In this document: positions 1-64,000 of the stretch, piece after piece | How positions within the stretch are numbered: the stretch's first letter is position 1 | Layout of the letters: each line of letters opens with the position of its first letter | DNA from: an uncultured bacterium | Lineage (GTDB): Bacteria > Bacillota > Clostridia > Oscillospirales > Oscillospiraceae | DNA: 64,000 bases | Direction: 5' to 3' | Assembly: GCA_947383145.1 (NCBI GenBank) | Contig: CANDCH010000001.1 | Span: forward strand, 248,001-312,000 | The notes under the pieces: generated by a model | Database searches by the model: none | Told to the model about the DNA's origin: nothing | What the model saw: the letters and a program-made list of their open reading frames with translations, nothing else | Translations under genes and position numbers: made by a program

Positions 1-1257
1 GATGAAGCCGTCCCAGCCGCCGGCCTCCAGCAGGTCCATCTTGTACTTGCTGTACGCGCCGGCCACCACGTCGCCCAGGGAGCCGTCGGCGGAGTAGGCG
101 GCGGCGTAGTTGGTCATGATGCCGGCGGCCTTGCCGGTGGAGGAACGCTTCAGGTTGAACGCGCCGTCAAAGAAGCCGATCAGGTGGGCCTCGAAGTTGC
201 CGTTGGGGAACACGTCGTACTTGGCCTCGGTGTTGTGGTCGTTCCGGCCGCCCTCGCCTGCGCCCGCGCCGGCGTAGTGCTTCATGATGGCGATGACGGA
301 GTCCTCGCCCCAGCCCAGGTCCTTGCCGTTCTCATCAAAGGTGGACTGGAGGCCGGAGACAAAGGCCTCGGTCAGGTCCCGGGTCAGGGCCGGGTCCTCG
401 CTGAAGGTGCCGGAGGCGCGGGCGAAGACGGGGGTGCCGATCAGGTCGATCTGGGGGCCCAGCAGCATGCTGATGCCCACCGCGCGGTAGTACTCCGCCA
501 TCTGCCTGCCCGCCTCAAAGGCGGCGTCCGCGCTGAAGGTGGCGCTGAGGCTCAGCTGGTCGATCACGCCGGAGATGTGGTTGGGGTCGATGGAGATGGT
601 GGCGGGGATGCCCAGGTCCTGGCTCTCGCACAGCTTCTGGAGGGCGTTGGTCCAGGCCACGGCCATGGTGGTGTTGCCCTCCACGCCGGCGGAGCGGGTG
701 ACGCCCGCGCGGCCCCCGGCCAGGATGTACTCGTAATCGGTGCCGCCCTCTTCGATCTCGTTGCCGAAGCTGGACCAGCCGCCGTGGGTGAGCATGGGGC
801 CGATCTGCTCGCCGCTCATGTGGGCGGCCAGGTCGGCGGCGCGGGTCTCGGCGTCGTTGCGCCAGTCCTCATAGCCGTCCAGCACGCCGTCCCGGTCCAG
901 GTCCTTGAAGGCAAAGCCGTCCACCTGAATCAGGCTGACGCCGGAGGCGGAGGAGTAGCCCAGGGTCTTGCCGCCCTCGTTGGTCACCAGGGTCCAGCCG
1001 TCGGGGGTGCGCTCCTCGGACCACTTCACGGCGCCGCTGCCCAGCTCCTCGGGGGTGATGGGGGCCACGGTGCCCTCGCCGGCGGAGGCGGGCGGGTTGC
1101 TCTGCTCCGGGGCGTCGGACTTCTCGGGGGCGCCGGAGGCGGCGCTGCTTGGGGCGCCGCTGTTGCCGGCGGGGGTGTCCGCCGCGTTGCAGGCCGCCAG
1201 GCCGGCCGTCATGGCCAGCGCCAGCAGCAGCGCAAGGATTCGCTTTGTCTTTTTCAT
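1..1257 (-). CDS. GH3 family beta-glucosidase-like lipoprotein (3' end outside window)
   Basis: An ATG start at 1257 follows an AAAGGAG ribosome site. Residues 1-23 form a lipoprotein signal peptide (basic start, Leu/Ala core, lipobox LAAC), then a Ser/Ala/Pro-rich linker. The visible 419 residues match the N-terminal barrel of glycoside hydrolase family 3, including KHYAGAGAGEGGRNDHN, which corresponds to the substrate-binding Lys-His motif. The catalytic Asp (expected in an SDW-like motif) lies beyond the left edge. By family, it removes terminal glucosyl, xylosyl or N-acetylglucosaminyl units outside the cell; the substrate cannot be told. It lies behind a LytTR/GHKL pair but has its own promoter and phased repeats (see 1332-1360 and 1389-1460). 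Barrel-first order is the ordinary GH3 layout, unlike the permuted GH3 protein at 38382-41477. Confidence 0.85.
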   Translation of the reverse strand, partial: MKKTKRILALLLALAMTAGLAACNAADTPAGNSGAPSSAASGAPEKSDAPEQSNPPASAGEGTVAPITPEELGSGAVKWSEERTPDGWTLVTNEGGKTLGYSSASGVSLIQVDGFAFKDLDRDGVLDGYEDWRNDAETRAADLAAHMSGEQIGPMLTHGGWSSFGNEIEEGGTDYEYILAGGRAGVTRSAGVEGNTTMAVAWTNALQKLCESQDLGIPATISIDPNHISGVIDQLSLSATFSADAAFEAGRQMAEYYRAVGISMLLGPQIDLIGTPVFARASGTFSEDPALTRDLTEAFVSGLQSTFDENGKDLGWGEDSVIAIMKHYAGAGAGEGGRNDHNTEAKYDVFPNGNFEAHLIGFFDGAFNLKRSSTGKAAGIMTNYAAAYSADGSLGDVVAGAYSKYKMDLLEAGGWDGFI

Positions 1258-1331
1258 GTCTGGTGCTCCTTTCATCTCATTTCTGGCTTGGGGCCCCGGG
1301 GCGATGCTCCGCCCCGGGGGTTGCTGGCGAT

Positions 1332-1360
1332 ATATTAAACCTGCCCAATTTTCTTTTCAA
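1332..1360 (-). promoter_or_regulatory. Promoter of the GH3 lipoprotein gene
   Basis: Reading the minus strand, TTGAAA (1360-1355), a 17-nt spacer and TAATAT (1337-1332) form a sigma-A type promoter about 75 nt upstream of the GH3 start. The -10 element is weak (4 of 6), as expected for an activated promoter. Confidence 0.6.
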
Positions 1361-1388
1361 GCGCCCCTGGATATTCGTCGTTTTGATT

Positions 1389-1460
1389 GGACAAACTGCG
1401 GCAGCCGCTGGACAAAGCGCGGAGAAATCCCAGGCGGGAGGCCGTTCGTCCTGGACGAAC
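1389..1460 (-). promoter_or_regulatory. Phased direct repeats, probable LytTR-regulator binding sites
   Basis: On the plus strand GGACAAAC (1389-1396), GGACAAAG (1410-1417) and GGACGAAC (1453-1460) recur at 21 and 43 bp. Read on the minus strand, toward the GH3 gene, they are GTTTGTCC, CTTTGTCC and GTTCGTCC. LytTR proteins bind pairs of about 9-bp direct repeats with two-turn spacing, and the core GTTYGT fits the AgrA/VirR-type consensus. The proximal repeat ends 28 nt before the -35 element, the same geometry as upstream of the AMP-ligase gene. Confidence 0.6.
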
Positions 1461-1473
1461 GGCCTCCCGCCTG
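1431..1473. terminator. Long perfect palindrome / terminator after the LytTR regulator gene
   Basis: Two 21-bp complementary arms surround a single central T (1452). The palindrome lies just past the regulator stop codon and ahead of the GH3 promoter. Each arm carries one GTTCGTCC/GGACGAAC element, so the hairpin also contains the distal operator half. There is no clear U-run. Confidence 0.55.
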
Positions 1474-1486
1474 TCTGCGTGCCGGA

Positions 1487-2209
1487 TTATGCCCCGCCCA
1501 GAATGGACAGGTATTTGCTTCTGACCTCGGCGGCCTTGCTGCGCCCCACGGGGAGCTGGGTCCCGTCCAGCAGGGTGACGGCGGAGGCGCTGATGCGCTG
1601 GATGCAGCGGTAATTGACCAGATAGCCCTTGTGGATGCGGATGAAGCTGTGGGGCTGGGTGGCGGCCTCCAGTTTTTCCATGGTCATTTTCACCTCGGCG
1701 GGCTCCTTCTGCCCCTCCAGGTAGAGCAGCTGGTAGTTGCGGCTGCCCTCAATGTAGCGGATCTGGCTGCTTTTCAGGGCGAGAAGCCCCGAACGGGTCT
1801 GGAACTCCACATAGTCCCCCCGCTCGTCCCGGGAGCAGGTCTTGACGTACAGCTCCACCACGGCGGCAATGTCGTTGAGAAAGTTGCTTTTGCGCACAAA
1901 GCCCAGGGGCTGTACCAGAAAGGACTCGAACACCCGGCTCTCCGCCTCGGAGACGTAGACGATCTGGGTGTCGTTCCCCTGGGCCCGGAGCCTTTTCCCC
2001 ACGGCGATGCCGTCCATCCCAGGCATCTCGATGTCCAGCAGTATGATATGAAACCGGGTCTGCTCCATGGCCTGGAGCAGGGCCTTTCCGGAGGCAAACC
2101 GCTGGATATCGGTGTGGATGCCCTTCTCCTGAAACGCCGATTCCGCCGCCCCGGCAATCACCGGCAGGGCCTTCGCGTCGTCGTCGCACAGGGCGATCTT
2201 GATTTTCAT
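1487..2209 (-). CDS. LytTR-family response regulator
   Basis: A 240-residue protein. The N-terminal receiver (about 1-120) has the acidic pair in ALCDDD and the phospho-acceptor Asp in LLDIEMPGMDG. The C-terminal LytTR DNA-binding domain (about 135-238) has the family's IRYIEGSRNY and SFIRIHKGYLVN segments. By family it is phosphorylated by its partner kinase and binds 21-bp-spaced direct repeats as a dimer. The start ATG overlaps the kinase stop as ATGA, so the two are translated together. Repeats matching this type of site occur in the divergent promoter at 3642-3713 and before the GH3 gene, which are its likely targets. The kinase-regulator order is the reverse of the second LytTR pair at 41735-43788. 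Confidence 0.92.
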   Translation of the reverse strand: MKIKIALCDDDAKALPVIAGAAESAFQEKGIHTDIQRFASGKALLQAMEQTRFHIILLDIEMPGMDGIAVGKRLRAQGNDTQIVYVSEAESRVFESFLVQPLGFVRKSNFLNDIAAVVELYVKTCSRDERGDYVEFQTRSGLLALKSSQIRYIEGSRNYQLLYLEGQKEPAEVKMTMEKLEAATQPHSFIRIHKGYLVNYRCIQRISASAVTLLDGTQLPVGRSKAAEVRSKYLSILGGA

Positions 2210-3558
2210 AGCCTCTCCTCCACCGTCATGTCCAGCAGCAGTTTGGCCACAAACATCCCGCCCGACAGGCCAAATTCCGCGCAGCCGTTGTATTTTTCCG
2301 CCACTTTTGAGATGATGCGGGTGCCGTACCCGTGGAGACGGTCGTCCCCCTTGGTGGTGCGCAGCCCCCGTCCGGACCGGGTCAATTCCGTCCGGCCGGT
2401 GGTGTTCCGGCACAGAATAAACAGGTAGCTCTTCTGGGGGTAGATCTCCAGCCGGAGGGAGGCGTCCGCCCGCCCCGCCCGGAGCAGGCGGGCGCACTCC
2501 TCAACGGCGTTGTCCAGCAGGTTGGTGAGCACCGCGCACAGGTCGTCCTCGCTGAAGGGGAGCACCGGGGGCACCACCAGCTGATGGGTGAACGCCACAC
2601 CCTCCTTTCTGGCCTTGGCGAATTCCATGTTCAAGATCGTATTGACCGGGCGGTTGCCGCAGTCGATGAATTGCCCCAGCTGGGGCAGCAGGTGCTCGGA
2701 GGACTGGCGGAAATACTCCTCCAGCTCCCCATACCGCCGCTGGGACAGCAGAATCTGCATATAGGCGTACTGGTTTTTCAGGTCGTGGCGGATGCCGCGC
2801 AGGTCGTCCAGATTGTCAGACATCATCCGGGCCAGCTCCCGCTCGCTGTACAGCCGCTGCCGCTCCGCCTGGAGCTCCACAATCGCGTTCTGCTCCGCGC
2901 ACATGTCGTTCATCCCCTGCATGGCGGCCACCACCATGCCCAGGATGAACACATAGGCCACCAGGAAGGTGACGGTGATGCGGTAGTCCTGGCCGGCCCA
3001 AAGCACCTCCAGCACGTTCATGGCAATGATGCAGCCGTCGCCAACGAGAATGGCGGCCAGCCCGCTGGGGGGTACCTGCTCATAATTCTGGAGGCTGAAG
3101 GCGTGGAGGTAGGCCGCCAGGGGCAGAGTCAGAAGCAGCACCACGGTGCGCACCGCCCCCTCGGCGGCCCCTGAGGAGAGGAACTCCCCCACCAGGAAGC
3201 TGCACTGGCCGGCGATGGAGTAGATGGTGCAGCTCCCCGCCAGCATGGAGCACCACATCACCAGCTTGGACTTCTTCTGGCTGCCGGAGCAGAAACGCAG
3301 CAGCAGCGCCCCCACCGCCCCGTGGAGAAACATCTGGGGAAGCAGGTACAGCCGGTAGCCCCCCGCCAGCGCGAGAAGAATCAGCCCCGCCATGATAAAC
3401 GCCGCCGCAAGCAGCGTCTCCACCGCCGGGCGCACAGGACGCCTCCAGCTCCACACGGGCCCGCAGCACAGCACCGCCCAGGACAGGGCCCGGATGGCGA
3501 TGGCCGCAAACCAGGCAAAATCCATGATTTTGAGGGCAAATTGAACATTCTCCGCCAT
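2206..3558 (-). CDS. GHKL sensor histidine kinase (AgrC/NatK-type), partner of the LytTR regulator
   Basis: A 450-residue protein. The first half (about 10-225) holds six or seven hydrophobic segments with short loops, typical of AgrC-like sensors. Then come a helical linker, an H-box with the phosphorylated His in GIRHDLKNQ, and a GHKL ATPase domain with the N-box LTNLLDNAVEE and a glycine motif ending GYGTRIISKV. Starting at ATG 3558 leaves a 226-nt divergent intergenic region shared with the AMP-ligase operon. No AgrB/AgrD-type peptide system is nearby, so the signal is unknown; an envelope or cell-wall cue is a guess from the neighbours. Its stop overlaps the regulator start by ATGA. Confidence 0.9.
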   Translation of the reverse strand: MAENVQFALKIMDFAWFAAIAIRALSWAVLCCGPVWSWRRPVRPAVETLLAAAFIMAGLILLALAGGYRLYLLPQMFLHGAVGALLLRFCSGSQKKSKLVMWCSMLAGSCTIYSIAGQCSFLVGEFLSSGAAEGAVRTVVLLLTLPLAAYLHAFSLQNYEQVPPSGLAAILVGDGCIIAMNVLEVLWAGQDYRITVTFLVAYVFILGMVVAAMQGMNDMCAEQNAIVELQAERQRLYSERELARMMSDNLDDLRGIRHDLKNQYAYMQILLSQRRYGELEEYFRQSSEHLLPQLGQFIDCGNRPVNTILNMEFAKARKEGVAFTHQLVVPPVLPFSEDDLCAVLTNLLDNAVEECARLLRAGRADASLRLEIYPQKSYLFILCRNTTGRTELTRSGRGLRTTKGDDRLHGYGTRIISKVAEKYNGCAEFGLSGGMFVAKLLLDMTVEERL

Positions 3559-3601
3559 TGCGGTCCCATCCTCCCCCGCCGCGGTCGTAATTCCTGCAAA
3601 C

Positions 3602-3630
3602 ATTCTAACAGACGGCCGGACCAAATGCAA
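3602..3630 (-). promoter_or_regulatory. Promoter of the kinase-regulator operon
   Basis: On the minus strand, TTGCAT (3630-3625), 17 nt and TAGAAT (3607-3602) form a sigma-A promoter some 40 nt before the kinase start. The repeat block at 3647-3696 begins 16 nt upstream of its -35 element, so autoregulation is plausible. Confidence 0.6.
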
Positions 3631-3646
3631 CGAGGGTTGGACCGCT

Positions 3647-3696
3647 GTTCGTCCCCGAAATCCCGCCGTTCGTCCACGGCGCTTTTTTGTTTGTCC
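3647..3696 (+). promoter_or_regulatory. Three GTTYGTCC direct repeats at exact 21-bp spacing, probable LytTR operator
   Basis: GTTCGTCC (3647-3654), GTTCGTCC (3668-3675) and GTTTGTCC (3689-3696) lie on one helix face. The first two are preceded by CCGCT or CCGCC. A degenerate fourth copy, GTTTGCTG, begins at 3709. The repeats are oriented toward the AMP-ligase operon. The spacing is that expected for LytTR-protein direct-repeat sites. Confidence 0.7.
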
Positions 3697-3724
3697 AAAA
3701 TAGCCGCTGTTTGCTGTGGGCGTC

Positions 3725-3753
3725 TTGTCCGCCGGAGGGTTTTTTGCTAAATT
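3725..3753 (+). promoter_or_regulatory. Promoter of the acylation operon
   Basis: TTGTCC (3725-3730), a 17-nt spacer and TAAATT (3748-3753, preceded by TGC) form a weak sigma-A promoter 28 nt downstream of the last repeat. Transcription would start about 25 nt before the AMP-ligase ATG. Confidence 0.5.
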
Positions 3754-3784
3754 TTTTGTGTAAATCACACAAGGAGCGGATGTT

Positions 3785-5272
3785 ATGAATCCTGTCGTCC
3801 ACACACTTTGCTGGTATCTCCACAGCCTGACGCTGGAAAAACCCGGCCTTCCTCTGCTGGGGGACGAGACCGGCTGGCTCACCGCGGAGCGGGTGGAGCG
3901 CTTTGTGGAGGCCGGGGCGGGCCTGCTGTACGCCGGCGGGCTCAGGCCGGGAACGCCGGCGGTGCTGCCCGCCCGCCGCAGCGTGGTCACGGCGCTGGCC
4001 CTGCTGTGCCTCCAGCGCATTGGGGCGCCCGCCATTCTCACCGACCCCAGGGAGGACCCCCGGCGGGCGCTGGACGGCTGCGCGCCGCCGCTGTCCGCTC
4101 CCTTCCGGCTGGAGGCGGGGGGCGAGCTCCGCCGCCCCGCCGTGCTGCTCTTTCGGGCGGGGGAGCCCGCTCCCCTGTGCCTCCCCCTGGCCTCCTCCGG
4201 CTGCACTCCCGTCCCGGATTGCGACGATCCCGCCGCCCCCGCCTTTTACCTCTTCACCTCCGGCTCCTCCGGGCGGAAAAAGGCGGTGATCCTCAGCCAG
4301 GGCAATCTGGTGAGCAATCTGCTGGACTCCGCCCCCTTGGGCGGTTACTCGGAGGACGACGTTGCCCTGGGCGCGCTGCCCCTGGACCACGTATTCGGCC
4401 TTGCCCTGCTCACCGGGGCCATTGTGCTGCGCCACCGGCTGTACCTCACCGCCGCCACCGCGCCGGAGGCGCTGCTCCAGATCATTGCCCGGGAAAAAAT
4501 CACCCGGATGAACGGCGTGCCCTCCCTCTATCTGACCATGGCGAAAAAGGTCCGGGCCGGGGAGGCGCGCACCCTCCGGGTGGGGTACATCGGCGGCGCG
4601 CCCTGGACGGCGGAGCAGTTCCGGCACATCGAGTCCGCCCTGGGCATGACCCTGGTTCCGGTGTACGGCATGAGCGAGTGCGTCGGCATCTCCTGCGCCT
4701 GCTGGCGGTCGCCCCAGGCAGAGCGCATGGCCGGGGTGGGGCTCTTCTACCCCGCCAACCAGGGGAAAATCCTCCGGGAGGACGGCGGGGAAGCCCTTCC
4801 CGGCGAGGAGGGGGAGGTGTGTGTGCGCGGCCCCATGCGGATGCTGGGCTATCACGACCCGGCCCAGACCGCCCGGGCCGTGGACGCGGAGGGTTTTCTC
4901 CACACCGGCGACCTGGGCTATGTGGACGGGCGGGGCGTCCTCCGCCTCACCGGGCGGAAAAAGGATGTCATCATCCGCAACGGGGTGAACCTGTCCCCCC
5001 GGCGCATTGAGGAGGCGCTGCTCTCCCTGCCCGGGGTGGGGGCGGCGGCGGCGGTGGGCCTGCCCGACGAGCGCTGCGGCGAGCTGCCCTGGGCGGCGGT
5101 GGTGTGCGGGGAGGACGCCCTGTCCCGGCTGATGGGCGGCCTGAGCGCCCGCCTGTCCAAAAATGAGCTGCCCGAGGGCATCCTGCGGGTGGACGCCCTG
5201 CCCATGACCGGCTCCGGCAAGCCGGACAAGCAGGCGGTGAAGGAGCTGATCCGGCAATGGCGGAAGGCGTGA
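3785..5272 (+). CDS. AMP-dependent acyl/aminoacyl ligase (DltA-like), first gene of a dlt-like operon
   Basis: A 495-residue ANL-superfamily adenylating enzyme. The ATP-binding A3 motif TSGSSGRKK is at residues 158-166; VYGMSEC, HTGDLGY and GRKKDVIIRNG are the A5, A7 and hinge motifs, and the C-terminal catalytic Lys lies in TGSGKPDK. By family it activates an acid as the adenylate and passes it to a phosphopantetheine thiol. The neighbours (MBOAT protein, SGNH proteins) point to activation of an acyl or aminoacyl group for export, as DltA does with D-alanine. No carrier-protein gene is adjacent, so the acceptor thiol must be encoded elsewhere or be CoA. It starts after AAGGAG and is divergent from the kinase operon across the repeat-bearing promoter. 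Identity as D-Ala ligase is not established. Confidence 0.8.
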   Translation: MNPVVHTLCWYLHSLTLEKPGLPLLGDETGWLTAERVERFVEAGAGLLYAGGLRPGTPAVLPARRSVVTALALLCLQRIGAPAILTDPREDPRRALDGCAPPLSAPFRLEAGGELRRPAVLLFRAGEPAPLCLPLASSGCTPVPDCDDPAAPAFYLFTSGSSGRKKAVILSQGNLVSNLLDSAPLGGYSEDDVALGALPLDHVFGLALLTGAIVLRHRLYLTAATAPEALLQIIAREKITRMNGVPSLYLTMAKKVRAGEARTLRVGYIGGAPWTAEQFRHIESALGMTLVPVYGMSECVGISCACWRSPQAERMAGVGLFYPANQGKILREDGGEALPGEEGEVCVRGPMRMLGYHDPAQTARAVDAEGFLHTGDLGYVDGRGVLRLTGRKKDVIIRNGVNLSPRRIEEALLSLPGVGAAAAVGLPDERCGELPWAAVVCGEDALSRLMGGLSARLSKNELPEGILRVDALPMTGSGKPDKQAVKELIRQWRKA

Positions 5273-5490
5273 TCCTCCAGCTGCCCCAGGCGCTGCTGCT
5301 GTACGGGGCCGCCCTGTTTTTCTGCCTGTTTGAGCGGCGGTACCGGGCCACCCGGGGGGCGTTCTTCCTGCTGTCCGCGGCGCTGGCCCTGGGGGCCAGC
5401 GCCTATGCCCTCATTTCAGGCGCGGGATTGTGGGAGACGGCGGCGGCGCTGCTCCCCTTCCTGCTGCTGAACCTGGGGGTGGGGGTATGA
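5257..5490 (+). CDS. Small two-helix membrane protein in the dlt-like operon
   Basis: A 77-residue protein with hydrophobic segments near residues 8-24 and 33-75 around a short basic stretch (ERRYRATR). It overlaps the ligase end by 16 nt and the MBOAT start by ATGA, so it is translationally embedded in the operon. It lacks the D-S-L phosphopantetheine motif and is therefore not the missing carrier protein. Its position between ligase and MBOAT recalls small membrane partners of dlt operons (DltX), but sequence similarity to DltX is not evident. Function unknown; a partner or chaperone of the MBOAT protein is the simplest guess. Confidence 0.75.
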   Translation: MAEGVILQLPQALLLYGAALFFCLFERRYRATRGAFFLLSAALALGASAYALISGAGLWETAAALLPFLLLNLGVGV

Positions 5491-6947
5491 ACTTCAACTC
5501 CGGGGCCTTCCTCCTCTTTCTCCCGGCGGCGGCGGCGGTGTACTGGCTGCTGCCCCATCGGGCGCGGCGGTGCTGGCTGCTGGCGGCGTCCTATTTTTTC
5601 TACATGTACGCCAACCCCGCCCTCATCCTTCTGCTGCTGGCCTCCACGGCGGTGGACTACTGCTGCGGCCGGGGAATCGAGCGTTTCCGGGGACGGCGGG
5701 GCGTCACGCGGGCGTTTCTGCTGGTGAGCGTGTGCGTCAATCTGGGGCTTCTGTTCACCTTTAAATACTTCGACTTTTTCGCCGGGACGGTGAACGGCCT
5801 GTGCGCCGCCGCCGGAATTCCCTACCGGGCGCCGGAGCTGGGGCTGATCCTGCCGGTGGGCATCTCCTTCTACACCTTCCAGACCATGAGCTATACCATC
5901 GACGTGTACCGGGGAGATTTTCCCGCAGAACGGGACCTGGTCTCCTTCGCCCTTTACGTCGCCTATTTTCCCCAGCTGGTGGCGGGGCCCATCGAGAGCC
6001 CGGGGAACCTGCTGCCCCAGCTCAAGGCGGAGCACAGGCCCAGCTGGGACGACTTCACCGCCGGGGTCCGCCTGCTGCTGTGCGGGTTTTTCCGCAAGTG
6101 CGCGGTGGCGGACTTCTGCGGGCTCTATGTCAACGCCGTGTTTTCCTCGGTGGAGGAGGCCAACTCCCTGGCCGTCTGCTGCGCCGGGGGGCTGTTCTGC
6201 ATCCAGATGTACTGCGATTTCGCCGGCTATTCGGAGATCGCCGCCGGGTGCGCCCGGCTGATGGGGGTGCGGCTCATGCGCAACTTTGACCGGCCCTATC
6301 TGGCCCAGAGCTACACCGAGTTCTTCCGCCGCTGGCACATCAGCCTGAACCGCTGGTTCACCAGCTACGTCTACATCCCCCTGGGGGGCGGGCGAAGGGG
6401 AAAGGGGCGCAAGCTGCGCAATATTCTCATCGTGTTCGCCCTGTGCGGCCTGTGGCACGGCGCCCGGTGGACCTATGTGCTGTGGGGGCTGTACGCCGCC
6501 TTCTGGCTGTGCCTGGAGAGCCTGCTGGACATCAACAGCCGGTTCGGCCCCGCCTGGGACTGTCCCCTGGGCCGCCTGACCCGCCGGTGCGTGATGTTCC
6601 TCATCTTCATCCCCGCGGCGCTGCTGTTCCGGGCGGAGTCGCTGGAGCAGCTGGGGGTGGTCTTCCGCCGCCTGTTTACCGGCTGGGGTCTGGGCGGGGC
6701 CTACCTCCAGGCGGCGCTGGACCAGCTGGGGCTGAGCCCCCTGTCCCTGGTCCAGCTGGTCCTGTGCCTGACGGCCATGACCAAGCTGTACGCCTGGGGG
6801 CGGTACGGCCTGCCCGCCGCCAAAACGGACAGCCAGTCCGCCGCGCGGCTGTGCGCCTGCGTGTATCTGACGGCGGCGGCGGCGCTGTGCTGGCTGGCCC
6901 TGCTCCAGACCCAGGACGCGGCCATCTTCGCCTATTTTCAGTTTTAG
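5487..6947 (+). CDS. MBOAT-family membrane O-acyltransferase (DltB/AlgI-like)
   Basis: A 486-residue multi-spanning membrane protein. The MBOAT signature is clear: PVGISFYTFQTMSYTIDVYRG, AGPIE, RRWHISLNRWF with His284, and CGLWHGARWTYVLWG with His324, the catalytic His of the family. By family it moves an activated acyl group across the membrane onto an extracytoplasmic acceptor, working with an SGNH partner (DltD, AlgJ/AlgX, PatB). Two SGNH proteins follow directly. The ATG at 5487 overlaps the preceding stop, giving tight coupling. Whether the group is D-alanine, acetyl or another acid is not visible; closeness to a ligase rather than an acetyl-CoA donor favours a DltB-like role. Confidence 0.9.
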   Translation: MNFNSGAFLLFLPAAAAVYWLLPHRARRCWLLAASYFFYMYANPALILLLLASTAVDYCCGRGIERFRGRRGVTRAFLLVSVCVNLGLLFTFKYFDFFAGTVNGLCAAAGIPYRAPELGLILPVGISFYTFQTMSYTIDVYRGDFPAERDLVSFALYVAYFPQLVAGPIESPGNLLPQLKAEHRPSWDDFTAGVRLLLCGFFRKCAVADFCGLYVNAVFSSVEEANSLAVCCAGGLFCIQMYCDFAGYSEIAAGCARLMGVRLMRNFDRPYLAQSYTEFFRRWHISLNRWFTSYVYIPLGGGRRGKGRKLRNILIVFALCGLWHGARWTYVLWGLYAAFWLCLESLLDINSRFGPAWDCPLGRLTRRCVMFLIFIPAALLFRAESLEQLGVVFRRLFTGWGLGGAYLQAALDQLGLSPLSLVQLVLCLTAMTKLYAWGRYGLPAAKTDSQSAARLCACVYLTAAAALCWLALLQTQDAAIFAYFQF

Positions 6948-6958
6948 GGGGCGTCCGC

Positions 6959-8743
6959 ATGAAAAAAGTGCTTCTGGCCGCGCTGTTCCTCCTGTGTCTG
7001 GTCCCCTTGTCCGCCTGCGGGGAGGAGGACGCCCCGGATACGGTGCTGGTCTTTTTGGAGGAGTCCTCCGGCTTCGCCGTGGAACGCAACGGCCTGCGGG
7101 TGCCCGTGGGGGAGGACGCGGTATTCGCCCTCACGCTGGACCGGGGCTGGTCCCTGGCGGACACCGATTACCCCGGGCAGGCGGATATCAGCGTGTCCGG
7201 CCGCGCCGCCACCCTCACCCTCCGGGAGGTCCAATATCCCGCCCGGGTCCGGCTGAGCCTGACCAGCCGGTACTGCACCGTGACCTATGACGCCAACGGC
7301 GGGCAGCCCGTCCCCGGCGGAGCCCTCCAGGCCTCCAAAACCTATGACCTGACTCAGCGGGCCCGGCCCAACACCGCGCTGGGCACGGATCTGTTCGTCC
7401 GGGAGGGCTATACCCTCGCCGGCTGGAACACAGCGCCCGACGGCTCCGGCGACGCCGTGGGGCTGGGGAGCCGGGTAACCGTGACCGGCGGGGCCCTCAC
7501 CCTGTACGCCCAGTGGGCCAGGTGGACCGATGAGGCGGACTTCACCTGGCGGCGGACGGAGGACGGGGTGGCCGTCACCGGCTGCCAAGGGAAGGACGGC
7601 GTGGTGGTGATCCCCGAACGGCTGGGCGGGCTGCCGGTGGTCGCGGTGGAGGCCGGGGCCTTCGACGGCTGCGCCGCCCAAGAGCTCATCTTTCCGCCCA
7701 CCCTGCGGGAGATCGAGCCGGGAGCCTTTCGGAATTGCGCCGTCCGCACCGTCACCCTGTTCGACAATATCGAGGCCGTCAGCGACAGCAGCTTTGAGAA
7801 CTGCCCCAGCCTGAACACCCTGCGCGTCAACGCTGTAGAGGCCCCCTTCGGCTACGCGTGGCGGAAGGAGAGCTGCTACGCCGACAAGGTGGACCGGCTC
7901 ATCCTCACCCAGGGGCGGAAGCGGGCGGTGTTCTACGGCGGCTGCTCCATGTGGTACAACCTGGACGGCCTTCAGATGCAGCGGGCCCTGGGGGAGGGCT
8001 ATGCCGTGGTCAACCTGGGGCTGAACGGCACGGTGAACTCCCCGGTGCAGATGCAGATTCTGGGGGCGTTCCTGGAGGAGGGGGATATTGTGATCCACAC
8101 CCCGGAGCTGTCCAGCCGCCAGCAGCTGCTCCTCCAGACCGCCATGGGGGAGCATGACGGCTCGCTGTGGTGCGGCATCGAGAACAACTACGACCTCTTC
8201 GCCCTGGTGAACCTGACCACCGTGGACGGCGCGCTGGACAGCCTGTGCCGCTACCTGTCCCGGAAGGACGCCCGAACCTCCTACGGTCAGTCCTACCGGG
8301 ACGAGCAGGATCAGCCCTATACGGACCAATTCGGCTGCGTCCCTTTTTTCCGCTCCGGCACGGCGGATGACCTGCCCGACCGGGTCTATCTGGACCCGGC
8401 GTTCCTGGACGGCGGGGCCCTGGCCCGGCTGGGGGAGTACTACGCCTGGTTTCAGTCCAAGGGGGCGCGGGTGTACCTGTCCTGCGCCTGCGTGAATCTC
8501 GACGCCGTGCCGGAGGAGCAGCGGGGAAACGTTCCGCTGATGGACCGCCTCCTCCGGGAGGCGGCGGGAAAGATGGAGGGGGCGGCCCTCATCTCCTCCC
8601 TGGAGGACTATCTGTACCGGAATTCCGACTTTTTTGATACCAATTACCACCTGGTCACCCAGGCGGCGCAAAAAAACACCGCCCTGTGGCTCCGGGACCT
8701 GCGGGCCCAGATGGAGCGGGACGGCGTGTGGGAGGGCGTATGA
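6959..8743 (+). CDS. Lipoprotein with InlB-type repeat, BspA-type LRR and C-terminal SGNH-like domain
   Basis: A 594-residue protein. The signal peptide ends in lipobox LSAC (Cys20). Residues about 105-190 resemble an InlB B-repeat (VTYDANGG, GYTLAGWNTAPDGSG, LTLYAQW). Residues about 210-290 are BspA/LRR_5-type leucine-rich repeats (GAFDGC, GAFRNC, SSFENCPSL). From about 320 the fold resembles DltD/AlgX-type SGNH proteins: FYGGCSMWYN at 325-334 and D560/H564 in FFDTNYHLV, the Asp-x-x-x-His end motif. Aligned with the next gene (GGSN), the expected nucleophile is Cys329, with Ser330 next to it. It probably sits on the outer face of the membrane and may position the acceptor or take part in acyl transfer. 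It starts 11 nt after the MBOAT gene. Confidence 0.8.
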   Translation: MKKVLLAALFLLCLVPLSACGEEDAPDTVLVFLEESSGFAVERNGLRVPVGEDAVFALTLDRGWSLADTDYPGQADISVSGRAATLTLREVQYPARVRLSLTSRYCTVTYDANGGQPVPGGALQASKTYDLTQRARPNTALGTDLFVREGYTLAGWNTAPDGSGDAVGLGSRVTVTGGALTLYAQWARWTDEADFTWRRTEDGVAVTGCQGKDGVVVIPERLGGLPVVAVEAGAFDGCAAQELIFPPTLREIEPGAFRNCAVRTVTLFDNIEAVSDSSFENCPSLNTLRVNAVEAPFGYAWRKESCYADKVDRLILTQGRKRAVFYGGCSMWYNLDGLQMQRALGEGYAVVNLGLNGTVNSPVQMQILGAFLEEGDIVIHTPELSSRQQLLLQTAMGEHDGSLWCGIENNYDLFALVNLTTVDGALDSLCRYLSRKDARTSYGQSYRDEQDQPYTDQFGCVPFFRSGTADDLPDRVYLDPAFLDGGALARLGEYYAWFQSKGARVYLSCACVNLDAVPEEQRGNVPLMDRLLREAAGKMEGAALISSLEDYLYRNSDFFDTNYHLVTQAAQKNTALWLRDLRAQMERDGVWEGV

Positions 8744-10185
8744 GACGGCGTATCATTCAAATCGGGGCCGCGCTGCTCCTGCTGGCCATTCTGCCGGCGG
8801 CGCTGCTTTGGGCGGAGCTGTCCCTGCCCGCCTGCTATCAGGACAGCTACTATGCCCAGCTGCCCGCGCTGTACCGCCGCCTGACGGACAGCCCGGGGAA
8901 GCGGCTCATCCTGGTGGGGGGCAGCAACGTGGCCTTCGGGGTGGACGGGAACCTTTTGGAGGAGCTGCTGGTCCGGCACGGATACGAGTACACGGTGTGT
9001 CCCTTCGGACTGTACGCCGCCGTGGGGACCGGCGCCATGCTGGAGCTGTCCCAGGACCGGCTGCGGGAAGGGGACGTGGTGGTGCTGGCCCTGGAGCCCG
9101 CCAGCGAGGCGCTGTCCGGCTATTTCGGCGCGTCCGCCTTCTGGAAGTGCGCCGAGGAGGCCCCGGAGCTGCTGGCGGCGGTGGGCCCCGCCCACCGGGC
9201 GGCGCTGGCGGGCAATTACGCCGGTTTCCTCCAGGAGCGGACCGCCATCTGCGCCAGCGGCCAATTTCCCCGGGGGGAGGGGGCCTATGCCAAAGCCGCC
9301 TTTGACCGGGACGGCAATATGAGCTTTTACCGGGCGGGGAACCTCATGCCCCTGGGCTGGGACACCGGCGCGCCGGTGGACCTGGCCGCGGCGTCCGTGT
9401 CGCCGGACTTTGCCCGGCAGGTAAACGAGTACTGCCGGACGGCGGAGGCGCGGGGGGCACAGGTGTACCTGAGCTTCAGCCCGGTGAACCGCTCCGCCCT
9501 GACGGGGGACCCGGAGGAGGACGCGGCGGCCTGTTTCCGCACCTGGCTGGACGCCTTTGACTGCCCCATTATCAGCGATCCCAACCGCTACATTCTGGAC
9601 AGCGGCTGGTTTTACGACTCCAATTTTCACCTGAATTCCGCCGGGGCCGCGCTGCGCACCGCCCTGCTGGCGGAGGACCTGCTGGCCCAGCTCGGCTGCT
9701 ACGAGGCGCTGGACCTCGCCCCGCCCGATATGCCCGCGCCCATTGCGCAGACGGATGTGGACGCGCCGGACGGCGGCTGGTTTTCCTTTTCCGCCGTGGG
9801 CGGGGACAGCGGCGGATATATGGTATCCGGCCTGACCCAGGCGGGACTGCGGCAGGTCCGGCTCACGGTCCCCGCCAGTTTTGATGGAAAGCCGGTGGTT
9901 GGAATTGAACCCGGCGCGCTGGACGGCTGCCTGGAGCTGGAGGAGCTGCGCCTGCCGGAAACCATTGAGAGCCTGCCGGACGGGGCGTTTTCAGGCTGCC
10001 CCAACCTGACCCGGTTGGTGCTGGAGCACACCCGGCGGCTGTGCCGCGTCACCGGACACGCCTTTGACGGCGCTCCTCAGGTGCGCATTTATGTCCCCGC
10101 CGCCGCCTACCCCCTTTACCGGGACGGCGCCGGCTGTGAGGAAAATCCGTGGGCAGGGCTGTTGGAGCGCGTCAACCAATATTAA
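8740..10185 (+). CDS. Membrane-anchored SGNH (DltD/AlgX-like) protein with C-terminal BspA-type LRR
   Basis: A 481-residue protein. One N-terminal membrane segment (about 5-25) anchors an extracytoplasmic SGNH domain (about 50-330): LVGGSN with the nucleophilic Ser62, and D293/H297 in FYDSNFHLNSAG. Residues about 355-430 carry BspA/LRR_5-type repeats (GALDGCLELEELRLPE, GAFSGCPNLTRL). The domain order is therefore the mirror image of the preceding gene. ATGA overlap with that gene implies matched production. By analogy with DltD it would take the exported acyl group and place it on a wall polymer or surface glycan; the LRR may bind that partner. The ATG at 8740 is chosen for the overlap. It is the last gene of the operon, convergent with purC. 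Confidence 0.82.
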   Translation: MRRRIIQIGAALLLLAILPAALLWAELSLPACYQDSYYAQLPALYRRLTDSPGKRLILVGGSNVAFGVDGNLLEELLVRHGYEYTVCPFGLYAAVGTGAMLELSQDRLREGDVVVLALEPASEALSGYFGASAFWKCAEEAPELLAAVGPAHRAALAGNYAGFLQERTAICASGQFPRGEGAYAKAAFDRDGNMSFYRAGNLMPLGWDTGAPVDLAAASVSPDFARQVNEYCRTAEARGAQVYLSFSPVNRSALTGDPEEDAAACFRTWLDAFDCPIISDPNRYILDSGWFYDSNFHLNSAGAALRTALLAEDLLAQLGCYEALDLAPPDMPAPIAQTDVDAPDGGWFSFSAVGGDSGGYMVSGLTQAGLRQVRLTVPASFDGKPVVGIEPGALDGCLELEELRLPETIESLPDGAFSGCPNLTRLVLEHTRRLCRVTGHAFDGAPQVRIYVPAAAYPLYRDGAGCEENPWAGLLERVNQY

Positions 10186-10226
10186 ATGCCCGCGTTCACG
10201 CGCGCAAAGCGCCCGCCGCAGACGCT

Positions 10227-10940
10227 TCACAGGCTGCCCCGCAGACGCTCCATCACCTGGCAATACGCCTCCTCCACTCCGCCCAGGTCCCGGCGGAAGC
10301 GGTCCTTGTCCAGCTTTTCTCCGGTCCGGGCGTCCCACAGGCGGCAGGTATCGGGGCTGATCTCGTCCGCCAGCACCACGGTCCCCCCGGCAAGGCGGCC
10401 GAATTCCACCTTGAAGTCCACCAGAACGACGCCGCAGGACGCCCAAACCGCCCGGAGCAGCTCGTTGATCTGAAGGGCATACGCCCGGATGACGGCCAGC
10501 TCCTCCCGGGTGGCCAGCTTCAGCGCCGCCGCGTGGTCGTCGTTGAGGAGCGGATCGCCCAGCTCGTCATTTTTGTAGGAAAATTCCAGCGCCGGCTTCC
10601 CGAAGGGCGTCCCCTCCTCCACGCCGTACCGCTTGGAGAAGGAGCCCGCCGCCAGATTGCGCACAATGACCTCCAGGGGTACGATGGACACCCGCTTCAC
10701 CAGCGTCTCACGGGGGTTCAGCTCCCGGACAAAGTGGGTGGGTATCCCCTGCTTTTCCAGCCGCGCCATCAGCAGGTTGCTCATCTGGTTGTTGATGGCC
10801 CCCTTCCCCCGGATGGTCCCCTTTTTCAGCCCGTTGAAGGCGGTGGCGTCGTCCTTATAGGACACGATGAGCAGCTCCGGGTCCTGGGTGGCATAGACTT
10901 TTTTTGCCTTTCCCTCATAGAGCAGCGCCTGTTTTTCCAT
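10227..10940 (-). CDS. purC: Phosphoribosylaminoimidazole-succinocarboxamide synthase (SAICAR synthetase)
   Basis: A 237-residue protein of normal PurC length. The N-terminal LLYEGKAKKVY nucleotide-binding strand, the RNLAAGSFSKRYGVEEG segment, DDHA and the DFKVEFGR and ADEISPDTCRLWD motifs are all typical. It joins CAIR and aspartate with ATP in purine synthesis. It lies 19 nt downstream of pyrG on the same strand, with a good RBS (GGAGG) before the ATG at 10940, so the two nucleotide genes are probably cotranscribed. No other pur gene is present in the window. Confidence 0.96.
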   Translation of the reverse strand: MEKQALLYEGKAKKVYATQDPELLIVSYKDDATAFNGLKKGTIRGKGAINNQMSNLLMARLEKQGIPTHFVRELNPRETLVKRVSIVPLEVIVRNLAAGSFSKRYGVEEGTPFGKPALEFSYKNDELGDPLLNDDHAAALKLATREELAVIRAYALQINELLRAVWASCGVVLVDFKVEFGRLAGGTVVLADEISPDTCRLWDARTGEKLDKDRFRRDLGGVEEAYCQVMERLRGSL

Positions 10941-10959
10941 GATATCTCCTCCAGCAAGT

Positions 10960-12576
10960 TTAATGTTTGGAATCCGCTTCGCCCGTTCGCGCCGCCGCCG
11001 CGGCCACAAAGCCCCGGAACAGGGGGTGGGCCCGGTTGGGCCGGGATTTCAGCTCCGGGTGGAACTGGCCCGCGATGAACCAGGGGTGCCCCGGCAGCTC
11101 CACCACCTCCACCAGCCGCCCGTCGGGGGACAGCCCGGACAGCGCCAGCCCCGCCTGGGTCAGCCGTTCACGGTAATCGTTGTTCAGCTCATAGCGGTGG
11201 CGGTGGCGCTCGCGTATATCCCGGACGCCGTAAACGGCGGCCGCCAGCGAGCCCTCCGCCAGACGGCAGGGACAGCTCCCCAGGCGCATGGTCCCCCCCT
11301 TGGCGGTCACACCCGCCTGATCCGGCATGAGATCGACGACGGGGTGGGGCGTGCCGGGGTCCAGCTCTGCGGAGTGGGCCCCCTCCAGCCCGCACACATG
11401 GCGGGCGTACTCCACCACCGCCAGCTGCATCCCCAGGCAGATGCCCAGGAAGGGGATCTTCTTTTCCCGGGCGTAACGGATGGCCTCAATCTTCCCCTCG
11501 ACCCCCCGGACGCCAAAGCCTCCGGGCACTAAAATGCCCTGAACCTCCCCCAGCAGCCTGTCCGCCGTCTCCGGCGTGACCGCCTCCGAGTCCACCCAGC
11601 GGAGGTCCACCGACACCTGGTTTTCAATGCCGCCGTGGGCCAGCGCCTCCGCCACCGACAGATAGGCATCATGGAGCCCCACATATTTGCCCACCAGGGC
11701 GATGGCAACCCGCCCCCGGGGGTGCTTGGCCCGGCGGACCATATCGGTCCACTCGGTGAGGTCCGGCGCGCGGCAGGCCAGCCCCAGCCGCCGCACCGCC
11801 ACGTCCGCCAGCCCCTCCCGCTCCAGCATCAGAGGCGCCTCGTACAAAATATCCGCCGTCAGGTTGGGGATGGCGTGGTCCTTGGGGATGCTGCAAAACA
11901 GGGATATCTTGTCCAGGACATCCTGGGGGATGGGTTCATCGCTGCGGCACACGATTACGTCTGGTTGAATTCCAAGCGATAATAACTCTTTGGCGGAGTG
12001 CTGGGTGGGCTTGGACTTCAGCTCCCCGGAGCCTGGGATGGACACGATAAGGGACACGTGGATAAACATCACGTTTTCCCGCCCCCGCTCGGCGGCCACC
12101 TGCCGGATGGCCTCCAGGAAGGGCTGAGACTCGATGTCGCCCACAGTGCCGCCGACCTCCACAATGGCCGCGTCCGCCTCCGGCCCCTCCAGGGCGTAGA
12201 TATGCCGCTTGATCTCGTCGGTGATGTGGGGGATGATCTGCACCGTGCCCCCCAGATAGTCCCCCGCCCGCTCCCGGTTGAGCACGTTCCAATAGACCTT
12301 TCCGGCGGACACCGAGGAGTGGAAGGTGAGATTTTCATCCATAAACCGCTCGTAATGGCCCAGGTCCAGGTCGGTCTCCGCTCCGTCGTCGGTGACGAAC
12401 ACCTCTCCGTGCTGGTAGGGGGACATGGTGCCCGGGTCCACGTTCAGATAGGGGTCCAGCTTCTGCACCCGCACCCGCAGCCCCCGCTGCTTCAAAAGCC
12501 GCCCCAGGGACGCCGCCGTGATGCCCTTGCCCAGCCCGGACACCACGCCGCCGGTGACAAAAATATACTTTGTCAT
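10960..12576 (-). CDS. pyrG: CTP synthase (glutamine-hydrolysing)
   Basis: A 538-residue protein of the usual length. The synthetase domain opens with [21 protein letters not shown] (ATP/UTP site). The C-terminal class I glutamine amidotransferase domain has GGFGVRG and the nucleophile Cys in [16 protein letters not shown], and a late catalytic His-Pro-Glu in [11 protein letters not shown]. It converts UTP to CTP. It is preceded by its own strong promoter and a leader with a terminator-like hairpin, and is followed closely by purC. Confidence 0.97.
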
Positions 12577-12611
12577 GATGAAATCCCCCTTCCGTTCCCC
12601 GGCAAAACGGG

Positions 12612-12651
12612 AAAACGGCGCTCCTGCCCCTTTCGGGCCGGAACGCCGTTG
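12612..12651 (-). promoter_or_regulatory. pyrG leader hairpin, possible attenuator
   Basis: In the pyrG 5' leader, an 11-bp stem (arm AACGGCGTTCC and its partner, one G-U pair) encloses a second CCC/GGG stem and is followed by a T-rich stretch (TTTTCCCGTTTT on the minus strand). It looks like an intrinsic terminator before the coding region, as in Gram-positive pyrG attenuation. The start region lacks the GGG run used for reiterative initiation in Bacillus, so the mechanism may differ. Confidence 0.5.
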
Positions 12652-12671
12652 TTCACGCCTGAACTGTGGCA

Positions 12672-12700
12672 AGTATAGCCGTTCAAGGCAAAAAAGTCAA
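12672..12700 (-). promoter_or_regulatory. pyrG-purC promoter
   Basis: Minus strand TTGACT (12700-12695), 17-nt spacer, TATACT (12677-12672): near-consensus sigma-A promoter about 95 nt before the pyrG start. The rest of the 12577-12828 intergenic stretch shows no gene. Confidence 0.8.
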
Positions 12701-12828
12701 GGCCTTTTTGCAGTTTTTAGATAGCTTTGTTGCATACCATAAGACTTCTTCCGATTTCAAGCGGCGCTTTATGCAGGCCGCATACGTCAGTCCTGCGCGG
12801 AAAAGGACCCCTTGTAAACCGGCGGCGC

Positions 12829-13833
12829 TCACCGGGAAAGCCGCAGGTCGTCCCCGTAAAAGGTGAGCTCCTGGTACAGCCCCCCGATGCGGGAGGCCAG
12901 CTGGGGGGTGTACCGGGCGGCGATGTCGTCCTTGGACAGGTTGGTGGAGATGATGGTGTGCAGCTCCCCCTGGAGGCGGCTGTTCACCACCTCGTACAGC
13001 GCGGACCTGGTGGACGGCAGGGTGTGTTCGCTGCCCAGGTCGTCCAGGATCAGCAGGTCGCTGCCCAGATACCGCCGGGTGATGTCCCGTGCCTGCCGCT
13101 CCTCCCCGGCGTCCCGGGTGAAACGGCGGGTTTCAAAGGCGGCGAACAGGTTGACGGCGGTGTCGTACACCACGGAGTACCCCCGGCGGGCCACCTCCCG
13201 GGCGACGCACCCGGACAGGAAGGTCTTGCCCAGCCCGGTGCCTCCGGACAGCAGCAGGTTCCGCAGGGGATAGCGCGGAAACTGCCGCGCATAGCCCTCG
13301 CACACCTGGGCCACCCGGCGCATGTTTTCCCTGGGGGAGCGGCTCCGGCCCTGCCAGGGCAGGTCGCTGTACACGTCCAGCCGCAGGCGGGCAAAGTCCT
13401 GCTCCTCGGTGAGGTTCAGCAGGGCGGTGAGGGCGCTCATCTGCTCCTGGGCGCACAGCTCCTTCAGGCAGCCGCACATGGCCCCCTCCGGCGTCCAGCC
13501 CCTGTCCCCGCAGAGGGGGCAGGCGGGGGCGGCGTCCAGGGCGTCCGGGCCATAGCCCAGCTCCGCCAGCAGGGCGGTCCGCTCCCGCTGGAGCGCCTCG
13601 TTCCGGGCGCGGATGGCGGCGATCTCCGAGCCGTCGGGGGCCACGGGCCGCCCCCCGGAGGCCAGATAGGCCAGCTCCGCCATGGTGCCCCGCAGGGCGG
13701 CGTCCACCTCCCTCAGCCGGGGCGACTTTGCGTACAGCTCCCGCTCCAGCCGGTACCGGCGGCGCTCCCTGCTCTCCCGGCGGCGCTCCAAACGGGCCAG
13801 GGCCTTCCTCATGACAGCGGGCTCATAGGCCAA
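12829..13833 (-). CDS. DnaI/DnaC-like AAA+ helicase loader
   Basis: A 334-residue protein. The N-terminal half is helical and basic, with a zinc-binding knuckle (CPLCGDRG...CGC, about residues 103-120). The AAA+ half carries Walker A GGTGLGKT, Walker B LLILDDLG, and a sensor-1 segment TIISTNLS. By family (DnaI, DnaC, IstB relatives) it loads the replicative helicase. The start is TTG at 13833, which has a GGGAGGGGG ribosome site at good distance; an internal ATG 21 nt later has none. It sits one base after the DnaD-like gene, so the two replication-initiation proteins are made together. No transposase is nearby, arguing against IstB. Confidence 0.85.
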   Translation of the reverse strand: MAYEPAVMRKALARLERRRESRERRRYRLERELYAKSPRLREVDAALRGTMAELAYLASGGRPVAPDGSEIAAIRARNEALQRERTALLAELGYGPDALDAAPACPLCGDRGWTPEGAMCGCLKELCAQEQMSALTALLNLTEEQDFARLRLDVYSDLPWQGRSRSPRENMRRVAQVCEGYARQFPRYPLRNLLLSGGTGLGKTFLSGCVAREVARRGYSVVYDTAVNLFAAFETRRFTRDAGEERQARDITRRYLGSDLLILDDLGSEHTLPSTRSALYEVVNSRLQGELHTIISTNLSKDDIAARYTPQLASRIGGLYQELTFYGDDLRLSR

Positions 13834-13834
13834 C

Positions 13835-14812
13835 TCAGCCCCCTCCCTTCCTCTGTTCCTCTAAAAATTGATCCAGCCAGTCGTTGTTTTTCCGAATCCG
13901 TTCTTCGCTGGGCTGGAAGTCCCTGGGGCCATCCTGGGCGGGCCTTCCCCGCCGCTGGGGCGGGCGGTCTTCCGCCTCCACCTGGGCGGCGGTCTGATAG
14001 CCCGCCCTGTGCCAGGACTGCAAAATTTTGTTTATATAGGGCCAGCTCATCTCTTTTTTCTGGTAGACGGTGCGCTCATAGGCCAGCCGGATCAGCTCAT
14101 CGCTCAGGCCCATCTCCACCCAGGCGGCGATGAACTCCCGCTCCTTCTCCACGGCGGGGCGGCGCTCCGGCGCCCCCACGGCCTGGAGAATCTCCCACTC
14201 CCGCCGGTCCACCGCCTCCTGGCGGCGGAGGTACTCCTCCGCCCGTTCCAGGGTGTCCACCCCCAGCCGCTTCCATTTGAAGGCCTCCCGCTGAATCTGG
14301 GGCATCCGGGGACAGGCGGCGGGGTTGTTTTTCTGCCGGCGCTCCCGGCGGACCGCCCAGCCGGTGAGCTGCAAAATCACCTCGGCGGGCAGCCCCAGGT
14401 GGTCGTACATGACGTACAGGCAGCGCAGGTCGCTGTCGGTGAGCACCCGGCCCAGCATTCCCTCCATCTCCCGGCACAGGGCCTGGAACACCGGCTCCCG
14501 GTCCAGGGCGGCGGCGACGTCGGCCCGGCTGTACTCCGGCGGGGCCTTGAGGGGTTCCGGCGCGCCCGGATTGGCCGGGGGCGCGGCGGAGCTCCGGGGC
14601 TGAGCCAGCCCCTTGGACGCCAGCCGCTCCCAGGCGGGGGCCAGACGGTCCTCCCGCCAGCCCAGGGCGGATACGGCCCTGGCCTGATCTCCGCCGCTCT
14701 CCAGCAGGGCCAGGTACAGCAGGGCCCCGTCCCCGTCGCCCGACTCCACCAGAAGCCGGGCCGCCTGGGCGGACATGGACAATATGTCATTGGGCAGCAA
14801 TAGCGGGGGCAC
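13835..14812 (-). CDS. DnaD-domain replication initiation protein (DnaB/DnaD-like)
   Basis: A 325-residue protein. The N-terminal part (about 1-80) looks like a winged-helix region; the middle (about 105-190) and C-terminal (about 220-285) parts match DnaD-like helical repeats, including LSDELIRLAYERTV and MSWPYINKILQSWHRAGY, the YxxxIL-type signature. By family it helps DnaA open the origin and brings in the helicase loader, whose gene follows. A GTG start at 14812 is preferred because AGGAGG precedes it by 6-8 nt; longer in-frame extensions have no ribosome site and would run into the upstream terminator. Confidence 0.82.
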   Translation of the reverse strand: MPPLLLPNDILSMSAQAARLLVESGDGDGALLYLALLESGGDQARAVSALGWREDRLAPAWERLASKGLAQPRSSAAPPANPGAPEPLKAPPEYSRADVAAALDREPVFQALCREMEGMLGRVLTDSDLRCLYVMYDHLGLPAEVILQLTGWAVRRERRQKNNPAACPRMPQIQREAFKWKRLGVDTLERAEEYLRRQEAVDRREWEILQAVGAPERRPAVEKEREFIAAWVEMGLSDELIRLAYERTVYQKKEMSWPYINKILQSWHRAGYQTAAQVEAEDRPPQRRGRPAQDGPRDFQPSEERIRKNNDWLDQFLEEQRKGGG

Positions 14813-14869
14813 GGCGTCCCCTCCTCTCCCCGTTTCGTCAGTTTGGGCTTTTATTTTACATGATGCACG

Positions 14870-14900
14870 CAAAAAAATCAACCGCCCCCGGCGGTTGATT
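14870..14900 (-). terminator. Rho-independent terminator after the zinc-ribbon gene
   Basis: A perfect AAAATCAACCGCC stem with a short C/G loop, followed on the minus strand by a run of T. It ends the transcript of the zinc-ribbon gene just before the DnaD-like gene. Confidence 0.85.
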
Positions 14901-14907
14901 TTCACGC

Positions 14908-15108
14908 TCAGCTTTTCAGCTTATCCACGTCCTCCAGATAGACGGACACCTCGCCGCATTGGGGGCAGACGGCCACCTTGGGCCTGCCGATCCGCCCGCT
15001 GAACAGCTTGTTCTCCTGGGTGGACAGCACCACGCCGTAGCCCGCGCCCTCCACCTTCACCGCGCAGCCCTCCTGCATCTCTGCGCCGCACCTGAGGCAT
15101 TTCCGCAT
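14908..15108 (-). CDS. Small zinc-ribbon protein
   Basis: A 66-residue protein with two CxxC pairs: CLRC (residues 4-7) and CPQC (48-51), spaced as in a zinc ribbon, with a 40-residue insert holding small hydrophobic strands. AAGGAGG precedes the ATG at 15108. Similar small proteins are widespread in clostridia and are annotated as putative nucleic-acid-binding zinc ribbons; no function can be assigned. It follows the DUF3169 gene by 16 nt and ends at a clear terminator. Confidence 0.75.
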   Translation of the reverse strand: MRKCLRCGAEMQEGCAVKVEGAGYGVVLSTQENKLFSGRIGRPKVAVCPQCGEVSVYLEDVDKLKS

Positions 15109-15124
15109 TGTTAAGACCTCCTTC

Positions 15125-15925
15125 CTATACTTTCCCACCGGGCCTGTTCATCTTGAGGCAGGACCAGGCGTACACCGACTGGCCCACCCCCCAGATAACG
15201 CAGACAGTCATGGCAGGCATAAAGCCCCAGCTGAAAAACATTCCGCCCAGCCCCAGCACAGCCCACAGGATCAGGCAACTCATGCTCATGGCCTGATACG
15301 CCTTGAACGCACACCGGCCGATGACCGCCCGCTCCGCCTCGTCGCAGCTCTCGTACCACTTTTTCTGGAACTTGATGTCGTACACCGAACCCTTTTTCTC
15401 CGGGTTGAGCCGCTTGGTCAGGTCCACCAGCTTCTGTTGGAACACCGCGCTGACATACAGCGTCGCCAGAAACGCCCCCAGCCCGCCGAAAAATTTCATC
15501 GGAGACGCCTTCATGGGATTCCCCGCCATCTCAATGAAGCCGGAAAACTGCGCTGCGGCAAGGAAAAAATCCAGGATGGTGGCCATGCTGGTAATCCAAA
15601 GGCACACGGAGAGCTTTGCCTCCACCTGACCGCCGGCGGTTTCATCCTCCCCGTCCCAGGCGGCGAACTGCTTTTTTGCGCTGAAATAGATGGGCAGGCA
15701 CAGGGCCAGCTCCACAATGGGCAACGCCATCAGCAGCCACGGGGCTCCATGGATGGCGAAGGCCCGCCCTGCGGAGTCAAGCGTGTCCACAAAATTTTCA
15801 ATGTCCAAAAACACCAGGGTAAAACCCAGAACGCCGCCCAGAACCAGGCCGCCCACCGAAAACAGGACGAACTGGGGCATGGCCTTTTTATTTTCCCGCT
15901 TGATCGCGTCGTTATCGTTTTTCAT
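15125..15925 (-). CDS. DUF3169-type membrane protein
   Basis: A 266-residue protein with about six hydrophobic segments (near 18-40, 62-82, 108-128, 148-166, 216-236, 238-256) and a hydrophilic loop containing NPEKKGSVYD. Length, topology and linkage to a small XRE regulator match DUF3169 proteins of Firmicutes, whose biochemical role is unknown. Its start overlaps the XRE gene by 14 nt. Together with the small membrane protein upstream it forms an autoregulated membrane-protein operon. Confidence 0.75.
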   Translation of the reverse strand: MKNDNDAIKRENKKAMPQFVLFSVGGLVLGGVLGFTLVFLDIENFVDTLDSAGRAFAIHGAPWLLMALPIVELALCLPIYFSAKKQFAAWDGEDETAGGQVEAKLSVCLWITSMATILDFFLAAAQFSGFIEMAGNPMKASPMKFFGGLGAFLATLYVSAVFQQKLVDLTKRLNPEKKGSVYDIKFQKKWYESCDEAERAVIGRCAFKAYQAMSMSCLILWAVLGLGGMFFSWGFMPAMTVCVIWGVGQSVYAWSCLKMNRPGGKV

Positions 15926-16127
15926 CGTTCTCCTCCTCCAGACTGAAGATGTCCTCCACCGCCACCCCGCAGATTTTCGCCAGGGTGAGGGCCAGCGTCA
16001 CCGACGGGGAGTAGTCCCCCCGCTCGATGAGGCTGATGGTCTGCCGGGACACTCCGGCCATCCGCCCCAGCTCCTGCTGGTTCACCCCCAGGGCGGCGCG
16101 GCGCTCCTTTAAACGGTTTTTCAGCAT
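15912..16127 (-). CDS. Small XRE-family transcriptional regulator
   Basis: A 71-residue single-domain helix-turn-helix protein: LKERRAALGVNQQELGRMAGVSRQTISLIERG is the recognition unit, then SVTLALTLAKICGVAVEDIF. Such proteins commonly repress their own operon, and the three regularly spaced palindromes just after the operon promoter (16360-16418) are its likely operator. It is overlapped by DUF3169, the usual partner of this regulator type. Confidence 0.9.
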   Translation of the reverse strand: MLKNRLKERRAALGVNQQELGRMAGVSRQTISLIERGDYSPSVTLALTLAKICGVAVEDIFSLEEENDEKR

Positions 16128-16142
16128 GGCCGCGCCTCCCGT

Positions 16143-16346
16143 TCAGCGGGAGGGCTGCTCCGGGCCGGACGCGGGCTCCTCGGACAGGAGTTTGCCCCAG
16201 GCGTTCCCGAGCCAGCCCTTCTCCCCGTTCATCCGCGCGTGGGCCTCGCAGATTCCGTTGCGCACCGCCCACTTGATGACAAAATACAGCGCGCACAGCA
16301 CGATCAGAGCGGTCCCGCCGCTGACACCCAGTTCATTCCAAATCAT
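16143..16346 (-). CDS. Small single-pass membrane protein
   Basis: A 67-residue protein with one hydrophobic segment (about 8-27), then WAVRNGICEAHARMNGEK, an amphipathic cytosolic tail. The ATG at 16346 has an excellent AGGAGG site. It is the first gene of the operon with the XRE regulator and DUF3169 protein. It resembles small membrane proteins (DUF6019-like) found with the same partners; this assignment is tentative. Confidence 0.6.
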   Translation of the reverse strand: MIWNELGVSGGTALIVLCALYFVIKWAVRNGICEAHARMNGEKGWLGNAWGKLLSEEPASGPEQPSR

Positions 16347-16359
16347 AGTCGTTTCCTCC

Positions 16360-16418
16360 TGACAGGTTTTTTTGTCGTTCTGACAAGTGTCTTTGTCTGT
16401 TTGACAACTTTATTTGTC
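16360..16418. promoter_or_regulatory. Triple operator: three TGACA-N6-TTTGTC units at exact 21-bp period
   Basis: TGACA begins at 16360, 16381 and 16402; TTTGTC begins at 16371, 16392 and 16413. Each unit is an imperfect palindrome (GACAA...TTGTC), and all three lie on one helix face between the promoter start site and the first gene. This is a good candidate for the XRE protein's autoregulatory site. Confidence 0.7.
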
Positions 16419-16424
16419 ATTCAG

Positions 16425-16453
16425 AGAGTACCACATCTCGGAAGAGCTGTCAA
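16425..16453 (-). promoter_or_regulatory. Promoter of the small-membrane-protein/XRE/DUF3169 operon
   Basis: Minus strand TTGACA (16453-16448), 17 nt, TACTCT (16430-16425). Transcription would begin just ahead of the triple operator, so bound repressor would block promoter escape. Confidence 0.7.
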
Positions 16454-16569
16454 GGGTGTTTCGAAAATTTTTCGAAGTTGTTAAATTTTCCCCGGGGGTT
16501 GTCAGATCGTGTCGAATTATGTAGAATAGGAGTCACAACCCTATCCGCCCCCGCCGAAAAGGAGAATCC

Positions 16570-18009
16570 ATGAAAAAACGCGCCGCCGTTCTGCTACTGG
16601 CCCTGCTGATGGCCGCCAGCTTCAGCACCACCGCCATGGCCGCCCCCGGCCAGTTCTCACCCTTCGCCGACCTTCCCGTGGACCACTGGTCCTTCCCCTA
16701 TGTCTACGACCTGTACACAAAGGGCGTGGTGGGGGGCTACCCCGACGGCACCTTCCAGCGCCAGGGCAATGTCACCTGGGGGGAGGCCTTCAAGCTGATC
16801 CTGCTGTCGGTGGGGGTGGAGGAGCCGGAGCGGGACCCGGAACAGCACTGGGCCTATCCCTATATCCAGCTGGCCCTGGACAACCAGCTGGTGTGGTCCT
16901 TTGACGAGGAATCCCTGGACGAGCCTCCCACCCGGCTGAACGTTGCCCGGATGGCCGCCCGGGCCCTGGACTTCACCGACATCTCCGGCGAGAGCCCCTA
17001 CATCGACTGCGGCGACGGCTACGCGGTGGAGCTGTTTGAGAAGGGCATTATGGAGGGCACCGAGGAGCCGGACGGAAACCGCTGGTTCTACCCTGACCAG
17101 CCCATCTCCCGGGAGGAGATGGCGGCGGTGGTGTGGCGGATGATGAACGTGGACGCCGCCCAGGGGATGATGCGCTTCAGCAACTATTGGCTGGACGTGC
17201 TGCCGGACGTGCCCCCCGTCTCCTACGCCCCGGAGCAGTTCTCTGTGGACGAACAGGGCAGGGCCTCCTATTCCGGCGGGTATTTTGTCCGGGGCGTGGA
17301 CGTGTCCGGCCACAAGCAGGACATCGACTGGAACGCCGTGGCCCTGGACGGCATCGACTTCGCCATCATCCGGGCGGGCAACCGCACCTACGGCTCCGGG
17401 CTGCTCTTTGAGGACTCCTATTTCCACCGCAATATGCAGGGGGCCATCGCCGCCGGACTGGACGTGGGGGCCTACTTCTTCTCCAACGCCGTCACCGTGG
17501 AGGAGGCCGTCGAGGAGGCCGACATGTTCCTGGCCATGGTGGAGCCCTACCGGCAGTACGTCACCTACCCCGTGGTGTGCGACTGGGAGTACCTGGGGGG
17601 CAAGAATTCCAGGGCCTACGGCGTGGACGCCAAGGTGATCACGCAGTGTATCGCCGCTTTCTGCCAGCGGGTGGCCGACGCGGGCTATCAGCCCATGCTC
17701 TATTTCAACGACTACTGCGGCTATGTGAAAATGGACCTGTCCAAGCTCACCCAGTTCGACTTCTGGTACGCCGAGTACGCCGACGCCCCCGCCTGTATCT
17801 ATGACTTCCAGATGTGGCAGTACTCGTCCAAGGGCAAGGTGGCGGGCATCAGCTCCGACGTGGACATGAACCTGTGCTTTGTGCCCTATCCCAAGCAGGA
17901 GGACTCCGCACCCCCGCCCTCTGAGGGCCTCCCCTCCGAACTCCCTCTCCCCTCAGAATCCCTGCCCCCGGACCCCTTGATCCAGCCTCAGCCCTACCCC
18001 GGCGTTTGA
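16570..18009 (+). CDS. SLH-domain protein with GH25 muramidase domain
   Basis: A 479-residue protein. The signal peptide ends near MAAP (residues 1-25). Residues about 30-215 hold three S-layer homology repeats (FADLPVDHWSFPYVYDLYTKGVVGGYPDGTF, a second around HWAYPYIQLAL, a third around YPDQPISREEMAAV). Residues about 240-445 form a GH25 lysozyme domain: RGVDVSGHKQDIDWNAV, FAIIRAG, the acidic pair in VCDWEYLG, and QMWQYSSKGKVAGI near the end. The last 30 residues are Pro/Ser-rich. It should bind the wall through the SLH part and cut the glycan strand, a wall-remodelling enzyme. It starts at ATG 16570 after AAGGAG; the 16454-16569 stretch upstream shows no gene. Confidence 0.9.
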   Translation: MKKRAAVLLLALLMAASFSTTAMAAPGQFSPFADLPVDHWSFPYVYDLYTKGVVGGYPDGTFQRQGNVTWGEAFKLILLSVGVEEPERDPEQHWAYPYIQLALDNQLVWSFDEESLDEPPTRLNVARMAARALDFTDISGESPYIDCGDGYAVELFEKGIMEGTEEPDGNRWFYPDQPISREEMAAVVWRMMNVDAAQGMMRFSNYWLDVLPDVPPVSYAPEQFSVDEQGRASYSGGYFVRGVDVSGHKQDIDWNAVALDGIDFAIIRAGNRTYGSGLLFEDSYFHRNMQGAIAAGLDVGAYFFSNAVTVEEAVEEADMFLAMVEPYRQYVTYPVVCDWEYLGGKNSRAYGVDAKVITQCIAAFCQRVADAGYQPMLYFNDYCGYVKMDLSKLTQFDFWYAEYADAPACIYDFQMWQYSSKGKVAGISSDVDMNLCFVPYPKQEDSAPPPSEGLPSELPLPSESLPPDPLIQPQPYPGV

Positions 18010-18017
18010 AACAGAAA

Positions 18018-18066
18018 GACAGGGCGCGTTCCCGAAGCGTTTGGGAACGCGCCCTGTCCATTTTTC
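18018..18066. terminator. Bidirectional terminator between GH25 gene and hybrid kinase
   Basis: A 16-bp stem (GACAGGGCGCGTTCCC and partner) with a 9-nt loop and CATTTTT after it on the plus strand. It separates two convergent genes. Confidence 0.85.
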
Positions 18067-18079
18067 CCATATGCGGGGC

Positions 18080-21000
18080 TCAGCCCTGCCTGCTGTACAG
18101 AATATTTTCCAGAAGCTCAAGCAGCTTGGGCACGTCGATGGGCTTGGCGATGTGGCCGTCCATCCCCGCCTCCAGCGCCGCCCTGCGGTCCTCGTCAAAG
18201 GCGTTGGCCGTCATGGCGATGATGGGTATGCCCGCGGCCTTGGGGTCGTCCAGCGCCCGGATCAACCGGGTGGCCTGGTAGCCGTCCATGATGGGCATCT
18301 GGATGTCCATGAGGATCAGGTCGTACTGGCCCGGTTCGGCCGCCCGCATCCGCTCCACCGCGGTCCCGCCGTCGTCCGCCACCTCCACCACAAAGCCGGC
18401 GCCCTGGAGGATTTCCACGGCAATCTCCTGGTTGAGCTCGTTGTCCTCCACCAGAAGGATCTTTTTTCCCTGGAAGGAGGCGGCCTCCTTTTCCTCCGCT
18501 TCCTCCGCCTGGGGGGCAAAGGGGGACTCCAGCAGCTCCCGCAGCTCGGACAGGAAGATGGGCTTGGAGCAGAAGGCGGTCACCCCCGCGTCCCTGGCCT
18601 CCTCCTCAATGTCTGACCAGTCGTAGGCGGTGAGAATGATGATGGGCTTCTCCTCACCGATGATGGTCCGCACCCGCCGGACCACCTCGATGCCGTTCAT
18701 GTCCGGCATGAGCCAGTCGATGATGAAGGCGGCGTACTCGTCCCCCTGCTCCCAGGCCAGCTTGGTGCGCAGCACCGCCTCCTTGCCGGAGGTGGTCCAG
18801 TCCGGCCGCATCCCCACGGTGGCCAGCATTTTAGTCACGCTGGAGCAGGTGTTGAAATCGTCGTCCGCCACCAGGGCCCGCAGGCCCTTCAGCTGGGGAA
18901 TCTCCTCCTGCCGCACCGGGCCGGAGCAGGTCCTGAGCCGGAGGGACACCGTAAACGCGGTGCCCTTCCCCTCCTCGCTGACCACGGAGATGGTTCCGTC
19001 CATCATGTCCACAATGTTTTTGGTGATGGCCATGCCCAGCCCTGTGCCCTGGATGCCGCTGACGGTGCTGGACCGCTCCCGCTCGAAGGGATCGAACACG
19101 TGGGCCAAAAACTCCTGGCTCATGCCGATGCCGGTGTCCTTCACCTGGAACTCGTAGGAGGCCCAGCCCTCCGCCGCCGCCCCCTTCTGGAGCACCCGGA
19201 CGCTGACAATCCCCCCCGGCATGGTGAACTTCATGGCGTTGCTCAGCAGGTTGAGCAGCACCTGGTTCAGGCGGAGCTTGTCGCACAGCACGTGCTCGTT
19301 CACCACGTCCGCCGTGTCGATGTAAAACTCCAGCTGTCTGGCGGCGATGTCCGACTGAACGATGGTTTTCAGGTCGTGCATGATCTCGGGCAGAGAGGTC
19401 TCCTTCTCCTCGATCTTCATTTTCCCGCTCTCGATGCGGCTCATGTCCAGCACATCGTTGATGAGGCTGAGCAGGTGATTGCTGGAGGTGGTGATTTTGG
19501 CCAAATAGTCCTGCACCTGTTCGGTGTTGTCGATGTGGGCGGCGGCCAGGGAGGTGAAGCCAATGATGGCGTTCATGGGCGTCCGAATGTCGTGGGACAT
19601 GTTGTTGAGGAAGGTGGTCTTGGCCCGGTTGGCGTGCTGGGCCGCCGCCAGCGCGTCCTGAAGGTCGATTTTCTGCTCCTCCAGCTGGGCCGCCATCCGC
19701 TTGGCGTCGTCCACGTCCAGGAACAGGCCCTCAAAGGAGATGGGGGAGCCGTCTTCCCTCCGGGACAGCCGTCCGGCGGAGTGGAACCACCGCCACCCGG
19801 CGTGCTTGGTGAGCAGGCGGTACTCCACGTCGTAGGCGGTGCCGCCGGAGTAGTCCTTCACCGCCCCCCAAAAGGCCCGGAGCACCCGCTCCCGGTCCTC
19901 CTCGTGGAGCAGCTCCGACCAGGACTCCAGCTCGTTGGGGAAGTCCTCCTCGCCCTCGTAGCCCAGCATATTCCGAAACACGTCCGACCAGGTGCAGGAC
20001 ACCATGTTGGCGTTCCCGTCGAACTCCATGCTCCACTGGCCGGAGCCCATGGCGGCATGAATCATCTCCATGGCGCTCTGCTCCCGCTCAATCTGGGCGT
20101 AGGCGGCCCGGATTCGGGCGCCGTCCGCCTTCTCCTGGTCCAGCAGCAGCTTGTCGCTCCGCCGGGACTGCCAGATCAGGCCCAGAAACACCCCCAGCAT
20201 GGAAAGCGCCGTCACCGCGATCTGGATGACGCTGCGGCGCATCATGCCCGTGCTGATGGAGCCGATCTGCTCGCTGATCACGTTGTCCCGGATGAGAATG
20301 GTGAGCATCCAGTCGGTGCCCTCCACCGGGCGGTAGCACAGGTCCTCCCGGACATCCTGGTAACGGAAGGAGATCTGTCCCCCGTTTCCGGCGGCGAAAT
20401 CGCTGAGCAGCCGCTCATAGCTGGAGCCGGACTCCATCACCGCCCCCTCCAGGGCGGCAAGAATGTTCTTCCCCGCCGTGAGGTAGCCGTAGCTGTCGTT
20501 GGTCAGGCTTTCCCCGTTGCGGTAGTAGATGTTGCAGTAGGTCTCGTTGTCGCCGCTCTCCAGGTTCAGCTCGTCCAGCATCCTGGAAATGTTCACCTGG
20601 ATGAAGCACGCCGTCATCTTCACCCCCCGGAAATAGACGCCCTCCACCGGGATGGCCTGGATGATCTGCTTGTTGGCCCCGTAGAGGTTGGACATGGCCA
20701 GCACCGGCTCCGTCAGCTCCCCGGCGAGGAAGGGATAGCGGCTCAGGCCGGAGGTGGTGCTGTGCTGGGCGTAGACAATGCCGTTCTCGTCCACCAGGGC
20801 GAACTTCTCCACGCCGTACAGCCGCTTCATCTTCCCCAGAAACTGCCGCAGGGCGTCCTGGGACACCAAATCGGAGGCCTCCAGCACGCTCATGGCGTTT
20901 TCCATGTCGGCGACGTTGCTCCTCAGCTGCTCGGACACCACCCGGGCCCTGCGGCCCGCCAGCTCCTCCAGATAAAATTCGCTGACCCTGGCCACCGCCT

Positions 21001-21145
21001 GGTTGGTTCCCGTCCTGGCGCCCCCCAGCACCCACACCGTGGTAAGCAGCAGGATGACCGTGATGATCACGCCGCCCCAGAGGGCAAAGGCCGCCGTCAG
21101 CTTTTTCTGCTTTTCATTGATCCCGTTTTGCTGTGAAGCGTCCAT
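18080..21145 (-). CDS. Hybrid sensor histidine kinase with Cache-like sensor, PAS and two receivers
   Basis: A 1021-residue protein from ATG 21145. Two membrane segments (about 15-38 and 290-310) bracket an extracytoplasmic Cache-like sensor. A PAS domain follows (about 345-460), then HisKA with the phosphorylated His in [17 protein letters not shown], an HATPase_c domain ([21 protein letters not shown]), and two receivers with intact Asp ([11 protein letters not shown] and [11 protein letters not shown]) and Lys residues. There is no DNA-binding output. The gene starts 20 nt after the sugar-binding lipoprotein, so that protein is the likely ligand-sensing partner. An earlier in-frame ATG at 21181 lacks a ribosome site. 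Confidence 0.88.
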
Positions 21146-21164
21146 GTTCCTGATCCCGCCATTC

Positions 21165-22283
21165 TCAGTCGATTTCGCCATATAGTGCGCGGAGCATCGC
21201 CGCCGCCCCGTCCTGATAGACGATGGTGGTGCTCTCCTCCGTCATCTCCGGGTACTCCTCTCCCGGAAGAAGTCCATCCGCGATTTTCACCGCCACCTGG
21301 ATGGTGTTGAAGCCGATGGAGTAGCAGTCCTGCACCCCCAAGGCGTAGATGACCCCGTCCCGGAGATAGCCCAGGGCCTCCTGGTCATGGTCCATGCCCA
21401 CGATTACGACAGACTCCTCCCGTCCGGCCTCCGCCACCGCCCGGGCGGCCCCCACGGGGTTGCTCATGTTGCAGCACACAATGCCGGCCAGACCGTCGTG
21501 CCGGGCCAGGAACCCCTGGGTGAGCTCATACGCCCGGTCCGCCCGGTCCTCGTCGTACGCGATCTCCACAACCTCCATGTCCGGATACCGGGCGATGACA
21601 TCCTGGGCCCCCCTGGCCCGGTCCTCATGGCAGGGCGCGCCCTGGGTGCCCACCAGGATGGCCACCTTCCCCCGGCCCCCCAGCTTCTCGCACAGGGCCT
21701 GGGTCAGCGCCGCGCCGTCCTCATAGTTGTGGGTGTTGCCCACATAGGCGATGCGGCGGCAGCCGTCCTCCCGGGAGGCGTCTGAGCTGGAGAAGGTCAT
21801 CACCCGCAGCCCCTGGTCGATCAAGGCGTTGATGGCGGGGGTGACCGCGTCCACGTCCGCCACGTCCACTCCGATCACGTCGAACTCCCGGCCCGCGGCC
21901 TCCTCCAGCCTGCGGATCTGGTCCTGGGCGGAGGCCTCCACGGGGGCAAGGTATTCATAGTCCACCGTCACCCCCAGCGCCTCATACTGCCGGGCGGCGT
22001 CCTCCATGCCCAGCGCCACCGCGTCCCACCAGGGGTGAACGACCTTATAAGTAAAGTAGAAGTTATAGCGCTTTTTCCGGGGGCGGTACCCGTCCAGCTG
22101 GTGGTGGAACTCCACCGCCTCCACCTGGACCTCCCCCGGCCGGCTCTGGGCCGCGCCCGGGTCCGGCGTTGGGGACGCCTCTTCCCCGCCGCACCCGGAC
22201 AGTCCCAGCAGGCAAGCCGCGGCCAGCGCCGTCAGGGCCCGCGCCCCGCGCCCGATTCTCCCTGCCCGCGTTCCGTAAGCCAT
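21165..22283 (-). CDS. Periplasmic sugar-binding-type lipoprotein (Peripla_BP_4), probable sensory partner of the hybrid kinase
   Basis: A 372-residue protein. The signal peptide ends in lipobox LSGC (residues 28-31). After a linker, [23 protein letters not shown] and [30 protein letters not shown] match ribose/galactose-type binding proteins, as does [27 protein letters not shown]. No permease or ATPase genes adjoin it; the next gene is a hybrid kinase. Binding proteins in this position usually present a sugar to the sensor (LuxP-like or chemosensory use) rather than feed a transporter. AAAGGAGG lies 8 nt before ATG 22283. A weak TTGTTT-17-TAAGCT promoter lies upstream on the minus strand. 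Confidence 0.82.
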
Positions 22284-22467
22284 GGCCGCGGCCTCCTTTC
22301 ATCCCGGCGGACCGCCCTCCGGCGCGCCGCCTCGTCCCAGGTTAAGCTTACCACAGAAGCCCCGGAAAAACAAGGCCCAGTTGCCCGTCCCCCTCCCCTC
22401 TTTCCCCCGGCGGCCCGCCTCCTGAAATAAAACGCAGCCAAAGGGCAGCCTGCCCTCCGGCTGCCGC

Positions 22468-22496
22468 TTGCGCACGGAGGAAAATACTGGTATAAT
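22468..22496 (+). promoter_or_regulatory. Promoter of the MBL-fold gene
   Basis: TTGCGC (22468-22473), 17 nt and a consensus TATAAT (22491-22496) preceded by TGG (extended -10). The remainder of 22284-22467 holds only leader sequence of the divergent binding-protein gene. Confidence 0.75.
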
Positions 22497-22538
22497 AAGT
22501 TGAAATCAGCCGATACGGCGCGGAAAGAGGGATGTGGG

Positions 22539-23798
22539 ATGAGCGGAAGGCTGCGAATGTACAACGTCCAGTTTGGCGACGCGTTCCTGCTGTACGGGCA
22601 GGGGGAACATCTGCTGGTGGACCTGGGCAGCATCGACTCCACGGTGAATTTTGACCGGGTGCGGGACTCCATCCGGCACTCCTGCGGCGGGGCGGAGCTG
22701 TCGCTGCTGCTGACCCATTTCCACCGGGACCACTGGTCCGGCCTGCACAACCAGACGCCGGGGCACCGGCTTCCGCCTCTGAAGCGGGTCTATCTTCCGG
22801 ACATCTTCCGGATGCGGGTCATGGGCCGCTGGGACCCCGTCACTAAGAGCCTGCTGAGCGACTTTCTGCGGGGGGTGATCGCCCTCAGCGGCCCCGATCT
22901 CCTGGACCAGGTGACCCTGAGCCACACCCTCCGGTTCACCCTGGCGGACCTTCTGCGGGAGGTGCTCCCCGGCCTTCCCATGGGACAGATTCGGCTTTTG
23001 AGCCGGGGCAGCCGGTTTCAGGCGGGCGGGCGGCGCTATGAGACGCTCTGGCCCCAGCTAGACGGAATCCCCCTGCCGGAGCGGCAGAGCGCGGCCTTCC
23101 GCCGCTTCATGGAGCGGGTGGAGGCCAAGCTGTCCCCGGGCGGCGGGGAACCCTTGCTGTGGACCGCGCTGGAGCGCGCCGCCAACGTCCTGCTGCGGGA
23201 TTTTGCCCACTCCCTGGAGGGGGAGGACGTGTATTTTCCGGGCTTCCTGCGGGCGGAGGAGGGCTCCTACGAGGAGGTGAGCCTCCGGGTATGGGAGCTG
23301 GCGCAAGCGCTGGCCGAGGACGTACGGCGGGACGAGGGCGAGTTCCGCCGGAAGGTGCGCTACTACGCGGAGCAGCTGGCCCAGGACTGGAACCGGGTGA
23401 GTCTGGTCTTTCAGGAGCGGCTGGAGGAGGACTGCCCCGGCGGCGGGGTTCTGATGACCGGCGACGCCGACAAGCCCGCCCTGAACCGCCTCGCGGGCGG
23501 GTCCCTGGGCGCGCCCCGGCTCCACAAATACTATGACGTGATCAAGGCGCCCCACCACGGGACCCAGCGCCATTTCTGCGCCAAGCTGCCCCCCAGCCGG
23601 TACTTCTGCATCAGCAACGGGGATGGAAATTCCGGCTATAAGCGGATTTCCGAGCACTATGAGTATGTATATGGCCGCCTGCTGACACCCTCCGAGTTCC
23701 GCTGCACCAATCCCCGGTGCGAATTCTGCCGGTCCCTGTCGGACTGCCCCTACTTTTCCACCCGCCCGGTCCAGGACTTTTACGACGTCTCCTGGTAA
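22539..23798 (+). CDS. MBL-fold metallo-hydrolase (ComEC/Rec2-like fold) with C-terminal cysteine cluster
   Basis: A 419-residue cytosolic protein. The metal-binding HxHxDH motif is THFHRDHWSGL (H60, H62, D64, H65); the second-half motifs MTGDADKPAL and IKAPHHGTQRHF match the ComEC-type MBL branch. A helical insert of about 200 residues lies between them. The last 45 residues hold C-x4-C-x2-C-x5-C (FRCTNPRCEFCRSLSDCPYF), likely an added zinc site. No membrane segments are present, so it is not a DNA-uptake channel. Stand-alone proteins of this branch often belong to defence or nucleic-acid systems, but no partner gene is nearby. The ATG at 22539 is used because the promoter -10 rules out the earlier TTG at 22500. 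Confidence 0.75.
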   Translation: MSGRLRMYNVQFGDAFLLYGQGEHLLVDLGSIDSTVNFDRVRDSIRHSCGGAELSLLLTHFHRDHWSGLHNQTPGHRLPPLKRVYLPDIFRMRVMGRWDPVTKSLLSDFLRGVIALSGPDLLDQVTLSHTLRFTLADLLREVLPGLPMGQIRLLSRGSRFQAGGRRYETLWPQLDGIPLPERQSAAFRRFMERVEAKLSPGGGEPLLWTALERAANVLLRDFAHSLEGEDVYFPGFLRAEEGSYEEVSLRVWELAQALAEDVRRDEGEFRRKVRYYAEQLAQDWNRVSLVFQERLEEDCPGGGVLMTGDADKPALNRLAGGSLGAPRLHKYYDVIKAPHHGTQRHFCAKLPPSRYFCISNGDGNSGYKRISEHYEYVYGRLLTPSEFRCTNPRCEFCRSLSDCPYFSTRPVQDFYDVSW

Positions 23799-23820
23799 GC
23801 CGGCCCCGCCCCCTGCCGCC

Positions 23821-23868
23821 AAACGGCCCGTCCGGCGCGGTAATCCGCGCCGGACGGGCCGTTTTCTT
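23821..23868. terminator. Bidirectional terminator between MBL gene and nanA
   Basis: A 20-bp GC-rich stem (AAACGGCCCGTCCGGCGCGG and partner) with a TAAT loop and T-rich flanks on both strands, between convergent genes. Confidence 0.85.
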
Positions 23869-23883
23869 AACTTCGCGCGGAGC

Positions 23884-24795
23884 TCAGCCGCAGTGCTTCG
23901 CTATGGCCTCCCGGATCATGGACACGCATTGGTCCACGATTGGGCCGTCGCCCTCCGCCAGGGGGGCCAGAGGGAGCCGGACGCTCCCGATGTCCGGCCC
24001 GCCGGAGCGGCGGAGGATCTCCTTGATGACGGCGTACATGTTGCCCCGGGCGGAGCACATTTTGTAGATGATGCGGCAGCAGTCGTCCTGCACCTGGCGG
24101 GCCTCCTCCAGCCGGCCGGCGTGGTACAGCTCCCAGGCCTTCAGGTACAGCTCGGGCATGGCGGCGTAGGTGCCGCCAATGCCGCCGGTGGCCCCGGCGG
24201 CCAGGCCGGAGACAAACTGCTCGTCGGGGCCGTTGAACACGATGGCCCCCTCGTCCCGCCACATCTGGATGTCCTGCACCGGCATGGAGGAGTTCTTCAC
24301 GCCGATGACCCGGGGATTCTTCAGCATCTCCCGCAGCAGGGGAACGGACAGCGCCACCCCGGCCAGCTGGGGGATATTGTAGATGATAAAATCGGTGTCC
24401 GGCGCGGCGTCCGAGATGTCGTTCCAGTACCTGGCCACCGCGTGGTCGGGCAGGTGGAAGTAGATGGGCGGGATGGCGGCGATGGCGTCCGCCCCCTGCT
24501 CCTGGGCGTGGGCGGCCAGCTCCCGGCTGTCCGCCGTGTTGTTGCAGGCCACGTGGGCGATGACGGTGAGCTTTCCCCGGGCCTCCGCCATCACGTGCTC
24601 CAGCACCAGCTTGCGCTCGGCCACGCTCTGATAGATGCACTCGCCGGAGGAGCCGCCCACGTACAGCCCCTTCACCCCCTTGTCCGCCAGATAGCGGACC
24701 AGGGCGCGGACCCGCTCCGGGGAGACGGCTCCCGCCTCGTCATAGCAGGCGTAAAACGCGGGAATGACGCCCTGATACTTCGAAAAATCCTTCAT
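23884..24795 (-). CDS. nanA: N-acetylneuraminate lyase (DHDPS/NAL family)
   Basis: A 303-residue protein of the class I pyruvate-aldolase family. Visible motifs are GSSGE (48-52; GSTGE in relatives), the catalytic Tyr139 in IIYNIP, and the Schiff-base Lys167 in VIGVKNSS. By family it splits sialic acid to pyruvate and N-acetylmannosamine. The link with YhcH, an ABC importer and an AGE-type epimerase supports NAL over dihydrodipicolinate synthase. It is the last gene of the operon, 3 nt after YhcH. Confidence 0.85.
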   Translation of the reverse strand: MKDFSKYQGVIPAFYACYDEAGAVSPERVRALVRYLADKGVKGLYVGGSSGECIYQSVAERKLVLEHVMAEARGKLTVIAHVACNNTADSRELAAHAQEQGADAIAAIPPIYFHLPDHAVARYWNDISDAAPDTDFIIYNIPQLAGVALSVPLLREMLKNPRVIGVKNSSMPVQDIQMWRDEGAIVFNGPDEQFVSGLAAGATGGIGGTYAAMPELYLKAWELYHAGRLEEARQVQDDCCRIIYKMCSARGNMYAVIKEILRRSGGPDIGSVRLPLAPLAEGDGPIVDQCVSMIREAIAKHCG

Positions 24796-24798
24796 ACG

Positions 24799-25254
24799 CT
24801 ATGCTCCTTCGTTGATTTTGACCTTGAATACCGCTTTTGTCACGGTCTCGGGGCCGTCCACCCGCATTTTGATCTTGTGGGCGTCGTCGGGGAACACCAC
24901 CAGGAAGTCGCCGGGAGACAGCACCACGCTGTGCCGCCCCTTCCCCCGGTAGGCGTAGAAATCCCCCTGGTGGTCGAACTGCTCCAGCGCGGCGGGGGAG
25001 GCCAGCTCCACCCGCTCCGACCCGGAGAGCATCAAATGGATGTCCAGGTAGAGCCGGTGGGCCTCGAAAAAGGCCTCTTCCTCGGGGATGGTCTCATAGG
25101 TGAACCTGGTGCAGTACACCTCCTCCCCCTTGAGCTCCACCCGGTCCTCTCCCAGGGAGGAGAGGAATTCCGGCGTGATGCGCTCCAGGGCCAGGTCCAG
25201 ATTGGGGTGGATGCCCCGGTAGTCCAGGGCGGTGGAATTGGAGGCGAGAATCAT
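24799..25254 (-). CDS. YhcH/YjgK/YiaL family protein
   Basis: A 151-residue beta-rich (cupin-like) protein with the family signatures RLYLDIHLMLSGSERVE, GDFLVVFPDDAHKIKM and a final KVKI. YhcH proteins sit in sialic-acid operons and are proposed to act on the sugar anomer or its N-glycolyl form; the exact reaction is not settled. It is placed between the ABC permease and nanA with 3-4 nt gaps, which fits that role. Confidence 0.88.
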   Translation of the reverse strand: MILASNSTALDYRGIHPNLDLALERITPEFLSSLGEDRVELKGEEVYCTRFTYETIPEEEAFFEAHRLYLDIHLMLSGSERVELASPAALEQFDHQGDFYAYRGKGRHSVVLSPGDFLVVFPDDAHKIKMRVDGPETVTKAVFKVKINEGA

Positions 25255-25258
25255 ACCG

Positions 25259-26191
25259 TCACCCCTTCACCGCGCCCATGGTGATGCCCTTGGTGAAGTA
25301 CTTCTGGAACACCAGGAACACGATGATGATGGGGACGGAGGCCAGCGCCGCGCCCGCCATCAGCAGGCCGTAGTCCTGGCCGAACTCGCCCTGCATTTTT
25401 GCGATGCCCAGGGGCATGGACAGCACGTTGGTGCCGGTCAGCATGAGCAGCTGCATGAAGTAGTCGTTCCAGGTGTTGATGAAGGTGAAGATGGCCAGAG
25501 CGCCCACGCCCGGCTTGATCATGGGAAAGACGACGGTGGTGAAGGTCTTGAGCTCGCCGCCTCCGTCGATGCGGGCGGCCTCCAGAATCTCGCCGGGGAT
25601 GCCCTCGGCGAACTGCTTCATCAGGAACACGCCGAAGGGCCAGCCCACCACCGGGTAGATCACCGACCAGAGGGTGTTGGTCAGGTGGAGGCCGTCCATC
25701 TCCCGCAGCAGGGGGATGAGGATGACCTGCTTGGGCAGGGCCATGGCGCACACGATGAGGGAGAACAGCACCGCCCGGCCGATGAACCGTTTTTTGGCCA
25801 GGGCGTACCCCGCCAGGGAGGCGGTGGCGCAGGTGAGCACCATGGCGGCCACCGACATGAACACCGTGTTGATGAGCCAGCGGAAGGCCGCGGGCAGCAC
25901 CGGGCCGGAGAAGAACACAATCTGGCTGTTGTCGCTGGTGAACCACTCGCTCCCGGGCACATGGAACTCCCACAGGGGGGCGCTGCGCTTGCTCAGCAAC
26001 TCGTCAAAGTTGCGCATGGTCCACTCCTTGGGCCACCACTCGGGGGAGGAGCTGTTAACGGCGGCGGGGGTCTTGAACGCGCCGGTGACGATCCAGTACA
26101 GGGGGAAGAGGAAGATGACCACCGCGATCATGATAATCAGGACCAGGGTTACGGTCCGATAGACGGACGTGCGCTTGACGCCTGTATTCAT
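25259..26191 (-). CDS. Carbohydrate ABC transporter permease (MalG type)
   Basis: A 310-residue protein with six membrane segments and the EAA loop EILEAARIDGGGELKTFTTVVFPMIKPG, which docks the ATPase. The N-terminal helix is followed by a roughly 90-residue external stretch. It pairs with the MalF-type gene 14 nt upstream. No ATPase gene is present in the locus; CUT1 importers in Firmicutes commonly share an MsmK-type ATPase encoded elsewhere. Context implies sialic acid or a related amino sugar as substrate. Confidence 0.92.
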   Translation of the reverse strand: MNTGVKRTSVYRTVTLVLIIMIAVVIFLFPLYWIVTGAFKTPAAVNSSSPEWWPKEWTMRNFDELLSKRSAPLWEFHVPGSEWFTSDNSQIVFFSGPVLPAAFRWLINTVFMSVAAMVLTCATASLAGYALAKKRFIGRAVLFSLIVCAMALPKQVILIPLLREMDGLHLTNTLWSVIYPVVGWPFGVFLMKQFAEGIPGEILEAARIDGGGELKTFTTVVFPMIKPGVGALAIFTFINTWNDYFMQLLMLTGTNVLSMPLGIAKMQGEFGQDYGLLMAGAALASVPIIIVFLVFQKYFTKGITMGAVKG

Positions 26192-26205
26192 AGCTTCCCC
26201 TCCTC

Positions 26206-27117
26206 TCAGCTCTCGGACTTGGCCAGCCTGAACTGGACCGCGGACAGCGCCGCGATGCACAGCGCCAGGATGACGCCCATGGCGTTGGCGTAGCCGTATT
26301 TGTACAGGGTAAACGCGCTGTAGTAGATATAGTACATCACCGTGTCCGTGGCGTGGTTGGGCCCGCCGGAGGTCAGCAACTGGATCAGCGCGAAGCACTG
26401 GAAGCTGTTGATGGTGGTGATGACCAGGATGTACAGAGTAGTGGGCATGATCTGGGGCCACTTCACCCGCCAGAACACCTGCATATCGGTGGCGCCGTCC
26501 ACCTGGGCGGCCTCCACCAGGGTCTGGTCCACATTGCCCAGGGCGGAGACGTACAGCACGATGGGCTGGCCCACCGAGGTGGTGAACAGAATCAGGATGA
26601 TGCAGCCCAGGGCAAACTTCTCATTGCCCAGCCAGTTGATATTTTTCTCCCACAGGCCCATATTGGTGCCCACATAGTTCAGAACACCGTTGTAGTAGTG
26701 GTAAATCCACTTCCACACCACGGTGACGGCCACGGAGCCGGTGACCACGGGGAGATAGAAGATGACGCGGAAGGCGGAGCACGCCCAGTTCTTCATGTTG
26801 TAGATCCGCGCCCCCACCCACAGGGAGAACACGCACACCGCGGGGACGGACACCACCACGATGATAACGGTGTTCAGCAGGGCCTTCAGGAAGGTTTCAT
26901 CCTGGAACAGGTCGATATAGTTCTTCAGCCCGACGAAGTCGCTGGTGCCGCTGGCGGTCATGGTGGCGTTGGTCAGGCTGGTCACCACGCACATCACCAT
27001 GGGATAGACCACAAAGACCAGGAAGAACAGCAGACTGGGCAGCAGGAACAGATAACCGGCGATGGTCTCGCGGCGCACCAGGGCGCGGCTCATGCTCCCA
27101 GGTTTGGACGTTGCCAA
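26206..27117 (-). CDS. Carbohydrate ABC transporter permease (MalF type)
   Basis: A 303-residue protein with six membrane segments and the EAA loop VEAAQVDGATDMQVFWRVKWPQIMP. A TTG start at 27117 is chosen because GAGGAGG lies 8 nt upstream; an ATG at 27093 has no site. It forms the transmembrane heterodimer with the MalG-type protein. A stem-loop separates it from the binding-protein gene, probably lowering its expression relative to the binding protein. Confidence 0.88.
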   Translation of the reverse strand: MATSKPGSMSRALVRRETIAGYLFLLPSLLFFLVFVVYPMVMCVVTSLTNATMTASGTSDFVGLKNYIDLFQDETFLKALLNTVIIVVVSVPAVCVFSLWVGARIYNMKNWACSAFRVIFYLPVVTGSVAVTVVWKWIYHYYNGVLNYVGTNMGLWEKNINWLGNEKFALGCIILILFTTSVGQPIVLYVSALGNVDQTLVEAAQVDGATDMQVFWRVKWPQIMPTTLYILVITTINSFQCFALIQLLTSGGPNHATDTVMYYIYYSAFTLYKYGYANAMGVILALCIAALSAVQFRLAKSES

Positions 27118-27153
27118 GGTACAGACCTCCTCTCTTGTTCTGGAAAAAGGGAA

Positions 27154-27187
27154 GCGCCCTCCCCGCGCCAAAACGCAGGGAGGGCGC
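27154..27187 (-). terminator. Intercistronic stem-loop, leaky terminator between binding protein and permeases
   Basis: A 10-bp stem (GCGCCCTCCC and partner) followed on the minus strand by TTCCCTTTTT. Such elements let a binding-protein gene be expressed above its permeases. Confidence 0.6.
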
Positions 27188-27227
27188 GCATTACCCTAAA
27201 TACCGGTTGCGTTCAGTTGCCGGAGGC

Positions 27228-28589
27228 TCAGCCCGCCTCGGCGGCCTCGGCAGCCGCGTTGGCCTCGGCCACGAAAGCGTCCAGCTCGGTCTGCACGTCG
27301 CCGCCGTTGCCGATGCGCTGCAGGGCGTTCCACCAGGCGGTGCGGGCCTCGGGCCAGCCCAGGGTGATCTGATAGTAGGGGCCCATGAAGGGGACCAGCT
27401 TGCCGTACTCGGTCATGATCTCGTCGCCCTCGTACAGGCCGGACACGTCGCGGGTGGCCCAGTAGCCGGTGGCCTCCACGATCTTCTTGTACTGGGCCTC
27501 GTCCTCGGTCATGAACTTGGCGAAGGCCTTGGCGGCCTCAATCCGGTTGTCGTCGCCGTTGTTGAAGATGCCGAAGCCCCAGATGCCGCCCTGGAGGACG
27601 GGGTCGCCGGACTCAGTGGGGAAGGCCATGGGGAAGATCTCGAAGTTGGCGGTCTTACCCTGGGTGTCGCTCTTGGCGGCGCCCACGTTCCAGCAGGTGG
27701 CCATGGCCAGGGTGCCGTTGCAGAACAGCTTAATCTCGTCGCCGCCCGCAATGCCGGGGTCGAACTCGATGCCGTTCACGTCATACAGGGCCTGGAGGGC
27801 CTGAACGTTCTCGGCGCAGTTGCCGGTGTAGCGGGTGAACTCGGCGTTGGTGTACTGGCCGCCGTACATGTTGGTCACCAGCGCGCGGTTGCCCTGGTCG
27901 CCGGCCTGGCCGCCGCAGAACACCACGCCCACCTGGGGATGGATGGCGGCCACGGCCTCCACGGCCTTGAGGAAGTCGGCGGTGGACTTCCAGGTGTGGG
28001 TGTCCTCGTTGATGTACTGCATGGCGTTGGCCTGGGTGAACAGATCCTTGTTGATGCCCATGCAGTGGGCGGTCTGGCACACGGGCAGCTCGTACATGGC
28101 GCCGGCGGCGTTGGTGCAGGAGCCGGAGGTCACGTCATAGGTGCCGGGAACCAGCAGGTCCTTCAGGTCCACCAGGTAACCCTTGGCGCCCCAGTTGGCC
28201 ACCAGGCGCTCGGGGCCCTCGAAGATCAGGTCGGGGGCGTTGTTGGACTCGATCATGCCGTTGACGGTCTGGTCGCCGTTGGCGTAATCCAAATAGACCA
28301 CGTCGATCTTTACATTGGGGTACACCGCGTTGAAGTCGGCGATCAGGGCCTTCACGGTGGCCTCGTCGGTCATCAGGCCCACGGGGTAGGTGGCCAGGGT
28401 CAGGTTGGCGGTCAGGCCGTCGCCGCCGCCGGAGGGCTCGTTGCCCGACTCGCTCTGGGCGGCGGGGGGCGGCTCCTTGGTGGGGTCGGGCGTGGGGTTA
28501 GGGTTCGTGCCGCTTGTGGAACAAGCGGCAAGCGTCAGCACTATGCATAGTGCCAGCACCAACGCCAGGGCTTTCCGAATCGTTTTCAT
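27228..28589 (-). CDS. Extracellular sugar-binding lipoprotein of the ABC importer
   Basis: A 453-residue protein. The signal peptide ends in lipobox LAAC (Cys about 23), followed by a Pro/Thr/Glu linker and an SBP_bac_1 fold (FNAVYPNVKIDVVYLDYANGDQTVNGMIES; GGIWGFGIFNNGDDNRIEAAKAFAKFM). It would capture the substrate and deliver it to the two permeases downstream. AGGAGG lies 8 nt before the ATG at 28589; an ATG 6 nt earlier is too close to it. The epimerase, lyase and YhcH neighbours suggest sialic acid or N-acetylated amino sugars. Confidence 0.88.
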   Translation of the reverse strand: MKTIRKALALVLALCIVLTLAACSTSGTNPNPTPDPTKEPPPAAQSESGNEPSGGGDGLTANLTLATYPVGLMTDEATVKALIADFNAVYPNVKIDVVYLDYANGDQTVNGMIESNNAPDLIFEGPERLVANWGAKGYLVDLKDLLVPGTYDVTSGSCTNAAGAMYELPVCQTAHCMGINKDLFTQANAMQYINEDTHTWKSTADFLKAVEAVAAIHPQVGVVFCGGQAGDQGNRALVTNMYGGQYTNAEFTRYTGNCAENVQALQALYDVNGIEFDPGIAGGDEIKLFCNGTLAMATCWNVGAAKSDTQGKTANFEIFPMAFPTESGDPVLQGGIWGFGIFNNGDDNRIEAAKAFAKFMTEDEAQYKKIVEATGYWATRDVSGLYEGDEIMTEYGKLVPFMGPYYQITLGWPEARTAWWNALQRIGNGGDVQTELDAFVAEANAAAEAAEAG

Positions 28590-28649
28590 TCTCATGGCCT
28601 CCTCAAATTCAATAATTCTCGCCTGCCTCTCCCGCAGGCTCTTGTTCAG

Positions 28650-28678
28650 ATTGTATAATGATTTCCAGCCGTTGTCAA
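28650..28678 (-). promoter_or_regulatory. Promoter of the binding protein/permease/yhcH/nanA operon
   Basis: Minus strand TTGACA (28678-28673), 17 nt, TACAAT (28655-28650), about 60 nt before the binding-protein start. Confidence 0.75.
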
Positions 28679-28727
28679 TATGGTTATGCAAATTATTTTA
28701 TTTTCTCGTTTCTTACTGAAAAAAATT

Positions 28728-29930
28728 TCATTTTTCCAGCAATTCGCCCAAAATCCCGTCTACCAGAATCAAAGAGCGGGGCACGTGGAAGGGACCCTTG
28801 AAGGTGGAGCCCTTGGTGGAGGGCTGGGTGGGCAGGCCGTCCCGGCGGAGGTAGCCGTACCACTCGCCGTACTCAGGGTCGGCGAAATGGGCCTTGCAGT
28901 AGTCCACCGTCCGATAGAACCAGTCCAGATATTTCTCCTCCCCGGTGTCCCGGTAGAGCATGGAGGAGGCGATGAGGATCTCGTTGTGGGGCCACCACAG
29001 CTTCATGTCGTGCTCATAGGCCTCGGGGGGCTTGCCCAGGCAGTCGGTGAAGTAGAGCAGCCCGCCGTACTCCCCGTCCCAGCCCATCTCGATGGCCCAG
29101 TCGAAGATCTGGGCCGCCCTGCCCACCAGCTCCTGGTCCCCGGTGCGCTTGGCGTGCTCCAGCAGGAACCACACCCCCTCGATGTCGTGGCCGGGGTTGA
29201 CGGTGCGGCCCTCGGTGTAGTACAGCCGGGGGGTTCCGTCCATGTCCACGTTCTCCAGCACGCACTTCAGCTCCGGCTTCACGTGGTAACGGAATATCTC
29301 GTCCACGCACTGCCGGGCCCGCTCCTCATACAGGGCCTTCCGGTCCGGGTCCACCCGGAGGAGAACCCCGGTGACGTTGAGGATGATCATGGGCCCGCCG
29401 AAGGCCCTGCCCTGCCGGGTCTCGGGGATGGTCTTGGGCCCCAGCCCCGTGGGGTCGGCCATGCCGTGGTTCAGGTCCCAGTAGAGGTCGAAGGCCCGCC
29501 GGGCCCGCTCCAGCCGCTCCGCCTCGCCGGTGACGCCGTAGTACTCCGCGTTGGCCATGGCGTAAAACGCCTCGGAGAAGCAGTACCGCCGCTGGCGCAG
29601 GGGTCTGCCGTCCTCCGTGACGGTGAAGTACATCCGGTCCCCGGCGGCCCGGTTAATGCAGTGGTCCTCCATGAAGTCCAGGCAGCTTCTGGACGCCGCC
29701 AGCCACTCCTCCCGGACGCCGTAGGCGTGGCACAGGAAGGCAAAAATCCAGCCGCACCGGCCCTGCATCCACACGCTCTTATCGGTGGAGTAGATCTCCC
29801 CCCTTCGGTCCAGGCAGGTGTACACCCCGCCGTGCTCCCGGTCCATGCCGTGCTCCAGCCAGAAGGCGGCGCAGCGGTTCAGCTCGTCCCGCACCCACTG
29901 GCGGGTCTGCTCCATTTTTGCGCGGTCCAT
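28728..29930 (-). CDS. AGE-family N-acylglucosamine 2-epimerase
   Basis: A 400-residue (alpha/alpha)6-barrel protein matching N-acylglucosamine 2-epimerases: GCGWIFAFL, FSEAFYAMANAEYY, NPGHDIEGVWFLLEHA and KLWWPHNEILIASSML (the conserved catalytic His residues lie in the last two segments). It interconverts N-acetylmannosamine and N-acetylglucosamine. In this locus it would take the ManNAc made by NanA to GlcNAc, replacing the NanK/NanE route. It has its own promoter and lies upstream of the ABC genes on the same strand. Confidence 0.88.
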   Translation of the reverse strand: MDRAKMEQTRQWVRDELNRCAAFWLEHGMDREHGGVYTCLDRRGEIYSTDKSVWMQGRCGWIFAFLCHAYGVREEWLAASRSCLDFMEDHCINRAAGDRMYFTVTEDGRPLRQRRYCFSEAFYAMANAEYYGVTGEAERLERARRAFDLYWDLNHGMADPTGLGPKTIPETRQGRAFGGPMIILNVTGVLLRVDPDRKALYEERARQCVDEIFRYHVKPELKCVLENVDMDGTPRLYYTEGRTVNPGHDIEGVWFLLEHAKRTGDQELVGRAAQIFDWAIEMGWDGEYGGLLYFTDCLGKPPEAYEHDMKLWWPHNEILIASSMLYRDTGEEKYLDWFYRTVDYCKAHFADPEYGEWYGYLRRDGLPTQPSTKGSTFKGPFHVPRSLILVDGILGELLEK

Positions 29931-30023
29931 ATCCCATCTCCGTCCTTTCCTTTTGTATACCGTGCGCAAGAAAGCGCCCCGGCGCTCCGTTCCCGTTGTG
30001 GAATTACCACAGCTTTCCCCCAT

Positions 30024-30052
30024 ATTGTACCATCCCGGATAAATTTTTTCAA
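30024..30052 (-). promoter_or_regulatory. Promoter of the AGE epimerase gene
   Basis: Minus strand TTGAAA (30052-30047), 17 nt, TACAAT (30029-30024). Confidence 0.75.
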
Positions 30053-30097
30053 GAATTATCTTTTGTGAAAATTCTTTCTGTTTTTCCAAGGAAGCGC

Positions 30098-30127
30098 GTG
30101 ACAACCGCCCGCGTCCTGTGGTATCAT
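30098..30127 (+). promoter_or_regulatory. Promoter of the SGNH hydrolase/DUF624 pair
   Basis: GTGACA (30098-30103), 18 nt, TATCAT (30122-30127), back to back with the epimerase promoter. Confidence 0.55.
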
Positions 30128-30169
30128 GGAGGCATCACGGATTTCAAAACATGGAGGTTACGATTATCA

Positions 30170-30820
30170 ATGAAAAAGCATATTGTCTGCATCGGCGACT
30201 CCAACACCCACGGCTACTGCGCCGACCCGGCGGACTGCGCGGACGGCGGCATCCGCTTCAACGAGGAGGAGCGCTGGACCTGCCTGCTGCAAAAGGCGCT
30301 GGGGCCGGATTATCTGGTCACGGAGGAGGGGCTCAGCGGCCGCACCACCGTGTTTCCCGACCCGCTTCACGAGTCCATGGACGCCCTGAGCGTCCTCTAC
30401 GCCCTGCTGAAAAGCCACGAGGCGGTGGACCTGTTGGTCATCATGCTGGGCACCAACGACACCAAGGAGCGGCTGGGGGCCAACGCCGCCTGCATCGCCA
30501 TCGGCATGGAGCGGCTGGTCCGCAAGGCCCAGAGCGTGGACTGCTGGGGGGATCATGCCCCCAACATCCTCATCGTCTGCCCCCCGGCCATCCTGCCGGA
30601 GATGGAGGCCAGCGAGTGCGGCGTCCCCATGGGCCGGGGCTGCATTGAGAAGTCCCGGGAGCTGCCCCGTTACCTGGAAAAGTCCGCGCGGCTGGTGGGC
30701 GCCCGCTATGTGGACGCGGCGGCCTGTGAATTCAACCGGGTGGACGGGATGCACCTGACCCGGCGGGGCCACGCCCAGCTGGCGGAGCTTCTGGCCCGGC
30801 TGGTTCCCACGCTGCTATGA
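30170..30820 (+). CDS. Cytosolic SGNH/GDSL hydrolase (carbohydrate esterase-like)
   Basis: A 216-residue protein with all SGNH blocks: GDSNTHGY (nucleophile Ser11), Gly in EEGLSGRTT, Asn in MLGTNDTKERLG, and Asp/His in DGMHLTRRGH. There is no signal peptide, so it acts inside the cell. Its divergent position to the sialic-acid genes suggests removal of O-acetyl groups from imported sugars, as sialate O-acetylesterases do, but that is inference. It overlaps the DUF624 gene by ATGA. Confidence 0.85.
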   Translation: MKKHIVCIGDSNTHGYCADPADCADGGIRFNEEERWTCLLQKALGPDYLVTEEGLSGRTTVFPDPLHESMDALSVLYALLKSHEAVDLLVIMLGTNDTKERLGANAACIAIGMERLVRKAQSVDCWGDHAPNILIVCPPAILPEMEASECGVPMGRGCIEKSRELPRYLEKSARLVGARYVDAAACEFNRVDGMHLTRRGHAQLAELLARLVPTLL

Positions 30821-31461
30821 ACCAGATCTTCAACCCGGAGAACTTCTTCTGGAAGTGCTTCGACAAGATGGCGGACGTGCTGGGGCTGAGCGTGCTGTGG
30901 CTTTTCTGCTCCCTGCCGGTGGTCACCGCGGGCCCCGCCTCCGCCGCCCTGTACGACTGCGCCGCCCGCTGCGTCCGGGGCGGAGAGTCCGGCGTGTACG
31001 GCAGGTTTTTCCGCACCTTCCGGCGGGAGTTCAAGCCGGCCGCCCTGTGCTGGCTGGCCTGGGGAGGCGCCCTGTTCCTCCTCTTCTGCGGATACCGCAT
31101 CGCCGCCGCCCTGGCCGTGAGCGCCGGGTCCAGGGCCCTGGCGGTGCTGTCCGTCGCCTACCTGACGCTGACGGTATTTCCCGCCGGAATGCTTTGCTGG
31201 CTGTTCCCCCTGCTCTCCCGGTTTCAGTACGCCTTCCGGGCGCTGAACCGGACGGCGCTCCAGCTCTGGTTCGCCCACCTGCCCTCCACCCTGGCCATGA
31301 CGGCCCTGCTGGCCCTGTGCGCGGCCCTGTGCGTCCGGCTGCTGGTCCCGGTGTTCTTCCTCCCCTGCCTGCTGGCGCTGGCCCACTCCCTGTTTGCGGA
31401 GCGGGCCTTCCGCCTCCACGCGGCGGACGCCCCTCCGGGGGAGGACCGTCCGCCGCAATAG
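30817..31461 (+). CDS. DUF624 (YesL-type) membrane protein
   Basis: A 214-residue protein with four or five hydrophobic segments and the YesL-like opening FFWKCFDKMADVLGLSVLWLFCSLPVVTAGPASAALY. DUF624 proteins accompany carbohydrate ABC importers in Firmicutes; their role is not known. It is translationally coupled to the SGNH hydrolase and is presumably part of the same sugar-use locus. Confidence 0.85.
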   Translation: MNQIFNPENFFWKCFDKMADVLGLSVLWLFCSLPVVTAGPASAALYDCAARCVRGGESGVYGRFFRTFRREFKPAALCWLAWGGALFLLFCGYRIAAALAVSAGSRALAVLSVAYLTLTVFPAGMLCWLFPLLSRFQYAFRALNRTALQLWFAHLPSTLAMTALLALCAALCVRLLVPVFFLPCLLALAHSLFAERAFRLHAADAPPGEDRPPQ

Positions 31462-31500
31462 CGCCCCGTCAGACGCCGTCCCGGCTCCCTTCTTTCGTCA

Positions 31501-31530
31501 TTGACGCCGCCGGGGGGGATATGGTATGAT
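31501..31530 (+). promoter_or_regulatory. Promoter of the GAF/PAS hybrid kinase gene
   Basis: TTGACG (31501-31506), 18 nt, TATGAT (31525-31530). Confidence 0.65.
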
Positions 31531-31592
31531 GTCAAAGATTTTCTGACCTTTGGAGAGAGGCCGCGGGAGCGGCCTGTATGGAGGGCGGATAT

Positions 31593-34139
31593 ATGGATTA
31601 TTCAGAGAAGCTCTTGGGCGGGGAAAGCGGTATGCGGAGCGTTCAGAATCTGGAGGCCGTCATCAACGAGGGCCTCCGCGCCGCCCTGCTGGAGGAAACT
31701 CCGGACGACTCGCTGAATGTGCTGCTGGAGCATCTGGGAAAGGCCCTGAACGGCGAGCGCACCTATATTTTTGAGCAGAACGAATCCGGCGGCGACGACA
31801 ACACCTACGAGTGGGCGGCCGACGGAGTGGAGCCGGAGCGGGAGAACCTTCAGAACCTCCCCCCCGAGGTGTGCGCCAGCTGGTATCGAAACTTCAGCGT
31901 CGGCAGGCACATCGTCATCGAGCGGCTGGAGGATATCCGGGAGACCGACCCCCTTCAGTATGAAAACCTGAAGCGGCAGGACATCCGTTCCCTTGTGGTG
32001 GTCCCCCTGTACGACGGCCAGCGGATCATCGGCTTCTACGGCGTGGACAATCCCCCCGCGAGGTCGCTGGAATACGCGTCCAACACCCTTCAGACGGCGG
32101 CGTACTTCATCGTGTCCTCCCTGAAGCGCCGCAACCTGTTCCGGGCCCTTCAAAACCGGAGCTATAACGTGCTCCACGCCCTCAGCGTGGACTACCTGGG
32201 CATTTACCAGGTCAATTTCGACACAGGCGCGTGCGAGGTCTACCGAAACAGCAAACGGATGGGGCTGGATTGGGCGGTCCACTTCAAGGACGGCTATCAG
32301 GCGGCCATGGAGCGGTATATCTCCGCCTGCGTGGTCCCTCAGGACCAGGAGCGCCTCCGCGCCATGACAAAAAAGGAGTACGTGCTGGCCCGGCTCCGGA
32401 CGGAGAAGAAGTGCTCCGTCCGCTACCAGGTGAAGGACAACTTCTCGGGGCTGAAATACCTGGAGATCCATTTTTCCGCCACGGAGCGCACGGCGCAGGA
32501 GAACTGCGCGATCTTCGCCCAGCGGGACGTGAACGCCGTGGTGGAGCAGGAGGAGAAATACAAGCTGGAGGTCAGGCGGAGCCTGGAGGACATTCTGGAG
32601 GGCGCCCGCACCGGCATCTGGACCATCGAGCTGGAGGAGGGCCGCCCGCCCAGGATGTACGCCGACCGGACCATGCGGATTCTTCTGGGCGCGCCGGAGG
32701 ACATTGGGCCGGAGGAGTGCTACCGGCGCTGGTTTGAGCGCATTGAGCCGGACTACGTTGAGATGGTGCGGGAAGCGGTGGGAGAGATTCTGAGCGCCGG
32801 ACGCTGCGAGGTGATCTACCCCTGGAACCATCCCACGCTGGGAAAAATCTATGTCCGCTGCGGCGGCGTGCCGGACAGAACCTTCAAAAAGCCGGGGGCC
32901 TGCCTGAACGGGTATCATCAGGACATCACCGAGACCATGGTGGCCAGAAAAAAACAGGAGCAGTCCATCATGGAGCTCCTGGAGCGGGTGAGGCGGGCAA
33001 ACTCGGCCAAAAGCGAGTTTCTCTCCCATATGTCCCACGACCTGCGCACCCCCATCAACGGAATTCTGGGGATGCTGTCCATTATGGAAAAGAGCCCGGA
33101 CGACCCGGAGCGGCAGAGGGAGTGCCGGAGAAAAATCCGGGTGTCCACGGAGCACCTGCTGTCGCTGGTGACCGACGTCCTCCAGGTGAGCAGGCTGGAG
33201 AGCGGGAGGCCGGCGGAGGTGGAGGAGGCCTTTGACCTGCGCGACACCCTGGAGGACTGCGTCACGATGCTCTCCCCCCTGGCGGAGGAGCGGAACGTCC
33301 GCCTGGAGCTGGACCAGTCCGGCCTGCGCCACAGCCGGGTGATCGGAAACCCGCTGTATTTGAAGCAGATTCTCATGAACGTCGCCGACAACGCCCTCAG
33401 ATTCAACCGCCCCCACGGCCGGGTATCCGTCCGGGCGGAGGAGGCCTCCTTCCGGGACGGCGCCGCAAGCTTTCGGTTTGCCGTCGAGGACACCGGAATC
33501 GGCATCGGGGACGACTTCAAAGCCCACATCTTCGAGCCCTTCACCCAGGAGCACCCGGACGCCAGGACCCATTACAACGGCGTGGGGCTGGGCATGTCCA
33601 TTGTGAAAAAGCTGGTGGACCAGATGAAGGGCGCGGTGGAGGTGGACAGCCAGCTCGGCAAGGGAAGCGTGGTCCGAATCACGCTCCCCCTCCGGGTGGA
33701 TCATGCCCGGCCCCCGCGCCCGTCCGAAGAGGAGCGGGACGGACAGGCCGGCATCGCCGGAATGCGCGTCCTCCTGGTGGAGGACAACGAGATCAACTGC
33801 GAGATTGTGGAGTATATGCTGCGGGACGCGGGGGCGGAGGTGTCCACCGCCAGCGACGGGAAGGCCGCGGTGGACCAGTTTGAGGCGTCCCCCCCTGGGG
33901 CGTTCGACTGCATACTCATGGACCTGATGATGCCGGTGATGAGCGGATACGAGGCGGCCCGGGTGATCCGCGGACTGGACCGGGCGGACGCGCGGACCGT
34001 GCCCATTATCGCGCTGTCGGCGAACGCGTTCGAGGAGGACGTGGCGCTGGCAAAGGACGCCGGCATGAACGAGCATTTGCCCAAGCCGGTGGACATCCGC
34101 AGGATGTTCCAGGTCATGGGCCGGCTGAGGGGCGGTTAG
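31593..34139 (+). CDS. Soluble hybrid histidine kinase (GAF-PAS-HisKA-HATPase-REC)
   Basis: An 848-residue protein with no membrane segment. An N-terminal GAF-like domain (about 20-185; SLVVVPLYDGQRIIGFYGVDNPP) is followed by PAS-like regions (about 200-460), a HisKA with SHMSHDLRTPINGILGML, HATPase_c (ADNALRF, DTGIGIGDD, GVGLGMSIV), and one receiver with intact Asp (CILMDLMMPVMSG) and Lys. No output domain is present, so a separate phosphotransfer protein or regulator is needed. The ATG at 31593 is preferred over 31578 because GGAGG then lies 8 nt upstream. It is followed 124 nt later by another hybrid kinase; no promoter was recognised in that gap. Confidence 0.88.
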   Translation: MDYSEKLLGGESGMRSVQNLEAVINEGLRAALLEETPDDSLNVLLEHLGKALNGERTYIFEQNESGGDDNTYEWAADGVEPERENLQNLPPEVCASWYRNFSVGRHIVIERLEDIRETDPLQYENLKRQDIRSLVVVPLYDGQRIIGFYGVDNPPARSLEYASNTLQTAAYFIVSSLKRRNLFRALQNRSYNVLHALSVDYLGIYQVNFDTGACEVYRNSKRMGLDWAVHFKDGYQAAMERYISACVVPQDQERLRAMTKKEYVLARLRTEKKCSVRYQVKDNFSGLKYLEIHFSATERTAQENCAIFAQRDVNAVVEQEEKYKLEVRRSLEDILEGARTGIWTIELEEGRPPRMYADRTMRILLGAPEDIGPEECYRRWFERIEPDYVEMVREAVGEILSAGRCEVIYPWNHPTLGKIYVRCGGVPDRTFKKPGACLNGYHQDITETMVARKKQEQSIMELLERVRRANSAKSEFLSHMSHDLRTPINGILGMLSIMEKSPDDPERQRECRRKIRVSTEHLLSLVTDVLQVSRLESGRPAEVEEAFDLRDTLEDCVTMLSPLAEERNVRLELDQSGLRHSRVIGNPLYLKQILMNVADNALRFNRPHGRVSVRAEEASFRDGAASFRFAVEDTGIGIGDDFKAHIFEPFTQEHPDARTHYNGVGLGMSIVKKLVDQMKGAVEVDSQLGKGSVVRITLPLRVDHARPPRPSEEERDGQAGIAGMRVLLVEDNEINCEIVEYMLRDAGAEVSTASDGKAAVDQFEASPPGAFDCILMDLMMPVMSGYEAARVIRGLDRADARTVPIIALSANAFEEDVALAKDAGMNEHLPKPVDIRRMFQVMGRLRGG

Positions 34140-34263
34140 GCGCGGCCGTCAAGGCCCATCCGCGCGGCCGGCCGCTAGCACGGCGGGAAGGGCCCCGCCA
34201 GGACGGCGCCCCGCAGCGGCGCATACAGGTCAGGTTCTTAAAAACTGAGGTGAAGGAAGAAGC

Positions 34264-36846
34264 ATGAACAGCAAGGCTTTGCCGCGCGCGCTAAAAATCA
34301 GCATCGCGGCAGTCATTTGTCTCATCGTCCTGGTGTTTTCCCTCCTGGGCGCGTCAATCCACAGCATAAGCGAAAACACGATTGAGGACATCGGCACCGC
34401 ATACATGGCCGGCATGAACGAGCAGGTATCCCTGCACTTCGAGACGATCATCGAACTGCGGCTGACCATGGCGGAATCCATCGCGCGCATCGCGGCGGGG
34501 GACGGACGCTCCAATTACGGCTCCAGGGAGGAGATCGAGTACGGCGCGCGGGCGCGCCGCTTCCTGTGCGCCGCCCTGTACTCGCCCGGCGGCGAAATTG
34601 AGATGATTTACGGCGATCCCGTGGAGCTTAACCACCCAGAGCCGTTTTTGGAGAGCCTGCGCGGCGGGGAGCGCAAGGCGGCGTCCGCCTCCGCAGGAGA
34701 GGACGGCGTGATTTTGTTCGGCGTACCCTGCGAATACCCCATGTCCGGCGGGGGGAACAGCCTTGCCATCCTGGTGGGTCTGTCCACCAAATACATGGGC
34801 GAGGTGCTCTTTCTGGATTCAGACAAGTCAATGAGCTATTCGTTCGTCATACGCAAGGACGGAAGCTACGTCGTCGGGGACGAGGACGGGGCTCATAAAA
34901 ACTACTTTGACCGGCTCCAATATATTTTCGACGGCCAGAATGAGGCGGCCGGTTTTTACATCGGGCAGCTGGCGGCCGCCATGGACGCGGGAGAGGACTA
35001 CTCCGTGATTCTGCGGGACGGCGAGTCCCGCCGCCACCTGTACTGCACCAGCCTGCCCTACTGCGAATGGTATCTGGTGACCATCCTTCCCTTCGACGGG
35101 CTGGACCACGCGATTTCAGGCATGGGCAGCCGCTGGCTGCTTTTGGTCTACGCCGCATCCCTCGCGGTGACCGCCATGCTCCTATACATATTCCGCCAGT
35201 ACATCAAGCTGTACCGGCGGCAGGTGGCGGAGCTGAAGCGCGTGAACGCGGAGATGGACGCGGCGCGGGAGGCGGCGGAGCAGGCCCGGAAGGAGGCGGA
35301 GCACGCCAACGCGGCAAAGCAGGAATTTCTCTCCAGCATGAGCCACGACATACGCACCCCCATGAACGCCGTCATTGGCATGACGGCCCTGGCCATGGAC
35401 CACACGGACAGTCCGGAGCAGGTTCAGGATTACCTGCATAAAATCGCCCTGTCAAGCAGGCACCTGCTGGGGCTGATCAACGACGTGTTGGACATATCCA
35501 AGATCGAAAGCGGGAAATTGACGCTGAATGTGGAGCCGGTCTCCCTGCGGGAGACCATGGACAGCATCGTTAACATCATACAGCCCCAGGTCAGGGAGAA
35601 GCGCCAGCGCTTCGGCGCGGACGCCTACGAAATTCTCTCCGAGCGCGTGCGCTGCGACGGCGTGCGGCTGAATCAGGTGCTGATCAACCTGCTGGGGAAC
35701 GCCGTCAAGTTTACGCCGGAGAACGGGTCCGTCCAGACGGCTGTGTACCAGGAGGCGCTTCCGGGGGACGCCTCCCGCGTCCGCACCCACTTCCTGGTGC
35801 GCGACACCGGCATCGGCATGTCGGAAGAGTACCAGAAGAAGATTTTCGAGTCCTTCAGCCGGGAGAACAGCACCCGGGTGCGGCACACAGAGGGGTCGGG
35901 GCTGGGCATGGCGATCACCAAGTATATTGTGGACGCCATGGGCGGCAGCATCTCCGTGCGCAGCGAACAGGGCAGAGGCAGCGAATTTCACGTGGTCCTT
36001 GACCTGGAAAAGGAGGAGGAGCGGGAGGCCGGTCCGGCCTTCCCGGACTGGAGCGTGCTGGTTGTGGACGGCGACGAGCGGCTGTGCGTCAACGCCGCCC
36101 GGGAACTGGCGGCCGCCGGCGTCCGCGCCGGGTGGCGCCTGAGCGGGGAACAGGCGGCGGAATGGGCCGAGGAGCACCGCCGGGACGGCGGCCGCCGGCT
36201 GATTCTGCTGGGGCGGGAGCTGACGGACATGGACGGGGTGGCGGCCGCCCGGGAAATCCGCCGGCGCTGCGGGGAGGACGGTCCGGCCCTGCTGCTCTCG
36301 GCCTGCGATTGGAGCGGGATTGAGGAGGAGGCCGGACAGGCGGGGATTTCCGGCTTTGTCCCCAGGCCGCTGTTCCGGTCCACCCTGCTGGACGCTCTGA
36401 GCGCCTGTTCCGGCGCCGCCGGAGAGGAACGGCCGCCCGCGGCCGGAGCGGCGGCGGACCCGGCACTGCGCGGAAAGCGCATTTTGCTGGCGGAGGACAA
36501 CGAGCTCAACTGGGAGGTGGCGAGAGAGCTGCTTTCCGCCCTTGAACTGGAATTGGATTGGGCGGAAAACGGAAAAATCTGCGCCGCAAAATTTGAGAGC
36601 TCTCCGATTGGATATTACGACGCGATCATCATGGACGTGCGGATGCCCGTAATGGACGGCTACGAGGCGACCTCAGCCATTCGGAGCTTGGACCGGGAGG
36701 ACGCGGGCATACCCATCATCGCCATGACGGCGGACGCGTTTTCAGAGGACATTCAGAAGTGCCTGGAGTGCGGCATGAACGACCACCTGGCCAAACCGAT
36801 TGACATTCAGACCGTCGCCTGCAAGCTGAAAAAGCATTTGCGCTAA
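34264..36846 (+). CDS. Membrane hybrid histidine kinase with one degenerate and one intact receiver
   Basis: An 860-residue protein. Membrane segments near 11-32 and 286-306 enclose an external Cache-like sensor. A coiled coil (about 315-350) leads to HisKA ([17 protein letters not shown]), then HATPase_c (GNAVKFT, DTGIGM, GSGLGMAI). The first receiver (about 595-715) has Gly650 where the phospho-acceptor Asp is expected and Arg701 in place of the conserved Lys, so it cannot be phosphorylated in the normal way. The second receiver (IIMDVRMPVMDG) is intact. Overall order matches the double-receiver kinase at 18080-21145, which keeps both Asp residues. RBS GAAGGAAG precedes the ATG. Confidence 0.88.
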   Translation: MNSKALPRALKISIAAVICLIVLVFSLLGASIHSISENTIEDIGTAYMAGMNEQVSLHFETIIELRLTMAESIARIAAGDGRSNYGSREEIEYGARARRFLCAALYSPGGEIEMIYGDPVELNHPEPFLESLRGGERKAASASAGEDGVILFGVPCEYPMSGGGNSLAILVGLSTKYMGEVLFLDSDKSMSYSFVIRKDGSYVVGDEDGAHKNYFDRLQYIFDGQNEAAGFYIGQLAAAMDAGEDYSVILRDGESRRHLYCTSLPYCEWYLVTILPFDGLDHAISGMGSRWLLLVYAASLAVTAMLLYIFRQYIKLYRRQVAELKRVNAEMDAAREAAEQARKEAEHANAAKQEFLSSMSHDIRTPMNAVIGMTALAMDHTDSPEQVQDYLHKIALSSRHLLGLINDVLDISKIESGKLTLNVEPVSLRETMDSIVNIIQPQVREKRQRFGADAYEILSERVRCDGVRLNQVLINLLGNAVKFTPENGSVQTAVYQEALPGDASRVRTHFLVRDTGIGMSEEYQKKIFESFSRENSTRVRHTEGSGLGMAITKYIVDAMGGSISVRSEQGRGSEFHVVLDLEKEEEREAGPAFPDWSVLVVDGDERLCVNAARELAAAGVRAGWRLSGEQAAEWAEEHRRDGGRRLILLGRELTDMDGVAAAREIRRRCGEDGPALLLSACDWSGIEEEAGQAGISGFVPRPLFRSTLLDALSACSGAAGEERPPAAGAAADPALRGKRILLAEDNELNWEVARELLSALELELDWAENGKICAAKFESSPIGYYDAIIMDVRMPVMDGYEATSAIRSLDREDAGIPIIAMTADAFSEDIQKCLECGMNDHLAKPIDIQTVACKLKKHLR

Positions 36847-36874
36847 GGGGACCGTCCGGCGGCCGCCCTTCTTT

Positions 36875-36919
36875 GACGAATGCGCGGGGGAGGCCGCTGG
36901 CCTCCCCCGCGCATTCGTC
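36875..36919. terminator. Bidirectional terminator-like hairpin
   Basis: A 21-bp perfect stem with a GCT loop between convergent genes; its right arm overlaps the stop codon of the glycosyltransferase gene. Confidence 0.7.
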
Positions 36920-38234
36920 ATTGCAGCACGTCCCGGACGTTGTCCCTGACCCGCTGGGCCAGCCGGGCGTACTGCGCCCGCTCCTCGCCGCTGAATCCGG
37001 CCAGCCGGGCCTCCTCAAAATCCTCCCAGGCGTGGTCCACGTCGGCCAGCGCCTGCCCCGCGGCGGGGAGCAGGGTGATTTGCAGCCATTTCTCCCTGGC
37101 GCCGGACGCCGCCTTGGCCTCCGCGGCGGACACCAGCCCCTTGGCCGACAGCCGCTGGAGCAGCACGGACAGGCTCCCCCCGGACAATCCGGCAAATTCC
37201 GCCAGCTCCTTCCTGGCGCCCCCGTTCCACTGCCGCAGGCGGAGCAGCAGCCCCGCCTCCGCCAGGGACAGGCCGTTTTTCTGGGCGGCGGGCTCCAGGT
37301 AGTAGTCCAGCAGCTTCCGCTCCCGCAGCGCGTCGTACAACAGCCCCTCCCCCTCCAGGGCCCCGGAGCGGACCCGGATGCGCTCCTCCCCCAGCCTGGT
37401 GGACACCAGGGGCAGGGGCGGCGCAGCCCCGTCCTGGGCCGCGTCGATGAGGAAGCGGTACACCTTCAGGCGGCGCTTCTCATACTCCTCTTCCTCCAGC
37501 ACGGTCTTATAGAACTGGTTGTAGTACTCAAACAGCATCAGCTTGGTGCGCACGGTTTTGGAGATGCTCATTCCCTGGCTGGCCAGGGAGCCCTTTGTTT
37601 TGACATAGTAATAGACGGGCACCTGGAGGGCGAAAACCCGCCGGGTGTGGCGGATGTATTCCAGGTTGAACAGAAAATCCTCGCACCAGCTGATCTCCGG
37701 GTCCATCCGCAGGCCGTGCTCCGTGACGATGTCCCTGCGGTACAGCTTGTTCCACAGCACGCCGTAGTAGAAGTCGGCGGGGTTCTCCATCATGTGGGCG
37801 GCGAACTCCTCCCGGGTCAGCGGGCGGTCCTCGTCGATGTCCCCCTTGGGGGACACCCGCCCCCCCACCACCCGGTAGAAGTCGGAGATCACCAGGTCGC
37901 AGGCGTGCTCCCGGGCGGCCCGCACCAGCAGCTTGGTGGCGTTGGGGGTGATCCAGTCGTCGGCGTCCAGAAACTGGAGGTACTCCCCCCGGGCCAGCGC
38001 CATGGCCTGGTTGCGGGTGTCGGACACGCCGGAGTTCTCCTTGCGCAGCACCCGCACCCGCCCGTCCGCCTGGGCGAACCCGTCACAGATGGCGCCGGAG
38101 CCGTCCCGGCTGCCGTCGTCGGCCAGGATCAGCTCAAAGTCGGAGAATTCCTGGCTGAGCACGCTGTCCACGCAGCGGCGGAGGGTGGCCTCTGCGTTAT
38201 AAATTGGGACGATGATGCTGACGCACGGTTCCAT
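36918..38234 (-). CDS. GT2 glycosyltransferase fused to a C-terminal MarR-like winged-helix domain
   Basis: A 438-residue protein. Residues 1 to about 230 are a family 2 glycosyltransferase: VSIIVPIYNAEATL, LADDGS (37-42), ENSGVSDTRNQ and the DxD-type DADDW (90-94). From about 295 to 438 the sequence turns into a MarR-like domain: LSLAEAGLLLRLRQW, a recognition unit RKELAEFAGLSGGSLSVLLQRLSAKGLV, a wing region (REKWLQITLLPAAGQAL) and a closing helix pair (FSGEERAQYARLAQRVRDNV). The reading frame is continuous, so this is one polypeptide. It suggests a surface-sugar transferase that also binds DNA or senses a ligand. It has its own strong promoter and no operon partner. Confidence 0.8.
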   Translation of the reverse strand: MEPCVSIIVPIYNAEATLRRCVDSVLSQEFSDFELILADDGSRDGSGAICDGFAQADGRVRVLRKENSGVSDTRNQAMALARGEYLQFLDADDWITPNATKLLVRAAREHACDLVISDFYRVVGGRVSPKGDIDEDRPLTREEFAAHMMENPADFYYGVLWNKLYRRDIVTEHGLRMDPEISWCEDFLFNLEYIRHTRRVFALQVPVYYYVKTKGSLASQGMSISKTVRTKLMLFEYYNQFYKTVLEEEEYEKRRLKVYRFLIDAAQDGAAPPLPLVSTRLGEERIRVRSGALEGEGLLYDALRERKLLDYYLEPAAQKNGLSLAEAGLLLRLRQWNGGARKELAEFAGLSGGSLSVLLQRLSAKGLVSAAEAKAASGAREKWLQITLLPAAGQALADVDHAWEDFEEARLAGFSGEERAQYARLAQRVRDNVRDVLQ

Positions 38235-38269
38235 ATCAACACTCCTATGTCAAAAAATGGTCTTTTTGT

Positions 38270-38299
38270 ATTATAGCAGGCCCCGGGCCCCTTTGTCAA
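38270..38299 (-). promoter_or_regulatory. Promoter of the GT2-MarR gene
   Basis: Minus strand TTGACA (38299-38294), 18 nt, TATAAT (38275-38270) with TGC before it (extended -10). Confidence 0.8.
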
Positions 38300-38320
38300 T
38301 CCGCGCAAGTCCCCACAGGA

Positions 38321-38356
38321 GAAGCCGCCGGACCCCAGGAGGGGTCCGGCGGCTTC
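38321..38356 (-). terminator. Stem-loop after the permuted GH3 gene
   Basis: A 16-bp stem (GAAGCCGCCGGACCCC and partner) with an AGGA loop lies just downstream of the GH3 stop codon; no U-run is seen, so it may only protect the mRNA end. Confidence 0.55.
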
Positions 38357-38381
38357 GTCAAAGCGGGAAGGGACGGCCGTC

Positions 38382-41300
38382 TCAGGCGGCGCTCTTTTCC
38401 TTTTTCCAGCGGCGCACGATGGCCACCACGCCCCAGGCGGTCAGACCCGCAGCGACCACGGCCTCGCCGATGAGGATGAACCAGTAGTTGGCGAAGGGCA
38501 GCTCACCCACGGACACGCCGTGGACGATGCCGTTCATGGCGTTGGAGTTCACGGTGGTGTACAGGATGTGCTTCACCGCCTGACGGGCAAAATACTGGGA
38601 GGCGGGGTTGCCCATATCCAGCGGCGCGTCCACCTCGTAGCCGGTGAGCTTCAGGTCGCCGCCGGCCCGGACGCACTGTTCGGTGTCCATGTAGCCGCCG
38701 TTGTCGTAGTCGGTGATCACGGTGCCGTCAAAGCCCCACTCGTCCCGGAGCACGGCGGTGAGCAGGCTGTAGTTGCCGCCCGCCCAGGTGCAGCCGATGC
38801 GGTTGAAGGAGGACATCACGGCCATGACGGCGGGAATCTCCACCTGGGCCTCGGTGAAGGACTTGGACCCCTCGTCGTAGGTCTGGGTCTTGATGGTGGT
38901 GGTCCCCCGGTCCTCAATGCAGGTCTGGAAGGGCTTCAGGTAGAGCTCGCGGATGGCCTGCTCGTTGGAGAAGGTAACCAGGCCGTTGCGGTAGTCCTCC
39001 TGGTCGTTGAGGGCAAAGTGCTTGATGTAGGCGTACACGCCCTTCTCGGCGCAGGCCACGGAGGCCTCCAGGGCCATTTCGCCGGACATGAAGCCGTCCT
39101 CGGAGTAGTACTCGAAGTTACGGCCGGCGAAGGGGGTGCGGTGAATGTTCATGGCGGGGGCGTACCAGCCGGAGATGATGCCGGTGTACTGGTGGTTGCC
39201 CCAGTTGCCGTCGGCGGCCAGGGCGTCCTCGCCCACATAGTAGCCGTGGTAGTAGGAGTTCTGGCGGTCCCAGCTGGCGGCGATGTTGGCGGCGCAGGGA
39301 TAGGTGATGGAGTAGGGCTCGTGGGTGACGCCGCCCTCGTTCAGGCCGGAGGGGCCGTCGAAGTCGATGGCCCGGGGCTTGCTGGTGTTGGCGTTGGCCA
39401 GGGTCTGATAGCCGCCGTTGCGGATGAGGTCGTGGATCTCGGTGGTGGTCATCTGGTCGATGAGGGCGTCCCAGCCGCCCTCGGCGTCCACCTCGTCGAA
39501 GCTGCGGCCCCGGAAGTCGATGAGCTCCAGGTCGCCGCTCTTGCCGTACTGGCCGGCCTTGGCGGCGGCCTCCTCCTCGGTCATGGGGGTGAGGGACGCG
39601 CCCACGCCCTTGGCCCGGATGGCGTCCCGGATGGCGTCGGAGGCGGGCACCTCCCAGGTCAGGCCGTTCTTCTCACTGTAGCCGCTGGGGCGCTTGCTGT
39701 CCTGGCTGCCGTGGGGCTTGGGGAAGGTGCCGGTCCAGTCCTGCCGGGTGAGGTACTGGCTCCGGGCGGTGAACTCGTCGGACACCGCGTGGTCGAACTG
39801 GTTGGTCACGGCCGCGCCGGTGAGGGACTTGGCGTAGGTCTCGTTGTCCACGCCGCCGTTTCCGCTGAAGCTGTAGGTCCACTTGCCCACGAAGGAGGCG
39901 TCCGCCCCGCCGAACAGGGGCTCCACCTCCTGCCCGCCGAAGGCCAGGAAGTTGTCGGCGGCGGCGTGGGCGTTGTCCGCGGCGGTGAGCAGGTAGTCCC
40001 CCGCCTCCAGGATGTAGGTCTTGGCCTTCACGTCGTCATAGGAAACGAAGTCCTTCCGGTTGACGGTGACGGTGACGGTCTCGGACTGGCCGGGCTGGAT
40101 CTCGCCGGTCTTCTCAAAGCCCACCAGGGAGACGGCGGACTTCTCCACGTAGTTGGTCTTGTCGTAGTCGGTGTAGGGGGCGTTGAGGTAGACCTGTACC
40201 ACGTCCCGGCCGGCCACGCTGCCGGTGTTCTTCACGGTGACCTGGATCTGGATGTCGCCGTTGGCGTCCATCTGGCTCATCTGGAAGCCGGACCACTCAA
40301 AGGTGGTGTAGGAGATGCCGTAGCCGAAGGGATACTGCACCGTGGCGGCGTAGTCGTAGTCCCCGGCGCTGCCCTGGCCCAGAACCTTATCCACGTACCG
40401 GGTCTCGTAGTACTTGTAGCCCACGTAGATGCCCTCGTCGTAGAACACCGCGGCGCTCACGTCCTCGCCGCCGTTGACCAGCATCATCTCGCCCATGTTC
40501 TGCATGGCGGGGGAGGAGAAGGCGTCGTAGGCGAAGGTGTCCACCAGGTGGCCGGAGGGGTTGATGTTGCCGCTGAGCACGTCGGCGATGGAGCGGCAGG
40601 TGTCGCCGCCGGCGCCGGCGGCCCACAGCACGGCGCTGATGTTGGGGAAGTCCTTCACCCAGCCCAGCTCGAAGGCGTTGTTGGTGTTGACCACAATGAT
40701 GACGTTGTCAAAGTTGTCGTTCAGGTACTGGATAACCCCCAGCTCCACGGAGTCGGGCTCCAGGTAGTGCTTCTCCCGGTCCTCGGCGGAGGCGGCGAAG
40801 TCGCCCATGTAGCGGCCCAGGTCCCGGCCCTCGCCGCCGGTGCGGGAGAAGAAGAACACAGGGGTGGTGCCCTCCGCCTCGGCCTTGGCGGCGTCGGGGA
40901 TGGCGGACACGGGGGCCTCATGGATGGACCAGTCCTCGGCGAAGCCGTACATCACCGCGCCGCCGCCCCGGGTGTAGGACCCGTGGTTGTCGCTGTAGAA
41001 CTTCCACAGCGCCTCGTTCACGGAGAAGCCCTGCTCGGTGAGGGCGGTCTTCATGTCGCTGGAGATGGTGGACACGCCGGAACCGGTGCCGCCGGCCAGC
41101 AGGTCCACGGAGGAGGCGGAGAACAGGCTCAGCTTGGAGCCCGCCGCCACGGGCAGGCCCTTGCCGCCCTCGGCCTTATTATAGAGGAGCACAAAGCCCT
41201 CGGCGCCCGCCTTGCGGGTGTAGGCCTGCTCGGCGGCCTGGAGCTCCTTGGAATCGGCGATATCGCGCTTGTAGTAGTCGGCGTCCACTCCGGCGGGCGC

Positions 41301-41477
41301 TCCGCCGGTGCTGAACTGGGTCTCGCCAAAGATATCCCGGAGCACCAGGTCATAGGAAGAGGTGGTGATGACGGGGAGCGCGACGGAGAATGCCAGAAGC
41401 GCCGCCAGCAGCGTCGCCACAATGGCGGTAAAGGTCTTCGCGCTCAGTTTCTTTTTCGTTCCTTTCTCTTTTGCCAC
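38382..41477 (-). CDS. Large membrane-anchored, domain-permuted GH3 glycoside hydrolase
   Basis: A 1031-residue protein. Membrane segments lie near residues 15-37 and 995-1018. The GH3 C-terminal alpha/beta sandwich comes first (about 85-390, with PFGYGISYTTFEWSGF at its end), then a fibronectin-like domain (about 400-490), and the catalytic barrel last (about 660-960). The barrel has AYIKHFALNDQED and the nucleophile Asp923 in GTVITDYDNGGYMD. Swapped domain order is known in a subset of GH3 enzymes. Anchors at both ends should hold the enzyme against the outer face of the membrane. The GTG start at 41477 follows GGAGG by 7 nt. It lies behind the second LytTR/GHKL pair but has its own promoter after a terminator. 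Confidence 0.88.
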   Translation of the reverse strand: MAKEKGTKKKLSAKTFTAIVATLLAALLAFSVALPVITTSSYDLVLRDIFGETQFSTGGAPAGVDADYYKRDIADSKELQAAEQAYTRKAGAEGFVLLYNKAEGGKGLPVAAGSKLSLFSASSVDLLAGGTGSGVSTISSDMKTALTEQGFSVNEALWKFYSDNHGSYTRGGGAVMYGFAEDWSIHEAPVSAIPDAAKAEAEGTTPVFFFSRTGGEGRDLGRYMGDFAASAEDREKHYLEPDSVELGVIQYLNDNFDNVIIVVNTNNAFELGWVKDFPNISAVLWAAGAGGDTCRSIADVLSGNINPSGHLVDTFAYDAFSSPAMQNMGEMMLVNGGEDVSAAVFYDEGIYVGYKYYETRYVDKVLGQGSAGDYDYAATVQYPFGYGISYTTFEWSGFQMSQMDANGDIQIQVTVKNTGSVAGRDVVQVYLNAPYTDYDKTNYVEKSAVSLVGFEKTGEIQPGQSETVTVTVNRKDFVSYDDVKAKTYILEAGDYLLTAADNAHAAADNFLAFGGQEVEPLFGGADASFVGKWTYSFSGNGGVDNETYAKSLTGAAVTNQFDHAVSDEFTARSQYLTRQDWTGTFPKPHGSQDSKRPSGYSEKNGLTWEVPASDAIRDAIRAKGVGASLTPMTEEEAAAKAGQYGKSGDLELIDFRGRSFDEVDAEGGWDALIDQMTTTEIHDLIRNGGYQTLANANTSKPRAIDFDGPSGLNEGGVTHEPYSITYPCAANIAASWDRQNSYYHGYYVGEDALAADGNWGNHQYTGIISGWYAPAMNIHRTPFAGRNFEYYSEDGFMSGEMALEASVACAEKGVYAYIKHFALNDQEDYRNGLVTFSNEQAIRELYLKPFQTCIEDRGTTTIKTQTYDEGSKSFTEAQVEIPAVMAVMSSFNRIGCTWAGGNYSLLTAVLRDEWGFDGTVITDYDNGGYMDTEQCVRAGGDLKLTGYEVDAPLDMGNPASQYFARQAVKHILYTTVNSNAMNGIVHGVSVGELPFANYWFILIGEAVVAAGLTAWGVVAIVRRWKKEKSAA

Positions 41478-41618
41478 AAGAATCCCTCCAAATAAAAGAA
41501 ATAATTTGGGTTTTGCCGGGCGGTGTCCGCCGGCGCGACGCCCCGGCTCCTCGCGCCTGTGGTCCGCATCCCCCCTCGTTCCAATGTGCTTGTGCGCCTG
41601 CGTGCGCGTCTATTCCCT

Positions 41619-41647
41619 AATGTACCGTGCCGCCGGGGCGGTTTCAA
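41619..41647 (-). promoter_or_regulatory. Promoter of the permuted GH3 gene
   Basis: Minus strand TTGAAA (41647-41642), 17 nt, AATGTA on plus = TACATT (41624-41619). The -35 sequence is identical to that of the GH3 gene at 1-1257. Confidence 0.65.
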
Positions 41648-41652
41648 TGCGG

Positions 41653-41688
41653 CAAAACTTTTTTGGTCGGTTCCGCCACTTTTTTTGC
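41653..41688 (-). promoter_or_regulatory. Direct repeat at 21-bp spacing before the GH3 promoter, candidate LytTR site
   Basis: ACTTTTTTGG starting at 41657 and ACTTTTTTTG starting at 41678 are 21 bp apart, directly upstream of the -35 element. On the minus strand they read as AAAAAAGT cores, compatible with the A/T-rich 5' half of LytTR consensus sites. The sequence differs from the GTTYGTCC type of the first locus, as expected for a different regulator. Confidence 0.4.
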
Positions 41689-41697
41689 ATAAAAGCA

Positions 41698-41727
41698 GGG
41701 GAGCGTCCGTTAATGTGGACACTCCCC
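41698..41727 (-). terminator. Terminator after the second GHKL kinase gene
   Basis: An 11-bp stem (GGGGAGTGTCC and partner on the minus strand, one G-T pair) followed by TGCTTTTATG. It separates the kinase from the GH3 gene. Confidence 0.65.
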
Positions 41728-41734
41728 TCACAAA

Positions 41735-43069
41735 TTAACCTGTTTTTTCCACATTTTCCACAATTGGAAGCAGAATGGACAGCCGGTAAATTCCCCCGCC
41801 GGTCTGGAGCTGGAGGTCCCCGCCGTACTTTTCCGCGAGCATCTTGATGCTCTGCATTCCGAAGCCGTGGAACCGCTTGTCCGCCTTCGTGGTCATGGGC
41901 AGCCCGTGGTCCAGCTCCAGCACGCCGTCGTAGTAGTTCTCCTGGCTGACGATCAGAAAATGGTCCTGGGCGTGGACGGTGAGGGAGATCAGCCGTTTGT
42001 CCGGGTCCTCCAGGCGGTCCACCGCCTCGATGGCGTTGTCCAGAATGTTGCCGAACAGGGCGTAGATGTCGGCGTCCTCCATGAAGCGCAGTCTGGCGCC
42101 GTCCGCCACGCAGGTCAGCACAATCCGCTTGCCCGAGCACATCAGGGACTTGTTGGACAGCACCAGGTCCAGCGCCGCGCACTCCGTCTTGAGCCCGCAG
42201 TCGTAGATGTTCACCAGGCTCTCAAGCTCCCGCAGCTCCTTCTGGCGGCCCAGATCCCCCAGGGCGGCGATCTGGTGCTTGATGTCGTGGCAGCGGATGT
42301 TGATGGCGTCCACCGTCTCCTTTTCCAGGGCGTACCGGCTGCGCTCCGCGTGGAGGAGCTGCTCGGCGATCTGGGCCTTTTTTTCCGACTCCGCCTGGCG
42401 CACCTGGCACATGCTGATGATCAGGGCCAGCAGGGACAGCAGGATGGAGATGATGTTGATGCAGACCATCACCGGCTCGCCGGTGTCCAGCCCCAGTTCG
42501 ATTCGGATCATGGGCTCCAGCACGATGACCACCCCCACCACCACCGCCGCCGTGGCCAGCATGACGTCGCCCTCGCCGCCGTACCGGTCGTACTCCAGAA
42601 TATCGTACCGGCTCCGGAAGGCCAGCACAAAGCACAGGCAGGCCAGCGCGGTAAGTCCGGCCAGAATCAGGTTGTTCACCCAGAGGGGCCGGGGCGGGAG
42701 CAGGGCCCACACCACCTCGGCGGCCCGCTCGGCGCAGTGCTGGAGGATGTAGCCGGTGGTGCCGCCGTAGAGGGCGGCGGTCCAGCCGCAGCGCAGGCAG
42801 AAGCGGAAGGCGGCCACAGTGAGCAGAAAGGTGCCCAGATACTTCACAATGACCAGAACGCCCACGTCGCACACGGGGCTGGGGGCGAACAGCCACTGAT
42901 AGCTGCACCAGTAGGCCCACAGGCACTCCGCCAGCAGGGCGGCGGCCGCGCGGGGGGCGAACAGGGGCCGGGGCTTCAGGCCGTGCCCCGCCACCACGCA
43001 GCAGGCCAGCAGCGCCGCCAGCATGTAGAAGTCCACCCCAAGCAGCGCCCAGAGCTCGCCGGGGGCCAT
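41735..43069 (-). CDS. GHKL sensor histidine kinase, partner of the second LytTR regulator
   Basis: A 444-residue protein with about six hydrophobic segments in the first 215 residues, a coiled linker (VRQAESEKKAQIAEQLLHAERSRY), the H-box NIRCHDIKHQIAAL, and a GHKL ATPase domain with FGNILDNAIEAV and HGFGMQSIKML. The start overlaps the regulator stop as ATGA. A small membrane-embedded sensor without an external domain usually detects peptides or envelope state. No peptide precursor gene was found beside it. Confidence 0.9.
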   Translation of the reverse strand: MAPGELWALLGVDFYMLAALLACCVVAGHGLKPRPLFAPRAAAALLAECLWAYWCSYQWLFAPSPVCDVGVLVIVKYLGTFLLTVAAFRFCLRCGWTAALYGGTTGYILQHCAERAAEVVWALLPPRPLWVNNLILAGLTALACLCFVLAFRSRYDILEYDRYGGEGDVMLATAAVVVGVVIVLEPMIRIELGLDTGEPVMVCINIISILLSLLALIISMCQVRQAESEKKAQIAEQLLHAERSRYALEKETVDAINIRCHDIKHQIAALGDLGRQKELRELESLVNIYDCGLKTECAALDLVLSNKSLMCSGKRIVLTCVADGARLRFMEDADIYALFGNILDNAIEAVDRLEDPDKRLISLTVHAQDHFLIVSQENYYDGVLELDHGLPMTTKADKRFHGFGMQSIKMLAEKYGGDLQLQTGGGIYRLSILLPIVENVEKTG

Positions 43070-43788
43070 CACCGCCCCTCCTCCCAGCTCAGGTTGGTAA
43101 AGCGGTGGAGCTGCTCCAAAAACGCTTTTTTTCGCATCCGGCTGACGGAGAACTCCCGCCCGTCCACCACTACGGTGCTGCCCTCGATTTTCGTCACATA
43201 CCGCAGGTTGACGATGCACTGGTTGTTGCAGCGGAAAAAGCTCTGGGCGGGCAGGCTCCGCTCCACCGATTTCAGCGTCCCGTAGGCGTCGTAATTGGCC
43301 TGCTGGGTATGATACCGGATGTGGTGGTCAAAGATTTCCACATAGCACAGCTCATACTCCCGCAGCTGCACCGCGCCGGCGTTGGTGTTCAGAAGCAGCC
43401 ACTGCTCCCGTTTCCGGCCGCAGCGCTCCGCCGCCCGCCGCATTTTCATCACAAAGGCGGAGTAGTTGACGGGCTTGAGGATGTAATCCAGGGCGTCCAC
43501 GGAATAGCCCTGGACGGCGTACTGGGCCAGACTGGTGACAAATATGAGCACCACCGCGCTGTCCAGCTCCCGGAGCTTCTGGGCGGCCCTCATCCCGTCC
43601 ATGTCCGGCAGGCGGATGTCCATGAAAATCAGGTCGTATTGGCACTGATAGGTCCCCAAAAACGCGGCGGCGCTGTTCCACCAGCTGTGGCGCAGCTCCA
43701 CCCCGTTCTCTTCGGAAAAGCGGTCCAAAAAACCGCCGAGCCGGGCGGCCTCTTTCTCCTCGTCCTCAATAATGGCGATCTCCAGCAT
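43069..43788 (-). CDS. LytTR-family response regulator (second pair)
   Basis: A 239-residue protein. The receiver has IIEDEEKEA and the phospho-acceptor Asp in LIFMDIRLPDMDGM, with Lys in YILKPV. The LytTR domain follows (about 135-235): LCYVEIFDHHIRYHT, FFRCNNQCIVNLRYVTKIEGSTVVVDGREFSVSR. Here the regulator gene precedes the kinase gene, the common AlgR/AgrA-like arrangement. It is the likely controller of the GH3 gene downstream, by analogy with the first locus. Confidence 0.92.
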   Translation of the reverse strand: MLEIAIIEDEEKEAARLGGFLDRFSEENGVELRHSWWNSAAAFLGTYQCQYDLIFMDIRLPDMDGMRAAQKLRELDSAVVLIFVTSLAQYAVQGYSVDALDYILKPVNYSAFVMKMRRAAERCGRKREQWLLLNTNAGAVQLREYELCYVEIFDHHIRYHTQQANYDAYGTLKSVERSLPAQSFFRCNNQCIVNLRYVTKIEGSTVVVDGREFSVSRMRKKAFLEQLHRFTNLSWEEGR

Positions 43789-43804
43789 AGAATCACCCTT
43801 TTTT

Positions 43805-43833
43805 ATCATACCGAAAACAGAGGGAAATGTCAA
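43805..43833 (-). promoter_or_regulatory. Promoter of the second LytTR/GHKL operon
   Basis: Minus strand TTGACA (43833-43828), 17 nt, TATGAT (43810-43805). The leader before the ATG at 43788 is only about 10 nt. The rest of the 43789-44068 intergenic stretch carries the divergent promoter at 43981 and no gene. Confidence 0.8.
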
Positions 43834-43980
43834 TTTGCTCCCTGCCGCCGCAACGTTTTCGGTCGCTTTCGCCCCGTATTCTGCAATATACGCCAAAACA
43901 TCCGGCCGGCGGGGCGCTCCGCCGGACCCGCAGGGCAGGGATATTGAATTCCGAATTTGTGCAAATCTCATAAGCAGGCA

Positions 43981-44009
43981 TTGACAAACCGGCTCAGTCG
44001 TGTTAGTTT
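43981..44009 (+). promoter_or_regulatory. Promoter of the acyl-CoA dehydrogenase fusion gene
   Basis: TTGACA (43981-43986), 17 nt, TAGTTT (44004-44009). Confidence 0.7.
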
Positions 44010-44068
44010 TGCAGTAGGAAAACGATACCACCGCCCAGTCATTTAAATCAACCAAAGGAGGTTTCCCT

Positions 44069-45979
44069 ATGTTGTTCCAGACCACACAGGCCCACGAGGA
44101 GCTGCGCGCCAAGATCCGCGCCTTCGCGGAGGCGGAGGTGAAGCCCAACGCCATTCTGATGGACCAGGAGAGCCGGTTCCCCGCCGAGGCGGTGAAAAAA
44201 TTCGCCCAGATGGGGCTGATGGGCATCCCCTACCCCAAGGAGTACGGCGGCGCGGGGCTGGATGTGCTCAGCTACGCCATCGCGGTGGAGGAGCTGTCCC
44301 GGGTGGACGGCGGCACCGGGGTGATTCTGTCCGCCCACGTGTCCCTGGGCACCTGGCCCATCTTCGCCTTCGGCACCGAGGAGCAGAAGCAGAAGTACCT
44401 GGTCCCCTTGGCCAGGGGCGAGAAGATCGGCGCCTTCGGCCTCACCGAGCCCAACGCCGGGTCCGACGCCGGCGGCACCGAGACCACCGCCGTGGACAAG
44501 GGGGACCACTGGCTGCTCAACGGCCAGAAGATCTTCATCACCAACGGCGGCGTGGCGGACACCTACGTGGTATTTGCCGTCACCACCCCGGATATCGGCA
44601 CCCGGGGCATCTCCGCCTTCATCGTGGAGAAGGGCTGGAAGGGCTTCACCTTCGAGCCCCACTACGACAAGATGGGCATCCGCTCCTCCGAGACCTGCCA
44701 GCTCAACTTTGACGACGTGAAGGTGCCCAAGGAGAACCTGCTGGGCAAGGAGGGCCAGGGCTTCAAGATCGCCATGGCCACCCTGGACGGCGGGCGGATC
44801 GGCATCGCCTCCCAGGCCCTGGGCATCGCCCAGGGGGCCTATGAGTCCGCCGTGGAGTACGCCAAGGAGCGCGTCCAGTTCGGCAAGCCCATCGGCTTCA
44901 ACCAGGCCGTCACCTTCAAGCTGGCGGACATGGCCACCAAGCTGAAGTGCGCCCGGATGCTGGTGTACTCCGCCGCCGAGAAGAAGGAGGCCCACGAGCC
45001 CTACGGCGTGGACGCCGCCATGGCCAAGCTGTACGCCTCGGAGATCGCCCTGGAGGTCACCAACGACGCGGTGCAGATCTTCGGCGGCACCGGCTTCCTC
45101 AAGGGCATGGACGTGGAGCGGATGTACCGGGACGCCAAGATCACCACCATCTACGAGGGCACCAGCGAGGTCCAGCGCATGGTCATCGGCGCGTCCATCA
45201 TGGGCAAGCCCCCCAAGCGCGCGGGCGGCTCGGCCAGCGCGGCGAAAAAGCCCGCCCCCGTCACCGGCGTGCGCAAGGGTATGATCCTCAAGGAGGGGGA
45301 CGCCAAGGAACGGGTGGAAACCCTCGTCGCCGCCCTGAAGAAGGACGGCTATGACTTCACCGTGGGCATCCCCATGGACACCCCCATCGCCCAGGCGGAG
45401 CGGGTGGTGTCCGCCGGCCAGGGCATCGGTCCCAGGGAGAACATGAAGCTCATCGAGGACCTGGCGAAGGCGGCGGGCGCCGCCGTCGGTTCCAGCCGCC
45501 CCGTGGCGGAGACCCACAAGTACGTGCCTCTGAACCGTTACGTGGGCATGTCCGGCCAGAAGTTCAAGGGCAACCTGTATATTGCCTGCGGCATCTCCGG
45601 CGCCATTCAGCATTTGAAGGGCATCAAGGACGCGTCCACCATTGTTGCCATCAACAAGAGCTCCAACGCCCCCATCTTCAAGAACTGCGATTACGGCATC
45701 GTGGGCGACGTGAACGAGATCCTGCCCCTGCTGGCCCAGGCCCTGGGCATGGAGGAGAAGCTGCCCGCGCCCCCCATGGTGAAGATGAAGCGGCCCCCCG
45801 CCCCCAGGCCCGAGCCCATCGGCCCCCGCTATGTCTGCGGCGGCTGCGGCTACGAGTACGTCCCCGAGCTGGGCGACCCCGACGCGGAGGCGGCCCCCGG
45901 CACCCTGTTCAAGGACCTGCCCGAGGGCTGGGTGTGCCCGGAGTGCGCGGAATCGAAGGAGATGTTCATCGAGGCGTGA
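44069..45979 (+). CDS. Three-domain fusion: acyl-CoA dehydrogenase / EtfA FAD domain / rubredoxin
   Basis: A 636-residue protein. Residues 1 to about 380 are a short/branched-chain acyl-CoA dehydrogenase: FGLTEPNAGSD (FAD site), a Q-I-FGGTGF segment, and the catalytic Glu in TIYEGTSEVQRMV. Residues about 405-570 match the FAD-binding C-terminal half of the electron-transfer flavoprotein alpha subunit (ISGAIQHLKGIKDASTIVAINKS, APIFKNCDYGIVGDV). Residues about 588-636 are rubredoxin with both Cys pairs (CGGCGYEY and GWVCPECAESKEMF). Electrons can pass from acyl-CoA through two flavins to the Fe(Cys)4 centre in one chain. The flavodiiron gene downstream is the natural acceptor. No EtfB gene is adjacent, so the unit seems self-contained. 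AAAGGAGG precedes ATG 44069. Confidence 0.92.
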   Translation: MLFQTTQAHEELRAKIRAFAEAEVKPNAILMDQESRFPAEAVKKFAQMGLMGIPYPKEYGGAGLDVLSYAIAVEELSRVDGGTGVILSAHVSLGTWPIFAFGTEEQKQKYLVPLARGEKIGAFGLTEPNAGSDAGGTETTAVDKGDHWLLNGQKIFITNGGVADTYVVFAVTTPDIGTRGISAFIVEKGWKGFTFEPHYDKMGIRSSETCQLNFDDVKVPKENLLGKEGQGFKIAMATLDGGRIGIASQALGIAQGAYESAVEYAKERVQFGKPIGFNQAVTFKLADMATKLKCARMLVYSAAEKKEAHEPYGVDAAMAKLYASEIALEVTNDAVQIFGGTGFLKGMDVERMYRDAKITTIYEGTSEVQRMVIGASIMGKPPKRAGGSASAAKKPAPVTGVRKGMILKEGDAKERVETLVAALKKDGYDFTVGIPMDTPIAQAERVVSAGQGIGPRENMKLIEDLAKAAGAAVGSSRPVAETHKYVPLNRYVGMSGQKFKGNLYIACGISGAIQHLKGIKDASTIVAINKSSNAPIFKNCDYGIVGDVNEILPLLAQALGMEEKLPAPPMVKMKRPPAPRPEPIGPRYVCGGCGYEYVPELGDPDAEAAPGTLFKDLPEGWVCPECAESKEMFIEA

Positions 45980-45985
45980 AGGGCC

Positions 45986-46011
45986 GTACTTTTTCTTGAA
46001 AGAAAAAGTAC
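45986..46011. repeat. Perfect A/T-rich palindrome after the dehydrogenase gene
   Basis: Two 12-nt arms (GTACTTTTTCTT and AAGAAAAAGTAC) around GA. The run CCAAAAAGAACTTTTCG follows. It may be an intercistronic terminator or a copy of a dispersed palindromic element; only one copy is in the window. Confidence 0.55.
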
Positions 46012-46140
46012 CAAAAAGAACTTTTCGTTCGCTGACGGAGCTGGGCGGAGACCTAATATATCCGCCGCCCGACGGCGGCACAGCCGCTTTGATAAGGGTA
46101 TGATTTGATTTTTCCAAACTTTTAATAAGGAGGTTCGCTT

Positions 46141-47358
46141 ATGTACTGCGTGCGCAGTGTCACCGACAACCTGTACTGGGTGGGCGCCAACGACCACCGC
46201 ACCCATCTGTTTGAAAACATCCACCCCATCCCCCGGGGGGTGAGCTACAACGCCTACCTGCTGCTGGACAAATCCACCGTCCTGTTCGACACCGTGGACT
46301 GGTCCGCCTGCCGCCAGCTGCTGGAAAACCTGGACCACCTGCTGGAGGACCGCCCCCTGGACTACCTGCTCATCAACCACATGGAGCCGGACCACGGCGC
46401 GTCCATTGAGGAGATCCTCATCCGCTGGCCGGAGGTCAAGGTCATCTCCACCCCCAAGGCCTTCATGCTCATGCGCCAGTTCGGGTTCCACATCGACGGC
46501 CACGAGCTCATCGAGGTCAAGGAGGGGGACACCTTCTCCTTTGGCGGTCACACCGTCACCTTCGTGGAGGCCCCCATGGTCCACTGGCCGGAGGCCATGG
46601 TCACCTTCGATTTGACCAACGGCGTGCTCTTCGCCGCCGACGCCTTCGGCTCCTTCGGGGCGCTGGACGGCAAGCTGTTCGCCGACGAGGTGAACTTCGA
46701 CCGGGACTGGATCGACGACGCCCGCCGCTACCTCACCAACATCGTGGGCAAGTACGGCCCCCACGTCCAGCTGCTGCTGAAAAAGGCCGGGGGCATCCTG
46801 GACAAGATCAAGTTCATCTGCCCCCTCCACGGTCCCGTGTGGCGCAAGGATTTGATGTACTTCATCGACAAGTACGACAAGTGGAGCAAGTACCAGCCCG
46901 AGGAGCAGGGCGTGATAATCGCCTACGCCTCCATGTACGGCAACACCGAGTCCGCCGCCCAGGCCCTGGCCGCAAAGCTGTGCGAGAAAGGGATGACCAA
47001 CGTGTGGGTGTACGACGTGTCCAGCACCCACGTGTCCCAGCTGGTGAGCGAGGCGTTCCGCCTCAGCCACCTGGTGTTCGCCTCCGTCACCTACAACCTG
47101 GGCATCTACCCCGTGATGCACGACTTCCTCATGCATTTGAAGGCCCTGAATTTCCAGAACCGCACCTGCGCCATCGTGGAAAACGGCTCCTGGGCCGTCA
47201 AGTCCGGCGACCTGATGCAGAAGTTCCTGGAGGACGAGATGAAGAACATGACCGTCCTGAACGACCGGCTCACCCTGGCCTCCGCCCTCCACCCCGACAA
47301 GGCCAGCGAGCTGGACGCCCTGGCCGGCGCCATCATCGAATCCATGGACAGGGGCTGA
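46141..47358 (+). CDS. FprA-type flavodiiron protein (O2/NO reductase)
   Basis: A 405-residue protein. The N-terminal beta-lactamase-like domain has the diiron ligands: NHMEPDHGAS (H-x-E-x-D-H), VHWPEAM, the bridging Asp in FAADAFGSFG, and His in CPLHGPVWR. The C-terminal flavodoxin domain (about 255-400) has YASMYGNTESAAQALA and SVTYNLGIYP. It reduces O2 to water or NO to N2O with electrons normally from rubredoxin. The rubredoxin domain fused to the gene before it is the likely donor. GGAGG lies 7-8 nt before ATG 46141. Confidence 0.95.
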   Translation: MYCVRSVTDNLYWVGANDHRTHLFENIHPIPRGVSYNAYLLLDKSTVLFDTVDWSACRQLLENLDHLLEDRPLDYLLINHMEPDHGASIEEILIRWPEVKVISTPKAFMLMRQFGFHIDGHELIEVKEGDTFSFGGHTVTFVEAPMVHWPEAMVTFDLTNGVLFAADAFGSFGALDGKLFADEVNFDRDWIDDARRYLTNIVGKYGPHVQLLLKKAGGILDKIKFICPLHGPVWRKDLMYFIDKYDKWSKYQPEEQGVIIAYASMYGNTESAAQALAAKLCEKGMTNVWVYDVSSTHVSQLVSEAFRLSHLVFASVTYNLGIYPVMHDFLMHLKALNFQNRTCAIVENGSWAVKSGDLMQKFLEDEMKNMTVLNDRLTLASALHPDKASELDALAGAIIESMDRG

Positions 47359-47415
47359 TCCCCGGCCCTCTTTGACCGGAATGGCGGGCTGTAAAAAATT
47401 CCCGTTGAACGGCTC

Positions 47416-47444
47416 TTGCAAACGCTGAAAAATTTTGGTATAAT
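47416..47444 (+). promoter_or_regulatory. Promoter of the large SLH surface-protein gene
   Basis: TTGCAA (47416-47421), 17 nt, consensus TATAAT (47439-47444) with TGG before it (extended -10). Confidence 0.8.
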
Positions 47445-47461
47445 CAGCTCCCATTGGAAAA

Positions 47462-47509
47462 CATGCCGCCCTCAGTTTTCGGAATTGGATCGAAACTGAG
47501 GGCGGCGTG
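47462..47509 (+). promoter_or_regulatory. Long hairpin in the 5' leader of the SLH surface-protein gene
   Basis: Arms CATGCCGCCCTCAGTTT and AAACTGAGGGCGGCGTG pair over about 17 bp around a 13-nt GAATTGGAT-containing loop, beginning roughly 10 nt after the transcription start. There is no T-run, so it is more likely an mRNA-stabilising or protein-binding leader than a terminator. Confidence 0.6.
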
Positions 47510-47541
47510 CCTATCACGGAGAAAAGGAGCAGTTTTGCCAC

Positions 47542-50500
47542 ATGAAAAAACCTTTAAGACTGATAGCGGCCTTATTGGCGGTCTGCGTTCTGACCGCGGC
47601 CCTTCCCCCGGTGGGGCTGGCCTCCGCCGGGGACGACCTGCGCGACTACGTCAACAACGCGGCAAACGGAGTGGCAGACCTGGGGGGCCAGACCATTACC
47701 CTGAACGACACCGGCGGCAGCGGCAGCGCGGACGCGCCCTATGTCATTGACAAGCCCGTGACTATTCAAAACGGGACCATCGTCGTCCGGGCCGGCGGCT
47801 TTGTATTGGGCGCGGACGTGACGTTCTCCAATGTGGAGCTGCAATTCATCACAACGGCGGGCAACTATATCGCCGCCAACGGGCACACCCTGACGCTGGA
47901 CAACGCGCGCTGCGTCAACCGCAGCGGGGACAACTCCTGCAACCTGTTCGGCGGGACCATGACCGGAACATACGCGGCGTTCACCGTTCCGGAGCCCGGA
48001 CCGGAGAGCCGTATCATCATCGGCGCGGGCACCAGCCTCCAGGGGGCCGCCGGAAACACCGGCAGCATCTACGCGGGCAATCTGTTCCGAAGCACCGACG
48101 GAACCAATCCAACCCGCGCGTTTGCCCGGCCCGTCCAGATCTCCATCACAGGGAAGGTCACGTCCGGCGCTTTGGGCGCGATCTACGCCAGCGGAGCCGC
48201 GAAAGGCAGCGCCTCCCCCACCGCGGACGGCGGCTACACCGTGTCCGGCGGCGTGGAGATCTCCGGCGTCAGCCTCCCCCCGGTGAACGGCGCGGGCGCG
48301 GAAACGCATGTGGCGTACCGGGGCGACAACAATCTGGCCGCGCTGGAGTTTACGGACCTTTGCAGTCTGTCGGTGGAGTCGGGGAACGTTGTGCTGGCCG
48401 CGGGCAGCTGCCTGCGAAGCGGCGGCGCGCTCTCCGTCTCCTCCGGCGCGAAGCTGGACCTCCGGCGGACGGACAGCCTGACGCTCAACATAAACGACTT
48501 CAACGGCGGCGGCTTCCTGTTCCTGGGGCAGAGCCAGCTTCTGCGCATTGCCGGCCAGGTCACGGGGACCAGCAAGGTGGCGGTGGAGGGCACGAATTTC
48601 GACAATACGCAGTCTGCCAAGCCGCCCTCTCTGGGCCACACCTACATCTCCGCCCCCAAGTCCGTCGACGGCAATTTTGAGCTTCTGCCCTACGGCAGCT
48701 CAAATCTGATCCTGGTCCGGGACGCCAACGGCGGCTGGACGGCCTCCAGCGGGGGCGGGGCCCCGGATCTGGTGCGGGACTTCCGTTTTGAGACGGCCAG
48801 CGCGTCCGCCGCCAGCGGCGTGGAGGCGGAGTTCTCCATGGACGTGACGGGCGCCGCCGGAAGCATGCCGTACCTGGATTTCATTCCCCTGGAAATTACG
48901 ATCAACGGCAGGCAGGCCAACCGGGAGGAGGAGACGGACGAGGACGGCGCCACCTACTATAGATACGCCGACAGGCAGGGCTACCTCCCGTCCCTGGAGG
49001 TCAACACAAACACGCTCTACGTCGTCTCGGACGCCGAATTCGGCCCCGATGACAGCCCCTATACCATTGAGGTCACCGTCCCGGCGGCATATACCGAGGG
49101 CGGCGTGAGCATCAAGCGGTCCGTCACCCTCACCGTCACGGCGGGCGGCGGAACCCAGCCCGACCCCGGCCTCACCTCCGTCCCGGTCCCGGCGGCCAAC
49201 GCCGGCCTGCGCTATACCGGCCTGGAGCAGACCGGCGTGGACGGCGGCACCGGCTACACCCTCACCGGCCACAAGGCCATCAACGTGGGCGGCTATACCG
49301 CCATTGCCGCTCTGGAGCCCGGCTATCAGTGGGCGGACGGCTCCACGGACAGCAAGAACATCCCCTGGTCCATTGCCAAGGCCCTCACCGCCGCCCCCAC
49401 CGGCCTGTCCGCCGCCGCCCCCACCTCGGCCAACGGCTCCGACGGCAGGATCACCGGCACCACCCCCGGCATGGAGTACGCCGTCAGCCCGGACTTTGCC
49501 GGCGCGGCGGACTGCGCCGGGGGGGAGACCGCCGGTCTGCCCGCCGGGACCTACTACGTGCGCTTCAAGGAAACCGCCACCCATGAGGCCGGGGCCGCCG
49601 CCGTTATCACGGTGCCCGCCTACGGCGCGCCCACCGTGGCGTCCATCTCGGTGAACAGCTCCGGCCACAAGACCGAGTATACCGTGGGCGACGGGCTGGA
49701 CGTGTCCGGCCTCACCGTCGAGGCGGTGTTCTCCGACCAGACCGCCCGGACCGTGGCCGTTACCCCGGAGATGGTGGGCGGCTTCGACTCCAGCGCGGCG
49801 GGCAGCCTGACCCTCACCATCACCTACGAGGGGGCGCAGACCACCTATACCGTCCGGGTGTCCGCCCCATCCCAGCCCCCCGCCGGACACACCCACGCCT
49901 GGAGCGCCGCCTGGGCCGGCGACAAGGGGCACCACTGGCATGAGTGCGAAGCCCAGGACTGCCCCGCCGCTCAGGACAGCGAAAAGGACGGCTACGCGGC
50001 CCACACCCCCGGGGCCTGGATTGTGGAGCAGGCGGCTACCGCCACCCAGAGCGGCGTCCGGCGGCGGGAGTGCACCGTCTGCGGCTATGAGACCGCCCGG
50101 CAGACCATTCCCGCCACCGGCGGCGGCTCCTCCTCCGGGGGCGGCTGGTATCCAAGCAATCCGGGGAATGTGACCAGCTCCACCCACCTCAGCCCCGACG
50201 GCACCACCACGACCACCAGCACCAACCATGTCACCGGGGCCGTCACCGCCACCGTCAAACGGCCGGACGGCTCTCAGACCGTCACCGTGACGGAAAAGAG
50301 CGGGGCGGTCACCACCACGGAGACGGCGGCGGACGGCTCCACCGTCAAGACCGTGGAGCTGCCGGACGGCTCCTCGGCGGTCAGCGTGCGGCGGGCCGAC
50401 GGCGTTTCCGCCGAGACCAGCGTGGACCGGTACGGCGGGGCGCAGGCCCGGGTGAACCTCTCCGCCTCCGCGGTGGGCGCGGCTCAGAGCGCGGGCGGCG

Positions 50501-51246
50501 CGGTTCTCCTGCCTATCCCCACCCTCCCCGTAACCAAATCCGGCTCCGCCGCGGTGACGGTGCACACCGGCAGCGCACAGCCGGTCAAGGTGGAAATTCC
50601 CGCCGCCGCCACCGCCGGAACCGTGCCCGTCATCATCCACGGGGACGGCAGCAGGACGGTCGTCCGAACCTCCTCCCTCACCCAGCGCGGCATTGTGGCG
50701 GCGGTCCCGGACGGGGCCGTTGTGCGGCTGGTGGACAACGGAGCGGTCTTCTCCGACACCCGAAACCACTGGGCGCGGGAGGCGGTCAGCTTCGTGTCCG
50801 CCCGGGAGCTGTTCCTGGGCCGCAGCGCGGAGCTCTTTGACCCCAACGGGACCATGACCCGGGCCATGGCCGTCACCGTGCTGGCCCGTCTTGACGGCGC
50901 GGACACCGGCGGCGGGGCCCAGTGGTACGAGCCAGGCCTGGCCTGGGCGGCGGCCCATGGCGTCAGCGACGGGCGCAATCCCAATGGAAACGTCACCCGG
51001 GAGCAGCTTGCCGCCATGCTCTACCGCTACGCGGGCAGTCCCGCCGTCCCAAACCGGCCGCTGCCGTTCACCGACGCGGAGGCGGTCAGCGGCTACGCCC
51101 GGGAGGCCATGTGCTGGGCGGTGGAGGCCGGCATTCTCAACGGCCTGGGGGACGGCTCCCTGGACCCCCGCGGCGAGGCCACCCGGGCCCAGACCGCCGC
51201 CATGCTCCAGCGGTACGTGGACTTTTTGAACCGGCCCGCCGGCTGA
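47542..51246 (+). CDS. Large secreted SLH-anchored surface protein with beta-helix-like and Ig-like regions
   Basis: A 1234-residue protein. Signal peptide 1 to about 30 (cleavage near GLASAG). Residues about 50-390 are rich in short G/N/T turns (IQNGTIVVRAGGFVLGADVTF) like a right-handed beta-helix. Residues about 690-775 form a bacterial Ig-like domain of group 3 type (YTVGDGLDVSGLTVEAVFSDQTARTV). A His/Cys segment (THAWSAAW...HWHECEAQDC...CTVCGYE) follows, then a Ser/Gly hinge and a Thr/Val repeat zone (TVTVTEKSGAVTTTE). Three SLH repeats end the protein (about 1070-1232). It is likely a wall-bound adhesin or carbohydrate-binding surface protein; no catalytic motif was recognised. Upstream are a strong promoter and a hairpin leader. 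Confidence 0.85.
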   Translation: MKKPLRLIAALLAVCVLTAALPPVGLASAGDDLRDYVNNAANGVADLGGQTITLNDTGGSGSADAPYVIDKPVTIQNGTIVVRAGGFVLGADVTFSNVELQFITTAGNYIAANGHTLTLDNARCVNRSGDNSCNLFGGTMTGTYAAFTVPEPGPESRIIIGAGTSLQGAAGNTGSIYAGNLFRSTDGTNPTRAFARPVQISITGKVTSGALGAIYASGAAKGSASPTADGGYTVSGGVEISGVSLPPVNGAGAETHVAYRGDNNLAALEFTDLCSLSVESGNVVLAAGSCLRSGGALSVSSGAKLDLRRTDSLTLNINDFNGGGFLFLGQSQLLRIAGQVTGTSKVAVEGTNFDNTQSAKPPSLGHTYISAPKSVDGNFELLPYGSSNLILVRDANGGWTASSGGGAPDLVRDFRFETASASAASGVEAEFSMDVTGAAGSMPYLDFIPLEITINGRQANREEETDEDGATYYRYADRQGYLPSLEVNTNTLYVVSDAEFGPDDSPYTIEVTVPAAYTEGGVSIKRSVTLTVTAGGGTQPDPGLTSVPVPAANAGLRYTGLEQTGVDGGTGYTLTGHKAINVGGYTAIAALEPGYQWADGSTDSKNIPWSIAKALTAAPTGLSAAAPTSANGSDGRITGTTPGMEYAVSPDFAGAADCAGGETAGLPAGTYYVRFKETATHEAGAAAVITVPAYGAPTVASISVNSSGHKTEYTVGDGLDVSGLTVEAVFSDQTARTVAVTPEMVGGFDSSAAGSLTLTITYEGAQTTYTVRVSAPSQPPAGHTHAWSAAWAGDKGHHWHECEAQDCPAAQDSEKDGYAAHTPGAWIVEQAATATQSGVRRRECTVCGYETARQTIPATGGGSSSGGGWYPSNPGNVTSSTHLSPDGTTTTTSTNHVTGAVTATVKRPDGSQTVTVTEKSGAVTTTETAADGSTVKTVELPDGSSAVSVRRADGVSAETSVDRYGGAQARVNLSASAVGAAQSAGGAVLLPIPTLPVTKSGSAAVTVHTGSAQPVKVEIPAAATAGTVPVIIHGDGSRTVVRTSSLTQRGIVAAVPDGAVVRLVDNGAVFSDTRNHWAREAVSFVSARELFLGRSAELFDPNGTMTRAMAVTVLARLDGADTGGGAQWYEPGLAWAAAHGVSDGRNPNGNVTREQLAAMLYRYAGSPAVPNRPLPFTDAEAVSGYAREAMCWAVEAGILNGLGDGSLDPRGEATRAQTAAMLQRYVDFLNRPAG

Positions 51247-51254
51247 ACCCATGA

Positions 51255-51300
51255 AAAAACAGGCCGGGCAAGCGTTACGCCGCTTGCCCGGCCTGTTTTA
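51255..51300. terminator. Bidirectional terminator
   Basis: A 19-bp stem (AAAACAGGCCGGGCAAGCG and partner) with flanking A and T runs between the SLH gene and the convergent chemoreceptor gene. Confidence 0.9.
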
Positions 51301-51319
51301 TTGCCGTCCGGCCCGCCGC

Positions 51320-53347
51320 TCACGGGGTGCGGAAGCGTCCGATGAGGCTGTTCAGCGTCCGCGCCTGACGGGACAGCTCCTTGGACACCGCCGCGCTGCG
51401 CTCCGCCGCGGAGGAGTTGGCCTGCACCACCGACGAGATCTCCCGGATGCCGTCTTCCACCGACGCGATCATGTTCGACTGCTGAATGCTGGCGGCGGAA
51501 ATCTCATCCATCAGCTCCTTGATGGACTGCACACAGCCGCCGATGACCTGCATGGCGGCCACGGCCATGTCGGTGGACTCCGTGCCGCTCTTGGCGCTCT
51601 GGATGGAGCGGCTGATCAACGCGTTGGTGTTCTGCGCGGCCTGGGCGGACCTGGCCGCCAGGCTGCGCACCTCGTCCGCCACCACGGAGAAGCCCTTGCC
51701 CGCGTTTCCCGCCCGGGCCGCCTCCACGGCGGCGTTCAGCGCCAGGATGTTGGTCTGGAAGGCGATGTCCTCGATGGTCTTGATGATCGTGCCGATCTGG
51801 GCGGAGGACTGGTCGATGTTCCTGGTGGCGGCGGTGAGCTGCTCCATCTTCCCGTCCGCCTCGGCCGCGTAGCCGGTGGCCCGGTCCACCAGCTCGCTGG
51901 CGCTGCCGCAGCGCACCGTGCTGGTCTGAAGCTGGGCCGTGATGGCCGTCACATTGGCGGCCAGCCCATCAACGGAGGCGGCCTGCTCCGAGGAGCCCTG
52001 GGCCAGCGCCTGGGCGCTGGCGGACACCCGCTCCGCGCTGGCGTCCACCTGCTCCGCCACCTGGGAGATGTCGCGGATCACCTCCACCAGGTTGGCGTGA
52101 ATGGTCTGGAGGCTCTCGGAAAGGGCGTTGAAGTCGCCGATATAATAGGATTCGTTTTCTCCGACGTCCACGGCGAGATTCCCCCGGGCCATCTCGCCCA
52201 GAATCCGCCCCACGTCGTCAATGGTCTCCCGCAGGCAGCCGCAGACGCGGTGGGTGGTCTGGGCGATCATGCCGATTTCGTCCGACCTGCCGTAAAAGCC
52301 CTCCAGCTCCTGGTCCGCGGAGAGATTCAGCTCGCCCAGGCGCCCGATGGCCCGCTCCAGCACCATCAGGTCCCTGCCCTCCCGGCGCAGCATCAGCAGG
52401 GTGATGAGGATGACGGCGGCGGCCATGGCCGCGCACAGCGCCCCCACCAGCACCCGCACCGTGGTCACGGCGGCGTAGACCTCCGTGGCGTTGTCCCGGA
52501 CCATAAAGACCCAGCCCCGGTCCTTCAGATACTTGTAGACCACCAGCTGCCGGACCCCGTTTTCATCCCGGTAGGAGTATGTATCTGCCTGGGTGCCGCC
52601 GTCCGCCTTGATGCGCCGGATAATCTCCTGATAGCCCGCGTCGGCGGTCTCGGTATTCAGCAGCTGGCTGTCCTCGTGGTAGAGGTACACCCCGGTATCC
52701 ACGCTCAGGAACACGTACTCACTGTCGGGCAGGCCCTTGATATCCAGATGCAGCAGGGCGTCCATGAGATGGCTGGCATATACGCCGGCCCCAACGTAGC
52801 CGATGCACCGCTGTCCCTCAAAGATGGGGTAGTACATGGACAGAATCATGCTGCCGGTGCCCGGTGATTTCATAATTCCCAGGTTGGTCAGCTCCCGCTG
52901 GGCCAGAATGGTGTCCTGGAAGGTTTTCAGCGACTCCCCCGAACGGGTCGTCATGCCGACGGCCCCCTGGGAGGTATGGGTCAGGACATGGGTATCCGGG
53001 GTGGCGATGTACAGCCCCTCAAACACCCCCTTGACCGCGGCAAACTCCTCGGTATACTTCTGGGCCCTGGCCAGCAGCGCCGGATCGTCCGGGTCCGCCA
53101 GCAGGGCGCGGACATCGCCGCCCAGGGCGAAGGCGGTCATATATTCCTCCGCGGAGAGCACGTACTCGTCAATTATGGCGGCCCTGGACTCCACGGCGTC
53201 GGTCATCTGGTTTGTGATATCGCTTTTGACCACGGACGCGGCGTTGGTAGACACCACCAGCCACAGCAAAAGCATTCCGGCCAGGGTAATGGCCGTGGTA
53301 ATGATCCCAATGCGTACGGCAAGCTTTCTGTTTTCAATGAACCGCAT
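51320..53347 (-). CDS. Methyl-accepting chemotaxis protein with dCache-type sensor
   Basis: A 675-residue protein. Membrane segments near 12-34 and 285-307 enclose a double-Cache-like sensor ([27 protein letters not shown]). A HAMP-type linker follows (about 310-400), then the signalling coiled coil with the invariant tip [39 protein letters not shown]. By family it senses small molecules outside and controls CheA. No other chemotaxis or flagellar genes are present here. AGGAGAGAGG precedes ATG 53347. Confidence 0.95.
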
Positions 53348-53665
53348 ACGTCCTCTCTCCTAAAAACAGATTTCCGGCTGAAACGCCGCATCACCCCCTG
53401 GGCCTTTCCGCGCGGAAGGCGGGGCGGAAAGGCGTCGGACCTCATATCCCCTTGCCGCGGCGGAAAATACGGCAGTTTACCATTCCTAACAATAGTACTT
53501 TTTTCCTGGGATGTCAAGAGACACGCGCCGCCGGCGCTGGTCATGCGGCGGCCGGCACACCGAAGACGGCCAGATATGACCGGCCCGCGCGGGAATGTCT
53601 TGATTTTTTCCCCGCAAGGGCGTACCATGGGTTCAGCCCATCCGGCGGGAACGGGCGGGACTTCT

Positions 53666-54346
53666 ATGGACAGGCAGGGGAGATGGATGGAAATTCAGGA
53701 TTGCATTCCGGTTTGGCGTCAGCTGGACGCCGCCCAGCAGGGCCGGATTCTCGGCGCGCTCACCAGCCGGCGGGTGAGCGGGGGAGACCTGATCCACACC
53801 GGCGGACTGGAGTGCACCGGCGTCCTGCTGGTCCGGTCCGGGCGGCTGCGCGCCTACATCTTGTCGGAGGCGGGGCGGGAAATCACCATATACCGCCTGT
53901 TTCCCCGGGACATGTGCCTGCTCTCCGCCTCCTGCATGATACGCAGCATCCAGTTTGATATCACCGTGGAGGCGGAAAAGGACAGCCAGCTCTGGACCAT
54001 CCCCGCGGACGCCTACCGGCAGGTCATGGCGGAGTCCGCGCCGCTGTCCAACTACACCAACGAGATTATGGCCGCCCGGTTCTCCGAGGTCATGTGGCTG
54101 GTGGAGCAGATCATGTGGAGCAGCATGGACCGCCGGGTGGCGGACTTCCTGCTGGCGGAGTCCGCCATGGAGGGGACGGCGCGGCTGTCCATCACCCACG
54201 AGGCCATCGCCAACCACCTGGGGACCCACCGGGAGGTGGTCACCCGGATGCTGCGATATTTTCAGGGCGAGGGGCTGGTCAAGCTGTCCCGGGGCGCGGT
54301 GGAGCTCCTGGACGCGAAAGGGCTGGAGGCTCTGGGCCGCGCGTAA
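53666..54346 (+). CDS. Crp/Fnr-family transcriptional regulator
   Basis: A 226-residue protein (219 if the ATG at 53687 is used; both ribosome sites are weak). The N-terminal cyclic-nucleotide-binding fold spans about 20-135; the C-terminal winged helix has RLSITHEAIANHLGTHREVVTRMLRYFQGEGLVKLSRGAVEL. It lacks the N-terminal Cys cluster of oxygen-sensing FNR. Similar regulators in anaerobic Firmicutes control peroxide, NO or redox-stress genes, which suits the CoA-disulfide reductase/rhodanese/thioredoxin genes that converge on it. The intergenic 53348-53665 (318 nt) holds the back-to-back leaders of this gene and the chemoreceptor; a TTGATT-17-TACCAT promoter (53600-53628) is plausible and no other gene is seen. 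Confidence 0.88.
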   Translation: MDRQGRWMEIQDCIPVWRQLDAAQQGRILGALTSRRVSGGDLIHTGGLECTGVLLVRSGRLRAYILSEAGREITIYRLFPRDMCLLSASCMIRSIQFDITVEAEKDSQLWTIPADAYRQVMAESAPLSNYTNEIMAARFSEVMWLVEQIMWSSMDRRVADFLLAESAMEGTARLSITHEAIANHLGTHREVVTRMLRYFQGEGLVKLSRGAVELLDAKGLEALGRA

Positions 54347-54387
54347 AAAACCTCCCCGCTTCCAGCCGGAACCGGGGAGGTTTTTTT
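54345..54387. terminator. Bidirectional terminator
   Basis: AAAAAACCTCCCCG and its partner CGGGGAGGTTTTTTT form a 14-bp stem with a 14-nt loop, overlapping the Crp/Fnr stop codon. Confidence 0.9.
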
Positions 54388-54435
54388 CAATCAAAGCGCC
54401 TCGCAAGAGCCAGCCCGCCGGCCCTTCAACCGCGT

Positions 54436-56130
54436 TTACGGCCGGTCCATGCCGCAGGCCGCGGCCTGTTCGATGAGGCGGCGGTCGTTCCTCACCGCGT
54501 CATAGAATCGGAAGCCGCCGGAGAAATTATACGCCTCAAAGCCGTGTCCCGCCAGGACGCGGCAGGCGATGTAGCTGCGCAGGCCGCTCTGGCACATCAC
54601 ATAGACCGGCTTCCCGGCCTCCAGCTCGCCCAGCCGCTCCCGCAGTTCATCCACGGGAATATTCCGAAAGCCCTCCACATATCCCCGGCCATACTCCGCC
54701 GGGGTCCGCACATCCAGCAGGGTCACGCTCCCATCCCGGGGCAGGGCGTCCACGTCCTCCAGGCGGAACTGCTTCACCACCCCTTCGGCCAGGTTTTCCA
54801 CCAGGAAGCCCGCCATATTCACCGGGTCCTTGGCGGAGGAGTAGGGCGGCGCGTAGGCCAGGTCCAGATCCTTGAGCTGGATGGCCGTCATGTTGGCGTG
54901 GATGGCGGCAGCCAGCACGTCGATGCGCTTATCCACCCCCTCATAGCCCACGATCTGGGCCCCTAACAGGCGGTACGTCCCCTTTTCAAAGACCACCTTC
55001 ATGGTCATGACTTTCCCGCCGGGGTAGTACCCCGCGTGGCTCATGGGGGACAGCACCACCGCGTCCGCGTCCAGCCCCGCCTTTCTGGCGTTGGTCTCGT
55101 TGACCCCGGTGGAGGCCGCCGTCAAGTCAAACGCCTTGACGACGGAGCTTCCCTGGCTGCCTGAATACCGGCTGTCCCCGCCGCAGATGTTGTCCGCCGC
55201 GATACGGCCCTGCCTGTTGGCGGGGCCCGCCAGGGAGATCACCGCGTCCTGCCCGGTGACATAGTGCTTCACCTGCACCGCGTCCCCCACGGCGTAGATG
55301 TCCGGGACGGAGGTCTCCATCCGGCCGTTGACCACGATGCTGCCCTTGAGGCCCAACTCCAGCCCAGCCTCCTTCGCCAAAGCGGTGTCCGGGACGACGC
55401 CGATGGCCAGCGCCACCATGTCCGCGTGAAGAGGAGCCTCATCCTTCAGCAGCACGTCTACCCCGCCGTCCCGCTCCGCGAAGCCCTCCACCGTGCGGCC
55501 CAGGGCCAGCTTGACGCCGTGGCGGCGCGCCTCGGCGTGGATGAACGCCGCCATGTCCGGGTCGAAGGGGGGCATCAGCTGGCGGGGCCGCTGGACGATG
55601 GTCACCTCCATCCCCAGCCCCCGGAGGTTCTCCGCCAGCTCCAGGCCGATGAAGCCGCCCCCCGCCAGCACGGCGGACTTGGGGCGATGGTTGTCGATGT
55701 AGTCCTTGATGCGGAGGGTGTCCTCCACCGTCCGCAAAGTGAAGACCTTCTCCAGCCCCACGCCGGGGAGGCGGGGTTGGGCGGGCTGGGCGCCGGGGGA
55801 GAGGAGCAGCTTGTCATAGGACTCCTCAAATTCCTCCCCGGCGTCCAGGTTTTTCACCGAGACGGTTTTCCGCTCCGGGTGGAGGGCGGTGACCTCGTGG
55901 CGCACCCGCATATCCACCCGGAAGCGGCGGTAAAAGCGCTCCGGGGTCTGGAGGGTCAGGTCCTCGGGGTCCTCAATGACCCCGCCGATATAGTAGGGCA
56001 GGCCGCAGTTGGCGTAGGAGATATACCCCGACCGCTCGAACACCACGATCTCCGCCTCTTCGTCCAGGCGGCGCAGCCTTGCCGCCGCCGTGGCGCCCCC
56101 CGCCACGCCGCCGATGATGACAACCTTCAT
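54436..56130 (-). CDS. CoA-disulfide reductase with fused rhodanese domain
   Basis: A 564-residue protein. The first 450 residues are an FAD/NAD(P)-dependent disulfide oxidoreductase: VIIGGVAGGATAAARLRR, the redox Cys42 in YANCGLPYYIGG, AVLAGGGFIGLELAENL, and IYAVGDAVQV. The C-terminal 100 residues are a rhodanese domain with the active Cys in VYVMCQSGLRSY. By family (CoADR-RHD) it reduces CoA disulfide, persulfide or polysulfide with NAD(P)H. It follows a separate rhodanese by 1 nt and a thioredoxin, forming a sulfane-sulfur and thiol-stress unit. Confidence 0.93.
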   Translation of the reverse strand: MKVVIIGGVAGGATAAARLRRLDEEAEIVVFERSGYISYANCGLPYYIGGVIEDPEDLTLQTPERFYRRFRVDMRVRHEVTALHPERKTVSVKNLDAGEEFEESYDKLLLSPGAQPAQPRLPGVGLEKVFTLRTVEDTLRIKDYIDNHRPKSAVLAGGGFIGLELAENLRGLGMEVTIVQRPRQLMPPFDPDMAAFIHAEARRHGVKLALGRTVEGFAERDGGVDVLLKDEAPLHADMVALAIGVVPDTALAKEAGLELGLKGSIVVNGRMETSVPDIYAVGDAVQVKHYVTGQDAVISLAGPANRQGRIAADNICGGDSRYSGSQGSSVVKAFDLTAASTGVNETNARKAGLDADAVVLSPMSHAGYYPGGKVMTMKVVFEKGTYRLLGAQIVGYEGVDKRIDVLAAAIHANMTAIQLKDLDLAYAPPYSSAKDPVNMAGFLVENLAEGVVKQFRLEDVDALPRDGSVTLLDVRTPAEYGRGYVEGFRNIPVDELRERLGELEAGKPVYVMCQSGLRSYIACRVLAGHGFEAYNFSGGFRFYDAVRNDRRLIEQAAACGMDRP

Positions 56131-56131
56131 G

Positions 56132-56449
56132 TCAGCGCTCCACCTCTCCCGCGTAGGCGGCCATGCCGCCGATATTTTTCACGTGGGCATAGCCCATCCG
56201 CTCCAGCAGGCCTGCCGCCTGACGGCTCCGCGCCCCGCTGCGGCAGTAGACGAACAGGGGCGCGTCCCTTCCGGCGGGGACGGCCTCCTCGCTCAGGGTT
56301 TGCAGCGGCGCGTTGACGCTGCCGGGGATATGGCCCTCCCGGTATTCCCCGGGGGTGCGCACGTCCAGCAGCACCGCGCCGGGGGTGGCCCTGTATTCCG
56401 CCGCGCCCGCGTTGATGTCGGGCCCTCTCAGAAAGTCAAGAAATCCCAT
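56132..56449 (-). CDS. Single-domain rhodanese sulfurtransferase
   Basis: A 105-residue protein with VLLDVRTPGEYREGHIPGSVNAP and the active-site Cys69 in FVYCRSGARS. It carries sulfane sulfur as a Cys persulfide. It sits between thioredoxin and CoADR-RHD with gaps of 10 and 1 nt, so it probably hands persulfide to, or receives it from, those proteins. Confidence 0.93.
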   Translation of the reverse strand: MGFLDFLRGPDINAGAAEYRATPGAVLLDVRTPGEYREGHIPGSVNAPLQTLSEEAVPAGRDAPLFVYCRSGARSRQAAGLLERMGYAHVKNIGGMAAYAGEVER

Positions 56450-56459
56450 GGTCTCCTCC

Positions 56460-56765
56460 TCACAGCAGGGCCAAAATCTGGCTCTTGGGCCGGGCGCCCA
56501 TGGCCTGATTCACGATTTTACCGTCCTTCATCACCACAAGCGTGGGTATGCTCATCACGCCGAACCGGCCCGCCAGCTCCGGCTCCTCATCCACGTTGAC
56601 CTTGCCCACCTTGATGTCGGCGCGCTCCGCCGCGATCTCCTCCAGCGCCGGGGCCACCATGCGGCAGGGGCCGCACCAGGGCGCCCAGAAGTCCAGCAGC
56701 ACGGGGCGGTCGGATTCCATAACCTCTTGGGGAAAATTGTATTGGTTGATTTTGATGGCAGACAT
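56460..56765 (-). CDS. Thioredoxin
   Basis: A 101-residue thioredoxin with the WCGPC active site (Cys31, Cys34) and the cis-Pro in MSIPTLVVMKDG. It is the first gene of the sulfur/thiol operon; no thioredoxin reductase gene is in the window. The gene follows an AAGGAGAT ribosome site. Confidence 0.95.
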   Translation of the reverse strand: MSAIKINQYNFPQEVMESDRPVLLDFWAPWCGPCRMVAPALEEIAAERADIKVGKVNVDEEPELAGRFGVMSIPTLVVMKDGKIVNQAMGARPKSQILALL

Positions 56766-56854
56766 ATTGTGATCTCCTTGTCTTTTATTAGGATGGCTCT
56801 ATTATACCCAAAGCCGCCCCTCAGTTCCGTGATATCGTCACATAAGTCCGCCCC

Positions 56855-57721
56855 TCAGCCCTGGCCCTGGCGGCGGGCCAGCCACGCGTTGGTCTCCTCC
56901 GCCCAGGGGTAGCTGGACAGGTACTCCCCGGTAAAGCGCACGGGCTCCCCGTCCAGATAGCGGAAGTAGTCGCAGTCCACCAGCTCCCGGTTCAGGTGGC
57001 AGCGCCCCCGGGCGCTGGAAAACACCTCCCCGCGCCCCAGCGCCTCAAACACCCGGCGCAGGTGGGACACCGCCTTCCGGTAGAGGTTTTTGGAGCGCTG
57101 GTCATAGGCCCGGTTCTCCCACAGCTTGTCCACCGCCTCCTCCATGGTGACGCCGCCGCCGCAGTGGTCCACGCACAGCGCCAGCAGCTCCTTGGCCTTG
57201 GCGGAGGGGAAGTCCACCAGACGGCCGCCGGCGAACACGTCGAACCGCCCGAAGGCGCGGATGAAAATGCGGGGCGGTTCGCCCGCGCCCATGCGGCCAA
57301 GCAGCTCGTTTGCCTGACGCAGGTCGCGGAACAGAAGGGCCTTTTCCCGGTAGAGCTCCAGAAAGCTCCTCAGCCAGGCCAGCTCCGCGGCGGAAAAGGG
57401 CAGGCTCCGCCGGAAAAAGACCGCAAAGGACCTGACGCCCTCCCGGCCGCCCAGCCGGCACACCGCCATATGGACGCCGGAGCAGGCCAGCCCCTCCGCG
57501 CCGGAGATCTCCCAAATCGCCTCCCGGCTGCGGCGGCACAGCAGCTCGCACAGCCGGACATCCAGGCCGTTCCGGGCCTCCGCTCCCTCCACCGCCATCT
57601 CCCTGCGGCCGGACATGGCCAGAATGGCGCTCCCCTCCGCCTGAAGGGCGGCATAGAGCCCCCTCCGCTCAAATTCCAGAAATACGGACGCGGCGGTACA
57701 GCCGGAATCCTGAAACAGCAC
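56855..57721 (-). CDS. Transcriptional regulator with C-terminal OmpR/SARP-like winged helix
   Basis: A 288-residue protein from a GTG at 57721 (AAGGGGGTGG lies 6 nt before it). The N-terminal 140 residues look like a GAF-type sensory fold but match no family I can name. The C-terminal half starts with IRAFGRFDVFAGGRLVDFPSAKAKELLALCVDH and continues with KNLYRKAVSHLRRVFEALG, the winged-helix layout of SARP/BTAD-type activators. It is divergent from the enoyl-CoA hydratase/CoA-transferase operon, which it may control through the palindromes between them. A longer GTG start at 57790 would cover the likely promoter. Confidence 0.7.
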   Translation of the reverse strand: MLFQDSGCTAASVFLEFERRGLYAALQAEGSAILAMSGRREMAVEGAEARNGLDVRLCELLCRRSREAIWEISGAEGLACSGVHMAVCRLGGREGVRSFAVFFRRSLPFSAAELAWLRSFLELYREKALLFRDLRQANELLGRMGAGEPPRIFIRAFGRFDVFAGGRLVDFPSAKAKELLALCVDHCGGGVTMEEAVDKLWENRAYDQRSKNLYRKAVSHLRRVFEALGRGEVFSSARGRCHLNRELVDCDYFRYLDGEPVRFTGEYLSSYPWAEETNAWLARRQGQG

Positions 57722-57735
57722 AGAGATCCACCCCC

Positions 57736-57845
57736 TTGTGAATTCTGCTATTTCTGAAGAATGACAAAAAGCGCTTTTGTCTCTTTTCACAAGAAAATCA
57801 CAGTTCTGTCCCGCTTCATTCCCGCTTCAAGCTCACAAATTGTGA
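57736..57845. promoter_or_regulatory. Cluster of TTGTGA/TCACAA half-sites and two palindromes in the divergent promoter
   Basis: TTGTGA at 57736, TCACAA at 57787, TCACAG at 57798 and a perfect TCACAAATTGTGA palindrome at 57833-57845. A second palindrome, GACAAAA...TTTTGTC, spans 57763-57781. The stretch 57722-58003 otherwise contains no gene. Confidence 0.55.
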
Positions 57846-58003
57846 TATGCTGGCGGCAGCGGGCAAGCGGACGGAACCGCGCAACTGGAACCATCGCCCA
57901 ATCGCATTATATGAAACGGGACGGGGGGGTGTCAAGCCGCATTTCCCAGAAGCGGGCGGTCCGCGGGCCATTGGACACAACGACAGAAAGGAGCCGGTAC
58001 GGT

Positions 58004-58798
58004 ATGGAATTGAAAAAGCTGATCTACACAGTGGAGGACGGCGTCGCGGTCATCACCATGAATTGGCTGAAGAACCTGAACGCCATCGACGAGCAGATGG
58101 CCGACGAGCTGATGTACGCGGTGGACGCCGCCGAGAAGGACCCCGCCGTCAGGGTGGTGGTCCTCAAGGGCGCGCCCAAGGCCTTCTCCGCCGGGGGCGA
58201 CATCGGTTACTTCTACCAGCTCATCCAGGCGGGGGGCGAGGTGAACATGGACGGGCTCATCAGCAAGGTGGGCGCGGTGGCCGACGGCCTGAAGCGGATG
58301 AGCAAAATGGTGATCACCGCCGTGTGCGGCGCGGCGGCGGGGGCGGGCGTCAGTCTGGCCCTGGGGGGCGACTTCATGATCTGCGCCGACAACGCCAAAT
58401 TCATCCTGGCCTTTGTCAACCTGGGGCTGGTGCCGGACACCGGGGCCACCTACCTGCTGGCCAAGGCCATTGGAACCGCCCGCACCATGGAGCTTGCCGC
58501 CACCGGCCGCCCCGTCTCCGCCCAGGAGGCCAAGGACTGGGGCCTGGCCTATCAGGTGGTCCCTGTGGAGGAGCTGGACGCGGCCGCCATGAAGCTGGCC
58601 CGGAAGCTGGCGGCGGGGCCGCTGATCTCCTACAAGAACATCAAGAAGCAGCTGTACGACGCCGCGTACGCCGGCTATCAGCCGTGGCTGGACGGGACGG
58701 AGGTGCCCACCCAGCGGGAGTGCGCCGCCTCCCTGGACTTCCAGGAGGGCTGCAAGGCGTTTATGGAGAAGCGCAAGGCCGTGTTTCAGGGCAAGTGA
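58004..58798 (+). CDS. Enoyl-CoA hydratase/isomerase family protein
   Basis: A 264-residue crotonase-fold protein. The oxyanion-hole segments are AFSAGGDI (about 61-68) and CGAAAGAGVSLALGGDFMICADNAKF; residues LVPDTGATYLL follow. The exact reaction (hydration, isomerisation or other) cannot be read from these motifs. It is the first gene of an operon with both subunits of a CoA-transferase, suggesting breakdown of an organic acid via its CoA ester. RBS AAAGGAG precedes ATG 58004. Confidence 0.88.
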   Translation: MELKKLIYTVEDGVAVITMNWLKNLNAIDEQMADELMYAVDAAEKDPAVRVVVLKGAPKAFSAGGDIGYFYQLIQAGGEVNMDGLISKVGAVADGLKRMSKMVITAVCGAAAGAGVSLALGGDFMICADNAKFILAFVNLGLVPDTGATYLLAKAIGTARTMELAATGRPVSAQEAKDWGLAYQVVPVEELDAAAMKLARKLAAGPLISYKNIKKQLYDAAYAGYQPWLDGTEVPTQRECAASLDFQEGCKAFMEKRKAVFQGK

Positions 58799-58828
58799 CC
58801 TTATCTTGAGAGAAAGGCGGGACCCCAA

Positions 58829-59563
58829 TTGAAATCAAAGGTAGTGACCAAGGAAGCCGCCCTTGAAAAATTCCGGGACGGCCAGACCATCATGTTCGGC
58901 GACTGGCACGGCGAGCTGTCCGCCGAGGAGCTCATCACCGGGCTGCTGGAGAAGGGCGTGAAGGACATCGACGCCATCGCCGTGTCCGGCGGTATGCCCG
59001 ACCAGGGCCTGGGGCGGCTCATCAACGAGCACCGGGTGAAGCGCCTCACCACCACCCATATCGGCCTGAACCCGGCGGCGGGCCAGCAGATGTTCGCCGG
59101 GGAGCTGGAGGTGGAGTTCGTGCCCCAGGGCACCTTTGCCGAGCGCATCCGCTGCGGCGGCGCGGGTCTGGGCGGGGTGCTCACCCCCACCGGCATCGGC
59201 ACCGACGTGGAGCGGGGCAAGCAGCGGCTCATCATCGACGGCAGGGAATACCTGCTGGAGCTGCCCCTCCGGGCCGACGTGGCCCTCATCAAGGCCGCCA
59301 AAGCGGACACCGCGGGCAACATCCAGTTCCGCCTCACCGGGCGGGCCACCAACAGCTATATGGCCTTTGCCGCCGACACCGTCATTGTGGAGGTGGAGGA
59401 GCTGGTGGAGGTGGGCCAGCTGGGCCCGGACGAGATCGACGTGCCCGCCCCCATCATCGACATGGTATACGTCCGCCAGGGCGAAAAAAAGCCCATCTGC
59501 CCCATGTGGAAGCGGGCCAGGGCCAAGGCGGAGGCCAAAGCGGCAGAAGGAGGTAAGAAATAA
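58829..59563 (+). CDS. CoA-transferase family I, subunit A
   Basis: A 244-residue protein with the alpha-subunit features of 3-oxoacid/butyrate-acetoacetate CoA-transferases: DGQTIMFGDWHGELSAEELITGLL, GGAGLGGVLTPTGIGTDV and ALIKAAKADTAGNIQFRLTGRATN. It starts with TTG at 58829. The C-terminal 30 residues are Lys/Ala-rich. Its stop codon overlaps the start of subunit B by one base, giving 1:1 synthesis. Confidence 0.9.
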   Translation: MKSKVVTKEAALEKFRDGQTIMFGDWHGELSAEELITGLLEKGVKDIDAIAVSGGMPDQGLGRLINEHRVKRLTTTHIGLNPAAGQQMFAGELEVEFVPQGTFAERIRCGGAGLGGVLTPTGIGTDVERGKQRLIIDGREYLLELPLRADVALIKAAKADTAGNIQFRLTGRATNSYMAFAADTVIVEVEELVEVGQLGPDEIDVPAPIIDMVYVRQGEKKPICPMWKRARAKAEAKAAEGGKK

Positions 59564-60222
59564 TGGCTGAGCTCACCGGACGCGCCCTGATCGCGGCGCG
59601 CTGCGCGAAATTTTTCAAGGACGGCGATTTTGTCAACCTGGGCATCGGCCTGCCCCTGATGTGCGTGAACTACCTCCCCGAGGGGGTGGAGCTGTGGATG
59701 GAGGCGGAGATCGGAATCGTGGGCTGCGGGGCCTCCCCCTCCTGGGACCAGGCGGACCCCGACCTCATCGACGCCGGAGGCCAGCCCGCCTCCGTCATCC
59801 CCGGCGGCAGCGTCTGTGACCACGCCACCTCCTTTGCCTTTATCCGGGGCGGCCACATCGACGCCACCGTGCTGGGCACCCTCCAGGTGGACCAGGAGGG
59901 CAATATCGCCAACTGGACCATCCCCGGCAAAATGGCCCCCGGCATGGGGGGCGCCATGGACCTGTGCGCCGGGGTGAAGAAGATCATTGTGGCCACCGAC
60001 CACTGCGAGAAGAGCGGGGCGTCTAAAATCCTGAAAAAGTGCACCCTGCCCCTCACCGGGGCCCGCTGTGTCACCGACATCGTCACCGAGCGCTGCTATT
60101 TCGAGGTCGCCCCCACGGGCCTGATCCTGCGGGAGCTGGCCCCAGGCTACACCGTGGAGGACATCCGCGCCTGCACCGAGGCGGACTTCACCGTGGCGGA
60201 CAGCGTGGGCGTGATGGCCTGA
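59563..60222 (+). CDS. CoA-transferase family I, subunit B
   Basis: A 219-residue beta-subunit: DGDFVNLGIGLPLMCVNYLPEGV, then the catalytic Glu49 in MEAEIGIVG, where relatives have ENG; GGSVCDHATSFAFIRGGHIDATVLG and ANWTIPGKMAPGMGGAMDL follow. It transfers CoA between an acyl-CoA and a free acid through a glutamyl-CoA intermediate. The Ile in place of the usual Asn after the Glu may mark a different substrate. Confidence 0.9.
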   Translation: MAELTGRALIAARCAKFFKDGDFVNLGIGLPLMCVNYLPEGVELWMEAEIGIVGCGASPSWDQADPDLIDAGGQPASVIPGGSVCDHATSFAFIRGGHIDATVLGTLQVDQEGNIANWTIPGKMAPGMGGAMDLCAGVKKIIVATDHCEKSGASKILKKCTLPLTGARCVTDIVTERCYFEVAPTGLILRELAPGYTVEDIRACTEADFTVADSVGVMA

Positions 60223-60241
60223 GTTCCTTTTACATCCAGAC

Positions 60242-60272
60242 AGAAGGGCCCCCGCTCAGCGGGGGCCCTTCT
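60242..60272. terminator. Hairpin between CoA-transferase and barstar genes
   Basis: A 14-bp stem (AGAAGGGCCCCCGC and partner) with a 3-nt loop lies between convergent genes and overlaps the barstar stop codon; T-runs are poor. Confidence 0.6.
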
Positions 60273-60537
60273 GCGATACAAAAATCAATTCCAGGGAAGG
60301 CGTCTCCGCCGCCGCGTCCTCCAGCACCCTCAGCAGGCGCCGCCCAAAGGCCGTCTCCTCCAGGGCGTCCCGGCGCTCCAGCTCCAGCCGCACCGGTTGT
60401 TCCAGCCCCGTCAGGCAGTCGTGGAGGGCGTCCAGATTGCGGCCCCACCAGGGTGGCAGCGCCAGCGTCCGGCCCAGCAGGGCCATGGCCTCCCCCCGGT
60501 CCCCCAGCAGGGTCCCGTCCAGCCGCACCGTCTCCAT
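60256..60537 (-). CDS. Barstar-family ribonuclease inhibitor
   Basis: A 93-residue protein with the barstar core: VRLDGTLLGDRGEAMALLGRTLALPPWWGRNLDALHDCLTGL. The W-G-x-N-L-D-A-L segment is the helix that plugs the barnase active site. It starts at ATG 60537, 2 nt after the barnase stop, with GGGAG 8 nt upstream. It is cytosolic and should protect the producer from the ribonuclease encoded just before it. Confidence 0.92.
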   Translation of the reverse strand: METVRLDGTLLGDRGEAMALLGRTLALPPWWGRNLDALHDCLTGLEQPVRLELERRDALEETAFGRRLLRVLEDAAAETPSLELIFVSQKGPR

Positions 60538-60539
60538 GG

Positions 60540-61115
60540 TCACGGCTCCCCGTAGAGCAGCTCAAAGCTTTCGTAGTGGTCCCCGGTGTAGTAAATCAGC
60601 CCGTCGTTGGAGAACACGATCCGCTGGGCCCCCCGGGAGGAGGCGCCCACGGTGCCGACGTCGCACTCGGTGTAGGCGCGGCCCTCCGCCTCCGGGAGGA
60701 GTCCCTCATAGTTGCCGAACCGGCTCCCGCCGATGGCGGTCCCCTCGCCGGCGTACCGCTCCACGCTGCCGCCGCTCCAGCCCAGTTCCTGGGCCTCCCG
60801 CTTGGTCACATAGTTGTCCGGCAGGCGGCCGTAGAGGTGGATGTACAGGGCCACCTCCTCCTTGGAGTCGTACCAGCCGTCCTCCTCCACGGACAGCCCG
60901 CCCTGGGCGGCCGGGTCCTCCGTCTCCGCCGGGTTCGGATTCGCTGTCTCCGCCGGGGCGGGGGATTCCGTCTCCGGCGGGGCGGAGGGCTCCGCCGGGG
61001 CGGCGGAGCCGGAGGGAGCGGCCGGGGCGGGGGAAAGGTCCGCTCCAGGGCCGCAGGCGGACAGGCCCAGCGCCAGAATCAGAGCCAGCAGGAGGGCGGA
61101 AAGTCTCTTTTTCAT
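60540..61115 (-). CDS. Barnase-family ribonuclease with lipoprotein signal
   Basis: A 191-residue protein. Signal peptide with lipobox LSAC (Cys21), then a 50-residue Pro/Ala/Glu linker and a barnase-like domain (about 75-190). The catalytic triad of barnase is matched in order: Glu150 (AYTECDVG), Arg165 (AQRIVFS; Arg161 also conserved) and His180 (YTGDHYESF). It should cut RNA as a general acid-base endonuclease. A lipid anchor instead of free secretion is unusual for this family. The barstar gene follows at once, confirming a toxin/immunity pair. The ATG at 61115 is used; the preceding GTG would leave less room to the AGGTGAT site. Confidence 0.92.
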   Translation of the reverse strand: MKKRLSALLLALILALGLSACGPGADLSPAPAAPSGSAAPAEPSAPPETESPAPAETANPNPAETEDPAAQGGLSVEEDGWYDSKEEVALYIHLYGRLPDNYVTKREAQELGWSGGSVERYAGEGTAIGGSRFGNYEGLLPEAEGRAYTECDVGTVGASSRGAQRIVFSNDGLIYYTGDHYESFELLYGEP

Positions 61116-61154
61116 CACAGATCACCTACGCAGGCGTACACGCCAAAAATATGG

Positions 61155-62123
61155 TCAGCGCCCCAGCAGCGCCTCCACCTCCGCTCGCTCCGGCATGGAG
61201 CGGATGGCCCCCTTCCGGGTGGTGACCAGGTAGGCGGCGGTGTTGGCAAAGCGGAGCATGTCCGTCAAATCCTGTTCCGTCAGCCCGTCCAGGCCGCGGT
61301 CCAGCACAAAGTTGAGCACGCAGGCGCAGAAGGTGTCCCCGGCCCCGGTGGTCTCGATGGTGCCGCCCAGCTTGCAGGCGGGGACGAACACCCGCTTGTC
61401 CTCATAATAGGAGTAGCTCCCCTCCGCCCCGGCGGTGACGTTGAACAGCCGGATGCTGGGGTATTTTTCCCGCAGAATGGCCGCGCCCCGGTCGAAGTCC
61501 GTCTCCCCGGTCATGAACTCCAGCTCGTTGTCGGCGATTTTCAGCACGTCGCACTGTCCCAGGCCGTACTCGATCTGGGCCCTCGCCTCCTCCAGGCTGT
61601 CCCACAGGGGCGGGCGCAGGTTGGGGTCGAAGGAGATGAGCGCCCCGCCCGCCCTGGCGGCGTCAACCGCTTTGCGGGTGGCCTTCCGCACCCCCTCGTG
61701 GGTCATGGACAGGGTGCCGAAGTGGAAAATCCGGCTGCCCGCGATCACGTCCAGGGGCAGCTCGTCCCCGGTGAGCAGCATGTCCGCGCCGGGATTGCGG
61801 TAGAAGGAGAAATCACGGTCTCCGTTCTCAAAGGTCTTGACAAAGGCCAGGGTGGTGCGGGCGTCCCGGTCAAAGATCAGGTAATCCATACAGATGCCCG
61901 CCTGGGCCGCCACGTCCCGGAGCAGGCGGCCGAACAGGTCCTCCCCCACCTTGCCCACGAAGGCGGTGGACTTGCCCAGCTTTTGGAGCATGGCCAGCAC
62001 GTTGCAGGGAGCCCCGCCGGGGTTGGCCTCAAACAGGGCGTTGCCCTGGCCGCTGAGGCCGTTTTCCGTAAAGTCGATGAGCAGTTCGCCCAACGCGGTC
62101 ACGTCAAATTTTTTGTCAGCCAT
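61155..62123 (-). CDS. PfkB-family sugar kinase (fructokinase-like)
   Basis: A 322-residue ribokinase-fold kinase. ALGELLIDF opens the protein, GGAPCNVLAMLQKLG is the sugar-binding signature, and GGTIETTGAGDTFCACVLNFVL holds the anion hole and the catalytic Asp. It phosphorylates a sugar with ATP; the closest motif match is to fructokinases, but the substrate is not certain. It lies 12 nt after ileS and has a GGAGG site, so it may ride on the ileS transcript. Confidence 0.9.
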   Translation of the reverse strand: MADKKFDVTALGELLIDFTENGLSGQGNALFEANPGGAPCNVLAMLQKLGKSTAFVGKVGEDLFGRLLRDVAAQAGICMDYLIFDRDARTTLAFVKTFENGDRDFSFYRNPGADMLLTGDELPLDVIAGSRIFHFGTLSMTHEGVRKATRKAVDAARAGGALISFDPNLRPPLWDSLEEARAQIEYGLGQCDVLKIADNELEFMTGETDFDRGAAILREKYPSIRLFNVTAGAEGSYSYYEDKRVFVPACKLGGTIETTGAGDTFCACVLNFVLDRGLDGLTEQDLTDMLRFANTAAYLVTTRKGAIRSMPERAEVEALLGR

Positions 62124-62135
62124 AATGGTCCCTCC

Positions 62136-64000
62136 TTATTCGCCCAGTACGGCGGCGCAGCGGCCGCACAGCTCCGCGTGGCGGCCCGGCGCGCCGATGC
62201 CCTCGTCGTGGTTCCAGCACCGGGGGCACTTGGGGGCCTCGGACAGCTTCACGGACACGGTGGCGTCCACATTCGGATCGGCGGGCTCGCCGTCCCGCTT
62301 GACCACCGTCACCTTGGACACGATGAACAGGGACGCCAGATCCGCCTCGTCAAAACCGGGCAGGACCTTCCCGGCCTCCCAGGCCGCGTAGGCTTTCTCC
62401 GGCAGATGGAGCGTGACCTCCGCGTCCTGGTTCTTTTTAATGCCCTGTTCGCGGGCGTTCTCCAGGGCCTTGAGCACCACGTCCCGCACGCCCTGAAGCT
62501 CCTCCCAGCGGGCGGTCTCCGCCTCGTCCAGCGCCAGCGCCGGGTCGTAGTCCGGGATATCGTTGAACAGCACGCACTCGGGGTCGTCCCCAGTTCTGTG
62601 GGCCATCTCAGTCCAGATCTCCTGGCTGGTAAAGGCCAGGATGGGAGCCAGCATCCTGGTCATGCCGTCCAGGATGAGGTACAGGGCGGACTGGGCGGAG
62701 GCCCGGCCCGCGTCGTCCCCGCAGTACAGCCGGTCCTTGATGATGTCCAGGTAGAAGTTGGACATGTCCACCACGCAGAAGCTGTAAATGGCCCGGTAGA
62801 CGGTGTGGAACTCGTAGGCGTCGTACCCCGCCCGGACGTTCTTCACCAGGTTGTTGAAGGCCGCTACGGCCCACTTGTCCAAATCCAGCATGTCTTTGAC
62901 CGCCACGGCCTGGTCCGGGTCGAAGCCGTCCAAATTGCCCAGCATGTACCGGGCGGTGTTGCGGATCTTGAGGTACGCCTGGGAGAGCTGCTTCATGATC
63001 TCCTTGGAGATGCGCATATCCTGGGTGTAGTCGGCGGAGGACACCCACAATCTCAGCATATCCGCGCCGTAGTCCTTGATGACCTCGTCGGGGGAGACCG
63101 CGTTGCCCAGGGACTTGTGCATGGCCTTGCCCTCGCCGTCCACCGTCCAGCCGTGGGTGATGATCTGCTTGTAGGGCGCGATGCCGTTGCAGGCGATGGA
63201 GGTGAGCATGGAGGACTGGAACCAGCCCCGGTACTGGTCGCCCCCCTCCAGGTACACGTCGGCGGGGTACTGGAGGTTATCCCTCTGGTCCGCCACGGCG
63301 GCCCAGGTGGAGCCGGAGTCGAACCACACGTCCATGATGTCGTTCTCCTTGGAGAACTCCGCCCCGCCGCACTTGGGGCATTTGAATCCGGCGGGGACCA
63401 GCTCCCCGGCGGGCTTGTCAAACCACACGTTGGAGCCGTGCTCCCGGAACAGCTCCGCCACGTGGGCGATGGTCTCGGGGGTGACGACGGCCTCGCCGCA
63501 GCCGTCGCAGTAGAACACCGGGATGGGCACGCCCCACACCCGCTGGCGGGAGATGCACCAGTCGCTGCGCTCGGTAATCATGGACACCATGCGCTCCTTG
63601 CCCCAGGCGGGGTGCCAGGAGATGGAGTCGCAGGACTTGACGGCCTGATCCTTGATGGCGTCCACGGAGCAGAACCACTGCTCCGTGGCCCGGTAGATGA
63701 TGGGCTGCTTGCACCGCCAGCAGTGGGGATAGGAGTGGGTGATTTGGGCCTTGGCCAGCAGGAAGCCCTCGTTTTCCAGGTCGGCCACCACCATGTCGTT
63801 CCCCTTGGCGTAGAACTGGCCGCCGTACCGGGCGTCGGTCATGACCCCCTTGGCGTTGACGGGGACAGGCACGCCGATGTGGGTCAGCCCCGCGCCGTCA
63901 TACCGCTGGCACACGTCGAAGTCCTCCGCGCCGAAGCCGGGGGCGGTGTGGACGCAGCCGGTGCCCGCGTCCAGGGTCACGTGGTCTCCGTTGAGAATCA
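62136..64000 (-). CDS. ileS: Isoleucyl-tRNA synthetase (5' end outside window)
   Basis: The C-terminal 620 residues of IleRS. The open frame runs to the right edge. Visible are the CP1 editing-domain segment DAGTGCVHTAPGFGAEDFDV, SDWCISRQRVWGVPIPVFYC, the KMSKS-like loop KAMHKSLGNAVSP, the anticodon-binding region, and a C-terminal zinc finger (CPRCWNHD...CGRC). It charges tRNA-Ile. The start and any upstream regulatory leader lie outside. Confidence 0.97.
   Translation of the reverse strand, partial: ILNGDHVTLDAGTGCVHTAPGFGAEDFDVCQRYDGAGLTHIGVPVPVNAKGVMTDARYGGQFYAKGNDMVVADLENEGFLLAKAQITHSYPHCWRCKQPIIYRATEQWFCSVDAIKDQAVKSCDSISWHPAWGKERMVSMITERSDWCISRQRVWGVPIPVFYCDGCGEAVVTPETIAHVAELFREHGSNVWFDKPAGELVPAGFKCPKCGGAEFSKENDIMDVWFDSGSTWAAVADQRDNLQYPADVYLEGGDQYRGWFQSSMLTSIACNGIAPYKQIITHGWTVDGEGKAMHKSLGNAVSPDEVIKDYGADMLRLWVSSADYTQDMRISKEIMKQLSQAYLKIRNTARYMLGNLDGFDPDQAVAVKDMLDLDKWAVAAFNNLVKNVRAGYDAYEFHTVYRAIYSFCVVDMSNFYLDIIKDRLYCGDDAGRASAQSALYLILDGMTRMLAPILAFTSQEIWTEMAHRTGDDPECVLFNDIPDYDPALALDEAETARWEELQGVRDVVLKALENAREQGIKKNQDAEVTLHLPEKAYAAWEAGKVLPGFDEADLASLFIVSKVTVVKRDGEPADPNVDATVSVKLSEAPKCPRCWNHDEGIGAPGRHAELCGRCAAVLGE

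Follow-up and report, generated by a model that had tools for sequence, protein, structure and literature searches.

An operon of five genes from an uncultured member of the Oscillospiraceae probably encodes a carrier-independent envelope acyltransferase of the MBOAT–SGNH kind (as in PatA/PatB and AlgI/AlgJ/AlgX), in a branch that, judging by its genes, would be fed by a ligase. The operon lies in the 64,000-nucleotide stretch of DNA analyzed here (the window), and its genes, for a ligase, a small membrane protein, an MBOAT and two SGNH exoproteins, are real and conserved. As a sequence-only reading had noticed, both SGNH proteins carry BspA-type leucine-rich repeats (LRRs), before the catalytic domain in SGNH1 and after it in SGNH2; the surface-acylation operon which that reading proposed for the pair is probable, whereas its label "dlt-like" fails as a statement of kinship.

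Organization of the operon

The features of the operon, all on the forward strand, are as follows.

3785..5272, +, ligase gene, acyl-CoA/aryl-CoA-type (AMP-binding), 495 aa (PF00501 157 bits, PF13193 47 bits)
5257..5490, +, small membrane protein gene, 77 aa, two hydrophobic segments, directly 5′ of the MBOAT gene
5487..6947, +, MBOAT acyltransferase gene, 486 aa (PF03062 109 bits, above cut-off)
6927..6944, +, MBOAT C-terminal acyl-shuttle motif FAYFQF (FXYXXF; role according to PMC12148441)
6959..8743, +, SGNH1 gene, 594-aa lipoprotein with InlB/Flg_new repeat, BspA-type LRR and SGNH domain
7016..7018, +, SGNH1 lipobox Cys20 (LSAC), invariant in 9/9 close SGNH1 proteins
7649..7828, +, SGNH1 LRR_5 region, residues 231–290
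7943..7945, +, SGNH1 Cys329 (GGCS), nucleophile position, paired with SGNH2 Ser62 by hhalign
8648..8650, +, SGNH1 block V His564 (His in 35/36 SGNH1 rows)
8740..10185, +, SGNH2 gene, 481 aa: N-terminal membrane anchor, SGNH domain, C-terminal LRR
8923..8925, +, SGNH2 Ser62, nucleophile position (Ser in 31/31 SGNH2 rows)
9628..9630, +, SGNH2 block V His297 (His in 31/31 rows; Asp at H-4 in 31/31)
9769..10110, +, SGNH2 LRR domain, about residues 344–457

The composition of the operon resembles that of the surrounding DNA, and a promoter scan returned one hit against 0.6 expected by chance. In an empty-site test, purC was present in four of four same-genus genomes, and no other frame from the first 23 kb of the window matched the 13–19 kb around it. 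In the literature library searched, no paper joins "leucine-rich repeat", "SGNH" and "MBOAT".

Two paralogous SGNH proteins that differ at the nucleophile position

Structure models of both proteins match the SGNH hydrolase superfamily fold, with SGNH esterases also among the matches; on these models, and with export signals assigned by direct reading of the sequence, an exported SGNH-fold partner is encoded with the MBOAT. Confidence in the predicted SGNH2 structure is middling (pLDDT 69.8, 6 sequences), and its best enzyme match is DltD (3bma, Foldseek). In profile searches, Pfam gave no SGNH family above cut-off in the scanned proteins (DUF459 in L044 at 19.3 bits, cut-off 27.2) and none in 20 further family members (DUF459 below threshold in 2/20), the AlgJ/AlgX family PF16822 (ALGX) appeared at E 0.26 in 1/15 SGNH1 and 0/13 SGNH2 members, and the SGNH profiles matched one DltD without significance in hhalign. 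The LRR regions match the BspA-type structures 6mlx and 2lz0, the latter a fragment (a 100-residue "uncharacterized protein"); to our knowledge, LRR proteins of this type are not known as parts of SGNH enzymes, and the literature matches listed for 2lz0/BACCAP held nothing relevant.

In SGNH2, Ser, His and the Asp at H-4 of the presumptive triad are each invariant (31/31), whereas SGNH1 of the ligase-linked branch has Cys in place of the Ser. Across the family, the SGNH1 nucleophile position is Cys in 13/36 rows and Ser in 23/36, with Asp at H-4 of block V in 24/36. Ser precedes His in the order of residues in both proteins, which are thus not circularly permuted. The SGNH2 model (from residue 51) aligns with CjPatB (8tlb, from residue 127) so as to place Ser62 on Ser138 if the alignment is ungapped there, the block V Asp lying at H-4 here versus H-3 in PatB; with the same proviso on the aligned ranges, the nucleophiles of TesA, RGAE and CjPatB fall on position 329 or 62 (SGNH1 matches against "pdb" by VIA-align). 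Ser330, the neighbor of Cys329, was rejected as the SGNH1 nucleophile on three grounds: these structure alignments; the GSG of a Pseudomonas homologue; and the variability of its column, where some Ser-type SGNH1 rows have Gly or Asn and the SGNH2 rows have Asn, Gly, Ala, Ser or Asp.

A further cysteine marks SGNH2 of the same branch: block II reads C[PS] in 10/10 Cys-type rows and [VI][ND] in all 21 others. This residue (Cys87) could have a structural and not a catalytic role, given that the six close SGNH2 proteins share an invariant Cys137 as well, although by eye no Cys is present there in L117 and L119. Among the literature matches listed for cysteine nucleophiles, none contained "cysteine nucleophile" or "serine to cysteine", and in the review PMC9487903 "cysteine" occurs twice, both times in the context of disulfides.

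The difference between Cys and Ser in two SGNH proteins, together with the esterases among the structure matches, could indicate an opposed pair, one transferase and one esterase, through which the operon tunes its modification much as PatB and Ape1 do (PMC12148441). We regard this as unlikely: hhalign (100%, 287 columns) shows SGNH1 and SGNH2 to be paralogous along the entire SGNH domain, and their fusion in L046, L117 and L119 fits a relay better, although neither point is decisive. It is similarly doubtful that SGNH1 of the Cys branch is a catalytically dead scaffold retaining an LRR/binding role. Cys at the nucleophile position would permit this, and AlgJ and AlgX do differ in role (PMC9487903); yet both the Cys and the block V His are kept in 13/13 rows of the branch, whereas in a dead enzyme one would expect drift of the kind seen in the Ser-type copy L097a, where the block V His is replaced by Asn.

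Distribution, subtypes and neighboring genes

The LRR–SGNH pairing is conserved. Of 394 Oscillospirales genomes, at least 16, counting the own genome, carry the core module of small membrane protein, MBOAT and two LRR–SGNH proteins, which also occurs in Lachnospiraceae. A family-level SGNH2 search listed 47 of 150 genomes, of which just eight, the own genome among them, show similarity outside the LRR; at the level of the order, the match in G429 is confined to the LRR. All eight Cys-type genomes found carry a module-linked ligase of the family of this operon's ligase, and none of this family was seen beside Ser-type modules, so the ligase is not essential to this kind of module. The statement is limited to this ligase family because two Ser-type loci, L089 (100 bits) and L094, do have a divergent, distant AMP-binding ligase close by. 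Both subtypes co-occur in one genome, G500.

The SGNH1 Cys, the ligase linkage and the block II change in SGNH2 may represent one evolutionary event; as the Cys probably arose once, its links to the ligase and to SGNH2 possibly reflect mere shared ancestry. On the MBOAT tree, the Cys-type rows require two changes rather than one (the partial L033 being left out).

Upstream of the operon lie the following genes.

2209..3600, −, GHKL histidine kinase, divergent neighbor (PF14501), with close homologues adjoining the L032 and L037 modules
1490..2233, −, LytTR response regulator (PF04397, PF00072), with close homologues in L032 and L037
1..1257, −, GH3 lipoprotein (PF00933 5e-19), extending past the window edge (stop-to-stop frame −1301..1356)
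−4449..−1372, second GH3, a membrane protein

With a profile built from four of the module loci, GH3 was found near 16/21 module loci versus 2/24 controls; this count excludes L115, which overlaps L037, and L033 and L114, both without GH3 (16/23 with the latter two). GH3 is common, with 23 matches in the own genome, and was found at none of 13 distant module loci. GH78, GH43, GH2 and sugar transporter genes adjoin some module loci, and MFS_2 is among the neighbors at some. A role in glycan catabolism, the module acylating or deacylating glycosides from plant or host that the nearby GH3, GH78, GH43 and MFS_2 genes would deal with, would account for this company, but seems improbable: an MBOAT with an outward shuttle would add groups, which catabolism seldom needs, and the 13 distant loci do without GH3.

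The ligase, the MBOAT and the Dlt question

The core motifs of the ligase are intact in an alignment of ten ligases, which also share a P-x-x-H motif that we take to be that of acyl/aryl-CoA ligases. Against the DltA model TIGR01734 the ligase scores 29.2 bits (cut-off 559.85). The MBOAT has DltB as its only NCBIfam match, at 132 bits (cut-off 375), and DltD (PF04914) has no match in the own genome, SGNH2 showing fold resemblance only; DltD is present in 2/81 genomes of the phylum. The conserved MBOAT histidine (His324 here) and a C-terminal FXYXXF are found in 30/30 MBOATs.

The 77-aa protein has no Pfam or NCBIfam match. An automatic search placed an ORF of 60–110 aa with at least two hydrophobic segments upstream of 23/28 MBOATs, missing L033 (whose contig begins inside the MBOAT), L038, L046 (where the small protein is visible by eye), L086 and L098; a profile also detected it in L117, L118 and L119. 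The MBOAT of L038 is distant from the others (38%) and on the opposite strand. The FXYXXF tail occurs on 0/23 small proteins, and DltX was rejected as their identity for lack of it.

A carrier is indeed missing from the operon, as first noticed, but this is no anomaly. PatA-type MBOATs, with their C-terminal FXYXXF acyl shuttle, are supplied by acyl-CoA and dispense with DltC and DltX (PMC12148441), so absence is expected; MBOAT–SGNH pathways other than Dlt run without a carrier. The sole gene for a PP-binding protein elsewhere in the 85%-complete genome adjoins a gene that by eye resembles rnc, so that its product is probably a fatty-acid ACP. A true Dlt-type system, in which the ligase would charge such a free carrier with D-alanine and teichoic acid would be modified, is very improbable: the DltB match of the MBOAT, the DltD match of the SGNH2 model and the one PP-binding protein speak for it, whereas the DltA score, the undetected DltD, the rnc-like neighbor, the DltX-type tail sitting on the MBOAT and the P-x-x-H of the ligases speak against it.

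Proposed mechanism

In the carrier-independent MBOAT–SGNH system that we favor, the ligase would make acyl-CoA inside the cell, and the MBOAT, presumably aided by the 77-aa membrane protein, would transfer the acyl moiety through the membrane to the Tyr in its FAYFQF tail; transfer to the C-terminal Tyr has been shown for PatA (PMC12148441) and is suggested here by the motif. The tail would pass the group to one LRR–SGNH protein, and SGNH1 and SGNH2, working successively or together in the manner proposed for AlgJ/AlgX, would place it on an extracellular acceptor. SGNH1 of the Cys branch would carry the acyl group on Cys329 instead of Ser. Docking of the two SGNH proteins is the likeliest role of the LRRs, with each other, the MBOAT or the acceptor as partner; the LRRs could possibly also select the acceptor. 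Since glycosidase genes recur beside the module, a surface glycan is the likeliest acceptor.

More tentatively, and with rather less than even confidence, we put forward a Cys-based system in which a dedicated ligase would provide a non-acetyl acyl-CoA, the MBOAT shuttle would hand the group on to form a thioester on Cys329 of the lipoprotein SGNH1, and SGNH2 would finish the transfer to a surface acceptor chosen by the LRRs. If true, it would be without precedent known to us in two respects: a Cys nucleophile in an SGNH transferase and a dedicated acyl-CoA supply in an MBOAT–SGNH system.

Relation to known systems

The MBOAT–SGNH kind itself is known, such machines modifying peptidoglycan, alginate, cellulose and wall polysaccharides (PMC12148441); new here are the conserved LRR–SGNH core module, its Cys and Ser subtypes and the GH3 association. 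With PatA/PatB, the peptidoglycan O-acetyltransferase of Neisseria and Campylobacter, the module shares the FXYXXF Tyr shuttle, a separate SGNH exoenzyme and the lack of carrier and DltX (PMC12148441), but it has two SGNH proteins, both LRR-bearing, and a small membrane protein, and its Cys branch adds a dedicated ligase and a Cys at one nucleophile position. Alginate acetylation by AlgI/AlgJ/AlgX likewise joins one MBOAT to two SGNH-like proteins with distinct successive roles; AlgJ and AlgX are circularly permuted (H-S-G-N order), unlike the S-before-H proteins here, and in the part of PMC9487903 that we consulted, the source for these points, LRRs are not mentioned for them. PatA1/PatB1 of Bacillus cereus (DHHW family) is a Gram-positive MBOAT–SGNH pair acting on secondary cell-wall polysaccharide; the same part of PMC9487903 gives it KDS and TDHHW motifs, against GGS/GGC and FYDxNxH here, and mentions no LRRs, which both SGNH proteins here bear. 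Dlt (DltXABCD) is likewise a single operon with a ligase, an MBOAT and an SGNH protein, and SGNH2 matches DltD in fold, but here there is no operon carrier, no DltX tail, a non-DltA ligase and no PF04914.

The module is a sign that Oscillospiraceae and Lachnospiraceae of gut and rumen modify their surface in a way that the papers we found do not cover. Its own ligase, its two LRR–SGNH enzymes and a natural Ser-to-Cys switch offer a test of how MBOAT–SGNH machines select their acyl groups and acceptors and of whether one SGNH enzyme hands the acyl group on to the other; the two subtypes in G500 provide an internal comparison.

The operon and its proteins

The set of genes that the sequence-only reading described, encoding a ligase, a small membrane protein, an MBOAT and two SGNH proteins, is indeed present:

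3785-10185, co-directional: five-gene operon for a ligase (495 aa), a small membrane protein (77 aa), an MBOAT (486 aa), SGNH1 (594 aa) and SGNH2 (481 aa)

Three of the four junctions overlap (the MBOAT and SGNH1 genes are separated by 11 nt), and the operon lies on contig C1 of its own genome (2.48 Mb, 85% complete). Pfam families scoring above cut-off were AMP-binding, MBOAT, LRR_5 and Flg_new; the scan gave no family above cut-off for the 77-aa membrane protein, and no SGNH family above cut-off for SGNH1 or SGNH2, whose folds are presented as models. At the N-terminus, SGNH1 has a lipobox (LSAC, whose Cys20 is kept in 9/9 aligned sequences) and SGNH2 a hydrophobic anchor. Comparison of the SGNH2 C-terminus with a solved LRR fragment labeled "uncharacterized protein" (PDB 2lz0) leads us to regard the latter as very probably derived from the C-terminal end of another SGNH2 in this family, of which it would be a domain.

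The proposed acyl route resembles MBOAT-SGNH systems

According to the available text of PMC12148441, the Tyr in PatA's C-terminal FXYXXF motif receives acetyl from acetyl-CoA and PatB takes it from there, and non-Dlt MBOAT-SGNH pathways are said to work without a carrier protein or DltX. The window MBOAT likewise ends in FAYFQF within an operon that has no carrier, and both a C-terminal FXYXXF and the conserved MBOAT His occur in 30/30 MBOATs. The proposed "dlt-like" kinship is not supported: with the DltA model the window's ligase reaches 29.2 bits against a cut-off of 559.85, and a search of its own genome (an 85% complete assembly) found one MBOAT and no DltD. The best solved relatives of the ligase (best 60 of 115) are acyl-/aryl-acid ligases (feruloyl-CoA, malonyl-CoA, salicylate-AMP), and a P-x-x-H motif, a feature of acyl/aryl-CoA ligases, and a C-terminal Lys are common to ten aligned ligases. 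The genome's one PP-binding protein adjoins a gene that reads by eye like rnc.

A motif scan of 39 sources for a carrier gave 11 matches in 60-160 aa frames, none carrier-like by eye; its absence is no anomaly, being what the PatA-type class predicts. The MBOAT motif and His, the DltA score, the relatives and motifs of the ligase and the own-genome searches together make ligase to acyl-CoA to MBOAT the simplest reading of the sequences. In its sequence features the operon agrees with the MBOAT-SGNH kind, like which it is predicted to work, and not with Dlt.

In one branch, a cysteine stands at the SGNH1 nucleophile position

Among 36 SGNH1 rows, 23 have Ser at the block I position and the other 13 have Cys, as does the window (Cys329). 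Several observations mark this as the nucleophile position: SGNH2 Ser62 aligns with it without a gap, and is Ser in 31/31 rows; the residue that follows varies in Ser-type SGNH1 (Ser, Gly, Asn); a Pseudomonas SGNH1 homologue reads GSG; and the position sits strand-then-helix in both SGNH models. By aligned ranges, if the first ~ten aligned residues are ungapped, TesA Ser10 and RGAE Ser9 fall on Cys329. Under the same proviso CjPatB Ser138, the nucleophile number given in the available text of PMC12148441, falls on Ser62. The block V His is retained in 13/13 Cys rows of SGNH1.

In the SGNH1 tree the Cys rows lie on one side of a branch (support 96/88), with one change; in the MBOAT tree they need two changes, one change sufficing in 15% of 200 bootstrap trees. 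In each of the 8 genomes found to carry Cys rows, a ligase of the window's family is linked to the module. It lies directly upstream of the small membrane protein in the window and at loci L032, L118 (which shares its genome with L033), L039, L084, L117 and L119, downstream of SGNH1 at L114, and ~11 kb on along the same contig at L037 (visible in L115). Cys-row loci L034, L035, L036 and L038 have no adjoining ligase, but they lie in genomes G906 and G907, which carry such a ligase operon elsewhere (L035 and L038 were assigned to genomes by contig or isolate name). No adjoining ligase of this family was seen at Ser-type modules; L089 and L094, both Ser-type, have a distantly related ligase nearby, divergent. 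Genome G500 holds both types (L084, L085). SGNH2 block II reads C[PS] in 10/10 Cys-type loci and [VI][ND] in 21/21 Ser-type loci. The Cys switch, the ligase link and the SGNH2 change may be one event.

Distribution and architecture of the module

Homologous loci comprised 12 from named genomes (8 modules, 4 distant) and others from relatives' genomes. The SGNH1 profile at 1e-25 matched 17/394 genomes of the order, own included; G429 matched over the LRR only, leaving 16, a lower bound with up to three candidates scored per genome, and 0/4 same-genus genomes matched in this search. For SGNH2 at 1e-40, the sole match among 398 genomes across the phylum (up to four candidates scored per genome) was the own genome. 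L034-L038 are named Lachnospiraceae loci from MAGs, with rumen samples in the titles of 4/5.

The module core (small membrane protein, MBOAT, SGNH1, SGNH2) varies in gene order: most Ser-type loci start with SGNH1, the window's branch runs MBOAT-SGNH1-SGNH2, and L037 has MBOAT-SGNH2-SGNH1. Automatic detection placed a small membrane ORF upstream of 23/28 MBOATs, and a profile detected it in L117, L118 and L119. SGNH2 and SGNH1 share a single frame in L046 (984 aa), L117 and L119, which supports joint action.

Other arrangements were also seen. SGNH1 is duplicated within one frame at L097 (7917-11591; the block V His is Asn in one copy), and three SGNH1 genes stand in tandem at L093 (5212-11391). 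Pseudomonas loci L040-L042 carry an MBOAT, then a distant SGNH1 homologue; in L041, the one inspected, block I reads GSG and an LRR was not seen, and the pair is possibly an LRR-free relative of the module. A lone SGNH1 and a GH3 at L035 are adjoined by a lipoprotein-like protein (9897-11333) in which the Flg_new (InlB B-type) repeat occurs three times.

The GH3/LytTR neighborhood

To the left of the window, a membrane GH3 and a GH3 lipoprotein come before a regulator (LytTR) and a kinase (GHKL), and these four genes run divergently from the operon. The set recurs at L037, where kinase, regulator, both GH3 genes (lipoprotein and membrane protein) and ligase stand in a different order. With a profile built from four of the module loci, the Oscillospiraceae/Lachnospiraceae set showed a GH3 glycosidase near 16 of its 21 module loci (19 matches in 323 kb). 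Of 24 control loci, made up of 4 purC loci and 20 contig starts that include short ones, 2 had a GH3 nearby (3 matches in 344 kb). The Fisher p of 3.4e-6 is too small, the loci being related. None of 13 distant loci matched; L033 and L114, outside this count, have no GH3. In Pfam-scanned cases the C-terminal GH3 domain mostly comes first. GH78, GH43, GH2 and MFS_2 genes adjoin some module loci. For the GHKL kinase, 4/4 same-genus genomes, themselves without the module, have only 24-28% identical paralogues.

At 38385-44226 (-) the window has another membrane GH3, next to which stand a separate GHKL kinase and LytTR regulator but no acylation module, so GH3 and LytTR pairs occur apart from the operon.

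Proposed mechanism

Around the observed gene content, motifs, conservation and subtypes, a route can be envisaged in which the ligase would make acyl-CoA, the MBOAT would relay the acyl group via its Tyr, and the group would pass by way of both SGNH proteins, on the model of AlgJ/AlgX (as described in the available text of PMC9487903). The LRRs would dock, and the acceptor would be a surface glycan. SLH-domain surface proteins lie at 47542-51243 and 16570-18006 of the window (Big_3 in one, GH25 in one); the organism therefore probably has a secondary wall polymer, which could be a candidate acceptor. In the papers searched we found no account of the LRR-SGNH pair or its small membrane partner, of a Cys branch linked to a ligase, or of GH3 and LytTR genes in such surroundings, and to that extent these features are new.
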